A DNA stretch of 64,000 bases, from assembly GCA_947044365.1 (NCBI GenBank), contig OX345636.1:43717537-43781536 (forward strand), given 5' to 3'. Shown here in pieces: positions 1-64,000 of the stretch. Under the pieces are notes generated by a model, which worked only from the letters and a program-made list of their open reading frames with translations, was not told the DNA's origin and did not search any database. The stretch comes from Petrosia ficiformis. Lineage: Eukaryota; Porifera; Demospongiae; Haplosclerida; Petrosiidae. Every line of letters starts with the position of its first letter. Within the stretch, counting starts at the first letter, position 1. Made by a program: the position numbers and the translations under genes.

Positions 1-1656
1 ATCACCGGTCGCAGTTTGAGGTTTTCAATTAGATTGATGCACAGTCTGTTTGGTAGGAGTGTTCTCTTACCTTTCCTAAAAAGGAGAAATAATTTTGATA
101 TAATGGATGGTGAATATATTCCTGAAGTACCCACTTTCACAGGTCACATGTCAGGCAATAATGCACTGGTTGAACGTAATCCAAAAACAATAGAATTTCT
201 TACAAAGCAGAGAGACGTTTCCACTTTTCATTCAACTAGTAGTGATTACTATTATGCATACAAAACTGGTAAATGTACTCCATATGATGTGGCTAAGGCA
301 ATCTTGCGAGCTATAGATGAATCAAATGCTCGGACCCCTCCATTACGAGCAATTATTGACTATGATAGTGCAGAGGTATACCAAATGGCTTTGGAATCCA
401 CAAACAGATGGAAATTGGGGAAGCCATTGTCCTTTATTGATGGAGTACCAGTTTCAGTAAAAGGACAGTATAAAGTGATGCCTTATGCTTGTACTGGTGG
501 AGCTACCTTTCAGCCTGTATGTGGACAAGATCTTCCTGAATCTGGTTTGGTGACTCGTCTCAAACAAGCTGGAGCAGTGATAATTGGGTTAGCTAATTTA
601 CAAGAGTATGGTGCAGGTACATTTGGTAGCAACCCTAACAAGGGTTTTCAAACTGCTCGTAATCCATACAATATGGATTGTTTTTGCGGTGGCAGTTCCT
701 CAGGTTCAGCATCCTCTATAGCCTCTGGTATTTGTCCTATATCACTAGGTAGTGATGCTGGTGGATCTATTCGTATACCAGCTTCTTTATGTGGTGTAAT
801 AGGGCTGAAACCAACATATGGTTTACTGGATACATCAGGCTTTACACCATGTACAGCTACTGTTGGTGTACTTGGTCCATTAGCTGCCTCAGTACTAGAC
901 CTAGCTATTGTCATGGATATCCTGTGTTCTGATGTAGTTACTGGTATGACTAATTTAGATTTGACTTGCATGAATGAGAGAAAAACACTTGAAGGGTTGA
1001 AAATTGGAGTACATTGGGAGTATTTTGAACATGCTGACAAAGAAATTGTTAGCCTATGCAAAGCAGCTGTAAGAGAAATGATTAGTCTCGGTGCTGTATG
1101 TATTAATATTAAAATACCAGAGTTAGATGAAATTCAGATAGCTCATGGTGTGACTACAGCAGCAGAATTTGGAAACTCGCTTACACTTGATGTAGATGAC
1201 CATTTTTCAGAGATCACACCTGAAACTCTAATGCTAGTTGGGATTGGCTACACAGTTACTGCAAACCAGTATTTAAATTGCCAGAAACAACGTACACGAG
1301 CAATTCGCACTCTTGAGCACCTATTTGAAGAAGTGGATGTCATTGTAACACCATCAACAGCTTGTTTAGCACCAAAAATTCCACCAACTGCAGAGGTGTA
1401 TGGAGTAACTGATATTCAACTTACAACCTGTTTAATGCGTTTCCTTGTATTAGCTAATCTCACTGGGATCCCTGGTATTGCACTTCCAGTAGGCATTAGT
1501 AGTGCTGGGTTGCCAGCTAGCATTCAAATTATGGCTCCCTGGTTTGAGGAGGGTAAATTGCTATATGTAGCAGGGCTGTTAGAGAAGAAAGTTGCAAGCA
1601 AGATGAAACAACCTAATGTATACTTTGATATTCTTGGAGATTTGTGTAAAGAATAA
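1..1656 (+). CDS. Amidase-signature hydrolase, FAAH-like (5' end outside window)
   Basis: The reading frame is open from the window edge to TAA at 1654-1656. Counting residue 1 at position 16, the amidase-signature triad is visible: Lys149 in VPVSVKGQY, the cis-Ser in GGSSSGSAS (about 227-229) and the nucleophile Ser251 in GSDAGGSIRIPAS. Family members hydrolyse amide bonds with this Ser-cisSer-Lys triad. The N-terminal block (AYKTGKCTPYDVAKAIL, then GKPLSFIDGVPVSVKG) resembles the plant/Dictyostelium type of fatty acid amide hydrolase more than vertebrate FAAH1, so acyl-amides are a likely substrate; that is inference. The first ATG in the window is at 37, but codons before it are open and a possible splice acceptor AG lies at 13-14, so this is probably the large last exon of a longer gene. 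No intron is seen. It converges tail-to-tail on the minus-strand kelch gene, 319 bp away. Confidence 0.88.
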   Translation: MTGRSLRFSIRLMHSLFGRSVLLPFLKRRNNFDIMDGEYIPEVPTFTGHMSGNNALVERNPKTIEFLTKQRDVSTFHSTSSDYYYAYKTGKCTPYDVAKAILRAIDESNARTPPLRAIIDYDSAEVYQMALESTNRWKLGKPLSFIDGVPVSVKGQYKVMPYACTGGATFQPVCGQDLPESGLVTRLKQAGAVIIGLANLQEYGAGTFGSNPNKGFQTARNPYNMDCFCGGSSSGSASSIASGICPISLGSDAGGSIRIPASLCGVIGLKPTYGLLDTSGFTPCTATVGVLGPLAASVLDLAIVMDILCSDVVTGMTNLDLTCMNERKTLEGLKIGVHWEYFEHADKEIVSLCKAAVREMISLGAVCINIKIPELDEIQIAHGVTTAAEFGNSLTLDVDDHFSEITPETLMLVGIGYTVTANQYLNCQKQRTRAIRTLEHLFEEVDVIVTPSTACLAPKIPPTAEVYGVTDIQLTTCLMRFLVLANLTGIPGIALPVGISSAGLPASIQIMAPWFEEGKLLYVAGLLEKKVASKMKQPNVYFDILGDLCKE

Positions 1657-1874
1657 ATTGTATACAGTACATAGTATACAAAGAATGGAAGAACTATTCC
1701 AAATCACTTCCTCAGACTCGTACCCATACATATGTGTGCACATTAGCTACTTCACATAATTATTTTTTTTAATAATATTTTTGGAAAGTTTTACTAACTG
1801 GATTTGGTAAAAATTAAGATCTGAAAAAGCAGGAATGTTAACGTTATTTTGTGTATACAATGATTATAATTAGA

Positions 1875-1939
<65 letters not shown>

Positions 1940-1975
1940 AGTACTGAATTAAACTAACATATATATATATATATA
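1657..1975. repeat. Convergent intergenic gap with (TA)n microsatellite
   Basis: AT-rich spacer between two convergent stop codons. It holds an uninterrupted TA tract at about 1877-1935 and a short second tract at 1960-1974 that reaches the last codon of the minus-strand gene. No ORF or RNA gene is seen. Confidence 0.8.
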
Positions 1976-4900
1976 CTACACATTTAACTGAATTCCCAGT
2001 TTATCTCTGACTGACTCTTGCATGGATTTCTTGATCTTGTTAGCTGCATCGACATATGGACCACGTATTTCATAAAAAGCATTGAAGAATTTCGTGCAAT
2101 ATTCTTCAATCTCTTCTAGTTTGTCTTTGAATACAAAACCAGATAAGAAACAGTTAATAATATTATCACTGGTAGGATTTGTCTGAACATCACGTGTTAT
2201 TATACCAGCTTCTAATAGTTCATCAGCAACAGTTTTCAATGAACCAGTCTTAAATAATCGAGTGAGTTTAGCATGATTCTTCTCCATTACTAGTTCAATA
2301 CATTTTACAACTTGACTAATATCAACATGAGATCTATCAATGCCTGTGTAAATAAATTACTTAATATATAAATTGTATATAACTATAACTACATATTATC
2401 TATAATGTTACAGTACAGCCAACTACACTGTAACTGGGCTGAAGTGAAGCTAAACCAAGTTCAAATACAGAGTTGGCTGCACACTTACAATGCACTCAAG
2501 AGGGTATATGTAGTAATTGATTACCTAATGATTGAAATGTTTCTGGACATTATTTAGGCAGATTAGATTAAGGTTTGAATGCTAGGCAAGTTAACCTAAT
2601 TATGAAAACCACAGAGCTTATGTGAGGCTTTATAATACCATATAGCCTTAAATATTCACGAGTTAAATTTTCGTATTTTGACGATATTCAACTATTTTGT
2701 GATAAAAGTTTTGCGTTCACCATAAATGCTCACATGTGGTCGGCTTGACCATTATTTCCTGAATACATTTACCATGGTCTGTCAGTTTTCACGAAAAATG
2801 TGAAATGTATAGCTCACAAAAATTTAGGGCTGTATGGTAAAAGCTGTCTACAGTTTCCATAAAACTGGCCTCATGTGATTTACGTTGAGCTCATGAGTGC
2901 TTTGTAGTTTCGAAAACATAGTAACAATGTTTCTATGAGTCCATGTAGTATAGAGCATTCCAGTAAGTGAGGATCCATGATATTCCATGGGTTAATAAAG
3001 CATTTTGATATCCTTAGTAGAGGTGTATAACTAGATCTAGACTATAGCAACTAATTGATGTGATATTATAACACATGGAAGTGTACTGTTGCTCACAATA
3101 CAGATTATGCAGTATATACAATTAGTACAGTACACAAAAATCTTATGTAAATGAATAATAATAGTACTAACCTGTATGATTTGTTGTATTACTATCCGGT
3201 TCTTGATCCCCAGTAGACTCTTAAGTGTTGAAGAATAAGTTGATTTTAACTGATGATAATAATGAATTACATACCTGTAGTGGATGTTTCAAGGAATCTA
3301 CTGATATATATTTTTCTTGTATTACAATCTATTCCAGTTAGTGTTACTGGATGTCTCAAACGTTCCTCAGGATCACAGGATAGTTTAGCCCATACAGTAA
3401 TCAGACAAGATGGAGGAATGGGAAGATCATTTGATCCAAATAGATCAGCATCTCTTTTCATAAGCTGTTTTATAGGAATTATAATTATGTATAGCATAAT
3501 AGACTAGTGTTGTTTTAGTTTCATTTTTGAGATGCTGTTTTAGTTATGAAATTTCCTAATTTCAATGATGTTTTAGTAATAGTTAACTAATATTTTCAAT
3601 TATATTTTAGTTCTAGTTAACTAATAGTTTTCATAGTACTGTTTCAGTTAACTAAATTATAAATGCAAATACTAATATGTCGGTTTGAATTTTGACCTAC
3701 AGTACAATGAGAAATTATACTGAAATTAAAACTGTACATCCATTTACACTGCTTCTTAGTGTAATTATAAGTACATTAGTAGTTAACCAAAAATGCATTG
3801 CAAGTACATTTAGTTAACCAAAACATCCATTACAAGTATATTAGTTATAGTTCTATAACTAAAAGGCCATCAATAATATATTTTAGTTATAGTTAAAAAC
3901 TAAAATAGAAAAGGTTATACTAAAATAGATTTAGTATTAGTTTTAGTTAACTAAAACAACACTAATATAGACTATACGCTAATATAATAATAGTTATACA
4001 AAATAATCCATGTAATATCAGCTGATAAATAATAATATGGAGAACTAGATCAGTAACAATATTCATCATGACATGTAATGCTTTCAAACATTCATTATTT
4101 ACTGTGAGAGGTTCAATATGTGGTTCAATATTCCATCCTTGACATATGTGTGACTCCTGGAGAAGTAGTTCAATATATCCATTCTTACTGTCTATGAATG
4201 AGAATCTAATTATCTGATCTTCAATAGCGGTGGGGTGTTTAGCTGATATGAACTAAAGAAAAGAGATAATTATACAGTTATTCAGGGTGTGGTTCTCCGG
4301 CTCCCCCCTCCAGTAGTAGATGAAACCATGGCAAACATATGGTCTCATGTAGCCAGACATAACCTACTTCCTTCGTAGTAGGTTGAGTCTGGCTGTGTTA
4401 GACTAGGCACCATATTAGTTACCTCTAAGAAAACTTTTATTTTCTGCACCACCATAAACATCATCAGCCATTTGTTACTTCCTCTCCTTTCATAATAAAT
4501 TCTACCAGTGTATGTATTATCAGGTACACCAGAATCATTAGGAACTTGTACTATAGAATATAGAAGTATTTAATGCTTCATTATGTAACAATATTTGAGA
4601 TAGAGTGATATGTTTGTGTTTCACTATCAGTATCACTACTAGGATCATTACCCTTTTCAACTTTGTCAGTTGATTGAATATCAGCTGATAATAATAATAC
4701 AAATATCATTGAAACATTGCTAATAATTAAATATACTATTTATATCCTAACCATGTCCAGATGAGGATGGTGTTTTATCAACAGTATCGCTACTAGGATG
4801 ATCTTCAGTATTGTCAGTTGATGGAACATCGACTAATAATAATTAATAGTAAAGCATTCATAATATACTATTAATATCCTAACCACGTCCAGATGAGGGT

Positions 4901-7900
4901 GGTGTATTATCACCAGTATTAATAGGTTGCTCTTCAGTATTGTCAGTTGACAGAACATCAACTAATAATAATCAATAAAAAGCATTAATAATATACTGTG
5001 ATGCATGTCATGAAATTCTGACCAAAGAGATTGCAGGAAAGGCATCACCTGCCAGTGCTTTAAATCATGTAAATAAATGCACGTGTGCATAATAAATTTT
5101 TTATAAGTCAATATACATTAAAATACTTATACCACCCTTTAGTACAATACATGTTTTATTGTGGTACTCTGATGAGGCCAATAAATATCTTGATTACATA
5201 ATGCACTCGCTTCACTCATGCATTATGTAATCTCGACTTTTATTGACACGCCATCATGCTGCATTAAATGCTTTAATACAGCAAAACGATCTCTCCACAG
5301 TCACCAGAACTGCTCGTCATCTTCACACTTTTTTTCACATGGCTTGTAGAGGTGTGGCAGTTCTGAGTGTGCATGCGTATAACCACGTGTCCATAATCGT
5401 GATAGTAGTTTTTAGCTATCGCTATCGTTATAGTAACTCTGATGACGACGATAATCGCACTATCGCCCAGCCCTAATTAAAACATGTATTGCACACACTG
5501 TAAAGGTGCTATAACTAATACTTAATATACTAACCATGTTCAGATGAGGGTGGTGTTTTCTCATCAGTATAGCTACTAGGATGCTCTTCAGTATTGTCAG
5601 TTGACGGAACATTGACTAATAATAATTATAATAAACATTAGAATAGTATTAATAATATACTATTAATAAAATTGATGGAGAAACAGAGAGAGTGAAATCA
5701 TAAAATTAATTTATTATTCCTCACTTTCATCAATATCAAATGAAGCTTTGTCACAAAATACATCATTATTAGTACTGTAAATATCTTGAAACCTGCGATC
5801 AACTACATAATAATACATTGTGTACATACATTATTATTATTCAGTGTATTGAATACAAAATATTCTTTACATACACTCATATAGAAAATCCAGAGAGGGG
5901 TAAGGATACTTCATTTTAATCTCATTATCTGAACCAACACTGGGGCTTTCATCATCTGAGAATAAAAAGAACTTATTTAATTATCACAATGATATGAAAT
6001 GATTGATTTACCATTTTCATGTGTTTCAAAAACAATTTTGTTATCATATTCAGTGTGTGTTGATGGCATATCTTCAATATCATAGTGGAAAGTAGTTGTG
6101 TCTTCATGAACTGAAAATAATTATTATTTAATAAGTGATTGTGTATAATACTAATACTAACCACTTCCAGAATCTGATTCTGTATGTGTTTCATTATCGC
6201 TAGTAGTATTGGTGTGATCATTTGTATGTGTTTCATTATCGCTAGTAGTATTGGTGTGATCATTTGTATGTGTTTCATTATCACTAGTAGTATTGGTCTG
6301 ATTATTTGTATGTGTTTCATCATCACTTGGTGGATCATCACTTGAAGTAGAAGTGTCATCTAAACTATCATCACTGAATGTCTTCCCGATGCCAACCAAA
6401 CAAAATTTCTGACGTGTTATCGTACCATATTGATTATTGATATTGAACTTCCCACCTTTTACTAGCTGAAACTTGTATGGTGGAGCTGATTCATCTATCT
6501 GTGCTATCATAAAACTGAGATATTCAAACTGTTCTTTACTTTTCAATAGTACACAATGTTGTATTTCTAACATTACAGGTTGAAGAAGCTCGGCAGCAAA
6601 TGAGATTGCATAGGTAGCACTAACGAGCTGTGTGTCTTGTGGGAATTGAAACATACCACCAACTAAAGCCTTTACAGCTACTTCACATGTTTCTGATTGA
6701 TGGAGTGTTCCTTGTTGGAACTGCATCTTTAAACCAAACTGCTCCCAATCAAATACTTGGCATTTACTTCCTTGTATAAGAAACTGTTTCTGTGCAGCCA
6801 CATGAACACTAGAAAGACGATCTGTAAGACATATAATTATATAAATTATGATATATGGTAGCTGCCCCTATAATTGCTTTCAGTGTGGTGTCATCATTCG
6901 ATAATTTCTCATACCTGAAACTATTATAGTTATTAGTATGAATGAGGAATACATTTTAGCTAAAACAGCTATTGTTTACGTAAACTACAAGTATTGTCAA
7001 TCAGTTTTCTTCCTAGTGTCATCATAACCAGCCCCACCTACTCCAAATGAACCACTTTGTTTATAGTGGGAGGGGCCGGTGCTTGAGACTACTTTCTTCC
7101 TGCTGGTGTGTAGACCTCGAGCATTGTTCTATTATGTAACATGGCCATTTGACCAAACTCCCTGGAATGATGCAACTTAACTATGTGTGTTCTCAAGTGT
7201 GACATAATAACATATATTATATAGAGTCAACCCCATGGAAAGCGAGAATGCATGGCCCTGCAGGCCATAAAAACACTTAATTTGAATTGTTGCATGAATA
7301 TTATTAATAGCATAATTATATTACCACAACAAAAAAATGTCATCAATAGAATTGTATTCTATTTGTAAAATGTTGAGTGGGTTTATCAAAGGAACGGCCA
7401 GTGCTATATACAAATCAGTTGTATTATATCCCTGTTGCTTCTTAATGTGCTGGAAAAATCAAATAATAAGTTTTGATTGTGCGGTTAAATAAGGAAGCAA
7501 AAAACCACATTCACCCACTCAACATTACACAAATGAAAGGCTATATCTGATATAGAGTAACCTTGCCTTCAGCATATAGCTCTTGATCTCAGTTAAAGTA
7601 AATCAGATACAACCCTCCTAGAGGTGTTATAACAAATACGTGTTCCAAAGTTTGTACTAACCAGTAAGATGTACCAGATAATCAACCTGGACTTCCACAT
7701 CTTTGTATGCTTTGGTCTCTTCAAAGCATTGAAATTTTTGTACTTTGGGAGATTCTGAATCAATCATATTTTGTTTTTCCTCCTGTAACTCTCTTCGAAG
7801 AGCAGCAATTTGTTTGTTTTCTAATAATTTTAAAAATTATAACATGATGTAGCTAAACTATATCACTAACCATTCTCTATTTCTGTTATTACTTCTTCTT

Positions 7901-10900
7901 TCTTTCTCAACTCAGTCTGAAACTCACAAACAACTTCACTCCAAAAACATTTCAGTTCTTTGATAATAATAAAATTTAATTATTATACTATAATTATAAT
8001 GCAGATTATAGAACAACCTTTTTGTAAATCACGTCTCATTTCTCTGATTTCGAAACCCAACTCATGTAGTTCCTTCACTTCACTTTCTACATAACTACCT
8101 TTAATATCTTCCAGTGGTTGATATTCTGAAAATGATAAAATTATTATAGTTATAATTCTACATAGGTGTATGATATCATTATTAGTTAGTCATTTGTAAC
8201 TCACCACTGTGTGTCAATTCTTCAAGCTCACTATTCTCAGGTATTGCTATTCTGTAAACCTCTTCTTCAAAATTATCTAAACAATATAATATATAATACA
8301 TATGTACACACATGTATGTATGTCTGTTGTCAATGATATACCAGATAGATGAATATTCTCTGTTACATGTCTGATCTGTTTTCGTGATTCCTTTATTTCT
8401 TGAAGTTGATGTTGAGATACTACAGAGATTATGGAGATATAGCTATAGCACCTTTATATATTATTATCTTTTTGTTTTGTTTTGTGGACAGACTTAAATA
8501 TTAGCTTTCATTAACTATCTTGTCTTGTCCTGTATGCTTTATTTGCATCAAATTTTCATTAAAAAAAATATATATCATGTTATAATGAACCAAATGAATA
8601 TAGCAACTTATCAGTGGCGTAGCTAGGAGATTATCAGAGGGAGCAGTAATTAGGAGCGCAAAACACACTGAAATTTTATTTAGCTGATTTGATATTCCTA
8701 GAAGCTGTAATCAATCAATTAATTACGTCTTTCTGTAGTGCTGTTACTCAAATTGATAACCAAAGGAGTTATCAATCCTACTGTATACAGTACAGTTTGT
8801 CACCATTACCCACACAAACTCTCATGTGTTAATAATAGTGGATGGACAACCATAAATGGGCATGGTTGATTGAAATTGCTTGCTCTGGCAGAGATGCTGA
8901 GGCTTAAGATGAATCTGTGGCTGATGTTTGATTTAGCATTCCCCTTAGGGGAAGCAGATGCTGATCTTGCTCCCAATTGGCTATGCCACTGTAATTCAGG
9001 ACCAGTCATTAAACTTCAAAGGTTAAACAATATTACTTATGTATACAATAATCAGATTTTGGACAACATGCACTAGCATAAAGCAAATTATAATTATTTA
9101 TCATATCTCTATATCTACGTATTACTTTTCTTCCATATTTCTGCTGTCTGGTAGAGTTTTGCAATATTTGATTCAAGACATTTAACTTTCTGTTGATTGA
9201 GTTGCAGTTCATCATTCAGCTTTTGATGTTTACAGTCTGCAGCCATTTCTCTTATAGACAACTGATGCTGAGCAATTTCACAATCTAACACAAAGCATGT
9301 ATAATTATAATAATATATAATAGGTGCTTTATAGAATCATTTATTATAATAATTATACATATATGAAAATAAATTTATTATAATTATAATTGAAATTACG
9401 TACATATATTAGGGCTAGGACAATGTTTGGAAAAGTACATTTGAAGTTACGTCAGAAATGAAGATTCATAACTTCATACATGTTTTTATTAATAATTATT
9501 GCTTCTATCTTAATTGGCCTCTAAAGCTGCATTATCCAGTACTACATTTTATTGCTGTTACTGTTTCTACTCATAACTTGACTGAGAAATAGGACAGAAG
9601 CATAAAGCAACTATATAGTCTCAATGTTTCTGGAAATATTAACCATTGTACAAGTGTACATGTACAAAGAGATTAAAGTTGACATTGTAGTGAAGCTTCG
9701 AGAGGAAACATTTTGCTTGCTAAATGAATGAAGATTTGAAACATCAAACATTGTCACATCTTTATTATATCCTATTATATGTTACCATCATTATTTCCAA
9801 TGGGTTAAGGAACAATTACAGTTACAATAGTGTATTGCCATCTAGTAATCAGTTACCTTTCTTCCACTTTTCTGTTGTTTGGTTTAGTTTTGTCACATGT
9901 GATTCCAGTAGTTTAATTTTCTCTTTACTTTGTTCAAGATTATTATTCAGTAATGATAACTGTTGATGTTTGTGACTTATATCCAGCTCTTTGGCAGACA
10001 GCTTTGATTCCCAATCTAATATAAAAGCAGAATAAATAATTAATTAAATGTATTCATTTTTATAGCATACCTTGCTTTAACTTCTCCATCATATGTTGTA
10101 GTGATGTTTCGCTTGTCTTCATCTCCTTAAGAGTCTTGTCTTTTCCCCACAAGTCCAAACGAACTTGTAATAGCTCTCCTTCTTTTCTCTGTTCCTGCTT
10201 CTTCATATTCTCTAGCTGTTTGTTAAGTTCTTGAATATTCAGAGATAATATGCCATATTTTTTTTGGAAATCATTTGTTAGTTGACTAATGTATGCATCT
10301 CTGTTATCAGCAATAACCTGTACTGATAGTAACTCTGATTCAAGATCAGTACTTCTCCTCCTCTCTCTTATCAACTCCAAACTCTGCCTCCTTATCTCCA
10401 TCTCATTGTCATGGAGTTTCTTTCCAGCATCCTTCTGTAACATTTGGAGTTCCTGTTGAGCCACTTGAAGTTGTTTCTAGAAAATTCATTACAGTTATAA
10501 TCATTATCTCTCAGTATATATAGTTACTAGTAATATAAAATAAACTAACTTGTTGATGTAGTCTATCATATGAAAATTGATCAAATACCTTTTTCTCCAT
10601 TATAACCTGTGTCGCCTGAAACAATTAACACAATAATTTATTGACAAAATATTGATCACTGGTTTAATACTTGATGTGGTATAGAAGATGATGATTTGAT
10701 TGAATCAATCAAATCAGCCACAAGTACTCCCTCCTGTAGTCTATCATCAACAATATGATGAAGTAAACTTGTCTGAATCCCATCCTTGTTTTTCATTAGT
10801 TGTTCTATATTCCAGACATGTTTCACAGACCACACATCTTTAATATATTCTGAGATATAATAATAATAATAATGATATTCAGTATTAGAGTGAGATGTAA

Positions 10901-13900
10901 TGTTATTAGTCTAGTTCTAAGATATGAGACACTGGATTACTAATACTAGATACAAACTAAAAACAGATGAAAGGTATACAACTAACAAAATCAAATGAAA
11001 ATGAATGCATTCTGAATCCAGAACCATCACTACAATTGTGATTGGGAAACTAGTCTGGCATTACCAACCATTTTGTACACAAGGAAGTGTTCTGGGGACA
11101 AGTGCATATCAGGCTTTTACAACTGAGCTGGAATGTTGATAAGGGTTAGGCTACTTGGTCTGTAAGCCTGTGCCAAGTAGTGTAGAACTTCAGATCATCA
11201 GTTATTGGATAATTTAGCTTCTTATTATAATGTTCAATAATTATTATAACTCTTTTATGTAGCTACATTACAAATTGATTATGCATGATGTATTTATTTG
11301 AGTTGACATTTCGCTGTTAAAAGAAACACAACAGCAGAAATCAAAGACTCTGGTCTTTCAAGTAGGTGGTCAAAAGCACCAGGTAGGCTGGCTACATCTA
11401 CCTCTTACACTAATGACGGTAATAATTTCTCCAAAACCCATCAGGAATGCTTTTTTCTCGCACGAAATTGCAATGGGCTTGTGAGAATGCGGTTTGAGTT
11501 GGACCAAACTGATTGGTCTGGAATATTTCTGCAGCCTGTACAAGTAGCATATGCACTTGTCTCTAGACCTTTCCTACTCCAGGTGGAGTGCGGTGCCGCC
11601 AGAGTATTGGGAAACTGCACAAGAATGATTACTGACAAGAAAACAATTGCAGACATTACTTGACTGTAATAATAGTTATTATACTGAGATATGTGTGTGT
11701 GTGTGTTACAAACTTACCTAGTATATAAAAACAGTTACTGTTTTTGTGGGTTTTTAAGCGCATTATTCCAAATAAGCGGATGCTCATTACTGTTATTTTA
11801 GCTGACATTTAAGCGCTGCATATTATTATTAAAACTACAAATATGTCTTGGTTGTGTGGAAAAGCACACTAGCTGTTTGATTTCAAAGACTCATAGCTCA
11901 TATTCAAAGCTACTATATCGATCACTGCTTCTAGTTCCATTACTATGACCTTTCATGATGTTCTGCAATCTGATTGGGGCGCAGCTTTTCATGCGCCAGA
12001 AACAAACTGATGTATGTAACCAGACCCTTTCTCACAGTATGGGTCTGGCTATGCGAGACTAGTTCACAAGCACCAAAGGACACTTACCTAAAATAGAAAC
12101 ACCATGTTCACTATTGTGAGTGTGACTGAGAGCGCGATAAGCACATACCTAAATTTTAGCACATATTTTTTACCGTTTTTGTCAATAACCCGCAAATATG
12201 CTATGTGGCTTCAATCACGTGCATGAAATAAAATAGATGGAGCTAGAAAGTGATCATCATGGCAGAAAACTTAGAGCTAGCTCAATGTTATAGCAGCCAT
12301 TACTTCAATTGTACTTGATTTGAAGCTGTGATTTGACAGCAATAGCCTTTAAATAAAACGAGTTATGTTTCCAAGTAATCTTTTGCTACCAGAACTCAAA
12401 AGACAGACAGACAGAAAACCTGAAAACAGTAACTCTTCACTCTGCCTATACGGGTGAGGATTAATAGTGAGAGTTATAGAAAATAGTTAATTATGAAAGT
12501 TTGTCGAGTCATCATGTCAATTACATTTAAAGGTGTGTTTTCACAAGTACATAATGACATAATTATAGAATAGACATGTAATATTATTACTACTACACAA
12601 TAATATAAGAATCACATATTATAAACATAATTCCATACATCAATACAAATATACCAAGATAAATACATACAACACGTCATGTATGTCTCTAGTGGTAATA
12701 TAGGCACGCAGGTATACATGTGTGTGTCTATGTATGTTAATAATGATGACAGTAAGAACAGAAAATGGACTGACACTTTGTCTATATTATGAATCATTAC
12801 ACCGTAAAAGTAATAGGTTAATTTTAATCTTCAGTTGGTTACAGGAGTTTCAATGCAATTCTATTTTCCTATTTGCTGAATTGTTTTTCCTGTTAAATTA
12901 TATTTGCAAGTACTAGCTTCATTTCAACATGATCGATATTGACTAGTATATAAAGTACATGTCGTAATAAAGCATAGTAAAAAACACAATATTAATTACA
13001 AATGACATGGTTTGTGTATTACCAAGTACCAACATACTTATAGTAGTTAAAGTATTATGTTCAAGAAATGGTAGTACGAACTTTGGATTATCTCTGAGAG
13101 TGTTTCTAAGGGGCCTAAAAAGTGCTAATCCTTTGTGTTTACATTGAAGTAATAAAATTACACCTGAATATATCAAGTAAAAAGAGTATTGAAATTCCCT
13201 ATGTTTCCACTCCCTGTCCAGAAGATTATAATTATGAACTTATAATTATAATAATGATATTCATCAGTGTATAAATCCCACTAGAATGTTTGCTGCAACA
13301 TCTACTAATATCTATATATTTGTAAAATTGGTATAGTGTTACACTGTAAAAAGTAATAGGTTATTTTAACCTTCAGTTGGTTACAGGAGTTTCAATTCTA
13401 TTTTCCTCGATGCTGATTTGTTGTTAATATTTACAATTCACAGTTCATTTGATCTTGATCTATATTGACTACTATGAAGTACATGTCATAATAAGGCATA
13501 TGGTAACAAGCATATTGATATAATGTAGCTATATAATGTAGCACAGTATAGGTGTAACCTGTGGTGTATTATTAGTATTGCCATTGTAACATCTAAAGAT
13601 GTTACCATATAGCCGGAAATATTGGCGGAACAAAACATTGTCAGTTTCAAATAGAAACAGGAAAAATTAAAAGTTTATGGAGTTAATTTTGACGGTTTAT
13701 TATTAAAGTTTATGAGTGGGTAGGGTTTATTGAACATGTGTACGTATACGCACTTTCAATATGTACGACCAGCTGTATACGTAGCCATTACAAGAATGTA
13801 TCGACTCCGAGACTAGGGGATGAACTTGAGTGCAGAAGAGAAGCAGACAATCATTTTGATCGATATGCTGTAGCTGTGCTAAAACAAGGTGTTGTTGTTG

Positions 13901-16900
13901 GGCATCTACCTCGACTTCCACTAACGCGGGGCTTTACGTACGTTATGGCACTGCTGGACCTTCTTGTTGACTTCCGTGAGCTCTTTTGCAGATGGAAGAG
14001 TGGTTCTCCAGGCAGTATTGTTTCTCTCACTCTACTCTTCAACATGCTGACGATCACGTGTGGTTTCGTGTCGTATTTTCTAATTTTATGGATTTAATAT
14101 TGACAAATTTAAGTTTACACTGCCAAACAGCCAAAGGTTTTTCTCCGCTAATATTTCTGGCTATATGATAATTGCTCATTCCAGAGTAAGTATGTACATA
14201 AATTTGTACTCAAATAACATGTGCTTTACTCCACAGGTATTTGAGAGTCAGCACATGTACATCATTACTATGGATTTCATTGTACTGTTTTGTTACCATT
14301 CTTTATTATGGCATGTACTTTATATACTAGTCAATATAGATCAATATAAAAAGAAATAAATTGCTACTTGTAAACATTAATCGCCTGGCAGAACAAGCAA
14401 GGAGCATTGATTTTTACTGTGTCAGAAGAAAATGAAACTCATGTAACCAAATGATGGCTAAAATAACCCATTCATTTTTACAGTGATGTAGACATAACAA
14501 GTGGTGTATTGTTATCATTCCATTCTAACATCTTGGAAAACAACAGATGTTACTTACTCATTTCAGAGCAATTATATAGTATGTTTATGTACATAAATTT
14601 GTATTTATAATAGTAAATAACATCTGATGTACTCCACAGATATTTGAGAAATTAGTACATGTACATAGTCACTACAGGCTTTATATTATGTGATACCATT
14701 ATTAAGATATGTACTTAATAGTTACAGATCAACATCAAAAAAAAAAAATTATTACTTGTAAACACTACCTAGTAAAAAAAAAATCACTATTGACCCTGTT
14801 ATTGAAACTGATGTAACCAAATGAGGGTTAAAATAACCCATTATCAGTGAGCTATTGCATTATTATCTTGTACATCAATCTAGATTGTCATATAGCTTGT
14901 ATGTCATAGACTGTACACATGTGAACATGATAATGATCACTAATAATATTACATTATATTAATTATCATACCTAATTCAATGATCATTGTAACATTAGAT
15001 TTAGTGACTGCTTGAGCTGTATCATCAGATTGATTATATTTATTGCAACCTCCAGTCACAACAATCCAAAATCTTTCTTTTGATATATAGTATGTTGACA
15101 TGGAGTGGTAAAATCGATTAGTGACTGAATCAGGAAGATCTATCTAAAGAATTAACATGCTTATAATGCATTATAATAATTATTATTAGTATAAGAAAGA
15201 GTATGTTTCAGTTAATTATTAGAAATGTAATGATAACAACTTTAACTCATATTTGTAATATACCAATATTTACAACATTAATATTAATTTTAATGATAAC
15301 AAAACTGATACCAATATAAATAAATGTCATGTGATGTACCTTGTACCACATAAAACTGGAAAGATTCATTATCCAGCAATCGTTTAGTATTTGATTATCC
15401 TTATCCAGCCCTCCCAATACCACCAAATGAGACATCATTTGTTGAGTTGATGATATAGTATTGATGACAGTACTAGCATGATGATTCCTTGACTTTGGCC
15501 ATTTCAATGCAGTATTGGATGATTTGACTACTTTGTGAAAATCCTATAGTATTAGTAATACAACATGGGTTTATTATTAATAATTTTATAAAGATAAGAA
15601 TAAAACAGTCAAATATTATGAAACATTGAAGAAATGTGATATACATATGGGTTATGTTCAGAGATGATAATAATTACAACTTAGGAATATGAAACTACAG
15701 GTATTTAAAATTAATGATAGTGCGTTCATTGTAATGAACAAAAAGAATGAAGAGTACAATCTAAAAATTGATTGCTTATTTTTAAGTTTTCATTAAAAAA
15801 TGTCAGTATTTCAATTGTTGCTAACAATGAGTGACCAATACAAATCAAATCTTGTGTTGTACATAACCCTATTAGCATTTGTAGTCTTGATATCATTCAT
15901 TTACACTATACTGGAATATTATATATGCTAAAGTGTAGTATAAAGTATATATTCTCACTACTTTTTCACGCTAGTAAATTATCCAGCCATGAATTCATTA
16001 CATAATTGTAAGTGAAGAGATAAATCAGAACAATCATTTGGCTCATTAACTATTACATAGTGTGGGAGGCTTTGTGAGCACCCATAGAAGCAAAGGTATA
16101 ACTCATATAAACAAACAAACATCAAGAGTATATTCTCACATTCACTAACAGACAGAACAGGTACAGAAGGAAAATCATATAATTGCGTATGATACTTTTT
16201 AACACTGATGAAATTAGTTAAAACAACAAATCAGTTTTTAAGAGTGTACATGTTAAGTATCTTATTATGATATTAAAATGAAACCAGAGGATTAGAACTA
16301 AAGAGAATATAATATAAGAGATCAAGAGTAATAAAAACAATAGTCTATAGACCAGAAAAGAAAAAAATACAGCTATGTAGAAATGTAGAATCTGAACTCA
16401 ACAACTCACTATTGTATTCTGAGAGAATGATAACAGAAATATATCATTAAGACGATGGAATCCAGTCTCATTAATTGTAAACCCTCCAAACATTACGCCT
16501 ATATTACCAGGAATCATGTTGATAGTGAAATAGGCACATGGTGGTGGACGATTGCCTGATATAATAGGTACTTTCCATTGACCTGAAGAAAATACATGAT
16601 ATCATTATGATGTAATACATAATGTGAGTCAAGTAATACCTGGTGATGAATTGACACACATAGTATGTATTTCATTTGTGAGGCAACGATTTCGGATGTT
16701 AGGATGTGAAGTATACTTGGAACCAGTATGAGTAGTGAATGGTGTAGGTCCAAACCCTCCGATAACTAGCAAATTATCTTCTGCATTTATATCGATGGTT
16801 ATTATTCCACAGCCATGTTTTCTCATTGGACCATTATCAGGAGAACTGTTAATAATTTCTCTCCATTCATTAGTAAGAGTGTTGAGTTCAAATAAATCAT

Positions 16901-17273
16901 TATGAAAACAGTGAAGAGTTTTACAGCTTCCACCAAAATACACAATGTTGTTTCTTACTTTGGTACAAGCATAGTGTATCACTCCTGCAGGTGGAGTAGC
17001 TGTAGTAGATTTGCTCTCCCACTGCAATGCAGGCAAATGAAATATATCAACAGATGACGTAAACTTCTTCTTCTTATCATCATAATGTGTCATAGGAAGG
17101 TCCTCCTGATTTCCTCCCCAGCAATATAATCTGCCACTATTGACCACAGTGGAGTGGTAAGCTCTCCATTTCATTTCGTATTGACCTGATAATAAACAAT
17201 CAATACATGATTATATAATTATTGTATATATAATTATATATATATATATATATATATCATAATTATATATATA

Positions 17274-17367
<94 letters not shown>

Positions 17368-17544
17368 CTAATATAAATACATAAAGATTATTAGTACACA
17401 TACAACCAGTAGTTGTTGTATTTCTTGTTTAAAAGATTATGAATAACTTATTTATCTGAGTTTGCTTTCATGTAACAAGAAAAGTAAAGATTTGATATAA
17501 TAATATTATATAATTATTATTATAATTCACTCACCAGTAGCCAT
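1976..17544 (-). CDS. Kelch / coiled-coil / ZU5 / CARD-like multidomain protein (28 exons, 1,559 aa model)
   Basis: Exons, 5' to 3': 17535-17544, 16640-17185, 16410-16582, 15340-15543, 14972-15143, 10671-10849, 10550-10615, 10071-10476, 9857-10015, 9126-9284, 8342-8419, 8205-8276, 8018-8125, 7871-7957, 7662-7820, 6162-6821, 6012-6110, 5875-5955, 5725-5802, 5535-5615, 4884-4961, 4752-4832, 4625-4684, 4423-4550, 4103-4252, 3275-3464, 3172-3219, 1976-2343. All junctions are GT-AG, phases match throughout, and the sum is 4,680 nt. Order of parts: six kelch blades (about residues 1-369), coiled coil (about 370-859), ZU5 (about 865-1005), acidic Ser/Thr linker built from duplicated exons, a beta-rich segment (about 1266-1421) and a helical C-terminus with a CARD-like pattern. 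No signal peptide or membrane helix is seen, so it is probably a cytosolic scaffold or adaptor. In UNC5 and PIDD, ZU5 precedes a death fold; that analogy is inference. The 4.1-kb intron 5 is the weakest join; the kelch half could be a separate gene. Not recognised as a named gene. Confidence 0.8.
2636..2839. mobile_element. MITE of about 204 bp in intron 27 of the kelch gene
   Basis: Imperfect terminal inverted repeats of about 27 bp: left TACCATATAGCCTTAAA, right the reverse complement of TACCATACAGCCCTAAA. There is no coding capacity. Superfamily not assigned. Confidence 0.6.
3507..3962. mobile_element. 456-bp MITE with TA target duplication, in intron 25
   Basis: Ends GTGTTGTTTTAGTT and AACTAAAACAACAC are exact inverted repeats, each flanked by TA (3505-3506 and 3963-3964), as for Tc1/mariner-type MITEs. 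The interior consists of repeated TTAGTTAACTA-like palindromic motifs. The intron around it splices a phase-0 junction of the kelch gene. Confidence 0.8.
4338..4408. repeat. Short foldback repeat in intron 24
   Basis: Inverted arms around GTAGCCAGAC and GTCTGGCTGTG with an inner ACCTAC/GTAGGT pair. Similar CCAGAC...GTCTGG fragments occur at 12010-12060, so it is a dispersed repeat remnant. Confidence 0.5.
4625..6383 (-). other. Ser/Thr/Asp-rich linker with duplicated exons and a coding minisatellite
   Basis: After ZU5, exon 16 carries a 14-residue repeat (SDNETHTNDHTNTT) in three copies plus partials. Exons 20, 21 and 22 (81, 78 and 81 nt) are tandem duplicates encoding variants of DVPSTDNTEEHPSS; exon 23 is a diverged fourth. 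All are phase 1-1, so the linker length can change without frameshift. Exon 19 has a choice: a GTGAGG donor at 5724 continues the frame, or read-through ends at TAA 5714-5716, giving a short isoform without the C-terminal domains. Confidence 0.75.
6181..6325 (-). repeat. 42-bp minisatellite inside ZU5 exon 16
   Basis: Near-identical 42-bp units at 6181-6222, 6223-6264 and 6265-6306 with a partial fourth. The unit is a multiple of three, so copy-number change adds or removes 14 residues without frameshift. Confidence 0.9.
6384..6821 (-). other. ZU5 domain segment in exon 16
   Basis: The 5' two thirds of exon 16 encode a beta-rich block of about 140 residues. It has FGLKMQFQQGTL, then VAVKALVGGMFQFP, LVSATYAISFA, LLQPVMLEIQHC and later FCLVGIGKT. 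This spacing matches ZU5 domains of ankyrins, UNC5 and PIDD, in which a hydrophobic strand, a PVxLxIxHC strand and a closing strand recur. Assignment is by pattern only. Confidence 0.7.
7662..10849 (-). other. Coiled-coil-coding exons 6-15, including a duplicated 159-nt exon
   Basis: Exons rich in Glu, Lys, Gln and Leu with heptad spacing, for example KQLQVAQQELQMLQKD and REMRRDLQK. Exons 9 (9857-10015) and 10 (9126-9284) are both exactly 159 nt, both phase 1-1, and encode alignable sequence (KLNQTTEKWKK versus KLYQTAEIWKK), so they arose by tandem exon duplication. Almost every exon from 8 on is phase 1-1 and can be duplicated or skipped without a frameshift. This region probably mediates self-association. 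Confidence 0.8.
8612..8991. mobile_element. hAT-like MITE in intron 10
   Basis: Ends CAGTGGCGTAGCTAG and the reverse complement of CAGTGGCATAGCCAA form an inverted pair; this terminus is typical of hAT elements. No 8-bp target duplication could be confirmed (flanks differ). The small ORFs at 8806-9076 lie inside it and are not genes. Confidence 0.6.
11600..12480. other. Intronic region of intron 5, no gene seen
   Basis: Part of the 4.1-kb intron 5 of the kelch gene. It contains a GTGTGT run near 11695, AAACAGTTACTG-type sequence at about 11729 and a CTGAAAACAGTAACTC match at 12420 that may be ends of a degraded element. The overlapping ORFs at 11441-11663 on both strands show no recognisable domain. 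Confidence 0.4.
12793..14856. mobile_element. Nested MITE cluster in intron 5
   Basis: Two left-type ends (12793-12851 and 13338-13396, with TAATAGGTTA and CAGTTGGTTACAGGAGTTTC) and two right-type ends in inverse orientation (14437-14500 and 14800-14856, with TGTAACCAAATGA and AAAATAACCCATT) bracket one another. This indicates one element inserted inside, or duplicated around, a related one. The innermost part holds the separate HIRAN-bearing element at 13608-14166. Confidence 0.6.
13608..14166. mobile_element. Small DNA element carrying a captured HIRAN-like fragment
   Basis: Inverted ends ATATAGCCGGAAATATT (left) and, reverse-complemented, ATATAGCCAGAAATATT (right) continue for about 22 bp. 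The interior plus-strand frame 13738-14097 encodes GDELECRREADNHFDRYAVA followed by VLKQGVVVGHLPR. This matches the HIRAN pattern of a start strand, a Glu, an NxxDxxAVAV core and a GHLPR end. No transposase is present, and downstream the frame becomes non-descript, so it is probably a gene fragment carried by a nonautonomous element. Confidence 0.65.
14972..17185 (-). other. Kelch-propeller-coding exons 2-5
   Basis: Four exons encode six repeats with the kelch hallmark of hydrophobic residues, a Gly-Gly pair, then Tyr/Trp spacing: GRLYCWGG, NIVYFGGS, NLLVIGGFG, IGVMFGGFT, HLVVLGGLD and FWIVVTGG. Each is followed by a strand such as DLFELNTLTNEW. Exon 1 adds only Met-Ala-Thr and the first base of a Gly codon at 17535-17544, ending in a good GTGAGT donor. 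Kelch propellers bind protein partners; the ligand here is unknown. Confidence 0.88.
17217..17365. repeat. (TA)n microsatellite in intron 1 of the kelch gene
   Basis: Long interrupted TA dinucleotide tract with a central CATAATTATA interruption; no other content. Confidence 0.9.
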
Positions 17545-18032
17545 GATTATAGAGAGATGATTAGCTAATGAGTAGATTCAACACTGGTTGATATTATTAA
17601 AGATATCACATGATATCATGTGATTATGTTATGAACAATGATATAATACTGTATAATGACTACCTGCATAATTATAGTTCATGTACAATTAGAAGACATA
17701 CATAAATCACTGTTTTATATATTTAGAAAAGAAAAAATATACATGTATAGATAGATCTGTCTTCAATATTTTGTGTTTGAGAAACTGAGTGCTGAGTGTG
17801 TGAAATGTTTGATCATAGCTATTTTGGTTTCTAGCTATCAATTTCATATTAGCTAACTCATATTGGGAAAATGAGTATGTATGTCAGTGTCTCCAGATGA
17901 TGAAAGCACTAGATAGATTTCTCTGACACATTCCACATCCTTTTTCCCCCTAGAACTAGCTACACCTGTTTTTCCCAAATTTTGACATGAGAAAGGTTAT
18001 TATTCTTTACGAAAAACAATACAATATTGTTA
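17545..18032. other. Upstream region of the kelch gene, no gene seen
   Basis: The start ATG of the kelch gene (17542-17544) faces this AT-rich stretch, which should hold its promoter. No TATA box or other motif is distinctive enough to call. Confidence 0.4.
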
Positions 18033-19650
18033 GGGCGCATCTCCAAATTGGATTTTGTACGCTTAACGTCACAGTATAGTGCCTGCACTCATAAATGTCC
18101 ATACCATTGTACAATTATATAATATGCTATAACTTTACAATTCATTATGCTACAGTTATGAAAATTTGTAACATGATTATACAGACAGATATCTACACTT
18201 GTAATGATTCTTAGTTGCTATGGTGATGACCTTTGACCTTGACAACTAAAACAGCCAAAAAATTAAATTTTTTAAATTATCTAATGTAATTTTAACCCAA
18301 TGACTATCAAATTTATGTGATTAATAGTCTAAAGTGCCAACTTTATTTTCAAAGAAAATGTTTTGGATATTGTACATGTATGACTTTTTATTAAGATAAA
18401 TATTCGTTTTGGTAAGTATTAAACAAAGTAAATTTTAAGAAAAACTAAAGGGTTTTAAAATCTAAAATAATTCTTATAAAGATACTCTAATATCTCAAAG
18501 AAATTACAGTCTCAAACATAAAAAATGAGGCTGTGGTAATTTACTCAACTTTGCCAAAAACACGGCGATGGGACTTGTATAATTTTACTGCATTTTCAAC
18601 ATCATTTCCACCAGATTTACCATCTCTATATGCTTGCATGTATTCCCTACATTTTCTGAAGTACTTTCTTATAGTGTCCAACCTCACTGACTCTAGAGCA
18701 GGTATCAGAACTTTATCAAGTCCTTGAAACGTATAATCACAGTGTGAACGAGAGTAACGTTTTGCCTCCCCCCATACCTCTTCGGTTTGGTTGCTAACCC
18801 ACTCATGATACTTCTGAAGGGCATCATCACTGGAGAAGATTGTAGAGGAATCACCTTCATCACTGCTAACATCACTAGATTCATCTATCTCTGTGTTGAT
18901 TTTAATTGAAAAGGAATCATCAAGACATGGTGATTCAGGCAGTATTGTTAAATTAGTATCACTAGATGATAGAGGCTGTGTTGTAACATTAGTACCGTTG
19001 GTTGATGAAGGTTCTTGCACTGTAGGAGAAGATGGATGAGTGTCCTCCTGCACAATATTTTCACTAGCTGAAGTGGAAGATTCTCCAGACAATTTAAGTG
19101 TCTTGGCTGCCCTCATACGTTCCATTTTACTTTTCAGCTTTCCTTTCCGTGACCATGGGCCTTTGCTGGAACCTTCCATGATGTCAAAATACTCACAGAT
19201 TGCTTTCTTTATCAGTAGCTCATTAAATATGCACGTCATGAATTATTCATAAAAACAAAAAAAAATTACTGACGTGCGCAGTGATATACTGATGAATAAA
19301 GCAATCTGATAGGTCGATATACATCAGCTCTTAACTGCAGTATAATACAACATATTGCAATAATACGGTAGTCTCTTATTATAGGAACAAAGACCACCAC
19401 GCTGTAAAAAAAAAAATTCCTAATTGTTAAAATTTTTTTAGTTATTCGCGTCAAACATTTATGAGTGCGGGCACTATAAAACTACTGGAAGACCATCCCA
19501 CCCCCCTCCTCTTAACATCATGAATGAATACTCCAGTGTATCAAACTAACTTGTGCTTCCAATGTTTAGCGTCACGCACAACCAACCCCCCCACCCCCTC
19601 CGCGTCACTATGACATTAAGCGTATAAATTTCAGTTTGGAGATGCCCCCT
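18033..19650. mobile_element. DNA transposon of about 1.6 kb with TA flanks and inverted ends
   Basis: Left end GGGCGCATCTCCAAATTGG and right end, reverse-complemented, AGGGGGCATCTCCAAACTG. Both continue into TACGCTTAA-GTCA, and a second inverted pair lies inside (18075-18100 and 19460-19483, around TGCACTCATAAA). Both ends abut TA (18031-18032 and 19651-19652). It encloses the 232-aa ORF below. The size and missing catalytic core indicate an internally deleted, nonautonomous copy. Confidence 0.75.
18541..19239 (-). pseudogene. DDE transposase remnant: N-terminus plus C-terminal tail, catalytic core missing
   Basis: Single-exon ORF of 232 aa. The first 30 or so residues are basic (KGPWSRKGKLKSKMERMRAA), the middle is Ser/Thr/Asp-rich low complexity, and the last 80 residues (NQTEEVWGEAKRYSRSHC, then TIRKYFRKCREYMQAYRDGK and YKSHRRVF) match the tail that follows the LNPIERVW motif of DDE_3-superfamily transposases common in sponges and cnidarians. 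The third acidic residue region is kept (NQTEEVW), but the two upstream Asp blocks are absent. Located inside the inverted-repeat element 18033-19650. An alternative is a domesticated short protein, since the frame is still open. Confidence 0.65.
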
Positions 19651-19652
19651 TA

Positions 19653-21156
19653 CTAAGGAAGCTGAGCTCTCACTATCATACATATGTGATGCTATAGCCT
19701 TACACATATCAGAGTCTGGTATGTAGTTCATACAGTGACTAGCCTCAGTAGCTAACAGTAGGTGTAGACGTTTTAGTCACTAGAAGTGCATCAACAGTTT
19801 GATGTTTTTACGATGTTTTTACGATGTTTTTATGTTAGCATATAACTCTTGTTATGGGATTAACACCTTCAAAGAATTCCTCTGTTAAACTAAACAAGTC
19901 TTTAGATCAGAGCAATTCACTGGTAGCTTTATAACTGCAATACTAATACATGTACAATTTTAGCGAAGCCCCCATATTACTGATCTGTCACATATGCCAG
20001 TAATAGAACCTTTTTTGGTGTCGTTAGATGTAATATAGCTCTTGCAAATTATATCACAGTGACCACAACTAATAATGAATGAATTATAGTGAGGTTTAAC
20101 TGTGTTACTAAAACACCCTACGTAAAATTAAAATAAGATTAGTACAGGAAGTTCCAGAAATTTCCTAGATTCCTTCTGGTCCCTAAAAAAGAAAGCTGAC
20201 ATTGAATTCCCTTAATCTAGGGACATTCCCTGAATCTGGAGACACTATGTAGCTAATAGTGATGATTATATTAGCATGTAGTTTTGACCCTTGCTTGCAT
20301 AGTGAGCAGATCTAGACCACACTGACAGGGTTACTGTCAGTACTGTAGCTATGCTCCCCAAACATTTTGTCCTGGACAGATGCAAACTTCTAATTATCAC
20401 TGAAATTGTAGCAATGAATTTCAATTTATTATTTAGGAAATAATTTATGAGCTGTATATATATATATATATAATATTATTATACGTAGTTAATTATATCG
20501 TCATTGTGATTACTTTATTTGGGACTTCTCCTGAAATGTTTGATGCATTGGAGGAACCACAAACTATCAATTTTATAGTAGCAAGAAACTTACCACCAGA
20601 CTTAGATGTTAGTGAATGCATTCTGCTCATAATTTCCCCCTAAATCCCTGGTTAAATAAAGTGTATCTATAATAATCACTAATCAAAAAATTGCAGATAG
20701 CTACAGCTCCAAACTTGAAAATATTGCTCCTCTCCACACAAAAGATGAATCTGGGCTATGTTATAAAGCCACTAGACATTTAGAAAGCAGAAATTCTCTC
20801 GATGGTCTTGGTTAATTTACACTCCTCTCAGGTGATAATCATTGTAAGTAAGGCTAGATACTATCCTTGTTTCTAATCAGAAGATGAACTGGCTAAAAAA
20901 ATTATGGTATCAATAATTTTTAAAAAAATTGATGTTATGCGTTCATCATTTTCTATTACCATTACTAGCGAGGGTTTTGCACTTTAGTGCCCTTCATTTC
21001 GTACATGTTTTATTTAAATAAATACAATCTTTTTATATACATATGGCAGCAAAGTATACATGTCTTGAATGAATATAGATAGGACGTATACAACAAAAGG
21101 TAATGTACACATATACATATATATAGATTAATTTGTTATGAGTATAATTACAGTAA
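19653..21156. other. Intergenic, no gene seen
   Basis: AT-rich spacer between the transposon and the 3' end of the ABHD11 gene. Short TA tract at 20456-20472. The short tandem TGTTTTTACGATGTTTT at 19800-19830 is the only repeat seen. No coding frame with domain content. Confidence 0.5.
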
Positions 21157-23667
21157 TTAACCTAAATTACTGTAATTGGTCTTGCTGTGTAAGAATTGTT
21201 TCACTATGTTCTCAAACTCTATTGGTTGATCATAATGAACCCAATGTCCAGCATCTTTAATATGTTTTATAATTGCCTCAGGAAATAACTTCTTTATCAC
21301 TGGATACACATCTGAGCTAGAGAGGATAAAAATACTTTATTTCAATTTGTTGCTTTTCAATTTGCTCTACACATGGATTCTGCTAATGGTACTACTAAAT
21401 AAGCAATTAGGATATGATCTTGAGCCAAGTACAGGAGTTTCTTTTCATTTACATGTAATAGTAGAGGTATACACTGACTAGTTTATGATTAAAAAGTGAC
21501 TAATCAAGGTCACTGAAGGGTGTCTTACCTCAACAAAATGAAACAAACCATTTCCATACAACTATAATAAATTGGAGGTTGTTTCAGTACAGAGCTACTT
21601 TAGCCAAATGGGGAAACAAAAATTCAAGAGATTACCATCCTAATGAGAAGATGCACTGACTAATAGTTATGTACTTATTACTTTCTGTAAGAGCAGTGCT
21701 TGAAATAGTTTTTGAAAGCCTCCAGCAGTAACATCTGGACAAAACAATATTTGACCAGAAAGTTGTACATTTTGTAAAGAAAAAAAAGCAAGTCACTAAA
21801 CCATGACTGCTCTTGACTAATAATTAACCTCACTGTGAGGTTTATTTTCTAAAACTAATCAGACAGTTTGTCCAGTCAAATGCAATTTTATCCAGACAAA
21901 GAAGAGAAATGACTGGAAAATTGCCAATGTTATTTCTAGCACTGTAGGAGTATACCTGATATAAGGTGAATTCTCTCCACCTATAAATAATGATGGTCCA
22001 GTATATTTTTCTGATTCAAAGTCAGGAAAGTCTTTGATTTTGGAAATATTTTGTTCAATGGAATGTAAATTCATTCTCCATTTCATGCCTCCAGTTGGCA
22101 GATTAGGAATGAGTCCTGTCAATAGAAAACTTCTTGCAGAGTCACTCTAAGAAAGAAGAAAATACATAATATAATATAAACTATGACTGGATTGTGAAGT
22201 GCTGATGATTGTATGGTTATTGTAACTCAGTGGTGAGAGCATTGGTCTGTGGCCCTGGGTTTGATTACCAGAATTTTTTACTTTCCTCTTTCATTAAAAT
22301 TTAGCGTTTATTTTCAGTTCGACGAGACGAGATTAGCAATATTCAAGTAGCAATTGATCAGACTATACCAGTCTCTCTCTGTGTCTGTCCTATCCAAGCT
22401 GTAGCTGTCCAAATGTATTAAGATGCCCATAGGCCAGACCCTACATGTTAATGAAACTCAAGCAAAAGGGTTGGTGATGTACATGTATAATACATGTAGA
22501 CAAGCTACAGGGGTGTGAATAAATCGATAATATAATGAACTGACTACCAGACATTTGGACCTATTTTCACCACTCTGCTCCTATTCCCTATATAAAGTGC
22601 ATACAGATCAGTTTCAATTTACTAGGCATGCATTGGACAATGTCCTGTATGACTGGGCTGTTACCTCATGTATCATCCAATCTACACAATGCTGTTAGTG
22701 GTAGGATATTAAAGTGGGCGTGTTTGCAGATGTGGCCATATATTTTAGCTACATTGTACCTGCTGAATCATAGGGTCTAGGGTTTAGTGGAGGGGCAGGG
22801 TTGAATGGAATTCATTTTATAGCCGAGTTACTTAATAGTTTTTGACACATTCCTGAATAATTGTTGTTTATATTAGAACACACTAGATATGGCTTCAAGC
22901 ACTTTAGAAACTGCTAAATACAAGTACAATTTCTTCAAGATATGTTTAAGTACAAGCACAAGCACTTCATATTTTGAAGTGCTTAAATCCAAGCACAAGT
23001 ACCCACATGAAGTACTTAAGTACATTTAAGCGCATGACTCCTTTAATTAACACTTTGAATTAAATACAGTAAACAATTTCATTAACTAATAAACATTAGC
23101 TCCTCAAATTTATTTGTCGGTTAGTTGCCATCGCTCTGGTGAGAACACCTTGCCAGTAATACTAAACTATATTATGTATACATATAAAGACATCATAATT
23201 ATTATAATTTTGAGGTCATTGAATAGACTATATTTAGTTATTTAGTTATTTCTCTATCTTACTGGTATTGCCTCCTTTAGTTTCATATCTGCATCTCTTC
23301 TGTTCTTTACCAATTTAAGATCTAAACCATTCATTATTCTAAATATAGATAGTGGAAGTTCAGATAGTGATATGATGCAACTATTACTCTAACTAGGTTC
23401 GGGTGTTTCAAATGTAGTATTATTACATGTACTAGACAAATGATAATCATCAGAGGAGTGAGAAAGATTGTATCAAATAAATGAGAATACAGTAACCATC
23501 CATCTAAGTAAACAAGAATTGTATCAAATGAATACAGTAACCATCAGTCAGAGTGGTAAGCAAGCAACATCACATTCACAGACCTGGCTAGGGTGAGGCA
23601 TGGTCAAGCTTGCCCTAATTATTATTACATAGTAGTTGTCATGCTGTTTCAGAGTTACATGTACGTG

Positions 23668-23698
<31 letters not shown>

Positions 23699-26600
23699 CT
23701 CATCTCAGTATTATCATGTACATGTACACTTGTATACATTTTAGTGCTGGGAAGCATATTGATTCTAAACAAATGTCATGAAACGTATCGTTGGCAATAT
23801 TAGCTTTAGGAGGTATTTCTTGTCCCTTTTAATGGAATTTCATTAGTAAATAGAATCAGATTGTCCAATGTACATGTATTTGATAAATACATATTTTAAA
23901 ATGCCCTCTAATAGGAACAATAGATTGTAAATATTTTGTAAAATTACAATACTGAACAGAACAAAATTAATACATGTAATTATGATGATATAAAATTATT
24001 AAAGTCTGTTCACATTCACGAAGTCCTCATAATTATGATGTGATGACTTTATATGTAATATAGGGTATAGTTTAATGTCTTAAGGATAATACACGATTAT
24101 ACTGTAACTCAATAATGAAGCAATGGATTGAAATTTGACATACAGAAAAAAGAATGGGAAGGATAATTATAATTATGGATTGTTGGTCATTTCAAACTAA
24201 AGTTATGAGCATTTTTCTGAGGACAAGGTAAATGTAAATGACCTTTAGTACCCACCAGGGCCTTCGCTCATCTTTTCTTAATAATGAATCTAACATATCA
24301 TGTGTAATAATTCCACATGTGTAATTCCATATGCGTTCTGTAAATATTCAATATATGATGTTCCAAACAATGAGATATATCAATATATTGACATATTACC
24401 CAGCTACATGTATTCATATATATCAATAAACTGCAAAAAGACTATATATACATGTACTGTGATGTACATGTAATTACATATACATGTACACATGAATGTC
24501 ACTTGACCTCACTTTAAGTACTCCAGAATCTGCAATCCACCTTTTGACCTCACAGGGACAACATCTACCACAATAAGTTTTTCTACAAATTGTGGATATT
24601 TTAGTGCCATTGTCATAGCCGTCTTACCACCCATACTGTGACCTGAGTGGTCATAAAATAACTCAAATTTAGATTACATTCAGTTTGGTTAATTCTGTAT
24701 ACAAGTTCATAATAATTTCAATCACTCCCTTCTGATATGCATCTGTTAACAGGTTCATTTTGAATGTAACAAATATGTCTCTTACCCTTTAAGTTAGTTT
24801 TGCCAGCCAGACCCTCACACAAATGTGGGAAGAGAGTCTGCTAAATCTTGCATAATCATCTTGTGTTCAACATGCCATGATTTGGGACGCTAACAATATG
24901 CTAAGTGTGTATAAATATGAGACGTGAGAACAAGTATGTTTACAAACAGTTTTCAGTTTATTCTTTTCATCCACTTAAATAACATACCTAAATACAGGTA
25001 CTGACTGTGCAACACTAATGATATGTGAGTTTGACTAGACTCTCTTCCCTTGTGTGTGTGAGGGTGTGACTGGCAAGGTTATTTAACTCCCTTACTCTTT
25101 CTCTTTCATTCCACACTCCCTTCACTTTCTTTCTCTCTTTCCAGGCTTTGGGTTAAATACATTAGTAATTGTATTTAATTGCATTTAAATACTTTTTCAA
25201 GTATTTGTATTTGAATTTGTATTTGAGGATTTAAAATTAAAAGTAATTGCATTTGTATTTAAATACTTTGAAAAAGTATTTGCATTCACCAAATACTCTT
25301 CAAATACACTTTTGTTAATTAGTGTTAATAATACTTATGTAATACTGTACTGTCAAACTTCATCATCTGCTGTTAATTACAATAAAAATTACTTGACTAG
25401 ACAAAGAAGTATTTAAAAAGTATTTGAAAAGTATTTAAATACATTTCAAAGTATTTGCATTTGTATTTGAATACATTTGTACATGAAGTATTTGCATTTG
25501 CATTTGTAATTGATGTATTTGGATTTGTATTTAAATACTACTGAATGTACATGTATTTGACCCCAAGCCTGTCTCTTTCCCATCAATCCTTGTTGGTTCA
25601 TTTTTATGGCCCGCAGGGCCATCCCTATGATTGCTTTCCCACGGGTTCGATGTATGTTTATATATATATTTTCTTGTGTCCACTTACGCGAGTATGCGTT
25701 GTATACGTAGTTAAGGAAGTTACATCATTCCCGGGGGCTCGGCGCGTAAAAGAACGCGCGATCATTGATCAAGCTCTACACAGCAGCAGAAAGAAATCTG
25801 TGTAGCTTACGTAGAAACTGGAACTAATAGCTAGCTATTCTGCCTGAAATATATTCCTAAAGTTCTACAAGGTCCTTTGAAAGGTCAGGAGAGTAGATAA
25901 TCAAAATAATAAGCTGTTGTCTTTCATGCTTGATAAAGTCAGCCATGATTACCGAATGCTGGACACCACAAAGCAGTCATAGAGATACGTTTATCTTTAC
26001 TTAAATTTGTAAAGCAATCATAGGGATGTTTTTTTTCTCTATATACACTTGTTTTATATTTCATTTACTAATCTTCATTATGTTAAATGAATTAATTATA
26101 TTATGTACATCTGAAGGTATCTATAGGAATAGACCAAAACTAGTCTAAGCATTTATCTTCACTCCATATACTTGCCTCATACTCAATTATGTGTAAGACA
26201 CAAAAGACAGGATAAAGTGCATTCTCAAAAACCATTTTAGTGTTCATAAAACTGCTGTTCAGTAGAATATTCTTTATCATTTAGTGCATAGGCCACAACT
26301 GTATGATACAGCTTTTCAATGTATATCTATATGGCAGTAACCACAAACCAGTGTGAACAGCAGTATGGGAGTTTGGAAACAAAAAAGGGTGTCAGCGCAT
26401 ATATGCAAAACTTTACTATGTAACTTGGCTCTGTCTTTCATCTCGCCACTTTAATTACTTGTAAGAACCTCAGAACAAGGTAACTTATTATTAATAATTA
26501 TTATATAATCAAGAATGTTTGACCCCAGGATCTATACTTACCCATAATCACATATCTGTTAACATTTTGTGTTCTTAATAACCGGACTACATCATCACAC

Positions 26601-27995
26601 ATTACAGTATATGCCATGTCCAAAGTGTGAGGACTATCACCATGGTTACGAGCATCAATACAATACACCTACATGTACAATGTATAATAAAAAGATTAAC
26701 AGTAAAGCATAATTATATGCATGTATATAAGGATACATGCATGTACAGATATAGAAATTGAAATATAAATTTTTTGGATAATTACATACATGTACATGTA
26801 GGTATGCTTTAACAAAAAAAAAAAGAAACATTTGTGAGTAAAGGATTTGGTAGAGGCATCAGTGTTCTGCTTAGGTAGGTTTCGTATGACACAGTAATTA
26901 CCACTGTAGTTTTCTGTTAATTTATTCTGCAACTGAGTTTTGCATTTTCTAGTTATAACTTGTAAACAAGACAATGTCTACCCAATAGAAATGTTGCTCC
27001 TTGTTATGGCCTTCAACTAAAAACTAAAACTGCTTTATCAAGAGTCTATAGTTCAGAGAGGAATATCTGATCTTTCCAGTCAATCCTGAAAATGGTCTCG
27101 ACTCTCGACAGTACTGGAGTCTTTACCTTTCTATATACTCAGGGTCTGTCTTAGTACCCAGATTTTTGTTAAACTGAAGTAGTCATTCAAAGTTTCATAC
27201 AAATGATCACCAAGTCTAATATATTTATAATGTTAGATTGCTATGGAGAACACTGACTGCAGCAGTTATGCTTTATATTGTTCATTGTATGTCTTTGTAG
27301 CAGTTTTAGCTTTTTCAATGAATAGTTTTGATGGCTCCCAAACAGGATTTTTAGTATGTGTTTTTACTACAATCAAAAATGACAATGTACCATTTAATTT
27401 TAAAGAGCTTCTACTTGGCTACATTTACCTACTGTGTGACTGTCTGTGTCATACTCTAACTCACTGACACTGCTGCAGCTGTCTGAATCAAGTTGCATTC
27501 TTTTTCAGTTTTTTTGAAGACAAAATAATTTTTTTAAATTAATAGACTAATAAATGATTATCGTGAGATTTCAGTGCTCTGTCGTGTGATCATGAGAATA
27601 GGCTCCAAATCGTGAGACTTGAGACGTCTGATATCTGCAGTGCTTGAATGAAATTTTAACGGAATTTTCCCACCTCATCTTATTATACTCAAAAATAAAC
27701 TAACGTACTCACATAAGGATACATGGCAAAATACGTAGCATCCTGATTCCAGACCCTCTTACAAATTAGCATTCTCATTAATTTAATTATCCCTTACAGA
27801 TCGTTTAGTTTCATCTGTTAATTTCTTTGCCAACGATCTCCAATTATTCTTTGAGCCAAATAATCCATGTAGTATAGCAATAGGAGACCTAAAACAGTTG
27901 CTATGACTTGAGAAACACGAAAATGCCAACTCGACAGCCATTTTGAAAGTCGAGTTCGACCACACCCTATATGACAGTCTCGATCTTGATCTCAT
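21157..27995 (-). CDS. ABHD11: ABHD11-type alpha/beta hydrolase (293 aa)
   Basis: Six exons, 5' to 3': 27798-27995, 26542-26668, 24513-24642, 23263-23338, 21956-22146, 21157-21316; total 882 nt with consistent phases. Features: oxyanion-hole motif HGLFGSK (residues 43-49), DARNHGDSPH in exon 2, nucleophile elbow GHSMGG with Ser111 in exon 3, and DAGHWVHYDQ with the catalytic His265 in exon 6. These are the signatures of ABHD11, a mitochondrial serine hydrolase that in mammals protects the lipoylated 2-oxoglutarate dehydrogenase complex. The Arg/Ser-rich start (MRSRSRLSYRVW) is compatible with a mitochondrial presequence; a second Met at residue 19 is an alternative start. Length is close to human ABHD11. 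The gene shares a 119-bp divergent promoter with selenoprotein M. Introns 2 and 5 hold MITEs and a SINE-like element. Confidence 0.95.
22203..22520 (+). mobile_element. tRNA-derived SINE-like sequence in an ABHD11 intron
   Basis: A tRNA-like head at 22210-22275 has a recognisable A box (TAACTCAGTGGTGAGAGC) and B box (GGTTTGATTAC) at tRNA spacing. No clean acceptor stem is seen, so it is not a functional tRNA. The body follows to about 22520, where ACATGTATAATACATGTAG occurs. Borders are uncertain. Confidence 0.5.
22530..22665. repeat. Dispersed repeat, copy at 38420-38575
   Basis: TTTGGACCTATTTTCACCA, CAGTTTCAATTTACTAGG and GACAATGTCCTGTATGACTG recur in the same order and spacing in heparanase intron 6 (38420-38575), so this is an interspersed element of about 140 bp. 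No ends identified. Confidence 0.65.
24800..25078. mobile_element. Foldback MITE of about 280 bp in ABHD11 intron 2
   Basis: Terminal inverted repeats of about 40 bp: left begins TTGCCAGCCAGACCC, right reverse-complements to TTGCCAGTCACACCC; both continue through CTCACACA...GGGAAGAGAGTCT. Confidence 0.75.
25140..25571. mobile_element. Low-complexity MITE with TATTTGTATTTAAATA interior
   Basis: Inverted ends CAGGCTTTGGGTTAAATACAT at the left and the reverse complement of CAGGCTTGGGGTCAAATAC at the right enclose roughly 390 bp made almost entirely of AAATAC / GTATTT motifs, itself strongly self-complementary. Confidence 0.7.
25601..26050 (-). mobile_element. CCCTATGATTGCTTT repeat family, copy 1
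   Basis: Reverse-orientation copy running from TTTTTATGGCCCGCAGGGCC to the TTTTCTCTATATACACTTG end. The sequence ATCCCTATGATTGCTTTCCC near one end and its inverse near the other give subterminal inverted repeats, so a nonautonomous DNA element is the best guess. Confidence 0.8.
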
Positions 27996-28114
27996 CCCAG
28001 TGCCAACCTCTTGCGCGCTAGAACGAGACTTGTACGCTGATTAACGAGAAATTGGGAATGAGACTTCCATTGTGATTTGGGTGGTTGTGTTAGTCTCATT
28101 CACACCTCATGATC
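27996..28114. promoter_or_regulatory. Bidirectional promoter, ABHD11 and selenoprotein M
   Basis: Only 119 bp separate the divergent start codons at 27995 (minus) and 28115 (plus). No TATA box is visible. It holds GCGCGCTAGAACGAG and GATTTGGGTGG-type sequence, and is less AT-rich than its surroundings. Both 5' UTRs and both promoters must fit here unless untranslated exons overlap the partner gene. Confidence 0.75.
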
Positions 28115-28797
28115 ATGAAGACTGTTATCTGTTTAGTAGCATTTACCATTTTTTTGGGTATTTCCAATTGCTCAGAAGTCAAGAAAGCAAGACTTGAAGT
28201 GAGTATCTCATTGTATAACCGTTATATAATTAAGTTTCATAATTTCTCTTCTAGTCTTGTGGTGGATGAAAATTAAATGGTCTTCCAAAAGTAAGCTGTA
28301 TTATATTTTAAAGAATGATTAACCTGATTGTTTGTATATGACATGCAGGGATCAAGTATAATATACGGGCAGAGCAACGTAGCGATCTAATGAAGCCACA
28401 AGAGTGTTACAAGTGTTCCACCCACCACTTCCGGATTCGTCACCTTATTAATTATGCACGATAGGTGTGGCAGGTTGTAACATTGCATATTGCTCGTTAA
28501 CATGCTGATGATATCCCTACCGACAAGAGGCCTAAACTGGGGGGGCTGCGCCCCCCCCCCCCCCCCCCCCCCACACCCCCCCCTGTTTGTCAGGAACAGC
28601 GCTGGGCCTATCGGCCCAGCGTAAATGTCAAACAGTGGGATTAAATAACACCACACCTATCCGCAAATGGTGGGTGGAACACTTGTAAAATACTCTTGTG
28701 GCTTCATTAGATCGCTACGTTGCTCTGCCCGTATATTATACTTGATCCGACATGCAGTAATTGAGCCTGAAGTCTAGCATGAAATCCTATATATACA

Positions 28798-28841
<44 letters not shown>

Positions 28842-31800
28842 TGATTTTTTTTTCTTGCAGGTGAAGAGGTTCATTAATGAACATCTTCCTCAATAGTATC
28901 CTTTAATGCAACTATACTTTCTACATCATAATGCTAGGGTAGTGATGACATTCTTAAAAAAGAGAAATGATTGTTTTAAGATTCTTCATTATTATGACCA
29001 TGATGTGTAGTGTTGCACTTATAATGGGTTTTGTCATTACTCCAGATTCCAGATACTAAAATTGCCTACACCTACCTATACCTGTGTGCACTCATTTTTA
29101 TAGTATATGTTCATGTGCTTTTAGTACTACTCTAGTCTCTAGCCATTTCTGTTAGAAAATGAAACACACAATCTACTGATCCTGAGTGCTGTCAATCTTT
29201 TTTGTACAGTAAAATAGTACTGTAAAGTTTAAAAAGTTTAGACCTGTAATTTTATATCTATTGTATGCACATGTATATGTATGTTTATGTACATTTTCCA
29301 TTTATAAGTTATGATGGTACCGCATGTCTAAGCTTGAGTGTTTACATGTACCTAGAAATGTATTGTACATGTACATGTACATGATCCCGGACAAGGGGTC
29401 AATTACAATGCAATATAGTACATTACTATTGCCTTAAAAATCACTATTACTATTACTGTCCAAGTCAGTGTTACTATACTATAGATTGAGGTTTCTTTGA
29501 AATTCTGTCATGATTTCCCTCCAATAATAAAAAGGTCTCTATACTGACCCTACTTTAAATGAACATATTACTAAAGATCAATTACTATTACCTAACAGAT
29601 TTAATATTATTATTACTTGACTATACTATTGCCTCAGTTTTTTAATCACCTATTACTATTATCTTGAAACATGTAATCTTCAGTATTATCACCCCGTATC
29701 TGCATGATACATTACTACATGTGACATAATATTGTAAAGGGATGCTTTCACACAAACTTCTTCTGCTGGAGAGTGCCCTTTTTGTAAATGAGGTCACGTA
29801 TGTCACTGAGTAGGTGTAGAACGTTTGGTATTCATTTTTATGAAGCAATGTATTTAGAAGTTTAATGTTTAAAATTTGTGATTTCAGTGTTATTTTACTT
29901 TAGTAAGGAATTTTTTAATTGTGTACATACATGTATACCTACATACCACCTTACTGTTAGTTGATACTATACATATACTGCATAGTACAAATACTAGGGT
30001 TTCATATGGCCGGGTGTTTTGGGGTGCCCTACCTAATTGGAATAATAAATATTAAATAACTATCTGATTATTGTCCATCAGTTTCGCAAATGTCAAATTT
30101 ACTGTCAATGTCTCCTTTTATTACGTCATGTTGACACTCGCACACACATCAATGTCTAATTTTCTGGGTCTTTATTGTGGGTGAAATTGACAGACAGACT
30201 GACAGACAACAGTATTATTATATAGATAGTGCTAGTAGATGAATATTACATCAATGATACCTTTTAATACTAACACCATCATCTCAGTTACAAACTATCT
30301 GGGGTTCCAGAAGCTATCTTGGAGGGCCTGAATTAAAAATTTCTACAAGCCAGGTGAGTGGTCCAACTCTAATAAAAAGCCACCAGAAGCTATTTCACAA
30401 TATCCAGATTAAATTTCCTTTGGGGGGGAGGAATGGGCAGTATTGTTCCACAAAGCACCACCAAAACATCCTCTGTAAAATGCAACTATGCATGTAATTG
30501 TATTACATGCATAGAGTGTATTATTACAGCTATAAATATACTTGTTATATCCCTTAACTGAAGTTGTTAGTGATGATGTTGAGATTAAATATGTCGGAGG
30601 GAGGGATCCAGTAATGTTATTTTTGGATGAAGATGATAATGTGACTGAGGTAAGATGATATTTACAGTTTGACAGACACACAATGTACTTATATCTGGTC
30701 CTTACTTAACTGATACATACAGGGAGCATAGCTGTTGATGTCACACAAACCGAAAATAATGCTTGGGTATTGGCCATTTATGGACAAAAATTTAGCTTGA
30801 GCAGTCCAAATGTCCATATGGACAAAGAAATTGTCAGTTCAAAAGTGGCTATTAAAAATAGTGTATAGTGTTTGTGAAGAAATCACCTTCTTGTAATAAT
30901 TATAGAACCACAATTACCACATCATGTATGTCACAACTTTATTTCTAACCCAAAACACTTTGGTTGAACGAGAGTGGCTGCTTCAATATTTTCTAAGCCC
31001 TTTGTGGCTCTATTTTATGAATTTTATAAGCTGTTTGTTTATTGTGTTTGTTTGTTAATCGTTTCTACACCTTTTGCTAGCATGCTAGGCACATGATGTT
31101 TCATGTACATACAGATCGAGTCACTGTTGCATATTTGATTGGTCAATTAATGCTGGCTTAGAAAAAATAACAAAACAATTAGCCACAATGGCTTAGAAAA
31201 GTAACAATCAGCCACCATGTACAGCTGGTCATATCATACTCTGTATGTACATGTACGTGTATCATGGTGTATGTAAATGTACATGTACATCTGCTCATAC
31301 CATGCTCTGTATGTACATGTACATCTGTTCATATCATACTCTGTATGTACATGTGGATCATGGTGTATGTAGATGTACATAATGACTTGAGATGAAAAGA
31401 AAGAAAGACAGGCACCTGAGGCATGTACATCTGCTCATATCATGCTCTGTATGTACATGTACATCTGTTCATACCATGCTCTGTATGTACATGTACATCT
31501 GTTCATACCATGCTCTGTATGTACATGTACATCTGTTCATATCATGCTCTGTATGTACATGTACATCTGTTCATATCATGCTCTGTATGTACATGTACAT
31601 CTGCTCATATCATGCTCTGTATGTACATGTACATCTGTTCATACCATGCTCTGTATGTACATGTACATCTGTTCATATCATGCTCTGTATGTACATGTAC
31701 ATCTTTTTGTATCATCTTATCTATAATTAATTCTGTATCTGTAACCTAGAGATAGTATGTAGGCTGGATTCAAAGCTTTGTCAACAAAAATGAATATAGA

Positions 31801-32104
31801 TTTGCATGTGCTTTGTATCAGTACCTAAAAATTAATAATCACATGCTAATTGGTTATCGAAATTCGATTATTGGTACATCACCATAGAGAGAACTTGCTT
31901 TTAACAGCCTTGACTTTCCTTGAACATATTTTTTCATTGTCCACTACACTGTATTGAAAATTGTCTTTTTTTTTCTGTTTGTAGCAAGTTGATGTAATGA
32001 GAATGTCAGAACAAGAAATCATCGAACTACTTGCATCAAAGAACATCCACAAATCAGTTCATGAGGAGCCCACACCTCCGGATCATGAACACACTGACTT
32101 GTAG
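28115..32104 (+). CDS. SELENOM: Selenoprotein M (117 aa, Sec at UGA 28267-28269)
   Basis: Five exons: 28115-28198, 28255-28290, 28861-28895, 30571-30649, 31985-32104; GT-AG junctions, phases consistent, total 354 nt. Residues 1-20 form a signal peptide (MKTVICLVAFTIFLG...). Exon 2 reads SCGG-UGA-KLNGLPK: the CGGU redox motif of selenoprotein M (family members have CGGU followed by xLNRL), so UGA is read as selenocysteine at residue 33. Then come VKRFINEHLPQY, YVGGRDPVMLFLD and a C-terminal tail ending HTDL, comparable to the ER-retention-like end of vertebrate SELENOM. The thioredoxin-like ER oxidoreductase role is known for the family. A SECIS hairpin starts 64 nt after the stop. Ordinary gene finders would end the protein after 32 residues. 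Introns 2 and 4 hold a MULE-type MITE and a minisatellite. Confidence 0.95.
28267..28269 (+). other. Selenocysteine-encoding in-frame UGA
   Basis: TGA directly follows TGT GGT GGA in exon 2 and is followed by open frame through four exon parts to TAG 32102-32104. Context CGGU matches the SELENOM redox centre. Confidence 0.95.
28349..28748. mobile_element. 400-bp MULE-type MITE with 9-bp target duplication, in SELENOM intron 2
   Basis: Inverted ends start GGATCAAGTATAATATACGG and stay alignable for about 90 bp. The target duplication GACATGCAG is exact (28340-28348 and 28749-28757); 9 bp is typical of Mutator-like elements. A C-homopolymer of 22 lies at 28551-28572. The minus-strand ORF inside is a shadow. 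Confidence 0.9.
28798..28838. repeat. (TA)n tract before SELENOM exon 3
   Basis: TA dinucleotide run about 20 bp upstream of the pyrimidine tract and acceptor of exon 3. Confidence 0.9.
31225..31720 (+). repeat. 34-bp minisatellite in SELENOM intron 4
   Basis: Unit of 34 bp (ATGCTCTGTATGTACATG plus TACATCTGTTCATACC). About nine clean copies lie at 31420-31710, with diverged copies from 31225. Because 34 is not a multiple of three and no unit frame has a stop, all three plus frames stay open, creating spurious ORFs at 31392-31749. Confidence 0.92.
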
Positions 32105-32157
32105 ATTTATTATTTCTATTATGTATGATAATGTGTACCATGAATCATTGACTCACT

Positions 32158-32224
32158 ACTACTATAAATGAAGTGACCATTTTAAAGGAATTCTTACCCT
32201 AGTGGTTACTGATGTTTCATATAG
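32158..32224 (+). promoter_or_regulatory. SECIS element of selenoprotein M
   Basis: The quartet 5' ATGA (32168-32171) faces TGATG (32210-32214). The stem AGTGACCA (32172-32179) pairs with TGGTTACT (32203-32210) with one G-U. The apical loop starts AAAGG, with the AA 12 nt after ATGA, the canonical position. Below the quartet CTATAA and TATAG can pair. This fits a eukaryotic SECIS directing UGA recoding. Vertebrate SELENOM SECISes usually have CC in place of AA; this one has AA. Confidence 0.88.
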
Positions 32225-33080
32225 TTCCTAGTGTTGTTTATGGTCTGATATACATTTCATGCAAATTATTTATGCTATCATTACAAGTTAATCTACCACC
32301 TTTAACACAAACGTACTGGAGGTTGGTTGTATTGGTCAAATACCGATCGTACCACATAAAATTCAAGCCTTCATACCTTCATCAAAAATATCAACATTCC
32401 ACTGCCTGCATCTTTTTACATATGCAACTTAGTCTTGCATAACCAGCCCGGCTTTGTGCCCGTGCCCCTCGTTTATAGGGGAAGGGCTGCCTACAACGTG
32501 CATGCAACTAGTGTTGTTTTTCAGGAGGAGACAGCATGTTTAAAAGTGGGGGCTACAGACTGTTTAGTGTTGGGTGATGCAAAGATGTGTGAATGTTCAT
32601 AGCATAGTGCACCCTACTTGGCTGGAGGGAAAGACGTGGACGCTGGTAGTTGGAGGGGGGTTGGGTTTTGTGCAAAATTTGGGAGGTAGAGAGAGCCCCC
32701 CGTTTTTGTTTAAAATTTTCTATTCATCAGCCCCATGGCCCAACCCCTAGACTCTTGGTGCGCACATGCGCGCTCGTCTAAAGGGCGGAGTCCAAATGTT
32801 GGTCGTTAACAGTGTTGCCAGACTAGCACATATTATGCTAGATTTAGCATAATTGAACATGATCTAGCATTGTGTGCATTTTGGAATAATTTATGGCATA
32901 ATGGTTGTTATAATGCATAATCTTTAGCATAACTCAAAAATTTTGCAACATCCAATAATAATATCTGTAATCTTTTAAAAACGTCATTGATTGCATTTAA
33001 CATTACTGTTACAGTCTAGTATAGTAATTAGTATTAGGAGGTGTGGTTAGTACCGTTAGTGCTAGTGGGCTACAATAGTA
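32225..33080. other. Intergenic, no gene seen
   Basis: 3' flank of SELENOM and spacer. It contains AGTGTTGCCAGA plus ATTATGCTA-type sequence at 32812-32900, related to 48890-48965 upstream of heparanase; both look like pieces of one degraded repeat. No supported ORF. Confidence 0.45.
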
Positions 33081-33082
33081 AT

Positions 33083-33200
33083 TTTTATGGCCCGTAGGGC
33101 CATCCCTATGATAGCTTTCCCACGGGTTCGAACTATATTTTTATGGCCCGTATATAGGGCCATCCCTATGATTGCTTTCCCACGGGTTCGATGTATGTTT
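33083..33200 (-). repeat. Two end fragments of the CCCTATGATTGCTTT family
   Basis: Two direct copies of TTTTTATGGCCCGTA followed by GGGCCATCCCTATGAT and CCCACGGGTTCG, i.e. solo ends of the family seen complete at 25601-26050. Confidence 0.8.
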
Positions 33201-33214
33201 ATATTATATGTTAT

Positions 33215-33338
33215 AGTTATAAAATGCGCGTGCTGTTTATAACAGAATTCTAAGCCCTAGCAATTGCGCAACGAGGGCGGCACGCCCGAGTGCGCGGGCT
33301 TAGAATTCTGTTATAAACCGCACGCGCATTTTATAACT
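33215..33338. repeat. Hairpin MITE with 43-bp arms
   Basis: Arms 33215-33257 and 33296-33338 (starting AGTTATAAAATGCGCGTGC) are complementary with one mismatch, around a GC-rich 38-nt loop. GC-rich content is unlike its surroundings. Confidence 0.85.
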
Positions 33339-34659
33339 GTTTTCTAGCCACCCACTTCAATTCAAACACTCGCCTTGCTACCTTCCAGCAACTAACGAAG
33401 GATAATGTTGATATGTATGGCGTTCTTAGAAGTTCTTCTATACATTCAAACAAGTTAAAAGTCTGTACTGTTAAAACAGATGTCTATTTGTAGCTTGACC
33501 TTTACTATTACTAAATATATTGTATATGCTGACATACTCAACTAAGCAATTGCTACACCATAGGCCAATCTTAGTTAGACTTATAAACTAGTTTATACAT
33601 GTATTTGCTGCAATATGTTAACTTTATTAATTAATAAAACTGCTAACTTTAATTATTAACTGTTAGGAGGCAGTAAAATCACAAAGTAGTTCATCCTTGG
33701 TGCCTGCAGTGTTTCTGGAATTGTCCCACATTGAATTTGTAACAATTGTCCCATCTTAACTTATATATCTAAGTTAAAATTTTCCCAATTGCATTTTAGT
33801 AATGGTGATGACAATAATGGTCACTTTTAGATATATAGTTATAGTAATGGAGTGAGAGGATGGTAGGGAGTATTGTTGTCCTTGCTCACTCTAAAAAACT
33901 TGTTTTATCTGTTTGTAATCTGATGTGCATAATTTAACATTTCATTACTGCAGAAATAAATACTACAAGTAATGGAACAACCTTTTCATGTCAAGAAATT
34001 GATGCAGAATTCTAGAAGGAGCAAGAAAGTTCAAAGAGGATCTGCTGCAGTAATTATTAGCTGTCAAAATACAATCTATTCGTGGATCAATCCCATAAGA
34101 TCACACTAGTAGGGTAGTAGTAGCTACTGTAATAGTTGAGCTTCTCCACTATACTTCTTGATGAACTCGGTACGATTATAAAAATCTACATGACCATATA
34201 TTATCTTTATACAACACCTGTGTATTTGAAAGGTAACCTTTACAATTATTAACACCATTACTATAATATTGCTAACAAACGCTATGATTACCATACCCTT
34301 CTCACCTACGCTTCATGGCAAGAGTTAATTATCAATCATTACAGAGAAGAGTATTCGTGAATACAAAGTGTCTATTGTATAATCTATGTTATCAGGAATA
34401 GTTACATGCATATATACACAGTGCTTCCATCAAAGCCTATAAGAGTGGGTCAGTGGCACTCACCACCCTTTACTTTTATAGTTTATGCTGTTGACTAAAC
34501 ATCATGTACTACTGATACACTCCTCCGCCCTCCTGGGAGAAACTTACATGTATATATTAATTACATACATACATACATGTACATATACGTCCCTACCCAC
34601 TCTACACAATATCCTAACACACATCAAACCAAAGATAGATCAGTCTAAATAACAGACCG

Positions 34660-34924
34660 TGTGCTGTTAATAAAGTTACTGTCTATACTGGTGAAATTGG
34701 AAGAACTATGAAGCAAAGGGTATCAGAACATAAAAGAGCTGGCTGTCAGAAATGCTGAACCTTCTAATGCTATACCAGTGCATACTACTACATGTACCAC
34801 ACTGCATGTCATAGCATGGAATAAGGCTGAAGTTATAGACCAACAGTCTAACTGGGCTCTACACATCAAAGAAACACCTAACACCTTTCATGTGACCCTG
34901 GATGTCTCTGGACAACCCGTCTAA
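34660..34924 (+). pseudogene. GIY-YIG endonuclease remnant, retroelement tail
   Basis: Plus-strand frames read VTVYTGEIGRTMKQRVSEHK, then after one frameshift near 34755 NAEPSNAIPVHTT, HVIAWNKAEVIDQQSNWALH and a stop at 34922. The VYTGExGRTxxQRxxEHK motif followed by AxVIDxQxNWxLRxxKE is the GIY-YIG nuclease seen at the C-terminus of Penelope-like and related retroelements. No reverse transcriptase is present upstream. Dead fragment. Confidence 0.75.
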
Positions 34925-35219
34925 AAATGTTATGACATCATCGTCCCAGGTAAATATCTCATATAAAAGAAATTGCATTGTGTTTATTAGCTAAAGAAGG
35001 CCTTTAGGCTGACACATTTAAACATTTATTGTGTTCATAAAGTTCCAACAATTCAATTATGGAGAATATTACTTAAATTACATTATTAGTTAATTATTGA
35101 TGGTTACTAGATTGGTTGTGTAATTAAAATTAAAAAGAATGAAGTCATGAATGTGATGAAGTGAACATTGCAGTATTTATAATCAATTATTGATTATGTT
35201 GTATTAAATGATCATTAAG

Positions 35220-38200
35220 TCAGGTTGTACAGGCTGTAGCGTTGGCTTTCTTGAATACTATAAATCCAAATGAACGAAATGGAAGTTTGATCTCAGCACT
35301 GGAGGATATAACAAGAGGTTTCAACACAGGGATATCTACATCATTTATGACATTAAGAGGTTCTCCATTCAGAGATACTACTCTGTGAAATAACAAAAGA
35401 AGATGATATACAATTAATATTTGAAACCTATTACCACCAATGTTGTTGCAATTTCTAATGCTACCAAATGCCCAGAGGACACATTTTTTTTGATCCTAGA
35501 GGCACTTTGAAGGGCAGGGTTTCAATTATAGTAAACCTTCTTCTGCTTAGCCAAACATACATGTATGGTTATATCTTCAATTGTTCATTGTCAAACATTT
35601 TTATGTCTCTCTGCTGTTTGTTGCAATTTCTTGCTTCCTAGCAGTTCCTGTGTAGTCTATAGCTCAAGTATACATTCTTTTATGCATATTGCTCATTAAA
35701 TTTACCAAGCCCCAAGAGATGACACAACTTCCTTCACTACATATGCAATGTATACACTAATACACATGTGACACAAGAATTTAATAATATAATTATAGTT
35801 TCAAATCCATGGGAAAGCAATCATAGGGATGGTCCTGTGGGAAGTACTGAAATGACCTCACTATGGGAGATCATATTAGTACTAAAGCATTGCAAAATAC
35901 TTCAACTATATTAGTTGAATTTATTAACACTTACTGGCTTGTGATGTTAGTAACAGGTGAAGGAGTAAGCCAGTAGATATCTTGATCACTGTTTATCAGT
36001 TCATCATTAGTTAATGTGACAATTGCTTCAGTATCAAAGATATTCAACACCATGAGGACCACACTACCTTTAGGATATCTGTATTAATAATAATTATTGT
36101 ATATAATTCACAATATATGTGATTACCGTGTTGTTTCCTGTTACAATAATTGTTATTTTTGTTTCAATGTTTATTATTACCCTCACCGCGTAGCGTAGGC
36201 AGAAGGGTACGGTAACCATTTTGTCTGTCTGTGTGTGTGTCTGTCTGTGTGTTAGCATTTTTTCTGGAAAAATAAAAACATTGACATTTCAAACGGGTAC
36301 TTGTAGACTTCAAATGATACAAGGAAAAAAAATAACAGGAATTCTCCTAAAACCTTTTGGTTCTAAAGTTATGACAATTTGTATAACTCACAGTTACCGT
36401 TTCACAACTTTAAGATGAAACGAGGGCAATAACGAGAGTAAATATGGACACACGAAACACAAGTAATCCTGTTTCATGGCTGTTGCTAGCCAAGAAACAC
36501 TTCAAACCAAAAATAATCGAGATACTGGATGCTACTACACCACCATTGATGCAAGATAGAAAGCTACTTACAGGTACGTGCATGCTTGCGTACTAAACAC
36601 GTGGTAGAGGTGATTCGTTCACACGGAGACTTTAGAGGTAGACTTTAGAACTTCTTCATTGTTTTTCGAAGGAAAACAGAGAAAGATAAAGTTATAACAG
36701 TTTTAATTAATGCCCATAAATATTTTTCTTTCTATTCCATGTAACAAAAGTATTGTTTGTTTCATACACAAACTTTATTATATTTTGAAAAAAAAATTGT
36801 AGTGCTTTGTATTACTTTGCCACGTAAGCAAGGGTCCCATTCTGACGGCATTCGTTGTTAAATGAATAATAACTGTGTTGTGCTCAGTAAATCAGTTCTT
36901 CAGTTAATCATCTTCAATAATATGTTCATTGTTGTCCTGTTCTTCAATGTGAACACATTGCCTGAGTGGGCGGTGCGGGTACTATTTGAGGGCGGATACT
37001 ATTTGACATGTGGGTATTATTGAACGAAATACGGTACATGTAGGATATCTGTTATAATGAGGATATCATTATTAATAATTCACAATACATGTAATTACAT
37101 GTAGGAATTCTGTTATAACGAGGATATCTGTATTCATAATATTTATTGTAGTATAATTCTTGTAATCAGCATATCTGTGTCATATACTGAAACCTTAGCC
37201 ACACCATGATACATAGTACATGTACTAAATAGTGGAACTAAATCAATAATAATTATTGAGTTATATATTATGTATTATATTATATACGACCATAATTAAA
37301 AGTACATGGTATGAAAGTATACACAGTTATTTATGATATATGAATTAACCCTTAGAAGACTGAGCTTGTTTTTCAAAATTCTTCCCATTTCCAACACAGG
37401 TGACTCTATTGCATATATTTTGGCCACCGTTCACTTTCTCTATCCCAAACTTGGCTCCTTTTCCGACATGGAGTACTACTTCTACCAACTTGCTTACCGG
37501 GACTCGAAAGTCTCCAAGTGCTTCGTAGGATTAAATCAAATGCAGTGCCCTCCCTCTTGACTGGAACTGGGGCAAACAAAAAGATTCCACTGCATGTTGG
37601 CACCAGCTACACCCATGATTTCAGGTTTAATAGCAAGGGAAATGCCTCAGGTACCCAACAGAACGCATGGACAGGGTCACTAAAACCGCAAATTGCGTGG
37701 GCGGTGAGGGGACACCCCCCTTTAAAATTACCCCCATACTTGTTATTTAGGCCAAAGGGTGGCCGCAAAACCATCAACTTTTTTAGCCATTTTCATGGGC
37801 TTGTGCCTGACGCCAATTATGAGCATTTGGAGAGCTTCGTAAAGCTAGGAACACAGTCCGAACCACGTAGGGGTGAAATGTCACATACATTTGTATATGT
37901 GACATCAGTCTTCTAAGGGTTAAAGATGGAGCTGTTTATGCACTCTGATGTACATTTACATATAGTTGTGGTTACAGTTTAGGCATGAATGACCTTATCC
38001 TGCTGCATTCTCATACATCTATGATGCCACTAGATGTATGAGAATGCAGCAGGATAAGGTCATTCATGCCTAAACTGTAACCACATTGAGTAATGCCATA
38101 CTTAGACAATCATCTAGCTTATCTGTTGATTTGCTTCACTGTTTATACAGTGGTTAGAATCCAACAACACTATTATAGTGTTGTTGGATTCTAACCACTG

Positions 38201-41200
38201 TATAAACAGTATTACAACTTTCAAACCAAAATTTAGAAAATTTCAAACACATTTTATTTTACTGAATTCTGAACATAGTGGTATCATAACTGGTCTGTTA
38301 AATTTAGCTAACACATACACAACCAAACTACCGGTAAAACTCCGCCTACACATGGCAAGAATTAATTGAGATATTTCGATTACAATTCACAATACATGAA
38401 GATATCTATAGACAGGGGTTTGGAAACATTGAGCCAACTACTAGACATTTTGACCTATTTTCACTACTCTTGTCCTCCTCCCCATATACTTTGTATATAG
38501 TTCAGTTTCAATTTACTAGACATTCACTATGTTTATCAGACAATGTCCTGTATGACTGGCTATTTCCACACCACTGTCTGTCTAATACATAAGGGAACAT
38601 ATTATCAGTATTATGCATGATGACACTTGAGATGAAGAAAGAAAGAAAGAAAGACACCCGCATGTAACACATTATAGATGGCAACTGTTGTTACTTACGG
38701 ATATTTTGCACAGTGTGCATAAATTCTAACATCACGTCCTTTTTCTAATGCTCCGTCAACATTTAACACATGTGTACCAACTAATTGTTTGTATAATAGA
38801 GACAACCAATAATCCTATATATAATTATAATAAGAATAATACAAATATACATGACATGTACCAAAGTTTTTGATAAGTTTTGAAGCTTGGGCCAAATTGG
38901 CTCAAAAATGGTTAGTGTGTGCACCATTGAGAATACATCTTGAGCCAGTAATACTATTAGTGACCATATAAATGACGCCACTGGCCCAAAGAGAGAACAT
39001 TTACAGTAGAGTTGAGCAATAATTCAATATATTGCATACATTGCAGTATTATTCCATTGCAATAATCATATCACATAATTATGGTCTGCCAATATTATCA
39101 CAATGGCAATTAAATAATACATGTAGTTTAGTTGAAAAATACTATAACACACTTAGTCTTGAGCCGTTGCTCTCAAAACAAGGATTAGAAGTGTCATCTT
39201 TAACAAGATATATGGAGAAAAAAGTATCCCTATGACTGCTTTGTGGTGCCTACTACAGCGATTATCTACTCTCCTTAACTTTTAAAGACCTTCTAGAACT
39301 TTAGAAATATATTTCAGGAAGGATAGCCAGTTATTAGTTCCAGTTTCAACATAAGCTAGTAAAGCTACAGCTTTCTTTCTGCTGCTCTAGTTTGTAGAGC
39401 TTGAGTGGCGCTCAAGCTCTACAAACTAGAGCAGCAGAAAATGAGCACGCGTTCTATTACATGCCACGCCCATTAATTGACCAAGCCCCCGGGAATGATG
39501 TACTTCCTTAACTATGTATACAACACATACTCACGTAAGTGACACAAGAATATATATATATATATATAAACATACATCGAACCCGTGGGAAAGGGATGGC
39601 CTTACGGGCCATAAAAAATGATACTATCATAGATAGTATCAATGAAATTGAATACATGTAGTTGCAATATTGCAATAATAGAAAGTCACCTTTGTGCAAA
39701 ACTAATGATAATATAACCCAACCTGTACAGTGTTCTCCCTAGACCTGTTTAAAGTCCGTTTGCGTTGAGTTGGGACTTTTCTCATTAAATATTCATCTAA
39801 TTTCAATAATTACGCAATTAAAACTTACCATAGTAACGCACATCCCACCATAGTAACCACGCTTTTTCACGTGTAGTCCATAACTGTGAGTTATATTATA
39901 ATTCTTTTTACTGTCATTCATTACTTATTTCATTTTTATGGAAATAGTGAGTTATAATATATAATATTGTAATATAAATACGCTATCGTATTATTTATGT
40001 ATCGTCAACTAGACATTTTTTATTCACTCACGAAGCACATTATCTATCATCTATGATATTATACACCCATTTTACTTACCTCGAGGTAACTTTGTCGTTC
40101 CAAGTTAAACACACAGAGAGTAAGACAGGGATGTGTTTTCGTTTACTACCACCGTGTGCTTTTAATTATATTCACGAGTAAAACGAGTAATTTTCACCTA
40201 TGAATATTTAATGAGAAAAGTCCCAACTCAACGCGAACGGACTTTAGTATGGTGCAGCAGAACTTTACTATTCTGTTAATCAGATATATATCAGAATTGA
40301 AAATGAATGAACTTAGAAAGGATGTCGAAGCTTAGTTTCATTGCTCATATTGTAGTGGCCACTACCTAAATTCTGCTTGGCTTGATTGAAGCATGATTTA
40401 GATCACATGATGATTGAGTTACATCAAATAATTGATTTGCATGACATTATGAATGATTTAGAAGATCACATGATACATTGTAGATCATATGATGATTGAG
40501 TTATATTACATGATGATCACATGATTATTGAGTTCCATCAAATAATTGAGTTGCATCACATGATGATTGAGTTGCATTACATGATCATATGATGATCACA
40601 CGATGAATAATTAACCTACCGGTAAAGGTTTCTGATTATTATCCAAAAGAGAGTATTTCCCACCAATAAATTCTTGTCTGAACACTTTCTTGTGATGATA
40701 AGCAGCAATACCTAACTTATCTAACCACCTAACAAGATTATTATATTAATTTGATTGTACATGTATAATGTAGACATGTACATGTAGTTAGTTGGCTTCA
40801 TTAAATATTGCTTACAAGTGATTATTTCAGGTTAGTCTTGTCTCCAACCACCCCATGCTCTTAACAAGCTAAAGAGTATCTGGTACATACTTGGGTAATT
40901 AAGTTTACATACTATGATGGGAGCTACACTTTAATAAAGTGATAGACAACTATACATGTATATAAGTAGTACTATAGTACTACTTTGTACTGTAATCATA
41001 GTAATGTGTGAATAGTACTAAGGTGTAATACTGTGAAGTACCTTGTGAGTAAACTTAATAATGTCAGGTACTGTATCTTGGCATTTTGTGTCTCATCATG
41101 TCATGACTGACTGTTAGATATGTTGTGGTTCATATATATTAGATATTTTGATTAGGAAATCACATTTTGAGCTTGGTACTGACTCAAATAGAATATCAAG

Positions 41201-44200
41201 GGAAATCATATGAATCATTATCTCTTAAACATGTGGAACCCATGTTGTCACATGAATACTGAAATTTGATTGGAAGTCAAAAATCTTTTCCTAATCTACC
41301 TTCTTGCTCGTTAAGGGCATGGGTGACTAGAGACATAACTCACCTTAAACAGACACTATTCCACCATTTTTTTTTAAAGGAAGCCAACTAAAGGAACATA
41401 ATAGATGCTCTTCTTGCCTGGATACTTAATTAAATATGCTAACGACTGACCAAAAATGTTTTTTAAAGTGATTATAGTTACATGTACATGTATCTGTGTG
41501 CCCCACATACACAAGTACATGTACATGTTCGGTATATGTCAATAAAAAGTCACCATACAGTACAGTAATTACTCAGTAGTTTCATCACCACACTACATAC
41601 AGTAGTTAAAAAGTGGTTTGACAGTAATTGGGTGAACTATTGTTAAGATATCAAATTTCCTTAACTTCATATAAACAATAGTTGAATGATAACTCATTAA
41701 GGTAAGCATTTGGTCAAAACTATTTCATGGGAAAATATCCCTTTTCAAAATAAGGTCACATTAGATAACTTCTTACATGAATCCTGAGACAAAACTTGAT
41801 GAATATAATGGTTCTCCTCCACCATAAGTAGAAGAGGTTTCTCCTATCCACAGATCACCAGTAAAAGAAGCATTAGTGACAATTTCCAAAAGTAAAACAT
41901 TCTGAGACAAGAAACTATCCAGTTTATCACAACTATAGAATTCTTCTAGTCGAGTTGTACTAGAACTGCCATAATATCTGAAATACATATACATGTAGTA
42001 ATAATAATAACATATTTTAGGGGTGTAAAATTAAAGTTAAACAAGATATATGAGAAAAACGTATCCTATGATTGCTTTACAATGAAAATGCATCAATCAT
42101 TGCTAGTTTCTCTACTCTTCTGTGTACTCTAAAGTCTGGAAACTGGAGCCTAAAGAAATAAGCGGTCTAAGTACAGATCTTTGATGAAACTGAAGTACTC
42201 CTTCAAGGTTCTCTTTCATGTCTTTATAGTTCTATTGTCAGTATAGTACAGTATAGTACAGTATAGTACAGTAATTACTGTCTCACTACTGTGATGTTCA
42301 ATTGACAAGTATACCAATTACTGTCAAAACTACTGTTAAACTACTGTAGTGTGCAAATGAAACTATTTAGTAATTACTCCACAATGAATTTTATTGACAT
42401 AATTATATTTGAACCTGTGGAAAAGCAATCCTAGAGTTACAGTACTAATTACTGATTTGCCTAGTTGTTTAATTTAGTTTCTTTTCCCGTATTTGCATAT
42501 ATATACATGTATATGTCCATTCACATATATAAAATTATAAATACATGTACATGTATAATCTCTATAAAACAAAGTTGTCTGTCTATCCCTGATTTTCTCT
42601 TAATCAAAATTATTAATAAAGAAACATATGTACATGTAAATAAATGTAATAGTAAATCTTACTGATGCCATGTGGTAGCATTAATAGTATCATTGATTGC
42701 AAGTAGAAACCTAAAGAAAAGGAAATATGTAATTATTTGTACAATGCATACTTGTAATAAACAATGAACCATATACAATAATACAAGAATAATAAAAAAA
42801 CATTTTCAATAAAAATGAAAGAAGATGTAGGGACGTCAAAACCCAAACAGCATGTAAACAAGGTTGGGAAGCTAACATAAGACCCAAAATTAAACAAACC
42901 ACTTACATATAACCCAACATATAAATGTAAGTACTTACATGAAACAAAAAAAAAGAGATGTACGTATGTAGGGTTATATGGAAGTGGTTTGTTTAATTTT
43001 GGGTCCTATGTTAGCTGCCCAACTGCTTTTTGGGTTTGACGTCCCTATGTCTTCTTCCATTTTTATTGAAAATGTTTTGTTTCCATTGTTTTTTTCTGAA
43101 TAGTGTGAATATTTTTTTGTAGATTCTTTGTAGATTACAGAAATACTATAAAAATAAAAATAAAAGCATTTTCAATAAAAAATGAAAGAAGATGTAGGGA
43201 TGTCAAAACCCAAAAAGCATGCAAACAAGGTTGGGAAGCTAACATAGGACCCAAATTCACTTCCATATAACCTTACATAAGTACTTACAGTGCTATAAAA
43301 CAAAATACAAAGAGCTGTACTTATGTAGGGTTATATGGAAGTGAATTTGGGTCCTATGTTAGCTTCCCAACCTTGTTTGCATGCTCTTTGGGTTTTGACA
43401 TCCCTACATCTTCTTTCATTTTTATTGAAAATGTTTTATTATTATTCTTGTTTCCATTGTTTTTTTTTTCTGAATAGTGTGAATGTTTTTGTAGATTGCA
43501 GAAACACTATATATCATTATAAAATCATACAATCATAAATGCATTAAAATTTGTTCATCAATAAGTCAGTTTTTTGTATTATCATTCTCTTTCATTTACA
43601 GATGATGTATATTCTCTATTTCCCTTACAGCACTGTCTGCCATCCTACAAGAAGTAGTGTCAGTCACTGTGTCAACCATTCAGTATTCCAATGGTTATCA
43701 TAGTATACAATATTATTATATTCATTATTATAACAAGTGTATATAGAGAAAAAAAACATCCCTATGATTGCTTTACAAATTTAAGTAAAGATAAACATAT
43801 CTCTATGACTGCTTTGTGGTGTCCAGCATTCGGTAATCATGGCTGACTTTATCAAGCATGAAAGACAACAGCTTATTATTTTGATTATCTACTCTCCTGA
43901 CCTTTCAAAGGACCTTGTAGAACTTTAGGAATATATTTCAGGCAGAATAGCTAGCTATTAGTTCCAGTTTCTACATAAGCTACACAGATTTCTTTCTGCT
44001 GCTGTGTAGAGCTTGATCAATGATCGCGCGTTCTTTTACGCGCCACGCCCATTAATTGACCAAGCCCCCGGGAATGATGTAACTTCCTTAACTACGTATA
44101 CAACGCATACTCGCGTAAGTGGACACAAGAAAAAAAATATATATATATATAAACATACATCGAACCCGTGGGAAAGCAATCATAGGGATGGCCCTGCGGG

Positions 44201-47200
44201 CCATAAAAATGTATTTGCTCACAAATGTTATCACTATGCTTATGATTCCAATGCAACAAGCACTTCTACCTTTTTAGCTTCTATGTTCCCAGTACATGAA
44301 TGCGCATGCGTAATTAAATTCCACTTAGGAAAATGGCGTCCAATTCGAGATCAAATCTTTGTAGTCGTTGAGACTGTCTTCTTTCATAGTATCTGTAGAT
44401 ATCATCTCGATACTTGTAGACCAGAATTTTACTATAAATGCAACTGGAATGGTGCTAGAATCATTGTGATATTTCAACAAACAAAAAAAATGATTTGTCT
44501 GGAAAAAAATAAAAATAAAAATAAAAATAATAATAATAATCAGTTTTGCCACTCGCCGGCTCTCTACCTTAACGACAATCTTTAGCCATCTAGACCTTTT
44601 TAGCTTCCATGTTCCAAGTATACAAATGCGCATGCGTAATTAAAGTCCAGTTCGAGATCAAATTTTTGTAGTCGTTGAGACTGTCTTCTTTCACAGTATC
44701 TGAAGATATCATCTCGATACTTGTAGACAAGAATTTTACTATAAATGCGACTGGAATGGTGCTAGAATCATTGTGATAGTTCAACAAACAAAAAAATCAT
44801 TTGCCTGAAAAAACAATCCTAATAATAATAATATGAACGACAATCTTTGGCCATCTAGACAGCGTTGGTAGTCATAAAAAGTTTATTAAAAATACTAGAT
44901 ATAAATAGGTATGTGTGTATTAAAACTTATCTGAATGTATTACCAGAGATTTCAGCTCATCACTTGCAATTGAAATGTATGGGCGGCCATTGTTTCCAGT
45001 GCTATCCCTACATAGAGAGTACTACCGTACTCTTTGATATAGCTGAGTTCTCACCAGAGATATATATAATGGTGCAATGATTATTTACAACATAGCCACA
45101 TCCATCTGAAGTAAGGTTGTACCTACATGTACATGTATACTAGTAGTAGTACTGTTACATGTACATGTATATATACATGTACATGTACGTACATGTTACA
45201 TGTACATGTATACTAGTAGTAATACTGTTATATATACATGTACATAGGTGCCTATATTTAATATTCTGGAAGGTACATGTACATGTATTTAGTACGTATA
45301 GGTAGAATCGGTGGCAAATATTTATATTTTTTTGTGAAACAGTACAAACTGCTTTGGCAATATTGACGTCATATTAGGCTCCTTCTAGAAGTAACAAAGT
45401 GTGGCCATTTTCTAGCTTTAACATGTGATGAATGTTATTTATTTATAATCAATTAATTATTTAATTTTATGGGTGTGGTAGTAAAGGTATCAATACCTGG
45501 TTCAGCAGATACTCAAAGTTTACAATGTACAACCTTAATCTGTAGTATATACCTTGTAGCCACACCCATCTGCAGTATATATTATATATTTATATACATG
45601 TAGCATACACATGTATGTTAATAAGTCACTACATGTATACAGTAATATAGGGCTGTAGTAATTACCTTAGTTCTACTGCCAGTACATGTATATTACAGCA
45701 ATTACTGTCTCACTACTGTAATGTTCAATTGACAAGTACACCCAATTACTGTCAAACCACATTTTAACTGTAGTGTGATAATGAAACAACTGAGTAATTA
45801 CTGTACTGTATGATGACTGTTTATTGACATATACTGTTCGTGTAAAAAATGCTTCATTCAAATGATAAGGGGTTTAATGTATATAATTATTTATATATTT
45901 AATTATTTATGTTTTAGTCATATATGCATGTGTTGTATACACATTTAAGGAAGTCGCATCGTTCATGTGTACATGTACATGTACATGTAACTAGAGATTG
46001 AGTACATGTGTACATGTTAGTGTTTTTAATAAGCTTACATTGTATATGGCACACCGTTGGCTCAATGAGCTTAATTCTTATTTGGCACTGCACAGTTCTC
46101 TCTTTGGAACAGATGGAATGGAATAGTTAATTATGATTATATTGTCACTAACAGCATTAACTGTTTGTTAATAATTATTGGCTCAAGATATATTCCCAAT
46201 GGCACACATACTAACCATTGTGGAGCCAATTTGGCCCATGCTTCAAAATATAGTAAAAACTCTGATGTACATGTAACTCACTCTGAGAAGTAATTCAGTC
46301 TAGTCAATACTGCTACATCAGGTCCTGCTAATAACTGAACAGGATAATGTTTCTTAATTAATAGATCTCTCAAAATACGGAATCCATTAGCTCCTTGTTG
46401 TGGTGACACATGAGTACGATTACCTTCAACATAACAATCTGGTTCTGTAATAGTGTATATAGAGAAAAAAACATATCCCTATGATTGCTTTACAAATTTA
46501 AGTGAAGATAAAAGTATCCCTATGAGTGCTTTGTGGTGTCCAGCATTCGGTAATCATGGCTGACTTTATCAAGCATGAAAGACAACAGCCTATTATAGTT
46601 ATCATTTTGATTATCTACTCTCCTGACCTTTCAAAGGACCTTGTAGAATTTTAGGAATATATTTCAGGCAGAATAGCTAGCTACTAGTTCCAGTTTCTAC
46701 GTAAGCTACTTAGCTAAGGTAGCTTTCTTTCTGCAGGTCTGTAAAGCTCAAGCACGCGTTCTTTTACGCACCACACCTATTAAATTGACCGAGGCCCTGG
46801 GAATTACGCAACTTCCTTCACTACGTATACAACGCATACTCGCACAAGTGGACACTAGAAAATATATCAAACCCCGTGGAAAGCAATCATAGGGATAGCC
46901 CTACGGGCCATAACAATAATTCTTTATACAGTATATGTCAATAAAATGTCATCATACAGCACAGTAATTACTCAGTAGTTTCATGATCACACTACAATAG
47001 GTTTGACAGTAATTGGTATACTTGTCAATTGAACACCACAGTAGTGAGACAGTAGTTACTGTACTATACTGACAGTAGAACTAAGGTACATGTAATTACT
47101 GTTACTGTATGGTGACTTTTTATTGACATACATGTACATGTATACAGTATATCTTGGTTAACAACACACATCCTCAAAATGTTTTTCAGGGAATCAACTA

Positions 47201-48815
47201 TCAAGCAGAGAAAATTTAAGAGATCAAAAATATTTCATAGCGGGGGTATTACTCCTTTAGATTGGGAAATCGTCACTGTTAAATACATTTTGCTGCTGCT
47301 TCTGTCCGATGTCCTTGAAATTTTAGTATTTCACTAGTTTTAATATGGTCTGAAAAAACTAAATGCATGACATTTTTTTAGGACAAAAATTTCCCAATCA
47401 TTTTTTTGTCCCTGTTTCAGTCTATGATGGACTTATTGTATTGATGCTAGTCTTTTATTGCAGTGGGGAGTAAAATCACAAAGTACTTGGTACTGACTGT
47501 AGTGCTTCTGGAATTGTCCCACCTTACCTTACTGGTATCAAGAGTACATGTATATAATAAAAAGGGAGAGTATCACACGTATCACACGTATCACACTTAT
47601 AGCACAACCCTGCGAAAAGTACTTGAGTTGAGAAGATGGTGAAAAGTACGTGCTAGACCACAAGGCGGTGCACAAAGCCCAAGCATGTTTAATAATCACG
47701 TGAATAGTGATACGCTTACATATTGGAGCTTGAGAAAGATATTCTATACGAAGACAGTGATTTTGAGATCAACAGTGACGATGAAGCTGACTTGGAGCAG
47801 TCCGAGCTACCTTACCTTACAAAGTGAATCCAACTATTCCTCAGATCGCCAGATTCCTTTGCAACTTTCTGGAGAGATGCCACAAATCCTGAAGTTTTAA
47901 GAACCTTCGACAGTGTAAGATCACCTTCCCTAACGGTAGAACCAGCAACACGACTTGATAAATGAGGCAAACACTGCACAGATGGGATCCATGATGGTGT
48001 GGTTGCTGCATCATCCATCTTTGTTTACAATGTGGTCACATATTGCCTCAACGCCTACTTCACACGTGATGATTACGTCGTGAATATTATTATAAATTTC
48101 ATGTACTTTTCACTGGGTTGTGCTACATGCTTATACGGAAGTGCGATACTCTCCCTCTCTTTCTATTATATACTCTTGTTGGTATTTAAGTACTTTCTTA
48201 TGAATGAAGTATAATTGCACTTGTAACTAAGTTAACAATTAAATTACTGCATGTAGATATAGATGTACTTAAAGTCCTTTGCATGTAAAGTGCTTTGCCC
48301 CATGTCTGACCATGAATCACTTATTACTTACCATTTCCCAATTCCCAAGCAACTTGGTAACCTTTCTTCATAGTGTAATCAATAAGAAGTTCAGCATTAC
48401 TGGAATCCCATTCTCCATTTGAAGTACGCAATAGTTGATTTAACCCAAATATTAACGTCCAGCCAACCTCATTAGTAAAGCGATTAATACCATCCCATTG
48501 TGAAGTGCTCATAGTAAGATTACTACGTCCGATATTTTCACCATCTGGATCAAATATTATGAAGTCCCCAGAAGTTCCACCCACCCTCAGACGTACTGGT
48601 TGTAGAGCTTTTGCCATATTGATCATCCTGTCTGCATTGACAGTAATCCATCTATGTTTTATGACACTAGCATCTATCGTCAGAGACAGAAAGTCTTCAT
48701 CAACGATATGAACATGTTCATGAAGATTCATTGACATTAAATACTGCTTTCCATCTGATTCTTCCAGGAGGATCAAAGTACCAAACAAAATTAGTGTGGT
48801 CAAAGACAGAACCAT
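35220..48815 (-). CDS. HPSE: Heparanase, GH79 endo-beta-glucuronidase (475 aa)
   Basis: Eight exons, 5' to 3': 48332-48815, 46282-46444, 42663-42710, 41777-41977, 40620-40728, 38699-38814, 35935-36078, 35220-35382; total 1,428 nt, all GT-AG and phase-consistent. Signal peptide at 1-22 (MVLSLTTLILFGTLILLEES). The proton donor is Glu162 in WELGNEPD, split between exons 1 and 2; the nucleophile is Glu278 in GDLWIGETSSTYGGG. VDEDFLSLTIDAS and LRVGGTSGDFIIFDP match the N-terminal part of animal heparanase, and the C-terminal beta domain ends KKANATACTT. The family cleaves heparan sulfate in the extracellular matrix and lysosome. The protein is shorter than human HPSE (543 aa), and I see no clear equivalent of the excised linker, so maturation may differ. 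Introns are packed with MITEs. Heparanase 2 is an alternative in name, but both catalytic Glu are kept. Confidence 0.94.
36190..37030. other. Heparanase intron 6, repeat-derived sequence without a gene
   Basis: Begins ATTACCCTCACCGCG and AGGGTACGGTAACC, a foldback-like end, followed by GT-rich microsatellite (36222-36250). ORF 36221-36418 has no domain. Degraded repeat sequence. Confidence 0.4.
37349..37919. mobile_element. piggyBac-type nonautonomous element, 571 bp, in heparanase intron 6
   Basis: Ends CCCTTAGAAGACTGA and TCAGTCTTCTAAGGG are exact inverted repeats, each flanked by TTAA (37345-37348 and 37920-37923), the piggyBac target. The internal ORFs (37333-37560 and 37518-37916) show no transposase motif I can recognise, though the interior is less AT-rich than the intron and may derive from a former coding region. 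Confidence 0.88.
37968..38084. repeat. Perfect palindrome, 53-bp arms
   Basis: Arms 37968-38020 and 38032-38084 are exactly complementary (starting GTGGTTACAGTTTAGGCATG) with an 11-nt loop. Confidence 0.95.
38138..38210. repeat. Perfect palindrome, 36-bp arms
   Basis: Arms 38138-38173 and 38175-38210 are exactly complementary (starting ACTGTTTATACAGTGG) with a 1-nt centre. It lies only 53 bp from the previous palindrome but is unrelated in sequence. Confidence 0.95.
38420..38575. repeat. Dispersed repeat, copy of 22530-22665
   Basis: Shares CAGTTTCAATTTACTAG and CAATGTCCTGTATGACTGG in order with the ABHD11-intron copy. A GAAA microsatellite follows at 38637-38655. Confidence 0.65.
39205..39618 (+). 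mobile_element. CCCTATGATTGCTTT repeat family, copy 2, with internal hairpin
   Basis: Diverged full-length copy in heparanase intron 5. It carries a private palindrome at 39375-39441 (TTTCTGCTGCTCTAGTTTG and its inverse around GAGTGGCGCTC). Confidence 0.75.
39751..40247. mobile_element. MITE with 46-bp inverted ends in heparanase intron 5
   Basis: Left AAAGTCCGTTTGCGTTGAG and right reverse complement AAAGTCCGTTCGCGTTGAG, continuing through TTGGGACTTTTCTCATTAAA to the ATATTCAT end. No ORF. Confidence 0.85.
41533..42400. repeat. Two copies of the TAATTACTGTCTCACTACTG repeat and a diverged family-1 fragment
   Basis: Copies at 41533-41640 and 42225-42400 flank exon 4 of heparanase; further copies are at 45670-45845 and 46925-47145. 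Ends TATGTCAATAAAA(T)GTCA and TTTTTATTGACATA are inverted, so a small MITE of about 200 bp. Between them, 42035-42120 is a diverged CCTATGATTGCTTTAC fragment. Confidence 0.65.
42790..43440. mobile_element. Two tandem foldback elements (long hairpins)
   Basis: Unit A at 42790-43080 and unit B at 43150-43440 are each long inverted repeats: GTAGGGA(T/C)GTCAAAACCC...CCAACCTTGTTTGCATG on one arm and the inverse on the other, centred on ACAAAGAGCTGTACTTATG in B. A and B share about 100 bp of arm. Mirrored copies are at 50085-50709. Confidence 0.85.
42838..43910 (+). repeat. Left arm of a large inverted repeat
   Basis: Sequence nearly identical to the reverse complement of 49620-50709. Shared marks in order: CAGCATGTAAACAAGGTTGG, the two palindromic units, ATTCAGTATTCCAATGG and the 5' part of a family-1 element. 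The main difference is an indel of about 28 bp next to CATTGTATAATAATATTG. The arm lies in heparanase intron 2. Confidence 0.9.
43737..44209 (+). mobile_element. CCCTATGATTGCTTT repeat family, copy 3 (full length)
   Basis: Runs from GTGTATATAGAGAAAAAA to GGGCCATAAAAA. Its first half lies in the left arm of the large inverted repeat; its second half is unique to this side. Confidence 0.85.
44267..44862. repeat. Tandem duplication, unit of about 300 bp
   Basis: Two direct copies (about 44267-44594 and 44596-44862) share TGCGCATGCGTAATTAAA, GTAGTCGTTGAGACTGTCTT, AGATATCATCTCGATACTTG and the end CTTTAGCCATCTAGAC. The first also carries an AAATAAAAAT-rich insert. Minus-strand reading gives a similar peptide in both (PVAFIVKFWSTSIEMIS), but no splice context supports a gene. 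Confidence 0.8.
46453..46913 (+). mobile_element. CCCTATGATTGCTTT repeat family, copy 4, abutting heparanase exon 2
   Basis: Its left end begins 8 bp upstream (on the minus strand) of the acceptor of heparanase exon 2 (CAG at 46445-46447). Read on the minus strand, the element end TTTTTTTCTCTATATACAC supplies the pyrimidine tract. Confidence 0.85.
47563..48157. mobile_element. MITE of about 595 bp in heparanase intron 1
   Basis: Inverted ends AGGGAGAGTATCACAC and reverse complement AGGGAGAGTATCGCAC. The interior is less AT-rich and carries ORFs (47812-48018 minus, 47999-48214 plus) without recognisable domains. Confidence 0.7.
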
Positions 48816-49030
48816 GGCACCGAGCAGGTCAAGAAGGATTGCAGCTTATCATAGGGTGAAACCACAATTAAGTGAATTAACGACCAGTGTTGCCAGATGG
48901 GAGGAGTAGCACTATGCTATTTTTATTTCAAAATTATGCTATCTTATCTAAAATTATGCTGAAACGTAAAAATTGAGAATTTCCATGAAAATTTTAGATT
49001 TTTTTGGTTACTTCTGCTTCAAAAAAACAA

Positions 49031-49797
49031 GTGTATATAGAGAAAAAAAGTATCCCTATGATTGCTTTATGGTGTCCAGCATTCAGTAATCATGGCTGAC
49101 TTTATCATGCCTGGAATACAACAGCCTATTATAGTTATTATTTCGATTATCTACTCTCCCTACCTTTTAGGGACCTTCTAGAACTTTAGAAATATATTTC
49201 AGGAAGAATAGCCAGCTATTAGTTCCAGCTTCTACACAAGCTAGTAAAGCTACAGCTTTCTTTCTGCTGCTCTATAGTCTGTACTCTTGAGCGCGCGTTC
49301 TATTACGCGCCACGCCCATTAATTGACCGTGCCCCCGGGAATGACGTAACTTCCTTAACTACGTATACAACGCATACTCACGTAAGTGACACAAGAATAT
49401 ATATATATATATATTATCGCACAGATACAGGGAAATATTACGAGTTGGATACAGCGTTGCCACTCGTCCTTCGGACTCGTGGCAACGCTGTATCCAACTC
49501 AAGAGTACAGACTATAGAGCAGCAGAAAGAAAGCTGTAGCTTTACTAGCTTGTGTAGAAGCTGGAACTAATAGCTGGCTATTCTTCCTGAAATATATTTC
49601 TAAAGTTCTAGAAGGTCCTTTGAAAGGTCAGGAGAGTAGATAATCAAAATAATAAGCTGTTGTCTTTCATGCTTGATAAAGTCAGCCATGATTACCGAAT
49701 GCTGGACACCACAAAGCAGTCATAGAGATATGTTTATCTTTACTTAAATTTGTAAAGCAATCATAGGGATGTTTTTTTTCTCTATATACACTTGTTA
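49031..49797. mobile_element. Head-to-head pair of family-1 elements around a 22-bp hairpin
   Basis: A plus copy (49031 to about 49410) and a minus partial copy (49501-49797) face each other. Between them, 49442-49463 and 49479-49500 form an exact hairpin (GAGTTGGATACAGCGTTGCC). The minus copy is also the outer end of the right inverted-repeat arm. Confidence 0.8.
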
Positions 49798-50709
49798 TAA
49801 TAATGAATATAATAAATATTAATATTAAAGCCATTGTATAATAATATTGTATACTATGATAACCATTGGAATACTGAATGGTTGACACAGTGACTGACAC
49901 TACTTCTTGTAGGATGGCAGACAGTACTGTAAGGGAAATAGAGAATATACATCATCTGTAAATGAAAGAGAATGATAATACAAAAAACTGACTTATTGAT
50001 GAACAAATTTTAATGCATTTATGATTGTATGATTTTATAATGATATATAGTGTTTCTGCAATCTACAAAAACATTCACACTATTCAGAAAAAAAAAACAA
50101 TGGAAACAAGAATAATAATAAAACATTTTCAATAAAAATGAAAGAAGATGTAGGGATGTCAAAACCCAAAGAGCATGCAAACAAGGTTGGGAAGCTAACA
50201 TAGGACCCAAATTCACTTCCATATAACCCTACATAAGTACAGCTCTTTGTATTTTGTTTTATAGCACTGTAAGTACTTATGTAAGGTTATATGGAAGTGA
50301 ATTTGGGTCCTATGTTAGCTTCCCAACCTTGTTTGCATGCTTTTTGGGTTTTGACATCCCTACATCTTCTTTCATTTTTTATTGAAAATGTTTTTATTTT
50401 TATTTTTATAGTATTTCTGTAATCTACAAAAAAATATTCACACTATTCAGAAAAAAACAATGGAAACAAAACATTTTCAATAAAAATGGAAGAAGACGTA
50501 GGGACGTCAAACCCAAAAAGCAGTTGGGCAGCTAACATAGGACCCAAAATTAAACAAACCACTTCCATATAACCCTACATAAGTACATCTCTTTTTTTTG
50601 TTTCATGTAAGTACTTACATTTATATGTTGGGTTATATGTAAGTGGTTTGTTTAATTTTGGGTCTTATGTTAGCTTCCCAACCTTGTTTACATGCTGTTT
50701 GGGTTTTGA
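49620..50709 (-). repeat. Right arm of the large inverted repeat
   Basis: Reverse complement of 42838-43910. It contains the mirrored foldback units and translates the same 67-residue spurious peptide on the opposite strand. It ends at GGGTTTTGAC, 10 bp before the first exon of the truncated receptor copy. Confidence 0.9.
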
Positions 50710-50719
50710 CCAATATTAG

Positions 50720-51814
50720 AAGATGTGAGTGGAACATCCTTTACAAAGCTGAATGAAGGTATGTGCATGCATAGCACGTGAGGTTCTTCATGCATAAATC
50801 AATGATGTTTTTATATCTTTAAGCTACCATGGTACCAAGAGAATCAGATGTCCCCAGTGGATTTTCTCGCTCCATTACAAATACAAATGAAAGTATGTCA
50901 TGCTATGGTGGTTTTATATAATCAATGATGTTTATTGTATCTTTCAGTTACGATGGTATCAGAAACATTAAAAGTCGCTACTGGAATGTTTCCATCTATT
51001 ACAAATACTAATGAAGGTAAGTGTATAGTGTGTGAGGGAGATTCTTTATGCACACAATCTAATTTTTAGTTGTTTAATTAGTAAGAACATAATTATGGCA
51101 AATATTAATTTCTCAATCTAATCACATGACATTGTCTCTATGCCTAATAAAAATACAATTAAGTAAAATGAAAAACTACTTCTTTATCATTTGATAACTA
51201 CAGTTCTTTTATTCACTGTTATTATTACGTAGTTGGCAGTCACTCTTCAAACAAATGTTCAGCAGTTTGTGATATACTGGGAACATTGGTTGGTATTCTA
51301 ACCGGGGCTCTGATAGGATGTATTACTGCAATAATATTCCTCAGTGTATTGTACATAAAGCAAAGGTTTGTACCAACTTGGTGTTTAATGAATCTCAAAG
51401 ATAATGTATTTTATTCCAGAAATAAAGCTCTTCTTACAAAATCAAAACTACAGGCTGTAAAGTAAGACATCAGAAATATTAAAATGTTTTTTTTTTATAT
51501 TCATGACATATACAGGACCCAAGATGAGGATTACAGTTTACACGTGAAAACTCCTTTTAATACTGACTATGACATGTAAGGATTGACTATTACAATAGAC
51601 CTACTTAAATATTATTATTCAGATTTGATACACATTATAGCAATAGTATAATTATTTCACTGCATTTGTTCACTACAGACCACAATTAACAGACAACAAG
51701 ATAGAGATGCAAGTGTGTGAACCATATGGTCTACACAAGATTACAACTCCTAATACAGTCATTTATGATGAATGTGATCCTTCTGATGTCTCAATCTATG
51801 AAACCATATCATGA
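50720..51814 (+). pseudogene. Receptor copy 1: stalk, membrane helix and tail only (5' truncated)
   Basis: Exons 50720-50758, 50824-50892, 50948-51016, 51233-51365, 51420-51461, 51516-51575, 51679-51814; phases match the 3' half of the full gene at 55570-59123. It encodes a Ser/Thr-rich stalk (the second and third exons are tandem duplicates: ATMVPRESDVPSGF and VTMVSETLKVATGMF), a transmembrane segment (ILGTLVGILTGALIGCITAI, then IFLSVLYIKQR) and a cytoplasmic tail ending VSIYETIS. The extracellular Ig/FN3 exons are absent: upstream lies the arm of the inverted repeat. No start codon is evident, so probably a truncated copy, although the remaining frame is intact. Confidence 0.78.
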
Positions 51815-52461
51815 AAATTAATAATTAACAAGCTAGTTGTTTCTGTTTTCCTCTTAGTATAGTATGAATGATACATAGTTATATTAATAATACCACATAA
51901 GGATTAGGAATATAATTATTACACATTACAATGTCTTAGTCAACTATTTTGTATAAATGAATATTTCAGCAAAGAAACTAATCCTTAGATATGAACTTTT
52001 AAAATGCTAAGGTTGCATTGATAATTATTGAGTGCAATTCTTGGTTGAATGTCTGGGAGGTGTGTTACATGTCATATTTTAAACTCCACTGCAATGGCAA
52101 CTAGATGTAGTCTATTCTCCAAAGCTATTACGTTTTGTCACTGAACCACTTCAATAGAAAGGTAATTTATAAACTTGGACTATGAATAAAGTTTATGGTC
52201 ACTGTGTCATTAAGATCAGAGTGTGGGCAAGGAGTCTAAATGAGTTGAACCCCATATAGTGCAGTCTAGTCACTCCTTGGCTTTGCCTGGCAGTGGTTAT
52301 AGACCACACTTACATGGGGTTTAACATTTACTTAGGCTAGTTTGTTCACAAATATGCTCAAAAATGTCAGGTACTGTGTAGTGGATTTCTGAAATTTTCA
52401 GATTTCCTTTTGCATCTAATTCTCTCATGCCTGCATTTCATATACGCTCAACGATTTCATA
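51815..52461. repeat. Duplicated 3' flank of the receptor copies
   Basis: Aligns with 54132-54835 over most of its length (GTGGGCAAGGAGTCTAAATG, GACCACACTTACATGGGG, GTCAGGTACTGTGTAGTGG). It marks the boundary of the segmental tandem duplication. Confidence 0.85.
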
Positions 52462-54131
52462 TGGGAAGCACATTCAAATGGAAGCAACATAACTGGTTAT
52501 ACTATCATATTCATATTCTGTGATGGAGAAGATAAATATACATTGGACAAAACAACAACAGAATACACAATAATTGGATTGGACTACAGTGTAATAAACA
52601 ATATCACTATTGTTGCATCAAATGGTGAAACGAATCTATCAACTAGTATATTGACAAACATCACTGGTAAGAAATGAAAATCATATTCTATCTAATAAAT
52701 AACTCATTTCCTACATAGATACACCTCCTCCACCACCTAATATATCTGCTGTGATGTTAAACTATAGTTCAATACAAGTGACATGGAGTGAATTATCATG
52801 TGAGAATCATCGTTATATCATCATGTACACTGTGCATGTTTTAACACACTCAAACACTATGTTAGTACTCAATGTTAGTGCGGATAGTTACAGCACAGTA
52901 CTTACTAATCTACCATCTAATTCAACATACATTATAAGCATTGCTACATGGAACAATGTTGGACATGGTAAATTCAGTAATGGTACAAAAATTAAAATTC
53001 CACAGGCAGGTAGGAAATATGATGTTGATTGAAATTTTAACTAAATCTTCTCCAATATTATAATAGTTCCAGGTGTAGTACAAAATCTTAATTTCAAATT
53101 CAATTCAGCAACACTCTCGTGGAATCCACCTGTGTACAATCCTTTCCCAGTAGCAAAGTATGAAGTATCCTATCGAATGTGTGATCAGTCTTTCAATGAA
53201 GTGATGGAGTCAAACACATCTAATACATCATACACAATAACTGGTCTACAGTCTGATACATGTTATATCTTCATAGTGTTAGCATATAACGAGAAAGGGG
53301 CTGGAGAAGAGGTTCATGTGAATGTCACAACATTGAAATTATTTCACTGCATCTGTTCACTACAGACCACAATTAACAGACAACAAGATAGAGATGCAAG
53401 TGTGTGAACCATATGGTCTACACAAGATTACAACTCCTAATACAGACATTGTCTCTATGCCTAATAAAAATACAATTAAGTAAAATGAAAAACTACTTCT
53501 TTATCATTTGATAACTACAGTTCTTTTATTCACTGTTATTATTACGTAGTTGGCAGTCACTCTTCAAACAAATGTTCAGCAGTTTGTGATATACTGGGAA
53601 CATTGGTTGGTATTCTAACCGGGGCTCTGATAGGATGTATTACTGCAATAATATTCCTCAGTGTATTGTACATAAAACAAAGGTTTGTACCAACTTGGTG
53701 TTTAATGAATCTCAAAGATAATGTATTTTATTCCAGAAATAAAGCTCTTCTTACAAAATCAAAACTACAGGCTGTAAAGTAAGACATCAGAAATATTAAA
53801 ATGTTTTTTTTTTATACTCATGACATATACAGGACCCAAGATGAGGATTACAGTTTACACGTGAAAACTCCTTTTAATACTGACTATGACATGTAAGGAT
53901 TGACTATTACAATAGACCTACTTAAATATTATTATTCAGATTTGATACACATTATAGCAATAGTATAATTATTTCACTGCATCTGTTCACTACAGACCAC
54001 AATTAACAGACAACAAGATAGAGATGCAAGCGTGTGAACCATATGGTCTACACAAGATTGCAACTCCTAATACAGTCATTTATGATGAATGTGATCCTTC
54101 TGATGTCTCAATTTATGAAACCATATCATGA
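52462..54131 (+). pseudogene. Receptor copy 2: mosaic of FN3, tail and membrane exons
   Basis: Order: truncated FN3 exon (52462-52666, starts inside the exon), FN3 exon 52719-53009, FN3 exon from 53067 that at about 53340 runs directly into a fragment of the last tail exon, ending at TGA 53405-53407; then a second set with membrane exon 53550-53682 and tail exons 53737-53778, 53833-53892, 53996-54131. The duplicated tail-exon fragment and out-of-order junctions (near 53340 and 53446) show unequal recombination between copies. FN3 reading frames are intact (for example SYTITGLQSDTCYIFIVLAY). It has no visible start. Either a pseudogene or, if spliced to an upstream exon, a source of a soluble FN3 protein. 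Confidence 0.75.
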
Positions 54132-55569
54132 AATAATTAACAAGTTATAAAATCTAGTTGTTTCTGTTTTCCTCTTAGTATAGTATGAATGATACATAGT
54201 TATATTAATAATACCACATAAGGATTAGGAATATAATTATTACACATTACAATGTCTTAGTCAACTATTTTGTATAAATGAATATTTTAGCAAAGAAACT
54301 AATCTTTTAGATATGAACTTTTAAAATGCTGAGGTTGCATTGATAATTACTGAGTGCAATTCTTGGTTGAATGTCTGTGGAGGTGTGTTAAACATCATAT
54401 TTTAGACTCCATTGCCATGGCAACTAGATGTAGTTTATTCTTCATAGATTCCAAAACTATGACATTTTGTCACTGAACCACTGCAATAGAAAGGCTTCAT
54501 TATAATTTATAAACTTGGACTACAAATAAAGTTTATGGTTAGAAAGTACATTGCTTTAATTTGTGTATTTACACAAATCAGAGTGTGGGCAAGGAGTCTA
54601 AATGAGTTGAGCCCCATGTAAGTGCAGTCTAGTCACTCCTTGGCTTCGCCTGATGGCAGTGGTTATAGACCACACTTACATGGGGTTTAAAATTTACTTA
54701 GGCTAGTTTGTTCACAAAAGTATATATGTATATGCTCAAAGATGTCAGGTACTGTGTAGTGGATTTCTGAAATTTTCAGATTTCCTTTTGCATCATTCCT
54801 GCATATCATATACACTCAACGATTTCATATTCTTTAGCTTTAATTTCTAGTGGAAATGTAGATACTGTTTGGTAGAGATGAGTTATTTTCTTGCCAATAA
54901 ATGTTTCTCCTATATATCCCTCTTAAGGTGGTACTAGGGAGTGGGCGGATGCGACTCCAATCAGTTTCAAAATAGAATATTATATAATATGACTCTAACC
55001 TGGTGTAATGGCAACCTTCATATCTTCTAATCACCTTTATAGGGTCCTGGAAGTGATAAAACATATATAAAATGTCCATTTTTGTAATCGCAATAAGTAC
55101 AAAACGGAGAAAGCCACGCCCACCAATCATGGCATGCACCAAGTACAATGAAAACAAATAGAGCCGTTTTCTGGAAATTCATTTTACTTTTATAGTTACA
55201 AGAGGCTGAAGAAAGCTGAATTCTGTAGCTTTTCACTGAAACCATAAAATCTACCTTTCTAGGCACTATCAAACTCCGATCTTTCTCAGAGACCAACTAC
55301 AGTTACCCGCCATGAAAGTGTGCTAAATAGATACTAGACTGTATATGGCACTTGTATATAATAATAGTTAAGGTGTAGTAAACAAAGTTAATAGACTATA
55401 GTGATAAATACTTTTATTTAGTTAGAACAATATAATAATATACAATATAATATTAGTGTTATAGTGTAAAAATAATAATAATAATCTTAATAATGTTTAT
55501 AATGTGTTGTTTATTTTTTTGAGGCTATAAAATTACTACAGTTTCACAATCTCTTTAAGTCAACTAAAA
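54132..55569. other. Spacer between receptor copy 2 and the full gene
   Basis: Starts with duplicated flank (to about 54835). The part 54900-55315 holds two overlapping minus-strand ORFs (54840-55157 and 55027-55296) of higher GC, containing HDWWAWLSPFCTYCDYKNGH; not recognised, probably a repeat. The last 250 bp is AT-rich and should contain the promoter of the full gene. Confidence 0.45.
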
Positions 55570-58500
55570 ATGTTAACATCACTCCTTATCTTGTATGTGT
55601 GTGTCTGTACAGTTGTTGATATTGTCCTCCTGAATCAGGTAAGAGTAGTATAATATTTATGATGACATAATTATGATTCATCATAAAACAATACTTAAGG
55701 AATATATTTGATTCTAAATGGAGAGTGTAGATCTAATGGTACATACTTCAGAGATAGTGATTTAGATATTTCCAAACCTAATTCTGATAATCGTATTCAT
55801 TGTGTGTTACCTAATGAGATACTGGATGATGGAGAGTGGTTGAGACCTGATGGACAACCTGTCAACTGTAATGATGATGCCAAACATGATCCTTTTGTTT
55901 GTAATAAAACTATCAGTCCTACTGCTAATATCACACTATACTTGAATGATGATGATGACTTTTCTCCTCTTGCTGGTGGGAATGATAAACATAATGTTGA
56001 ATTACAGTACAAGTGTTGTCTACCTACTAATTGTTCTGATCCTAATACTAACATCATGATTATAAATGTATTTGGTGAGTAATAATTATATCTATTACAC
56101 AATGATAATCATAGAACTTTTTGCAGAACGTGTGTACATCACAGAAATATATGTTGATCTTCCATTTGATATAACTGTTATTCCACAATACTACACTATA
56201 CATTGTGTAGTGACAGGAAGCTATGTGGCAACTGTTATGTACTATTATGATAATACTCAGGTCACAGAATCATATTGTAATGATCATGGCTGTTCTTTTA
56301 GAAATAAAACACTTCATAATAGTAATTTCACTTATGACCTATCTGTTAAATGGAAAATAGAAGAGTATGGAGACCATTACCACAAGTGTAATGCTCAGGA
56401 TGGACAAATAATTAGAGAAGCCATTGTCAAAGTAACAGGTAAATATTCACATAATAAATATAGATTTGATTTATGGTGTTTTTTTCTCAGCTCCTACTTC
56501 ATCTCCCTCTATTCCTACACTGGTTAGTAATACATTTACTAGTATCACTATCAATTGGACATATCCTGATATATCTGATACTGATGGGTATGTAGTCAAT
56601 GCTAGTAGTCTTAATGACTATGTGATAAAACAAGTGAATGGAAATAGTGTGAATGAGACTACACTAAATGGACTGATACCAGGAACAACTTATAACATCA
56701 CAGTCAGGGCTTATCAAGATTTACTAGGACCAGCTAGTGAACCATTATCAGTTGATACACTAAATGGTAAGATTATGTTTTCTGATGTGTATTCACTTGT
56801 TAGCAATGTACTAATGATTTTAAAATGTCCACTCCTATATAATGGTTTATTTCATCCACTTCAAATTCGCAGACAGGTCTGAGGAGACTACCATGACACA
56901 TTTTTGTTTGCATTTGTCCCTAGCTTAATCACATACACACAAATAAATATACATTTTACATTATCATTAATTTTTAACTTGGCAAAGTAAATTCTGAGGG
57001 GATGTGATGAATTTTTATTATTTCCAGATATAGCAATTCATTTAATATCATATACTGTTGATGGAAGTACTACAATTGTTAGTTGGGAAGCACATTCAAG
57101 TGGAATCAACATAACTGGTTATACTATCATATTCATATTCTGTGATGGAGAAGATAAATATACATTGGATAAAACAACAACAGAATACACAATAATTGGA
57201 TTGGACTACAGTGTAATAAACAATATCACTATTGTTGCATCAAATGGTGAAGTGAATCTATCAACTAGTATATTGACAAACATCACTGGTAAGAAATGAA
57301 AATCAAATTCTTTCTAATAAAATAACTCATTTCCTGCAAAGATACACCTCCTCCACCAGCTAATATATCTGCTGTGATGTTAAACTATAGTTCAATACAA
57401 GTGACATGGAGTGAATTATCATGTGAGAATCATCGTTATATCATCATGTACACTGTGCATGTTTTAACACACTCAAACACTATGTTAGTACTCAATGTTA
57501 GTGCGGATAGTTACAGCACAGTACTTACTAATCTACCATCTAATTCAACATACATTATAAGCATTGCTACATGGAACAATGTTGGACATGGTAAATTCAG
57601 TAATGGAACAAAAGTTAAAATTCCTCAAGCAGGTAGGGAATATAATGTTGATCGAAATTTAAATTAATCCTCTCCAATATATATAACAGTTCCAGGTGCA
57701 GTACAAAATCTTAATTTCAAGTTAAATTCAGCAACACTCTCTTGGAATCCACCTGTGTACAATCCTTTCCCAGTAACAAAGTATAGAGTATCCTATCAAA
57801 GATGTGATCAGTCTTTCAATGAAGTGATGGAGTCAAACACATCTAATACATCATACACAATAACTGGTTTACAGTCTGATACATGTTACATCTTCATAGT
57901 GTTAGCATATAATGAAAAAGGGGCTGGAGAAGAGGTTCATGTGAATGTCACAACATTGAAATTGAATGGTACAACAGTAGATGATTCAATCTTAAATACA
58001 CCTTCAGTGAAACAACAAAGTGAGTGCAAGTATGAATATGCATAATACAAAAACAAAAGGATAATTCATAATGAAAACAATGATCTTTTTTTTATTATTA
58101 TTACTGTGGTATTACTAACATTAAAAGATGCCAGTGGAACATCCTTCACAAAAACCAATGAAGGTATGTATGTACATATATAGCATGTGAGAGAGGTGTT
58201 AAATCAATGATGTTTATTGTATCTTTCAGTTACCATGGTACCAGCAAAATCCAAATTCTCCAGTGGAATATTTTCATCTAATATAAATACTAATGAAGGT
58301 AAGTGAATAGTGTGTGAGTAAGGTTCTTTATGAACACAATCTAATTTAGTAAATAAAAATATAGTTATAACACATATTTAATTTCTCAATCTAATTAAAT
58401 TTGTCCATAAATAATAATAAAATATTGAAAATCTATTCCCTTAACCTTTGATAACTACAGTTCTATTATTCTTGTAATATCATACACAGTTGGCAATTAC

Positions 58501-59123
58501 TCAAATGACTGCTCAGCAGTTAGTGGTATACTGGGAACATTGGTTAGCATTCTTGCTGTTGCTCTGATAGGATGTATTATTGCAATAATATTCCTCATTG
58601 TATTGTACATAAAGCAAAGGTTTGTGCAAACATGGTTAATAATGTGTCTAGAACATTTATTAATTGTTCTAGAAATTCAGTTCATTCAAAACCATGGACA
58701 ATGAAGTAAGACAGCACAATAACATGTATGCCTTATAATATTCATGAAGAAATTATCCATGTACAGGACCCAGAAAGAGGATAGTTGCTCAGTATACATG
58801 GAAATGTCTCTTGATAAAATGTAATGAAACAGATACAAATCTATATATTTCTAATTATACTGAATATATATACAGGAACCAGAAAGAGGATTGTGGTTCA
58901 GTGTACATGGAAATGCATATGGCTCTTGATATGAAAAGTAAGAAAAGAGATCAAAATCTAAAAATCCTTGTCAGTTTGGGTTTTACAACACACCTAATTA
59001 CTCCACAGATCCAGTGACAAGATAGAGATGCAAGAGTGTGAAATATATCATCTACAAAAGACCACAACTCCTAATGCATTAATCTGTGATGAATCTGGTG
59101 TCCCTATCTATGAGACTGTATAA
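55570..59123 (+). CDS. Ig/FN3 single-pass receptor with tyrosine-motif tail (full copy)
   Basis: Exons: 55700-56074, 56127-56438, 56491-56766, 57028-57288, 57342-57632, 57690-58019, 58128-58163, 58230-58298, 58490-58619, 58673-58705, 58767-58820, 59009-59123 (760 aa from exon 2 on). A likely signal-peptide exon is 55570-55638 (MLTSLLILYVCVCTVVDIVL), but its donor is phase 0 while exon 2 needs phase 1, so the true first exon or splice is unresolved. Order: Cys-containing N-terminal domain, Ig-like domain (IHCVVTG...HYHKCNA), four FN3 repeats, Ser/Thr stalk, membrane helix (LVSILAVALIGCIIAIIFLI), tail with VYMEM (YxxM, an SH2-binding type for PI3-kinase) and final IYETV. Optional exon 58876-58937 duplicates the VYMEM exon. 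Cell-surface recognition or adhesion receptor by architecture; ligand unknown. Many N-glycosylation sites. Confidence 0.82.
58876..58937 (+). other. Duplicated VYMEM tail exon, phase-breaking
   Basis: Copy of exon 58767-58820 encoding NQKEDCGSVYMEMHMALDMK. It is 62 nt, so including it shifts the last exon and ends the protein at a TAG soon after (KNPVTR). Its inclusion would remove the terminal IYETV motif; skipping it restores the frame. Confidence 0.6.
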
Positions 59124-59880
59124 CAGGAAGATTTTAAAATTAAAATGTAATAAATTAAAATGGCTTTTGTATAGTACATTGATGAGAATCATCAATATTT
59201 TTTTGCAACATATTTGTAATTACACACTGCACTTCATATTTATGCATGATTATGAGTACAGTTAATATGATATAGTTAAATTTTGGTATATAAGATATAT
59301 TATATTGATTGTGTAAAACATTTGTGATAATCTCACCTTGCCACAAAGCATAGACAGAGGTGTAATTGTCTGTCTGTCTATTAGTGGAAAATAAGAATGT
59401 TGATCAGAACATATAGCAATGTAATTATAATTATTATATATAATATATATAATTATATATATGATGCTGCACAATTCTAAACTCTTCAATCAATTTTAAA
59501 ATTAGCTCAAGTATAATTATTATTCATAGTACTAAATTAAAACACAAACACTGAATTATATAGGAATAGAGAAGTATTGATATTGTGTATAATTATAGTA
59601 CTGTAGGTGCCAGTACAAAAGTTCACACACATGTATCATCTATTCCAAAAATAATGATTTGTGTTGATTATTTTTGTTATTTCTAAATCAGAGATCGGGT
59701 ATCTTTGGGGGTAGGGGTTATTGCTATAATAATTACTATAATTTATAATATTACGTAATGATTAATTTTGACAACGTAACTACGTGTACCGCGAGTGGTA
59801 GGTGCGCATGCGCAAACTTAAATTGATTGACAAGAATTAATTAATGGTTTTTCTTTATGTGTAATTTATTGTTTGATATA
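59124..59880. other. Intergenic, no gene seen
   Basis: AT-rich spacer between the receptor gene and the 3' end of the retrotransposon. TA tract at 59437-59461. One GC-richer spot, GTAGGTGCGCATGCGCAAAC (59799-59818), is palindromic at its centre. Confidence 0.5.
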
Positions 59881-60253
59881 AAAATATATAAAACTCCCCT
59901 AAAAAGGGGAATGGGCCACACCTGGAGATACTGCAATACCAGGGCAACCCTTGGAATGGGGGAAGCAAGCTTCACACTCCATCCCGAAATACAAAAATTG
60001 GGTTAATAGCTTGAGGACACATGGTCCTCATTCGAGCTATTAAACTCGAAAGAACAGTATACCTTCATCCGTCAGGTCTGCAGACAAGTCTACAAAACCC
60101 GTTGGGAGCCCTTCTCTGACAGAAGCCAGAGGTCACCCGCGAGGATGGGGGCCTCGTAGAACATAAGAGATGATTCTACGGTTTGTGCGGAGTGTTTCAA
60201 CCATGAGTAAGGTTGATCACTCCAGAATTTGAAGGCGCTCAAGAGAGCTTGAT
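59881..60253 (-). other. 3' UTR of the non-LTR retrotransposon
   Basis: Higher-GC sequence downstream of the ORF, containing hairpins (CCCCTAAAAAGGGG at 59896-59909; AATAGCTTGAGGAC and CTCGAGCTATT-like partners around 60005-60040). The composition switch at about 59880 marks the 3' junction; the genomic side is TA-rich, so a tail cannot be told apart. Confidence 0.65.
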
Positions 60254-63157
60254 CTAATGGCGTTGATTTGCCCTTCCCAACTGGGCATGTAACCGATTCC
60301 GGGAGGCCCACACGGAGTAACTCCCGGCTATCGCATCACGGCAGCAGAGTCTCTTAAACAAGGGCTCGTACTTACGACCTATCCCCAATTGCTTGAGAAC
60401 AGCGTCGTTTTCCGAAACCCAAGTTCCCAAGGTTCCAACAATGAAACCATCGAGCAGAGTCTCATAGCCTCTCTCCTCCAGCTTTGCCCTGATGGCAGAG
60501 TACTTTTCCCTCTTGCGGTCACGCGAGGCTTGGAGATTATCTCCAGTCTCACAGGGTACCGCAACATCAACCAGGTAGGCCTTTTTTGATGTTTCAGAAT
60601 CTGAGGGCAAAATGACAATGTCAGGCCTTAAAAGTCCCTCGCAACCGGGGACACACTGGTCGAGGTACTTAGTACCAAGCCTGTCAGGGATTGCCTTGAC
60701 AAGTCGACTAACGAGCTTGTCGTGCCGCTCTTTCATTGCGGGCATGTTCCTCTTACAGACACTCAAACAGTGCTCCTGCGTCTCAATACTGCTCCCACAA
60801 CCTCTACAGTATGCTTCATGTACTGGCTTACCCAGTTTCAGTTTTTGGGAAGCTACTGGCAGTTGATTCAGCCGAGCCTTGACTGCGAACCGATATTCTC
60901 TATAACGGAGATACTTACAGTTACGCAGCCAATAGTTGGACTCAGGCGTCTTGCTGAAAGAGTGAGCAAGCCCACCCTGTTCCGCAAGACTCGTCCAACG
61001 TTGCAGCCAGTGTTTGGATCTCCCATCACGGAGTCTCCTAAGGAGGTTCTCACGCAAATGAGAGTCCAACACCTGGTCTGCTATAGTGATGGAGCTTGGG
61101 GGACAGTTTTCACCACCACCACACAAGCGAACATTTCTGTCGGAGCAGAATGCTTTGACTCTGCTCCATATCGTTGACACATCACTATACTTTACTCGGG
61201 CACTAGAGAGCTGACCAGATAGATACCTCCATCTGTCCTCCGGACCTTCCACACCCCCACATCGCTTCAGAATAGTCAAATTCAGGGAGTGCTGTGCCAT
61301 CTCCCTAATCAACGGATCGGGAGAGGTTAGCATCTTGACTGCTTGCGTTATCATCAGTGAACCTAGTTCATCTTCAATGCAACGCAGTCCAAGTCCACCC
61401 GAAGTCATTGACGTATAGAAGAAAGCATCGCACGTCCTCTGTGGCAAGCCAAGAGAACGCTTGATGCAACTCCTTACGTGACGATCCAACAACTTGGCCC
61501 ACTTTTTATGGGCAAGTGTCGTCCTGAGCACGTAGTCTAACTTGGGCATGACGAAATCCCTGAAAGCCTCGAGCTTCATCCAGTCAGCCAAAGGCGACTG
61601 GAATACACTCTCGACGTCCATTTTGAAGTCTTTGGACAGCTGGTCCAGGTGAGCTTCAGGGTTTGCACCGAGTAACACACCCAGATGTCGGTATCGATCT
61701 TCCCATTTCATTACAGGAATAGTATTCCCGTTCAGAGTAAATGTGGAGGGAAAGACGATCCTCTTACCGGACACATAGCCTGTAGACAACGATGCACACT
61801 TGGTGACGTTGAAACAGAGTCCGGCCCAGCTGGCAAACTCCTCAATCCGAGCAATCATAGCCCTGATGGCAGCATCAGTTTTAGCAACAATTGTCAGATC
61901 GTCGGCATAAGCCAAGGACTTGACTTCGAATAAGCCTTTCCCGAAGGAGTACCCCTCGGCAGGACATGACATGATGCCACGTAAAAGGCCTTCGATAGCA
62001 ATGTTGAATACCAGAGGGCTAAGGGGGCAACCCTGTTTTACCCCCCTCGCCTGAGGGATCGAGTCAGTCATATTATTGTCCCCAGAGAGGACTCTAAAAG
62101 ACGACCCCTGATAGATATCGCGGACGATATCTATTATTTCTCCGGGCACCCCTACTTGTCTCATGGAGAACCACAGCAGGTCATGAGGGATTGACCCGAA
62201 GGCATTCTTGAGATCAAACCAAACGGAATACAAAGATTTGTGATTCCGCCTGGCATCCTCCATCAAGGATCGCAACAGAAAGGCATGCTCGCTACATCCC
62301 TCACCGGGCATGAAACCTTTCTGGCATGGAGAGATGATCTCTGCCTCACTAGCCCAAGTCGCTAGTCTCTTTGCCCACAGGGCAGCATAGATCTTGTATA
62401 CTGCATTCTGCAGGGAGATCGGCCGCCAATTGCTTGGTACCGATTTATCTCCCTTTTTGTAGAGCAAGATGGTAGTGCTCTCTTTCCAGGACTTGGGTAT
62501 TCTTTTATGGAGACGACAGATCTCCAGAATTTTGGCAAGAATAGAGCCACTCGGATCAATTGCTTTCCACACTTTGTATGGTAGGCGATCCGGTCCTGGG
62601 GCAGAATTTCCTGGCAGGCGTTTCAGCTGGTGTTTGACTTCCTGCGCCGAAATAGGGACAGAGTCCCATTCGGGAGGATTGTCTCCAGCTTTAAGAGACT
62701 CCGTCAACCACTGAGGAGGATTTTCCATTGTATTTGTACTTTCAGCGTATTCTTTTTGGAAATGACTTGTGAGCGTTTCCAGCGGAATATCACACCGTGG
62801 ACCATCTCGTCCCTCCAAAAGTTCCCTCACACAAGCCTTCCTATTTGTTAAGAACAATTTCTGAAGGCGTTGTGCATCAGCCCCATTATATTGTCTCCTA
62901 GCCAACACACGGCGACGGGACCTAGCAGGATGGTTCCGACTATTGCGGCCTGCATTTTGGGCCGCCCCGTTGTGCTGACCGGATTTTTGTGACTTAGACT
63001 GTTGGGCTGTGCTGGGACCAGCAGAAGAACTCTGTGGTCCATTTGCATAGGGATGTTGCAGGAACGACTGAGTGCGTCTGTTCGTGTGTCTCTGATAGTA
63101 AGACAGCATTACCTGTTTCTTCCTCTGGAACACTTTTAGGAACAGAGGGGGACACAT
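60254..63157 (-). CDS. Non-LTR retrotransposon polyprotein: reverse transcriptase and restriction-like endonuclease
   Basis: ORF of 967 aa. Residues 30-90 are Gln/Ser/Arg-rich. RT spans about 180-500 with WRPISLQNAVYKIYA, FDLKNAF (Asp315), QGCPLSPLVFNIAIEG and AYADDL (Asp419, Asp420), so all catalytic Asp residues are kept. The C-terminus has a CCHC-type finger (CRGC...HCLSVC, about 784-801) followed by a PD-(D/E)xK nuclease: RPDIVI (Asp846), LVDVAVP (Asp864) and KREKY. This RT plus C-terminal REL-endonuclease layout defines the R2/NeSL-like branch, which reverse-transcribes its RNA at a nicked target. It is not in rDNA here. The frame is open to its end, so the copy is young. The N-terminal DNA-binding part would lie in the upstream overlapping frame. 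Codon use and GC are clearly different from host genes. Confidence 0.93.
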   Translation of the reverse strand: MCPPLFLKVFQRKKQVMLSYYQRHTNRRTQSFLQHPYANGPQSSSAGPSTAQQSKSQKSGQHNGAAQNAGRNSRNHPARSRRRVLARRQYNGADAQRLQKLFLTNRKACVRELLEGRDGPRCDIPLETLTSHFQKEYAESTNTMENPPQWLTESLKAGDNPPEWDSVPISAQEVKHQLKRLPGNSAPGPDRLPYKVWKAIDPSGSILAKILEICRLHKRIPKSWKESTTILLYKKGDKSVPSNWRPISLQNAVYKIYAALWAKRLATWASEAEIISPCQKGFMPGEGCSEHAFLLRSLMEDARRNHKSLYSVWFDLKNAFGSIPHDLLWFSMRQVGVPGEIIDIVRDIYQGSSFRVLSGDNNMTDSIPQARGVKQGCPLSPLVFNIAIEGLLRGIMSCPAEGYSFGKGLFEVKSLAYADDLTIVAKTDAAIRAMIARIEEFASWAGLCFNVTKCASLSTGYVSGKRIVFPSTFTLNGNTIPVMKWEDRYRHLGVLLGANPEAHLDQLSKDFKMDVESVFQSPLADWMKLEAFRDFVMPKLDYVLRTTLAHKKWAKLLDRHVRSCIKRSLGLPQRTCDAFFYTSMTSGGLGLRCIEDELGSLMITQAVKMLTSPDPLIREMAQHSLNLTILKRCGGVEGPEDRWRYLSGQLSSARVKYSDVSTIWSRVKAFCSDRNVRLCGGGENCPPSSITIADQVLDSHLRENLLRRLRDGRSKHWLQRWTSLAEQGGLAHSFSKTPESNYWLRNCKYLRYREYRFAVKARLNQLPVASQKLKLGKPVHEAYCRGCGSSIETQEHCLSVCKRNMPAMKERHDKLVSRLVKAIPDRLGTKYLDQCVPGCEGLLRPDIVILPSDSETSKKAYLVDVAVPCETGDNLQASRDRKREKYSAIRAKLEERGYETLLDGFIVGTLGTWVSENDAVLKQLGIGRKYEPLFKRLCCRDAIAGSYSVWASRNRLHAQLGRANQRH

Positions 63158-64000
63158 CTTGTTCCAATGACACAGGAGGAGTTAGGGCAATATAACCCGT
63201 TTCTCCATCCAGGCCACTGGTGTGATCAGAGAAAATGTTCCGCTCCAGACCCAGGACAGCATGATCTGTTTCCTGGCTATTGAGCCTGACGGCATCACCC
63301 GTTTCAGAGCTCAGAGGAGGTGTCTTGGTGGTAGTAACAGACACCAATAGTCCATTAGTAGGACTAAGGGAGACATCCCTCACATAATGTGAGTTGCCAG
63401 CTGGTCCATGGTGCAGGGCTAAGTGGACACCATAACTCTGGCGGTCTCTATTAGGGGAGCTATGTTCACTAAGAGAATCATTGTGTACAGTAGTTACCAT
63501 CTCATTACTGATCCGGCTAGACTGAGACACTTCTCTAGCGATTACCAGCTCATTACTGAGTCGGCAAGACTGGACCTCACCATCAGAAGGATCCCCCCCA
63601 GTGTTTGTCAGCTCATTGCTGAGCAGACTAGACTGAAGGATTTCACCAGTGGTTACCAACTCATCACTGAGCCGATTAGACTGGCTATCCCCCTGACGGG
63701 TTTCGGTAACAGGCTGTAGAACTCCATCCTGGGAATATCCGGCCTCATCAAATGGAGAACCCATTCTCTGAGCATTCCCATTGCACCTCAACACATCCTG
63801 GGAATATCCGGCCTCATTGAGCGGAAGATCCGTTCTCTGAGCATTCCCATTGCACCTCAACACATCCTGGGAATATCCGGCCTCATCGAATGGAGAATCC
63901 ATTCTCTGAGCATTCCCATTACACTTCCAGCGATCCTTAGGGAACTTCGATCTGAAGTTCTGGATCTGGCGCACAGATAGGTTAAGCGCTCTGGCTATTG
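62994..64000 (-). CDS. Upstream overlapping ORF of the retrotransposon (partial, runs off the window)
   Basis: Open from the right window edge to a stop at 62994-62996; it overlaps the polyprotein ORF by 164 nt in a different frame (+1 relative shift). At the edge it reads ARALNLSVRQIQNFRSKF, a helix-turn-helix or homeodomain-like pattern. Then come three copies of a repeat (CNGNAQRMDSPFDEAGYSQD), a set of RLSNELVTT-type repeats and four ETGxAV motifs, the last (ETGNAVLLSE) at about 63090-63119, inside the overlap. The frame therefore looks genuinely used down to about 63090. Either the element makes a fusion by frameshifting, or one indel near 63070-63120 has split a single long ORF. Confidence 0.72.
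   Translation of the reverse strand, partial: IARALNLSVRQIQNFRSKFPKDRWKCNGNAQRMDSPFDEAGYSQDVLRCNGNAQRTDLPLNEAGYSQDVLRCNGNAQRMGSPFDEAGYSQDGVLQPVTETRQGDSQSNRLSDELVTTGEILQSSLLSNELTNTGGDPSDGEVQSCRLSNELVIAREVSQSSRISNEMVTTVHNDSLSEHSSPNRDRQSYGVHLALHHGPAGNSHYVRDVSLSPTNGLLVSVTTTKTPPLSSETGDAVRLNSQETDHAVLGLERNIFSDHTSGLDGETGYIALTPPVSLEQDVSPSVPKSVPEEETGNAVLLSETHEQTHSVVPATSLCKWTTEFFCWSQHSPTV
63725..63930 (-). repeat. Coding tandem repeat in the upstream retrotransposon ORF
   Basis: Three units of 69-72 bp with TGGGAATATCCGGCCTCAT and CTCTGAGCATTCCCATTGCA in the same order; in-frame, encoding NAQRMDSPFDEAGYSQD and variants. Confidence 0.9.

Follow-up and report, generated by a model that had tools for sequence, protein, structure and literature searches.

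The layout in which a sensor is followed by ZU5 and CARD is best known from a few vertebrate inflammasome proteins. PIDD1 is arranged as LRR-ZU5-ZU5-UPA-Death, while UNC5B and the ankyrins have ZU5-UPA-Death. In NLRP1 and CARD8, a FIIND consisting of ZU5 and UPA is followed by CARD. PIDD has the cleavage motif HFS (PMC3210808), and the catalytic histidine of rNLRP1 is H942 (PMC8081665). Death-fold mosaics of invertebrates combine TRADD-N with FIIND or UPA-Zu5, autoproteolysis being proposed for the FIIND forms (PMC8195603), and NACHT-Zu5 is found in early-diverging animals (PMC12909245); the word kelch occurs in the main text of neither.

A further arrangement is encoded in a stretch of 64,000 nucleotides, the window, from the sponge Petrosia ficiformis (odPetFici3.1). 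By exon assembly, a gene of 28 exons runs on the minus strand from the ATG at 17544 to the stop at 1976. All 27 introns are GT-AG with matching phases, and the CDS of 4680 nt, a multiple of three, encodes 1559 amino acids with a single terminal stop; the one-frame model of the initial annotation thus holds, and the gene, as judged from its sequence, is real and intact. Exon boundaries were checked by hand, and spurious exons placed by an automatic search inside intron 5 and elsewhere were dropped in favor of them. The ZU5 plus CARD-like ending of the protein is similar to that of NLRP1 and CARD8, whereas its N-terminus is a kelch propeller and a coiled coil. Like PIDD1, it has a repeat-type N-terminus, ZU5 and a probable death fold, but only one ZU5 was found, the repeats are kelch instead of LRR, the death fold is CARD-like and not a Death domain, and the putative nucleophile is Cys. 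UNC5B and the ankyrins are without kelch and have a Death domain rather than CARD.

The kelch part starts with exon 2 (16640..17185, first repeats, aa 4-185), continues in exons 3 (16410..16582) and 4 (15340..15543), and finishes with the last repeat in exon 5 (14972..15143), whose donor is G/GTATGATAATT (the slash marking the junction). The proposed propeller is borne out by Pfam PF24681 (3.2e-33, 115.3 bits against a cut-off of 50) and six GG doublets; PF13418, PF13964 and PF01344 likewise exceed their cut-offs in the window protein. Exon 6 (10671..10849, aa 369-428) connects the propeller to the coiled coil, which comprises exons 7 (10550..10615) and 8 (10071..10476) and two 53-aa cassettes in exons 9 (9857..10015, phase 1) and 10 (9126..9284). 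Exons 11 (8342..8419), 12 (8205..8276), 13 (8018..8125), 14 (7871..7957) and 15 (7662..7820), where the helical region ends, all have matches in paralogs. Against shuffles, the heptad pattern reaches z of 4.7 in exons 7-10 and 4.2 in exons 11-15, in agreement with the coiled coil of the initial annotation; the same test gives 2.0 for kelch, 1.9 for the linker and -1.3 for ZU5. Neither NACHT nor LRR was found by Pfam in exons 1-6, 16 and 24-28 (E ≤ 10) or in exons 7-15 and 17-23 (E ≤ 1), and the gene would accordingly fall outside NOD-like receptors defined by NACHT plus LRR.

The ZU5 domain lies in exon 16 (6162..6821), from aa 861 to about 1007. The call, first made by pattern, has a Pfam value of 0.16 in the window copy, under the cut-off; a structure check confirms it, since the AF2 model of exon 16 (pLDDT 91.8) matches ZU5 of ankyrin, NLRP1, CARD8, ZO-1 and UNC5b in PDB, giving strong model-based support for a ZU5 beta-sandwich fold. 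A profile search of PDB sequences with ZU5 gave 0 matches. The ZU5 Pfam search of the genome gave only two, neither at the listed places of the kelch-ZU5-exon-28 family described below, and Pfam ZU5 counts would therefore miss this family.

The end of exon 16 begins a long Ser/Thr/Asp-rich linker, a difference from NLRP1 and CARD8, which continues through exons 17 (6012..6110), 18 (5875..5955) and 19 (5725..5802). STDNTEE-type cassettes of 26-27 aa follow in exons 20 (5535..5615), 21 (4884..4961) and 22 (4752..4832), a tandem unit of 132 nt covering the region of the latter two (4730-4997), and exon 23 (4625..4684) is a degenerate cassette. Exons 24 (4423..4550), 25 (4103..4252) and 26 (3275..3464) form a conserved region, with matches in 14, 6 and 8 other loci, respectively (one exon 24 copy, in L010, has a stop). 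This region, which has no Pfam and no PDB match, is a candidate for the UPA that in NLRP1 and CARD8 directly follows ZU5; the UPA Pfam search of the genome matched nothing, controls included, and is uninformative. After a short linker in exon 27 (3172..3219), exon 28 (1976..2343) encodes the C-terminal helical domain (aa 1438-1559) and the stop. The CARD-like call for it stands less firmly than that for ZU5: its Pfam CARD value in the window copy is 0.079, under the cut-off, but the AF2 model (pLDDT 94.6) favors a death fold, the best 11 realigned PDB rows all being CARDs, and a CARD-like death fold is moderately supported by this model. Profile searches of PDB sequences gave three matches for exon 28 and one for exons 24-26, with E of 0.26 or worse and nothing credible.

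The gene is not alone. In the P. ficiformis genome, to which all statements on the family refer, kelch, ZU5-like and exon-28-like exons are found at 150 or more places each, and relatives of exon 2 and of exon 28 each number at least 150. Among the matches listed, ZU5 is the next module after kelch in 87 of 150 places, and exon 28 is next after ZU5 in 93 of 150; when strand is ignored, no opposite-strand neighbors appear among these pairs. At least 58 consecutive same-strand kelch-ZU5-exon-28 triads are included in the listed matches. Roc-COR-ZU5 was rejected as the main form, ZU5 being the next module in only 5 of 150 listed COR-A places, and this rarity makes kelch the main ZU5 partner. A search with the C-terminal half of the whole protein recovered no relatives at E ≤ 0.001, probably because candidates were limited by length; exon-sized profile searches found 618 and 98 proteins. 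Median dN/dS is 0.52 for kelch exon 2 and 0.25 for ZU5, and kelch exceeds ZU5 in all seven gene-matched window pairs listed for both, the pattern that a variable sensor attached to a constrained gate would be expected to show. Death-fold, ZU5 and other domains are expanded and mixed here, like in the mosaics of other marine invertebrates (PMC8195603, PMC12909245), and this large sponge family perhaps constitutes a system for sensing and signalling that is as yet uncharacterised. P. ficiformis is among the sponges studied for dense microbial consortia (PMC5099237), so that the family might serve to distinguish symbionts from intruders.

A possible self-cleavage site is found in ZU5. The codons of F999/C1000 (6400..6405, minus strand) are the inferred equivalent of the scissile F/S of FIIND, and the codon of Y975 (6475..6477, minus strand) is, from its spacing, the candidate equivalent of rNLRP1 H942. 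In realigned ranges, model residue 139, the P1 residue, is the last one covered by 7crv_C, the FIIND chain of rNLRP1, and by five GAIN chains; a literature search for the cleavage residues of GPR56 found none. Of the 61 members aligned, 50 have C, 10 have S and one has Y at P1′; 58 have F or Y at P1, and 20 have His at P2. H(F/Y)/C, similar to the HFS of PIDD, occurs in 19 of the 61. At the upstream position, that of Y975 in the window copy, His is present in 5 of 6 S-F-S members and in none of the 55 others; the candidate Ser nucleophile and His of FIIND occur together in 5 of 61 (among loci, in L042 and L043 only, 2/14). The conserved Cys or Ser suggests, at the level of sequence, a self-cleaving switch like that of PIDD, NLRP1 and CARD8 in the family. 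Most sponge members thus differ from NLRP1 and CARD8 in having Cys, and the window copy, which keeps F/C, also lacks both candidate catalytic histidines. With C1000 and Y975 where rNLRP1 has S969 and H942, the window gene was not filed as FIIND; its own cleavage is uncertain, and because of the missing His a non-cleaving or slowly cleaving gate is at least as likely for this copy.

Taken at a probability of roughly 0.5, the protein is a sensor-scaffold, gated by ZU5 like NLRP1, CARD8 and PIDD, with a CARD-like output. The N-terminal propeller with its six GG repeats would bind a ligand or partner, the long coiled coil would mediate dimerisation or oligomerisation, and the structurally predicted ZU5 would restrain the C-terminal part, in many members self-cleaved with the halves staying bound. 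Release or rearrangement triggered by kelch or coiled coil would then free the CARD-like domain to assemble and recruit death-fold partners. The protein is probably cytosolic, and its predicted features fit the "cytosolic recognition or signalling scaffold" of the initial annotation. With the triads and the conserved cleavage-site signature, two questions become testable: the age of a self-cleaving ZU5 gate and the suitability of kelch propellers as varying sensors.

A non-cleaving adaptor like UNC5 or ankyrin, with ZU5 only as an interaction or autoinhibition module in a cytoskeletal or ubiquitin-ligase scaffold without immune role, is an unlikely though serious alternative: a pure scaffold needs neither C/S at P1′ in 60/61 nor the upstream His in 5/6 S-F-S members, and tandem expansion with a faster-evolving kelch part fits recognition families better. 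Going beyond the gated sensor-scaffold, it may tentatively be proposed that sponges expanded NLRP1/CARD8-like switches, self-cleaved at F/Y before C by a Cys nucleophile, in which kelch or, in some copies, other N-terminal modules (Roc-COR, caspase-like, Death) recombine as guards and the CARD-like output is freed once the N-terminal half is removed. If true, sponges would use a FIIND-type release mechanism in which sensor and nucleophile are both different. Decay of the window copy into a non-functional member of the family is improbable: some listed family places contain stops and the candidate active-site His is missing here, but its 4680 nt are open, its splice sites are intact, and its ZU5 dN/dS is 0.10-0.39 against 14 listed paralog loci.

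Intron 5 (10850..14971, minus strand, 4122 nt), noted from the beginning as the weakest join, also holds. Of 20 paralog stretches, 10 keep both the exon-5 donor and the exon-6 acceptor at the same position and in the same phase, and in these the intron measures 0.46-5.6 kb (0.46-0.70 kb in six). The donor G/GTAT is present in all 10 paralogs with exon 5 aligned to its end (L038 and L044, aligned only in part, are omitted), and of the 13 loci that match exon 6, 12 have the acceptor AG/AATAT. Two adjoining genes wrongly joined here, kelch (exons 1-5) and coiled coil-ZU5-CARD-like (exons 6-28), are therefore the least probable reading, even with intron 5 by far the longest, with no listed module in the 15 kb upstream of 51 of 150 listed ZU5 places (81 have kelch there) and with other domains upstream of ZU5 in L034, L042 and L043, since the phase-1 junction is conserved and at least 87 kelch-to-ZU5 neighbors lie on the same strand. 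Weak joins conserved in paralogs and recurrence of the same order in the genome indicate more than chance; together with the predicted structures, they uphold the single gene with its kelch, coiled coil, ZU5 and CARD-like order.

The smallest exon behaves similarly. Exon 1 (17535..17544, 10 nt, ATGGCTACTG), which holds the start codon, is found with GTGAG upstream of exon 2 in identical form in five of nine paralogs and near-identical in a sixth (L036), and is unclear in the other three. Of the coiled-coil cassettes, exon 10 as a query also finds the paralogs' exon 9, at 45-47%.

The kelch–coiled coil–ZU5–CARD-like gene on the minus strand (17544..1976), claimed in the initial annotation as a single 28-exon gene, was rebuilt from the sequence into a CDS of 4680 nt encoding 1559 amino acids with a single stop at the end, and the intact frame, GT-AG ends at 27 of 27 introns and compatible phases throughout bear this claim out. 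The introns are short (median 74 nt); intron 5, of 4122 nt, joins the last kelch exon to the connector exon 6 and had been regarded as the weakest join. A 233-aa open frame lies directly upstream (18541–19242, minus strand) and has no Pfam match.

Twenty genomic stretches upstream of paralogous ZU5 exons were set against this model. In six of them (L027, L030, L035, L036, L039, and L040) the series runs in order on a single strand from kelch through exon 6 and the coiled coil to ZU5, L035 missing the middle part of the kelch. L029 and L031 retain only the last kelch exon ahead of exon 6 and of the coiled-coil and ZU5 parts; in L033, L041, and L045 the coiled coil has no match, but kelch, exon 6 and ZU5 do; L038 and L044 have a diverged kelch without an exon-6 match; and seven (L028, L032, L034, L037, L042, L043, and L046) have no kelch match. 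The end of exon 5 and exon 6 were both located in 10 of the 20 stretches, and donor G/GTAT and acceptor AG/AATAT are kept in identical phase in all ten, upholding the intron 5 join, with an intron of 0.46–0.70 kb in six and 1.6–5.6 kb in four. The acceptor is absent from one additional exon-6 match, in L028. Furthermore, the 10-nt first exon, ATGGCTACTG/GTGAG, is found upstream of exon 2 in five of nine paralogs checked and in a near-identical form in L036, while no clear copy was found there in L035, L040, and L045. Because module order, exon 5/6 splice sites and the tiny first exon recur in paralogs, the kelch to CARD-like modules are, by these three tests, evidently one gene, and the window gene is a real one as judged from sequence and comparison. 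Phase-1 symmetric exon cassettes, apparently duplicated, encode a 53-aa coiled coil (9126–10015, minus strand) and a 26–27-aa STDNTEE segment (4625–5615, minus strand); L037 also carries a second set of coiled-coil exons.

The genome (odPetFici3.1, GCA_947044365.1; PMC12648040) totals 191,215,263 bases, its contigs C1, C2, C3, C5, C6, C7, C8, and C11 measuring 63.28, 16.0, 11.43, 8.53, 8.19, 7.59, 7.09, and 6.12 Mb. With 150 candidates scored per exon out of 260, 384 and 272 first-look candidates, at least 150, 151 and 150 matches were obtained for exons 2, 16 (ZU5) and 28 (CARD-like), respectively, some with internal stop codons. Among 150 listed places of each module, the next same-strand module within 20 kb downstream of kelch is ZU5 at 87, kelch at 26, exon 28 at 10 and none at 27; within 10 kb downstream of ZU5 it is exon 28 at 93, kelch at nine, ZU5 at eight and none at 40; and within 20 kb after exon 28 it is kelch at 41, exon 28 at 11, ZU5 at five and none at 93. 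Lifting the strand condition brings in only two opposite-strand neighbors, both kelch; neither ZU5 nor exon 28 gains any. The claimed domain order thus recurs in at least 58 complete triads among these places. Many family places cluster on chromosome 3 (5.1–8.3 Mb) and chromosome 1 (about 54–63 Mb and below 6 Mb); the listed places include no second copy inside the window. Identity to the window gene differs by module: 73% (kelch exon 2), 53% (ZU5) and 96% (exon 28) for a gene at C3:5.25–5.26 Mb, and 73%, 83% and 55% for one at C3:6.59–6.61 Mb, so the modules of this family evidently recombine.

Other domains are found upstream of two diverged ZU5 copies: COR-A (8.3e-11) and caspase (1.8e-7) in L043 (2417–5651), and Death (9.9e-8) and CARD (1.7e-4, narrowly below the cut-off) in L042 (1629–7087), all by Pfam. 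These frames are candidate alternative N-termini; the caspase-like frame has YAGYG at what we take to be the position expected for the catalytic His. GTPase-like and CARD-like frames noted by eye in L034 (5074–8241) gave no credible match in Pfam. COR-A occurs at no fewer than 150 places (357 first-look candidates), and ZU5 is the next module at five of the 150 listed; the Roc-COR expansion in this sponge is very large.

Pairwise NG86 dN/dS (pairs with dS 0.02–1.5), which is no test of positive selection and may be biased by gene conversion, has medians of 0.52 for kelch exon 2 (36 pairs, nine sequences), 0.47 for kelch aa 244–311 (36 pairs), 0.86 for exon 6 (39 pairs), 0.25 for ZU5 (348 pairs, 11 ZU5 loci repeating others) and 0.44 for the CARD-like domain (359 pairs). 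Every module median is below 1, and individual pairs exceed 1 in exon 6 (to 1.55) and aa 244–311 (to 1.68). Kelch exon 2 exceeds ZU5 in all seven window-versus-paralog pairs printed for both, e.g., 0.60 vs. 0.10 for L039.

The ZU5 domain carries a putative cleavage-site signature. In the realigned ranges, the rNLRP1 FIIND chain 7crv_C, the GAIN chains 5kvm, 7qu8, 4dlq, 6v55, and 8vti, and likewise the ZO-1 ZU5 chain 2kxr stop at residue 139 of the exon-16 model, other FIIND and GAIN chains extending to 146–151; model residues 139/140 correspond to F999/C1000 of the window protein. Several of these GAIN chains presumably end at their own cut site. Chain 7crv_C would be a severed ZU5 half, given its 143 residues and the statement that the rat NLRP1 crystal protein is autocleaved (PMC8081665). 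In an alignment of 61 members (60 relatives hand-chosen from 120 listed among 618 matches), P1′ is occupied by Cys in 50, by Ser in 10 and by Tyr in one, P1 by Phe in 46, by Tyr in 12 and by another residue in three, and P2 by His in 20. Ser-Phe-Ser occurs in six, five of which have His at residue 115; no other aligned member has this His. Rat NLRP1 is reported to be cut at F968/S969 with H942 required (PMC8081665), and CARD8 at SF/S with H252 and H270 required and the P2 Ser mattering little; Ser, Thr or Cys can initiate reactions of this kind (PMC3210808). The family looks built for self-cleavage, a mechanism that we infer from fold and motif. The window copy (Y975, K998, F999, C1000) may not cut, because the nucleophile class is right but the corresponding NLRP1/CARD8-type catalytic His is missing.

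No description of the kelch–ZU5–CARD-like architecture was found among the open-licence papers listed for kelch together with ZU5 or CARD, or for sponges together with ZU5, Death and CARD. The closest papers report FIIND or UPA-Zu5 combined with TRADD-N (PMC8195603) and NACHT-Zu5 proteins (PMC12909245). The family is a new form of the already known plan of sensor, ZU5 and death fold. Exposure to microbial patterns is reported to lower transcripts described by their kelch motif in two other sponges (PMC6208332).

Elsewhere in the window, a glycosyl hydrolase family 79 N-terminal (heparanase-type) frame (48327–48845, minus strand; PF03662, 7.7e-16) and a fibronectin type III frame (56436–56882, plus strand; 5.3e-13) are found. 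A full-length U2 snRNA match (59906–60091, minus strand; Rfam, 101 bits) lies downstream of a reverse transcriptase frame open over 975 aa (60254–63181, minus strand; RVT_1, 3.6e-36), at a distance of 162 nt and within a 50% GC block. The two may form an element of the Utopia type, a lineage targeting U2 genes (PMC4640811), although the U2 match here is complete whereas Utopia flanks begin within U2.
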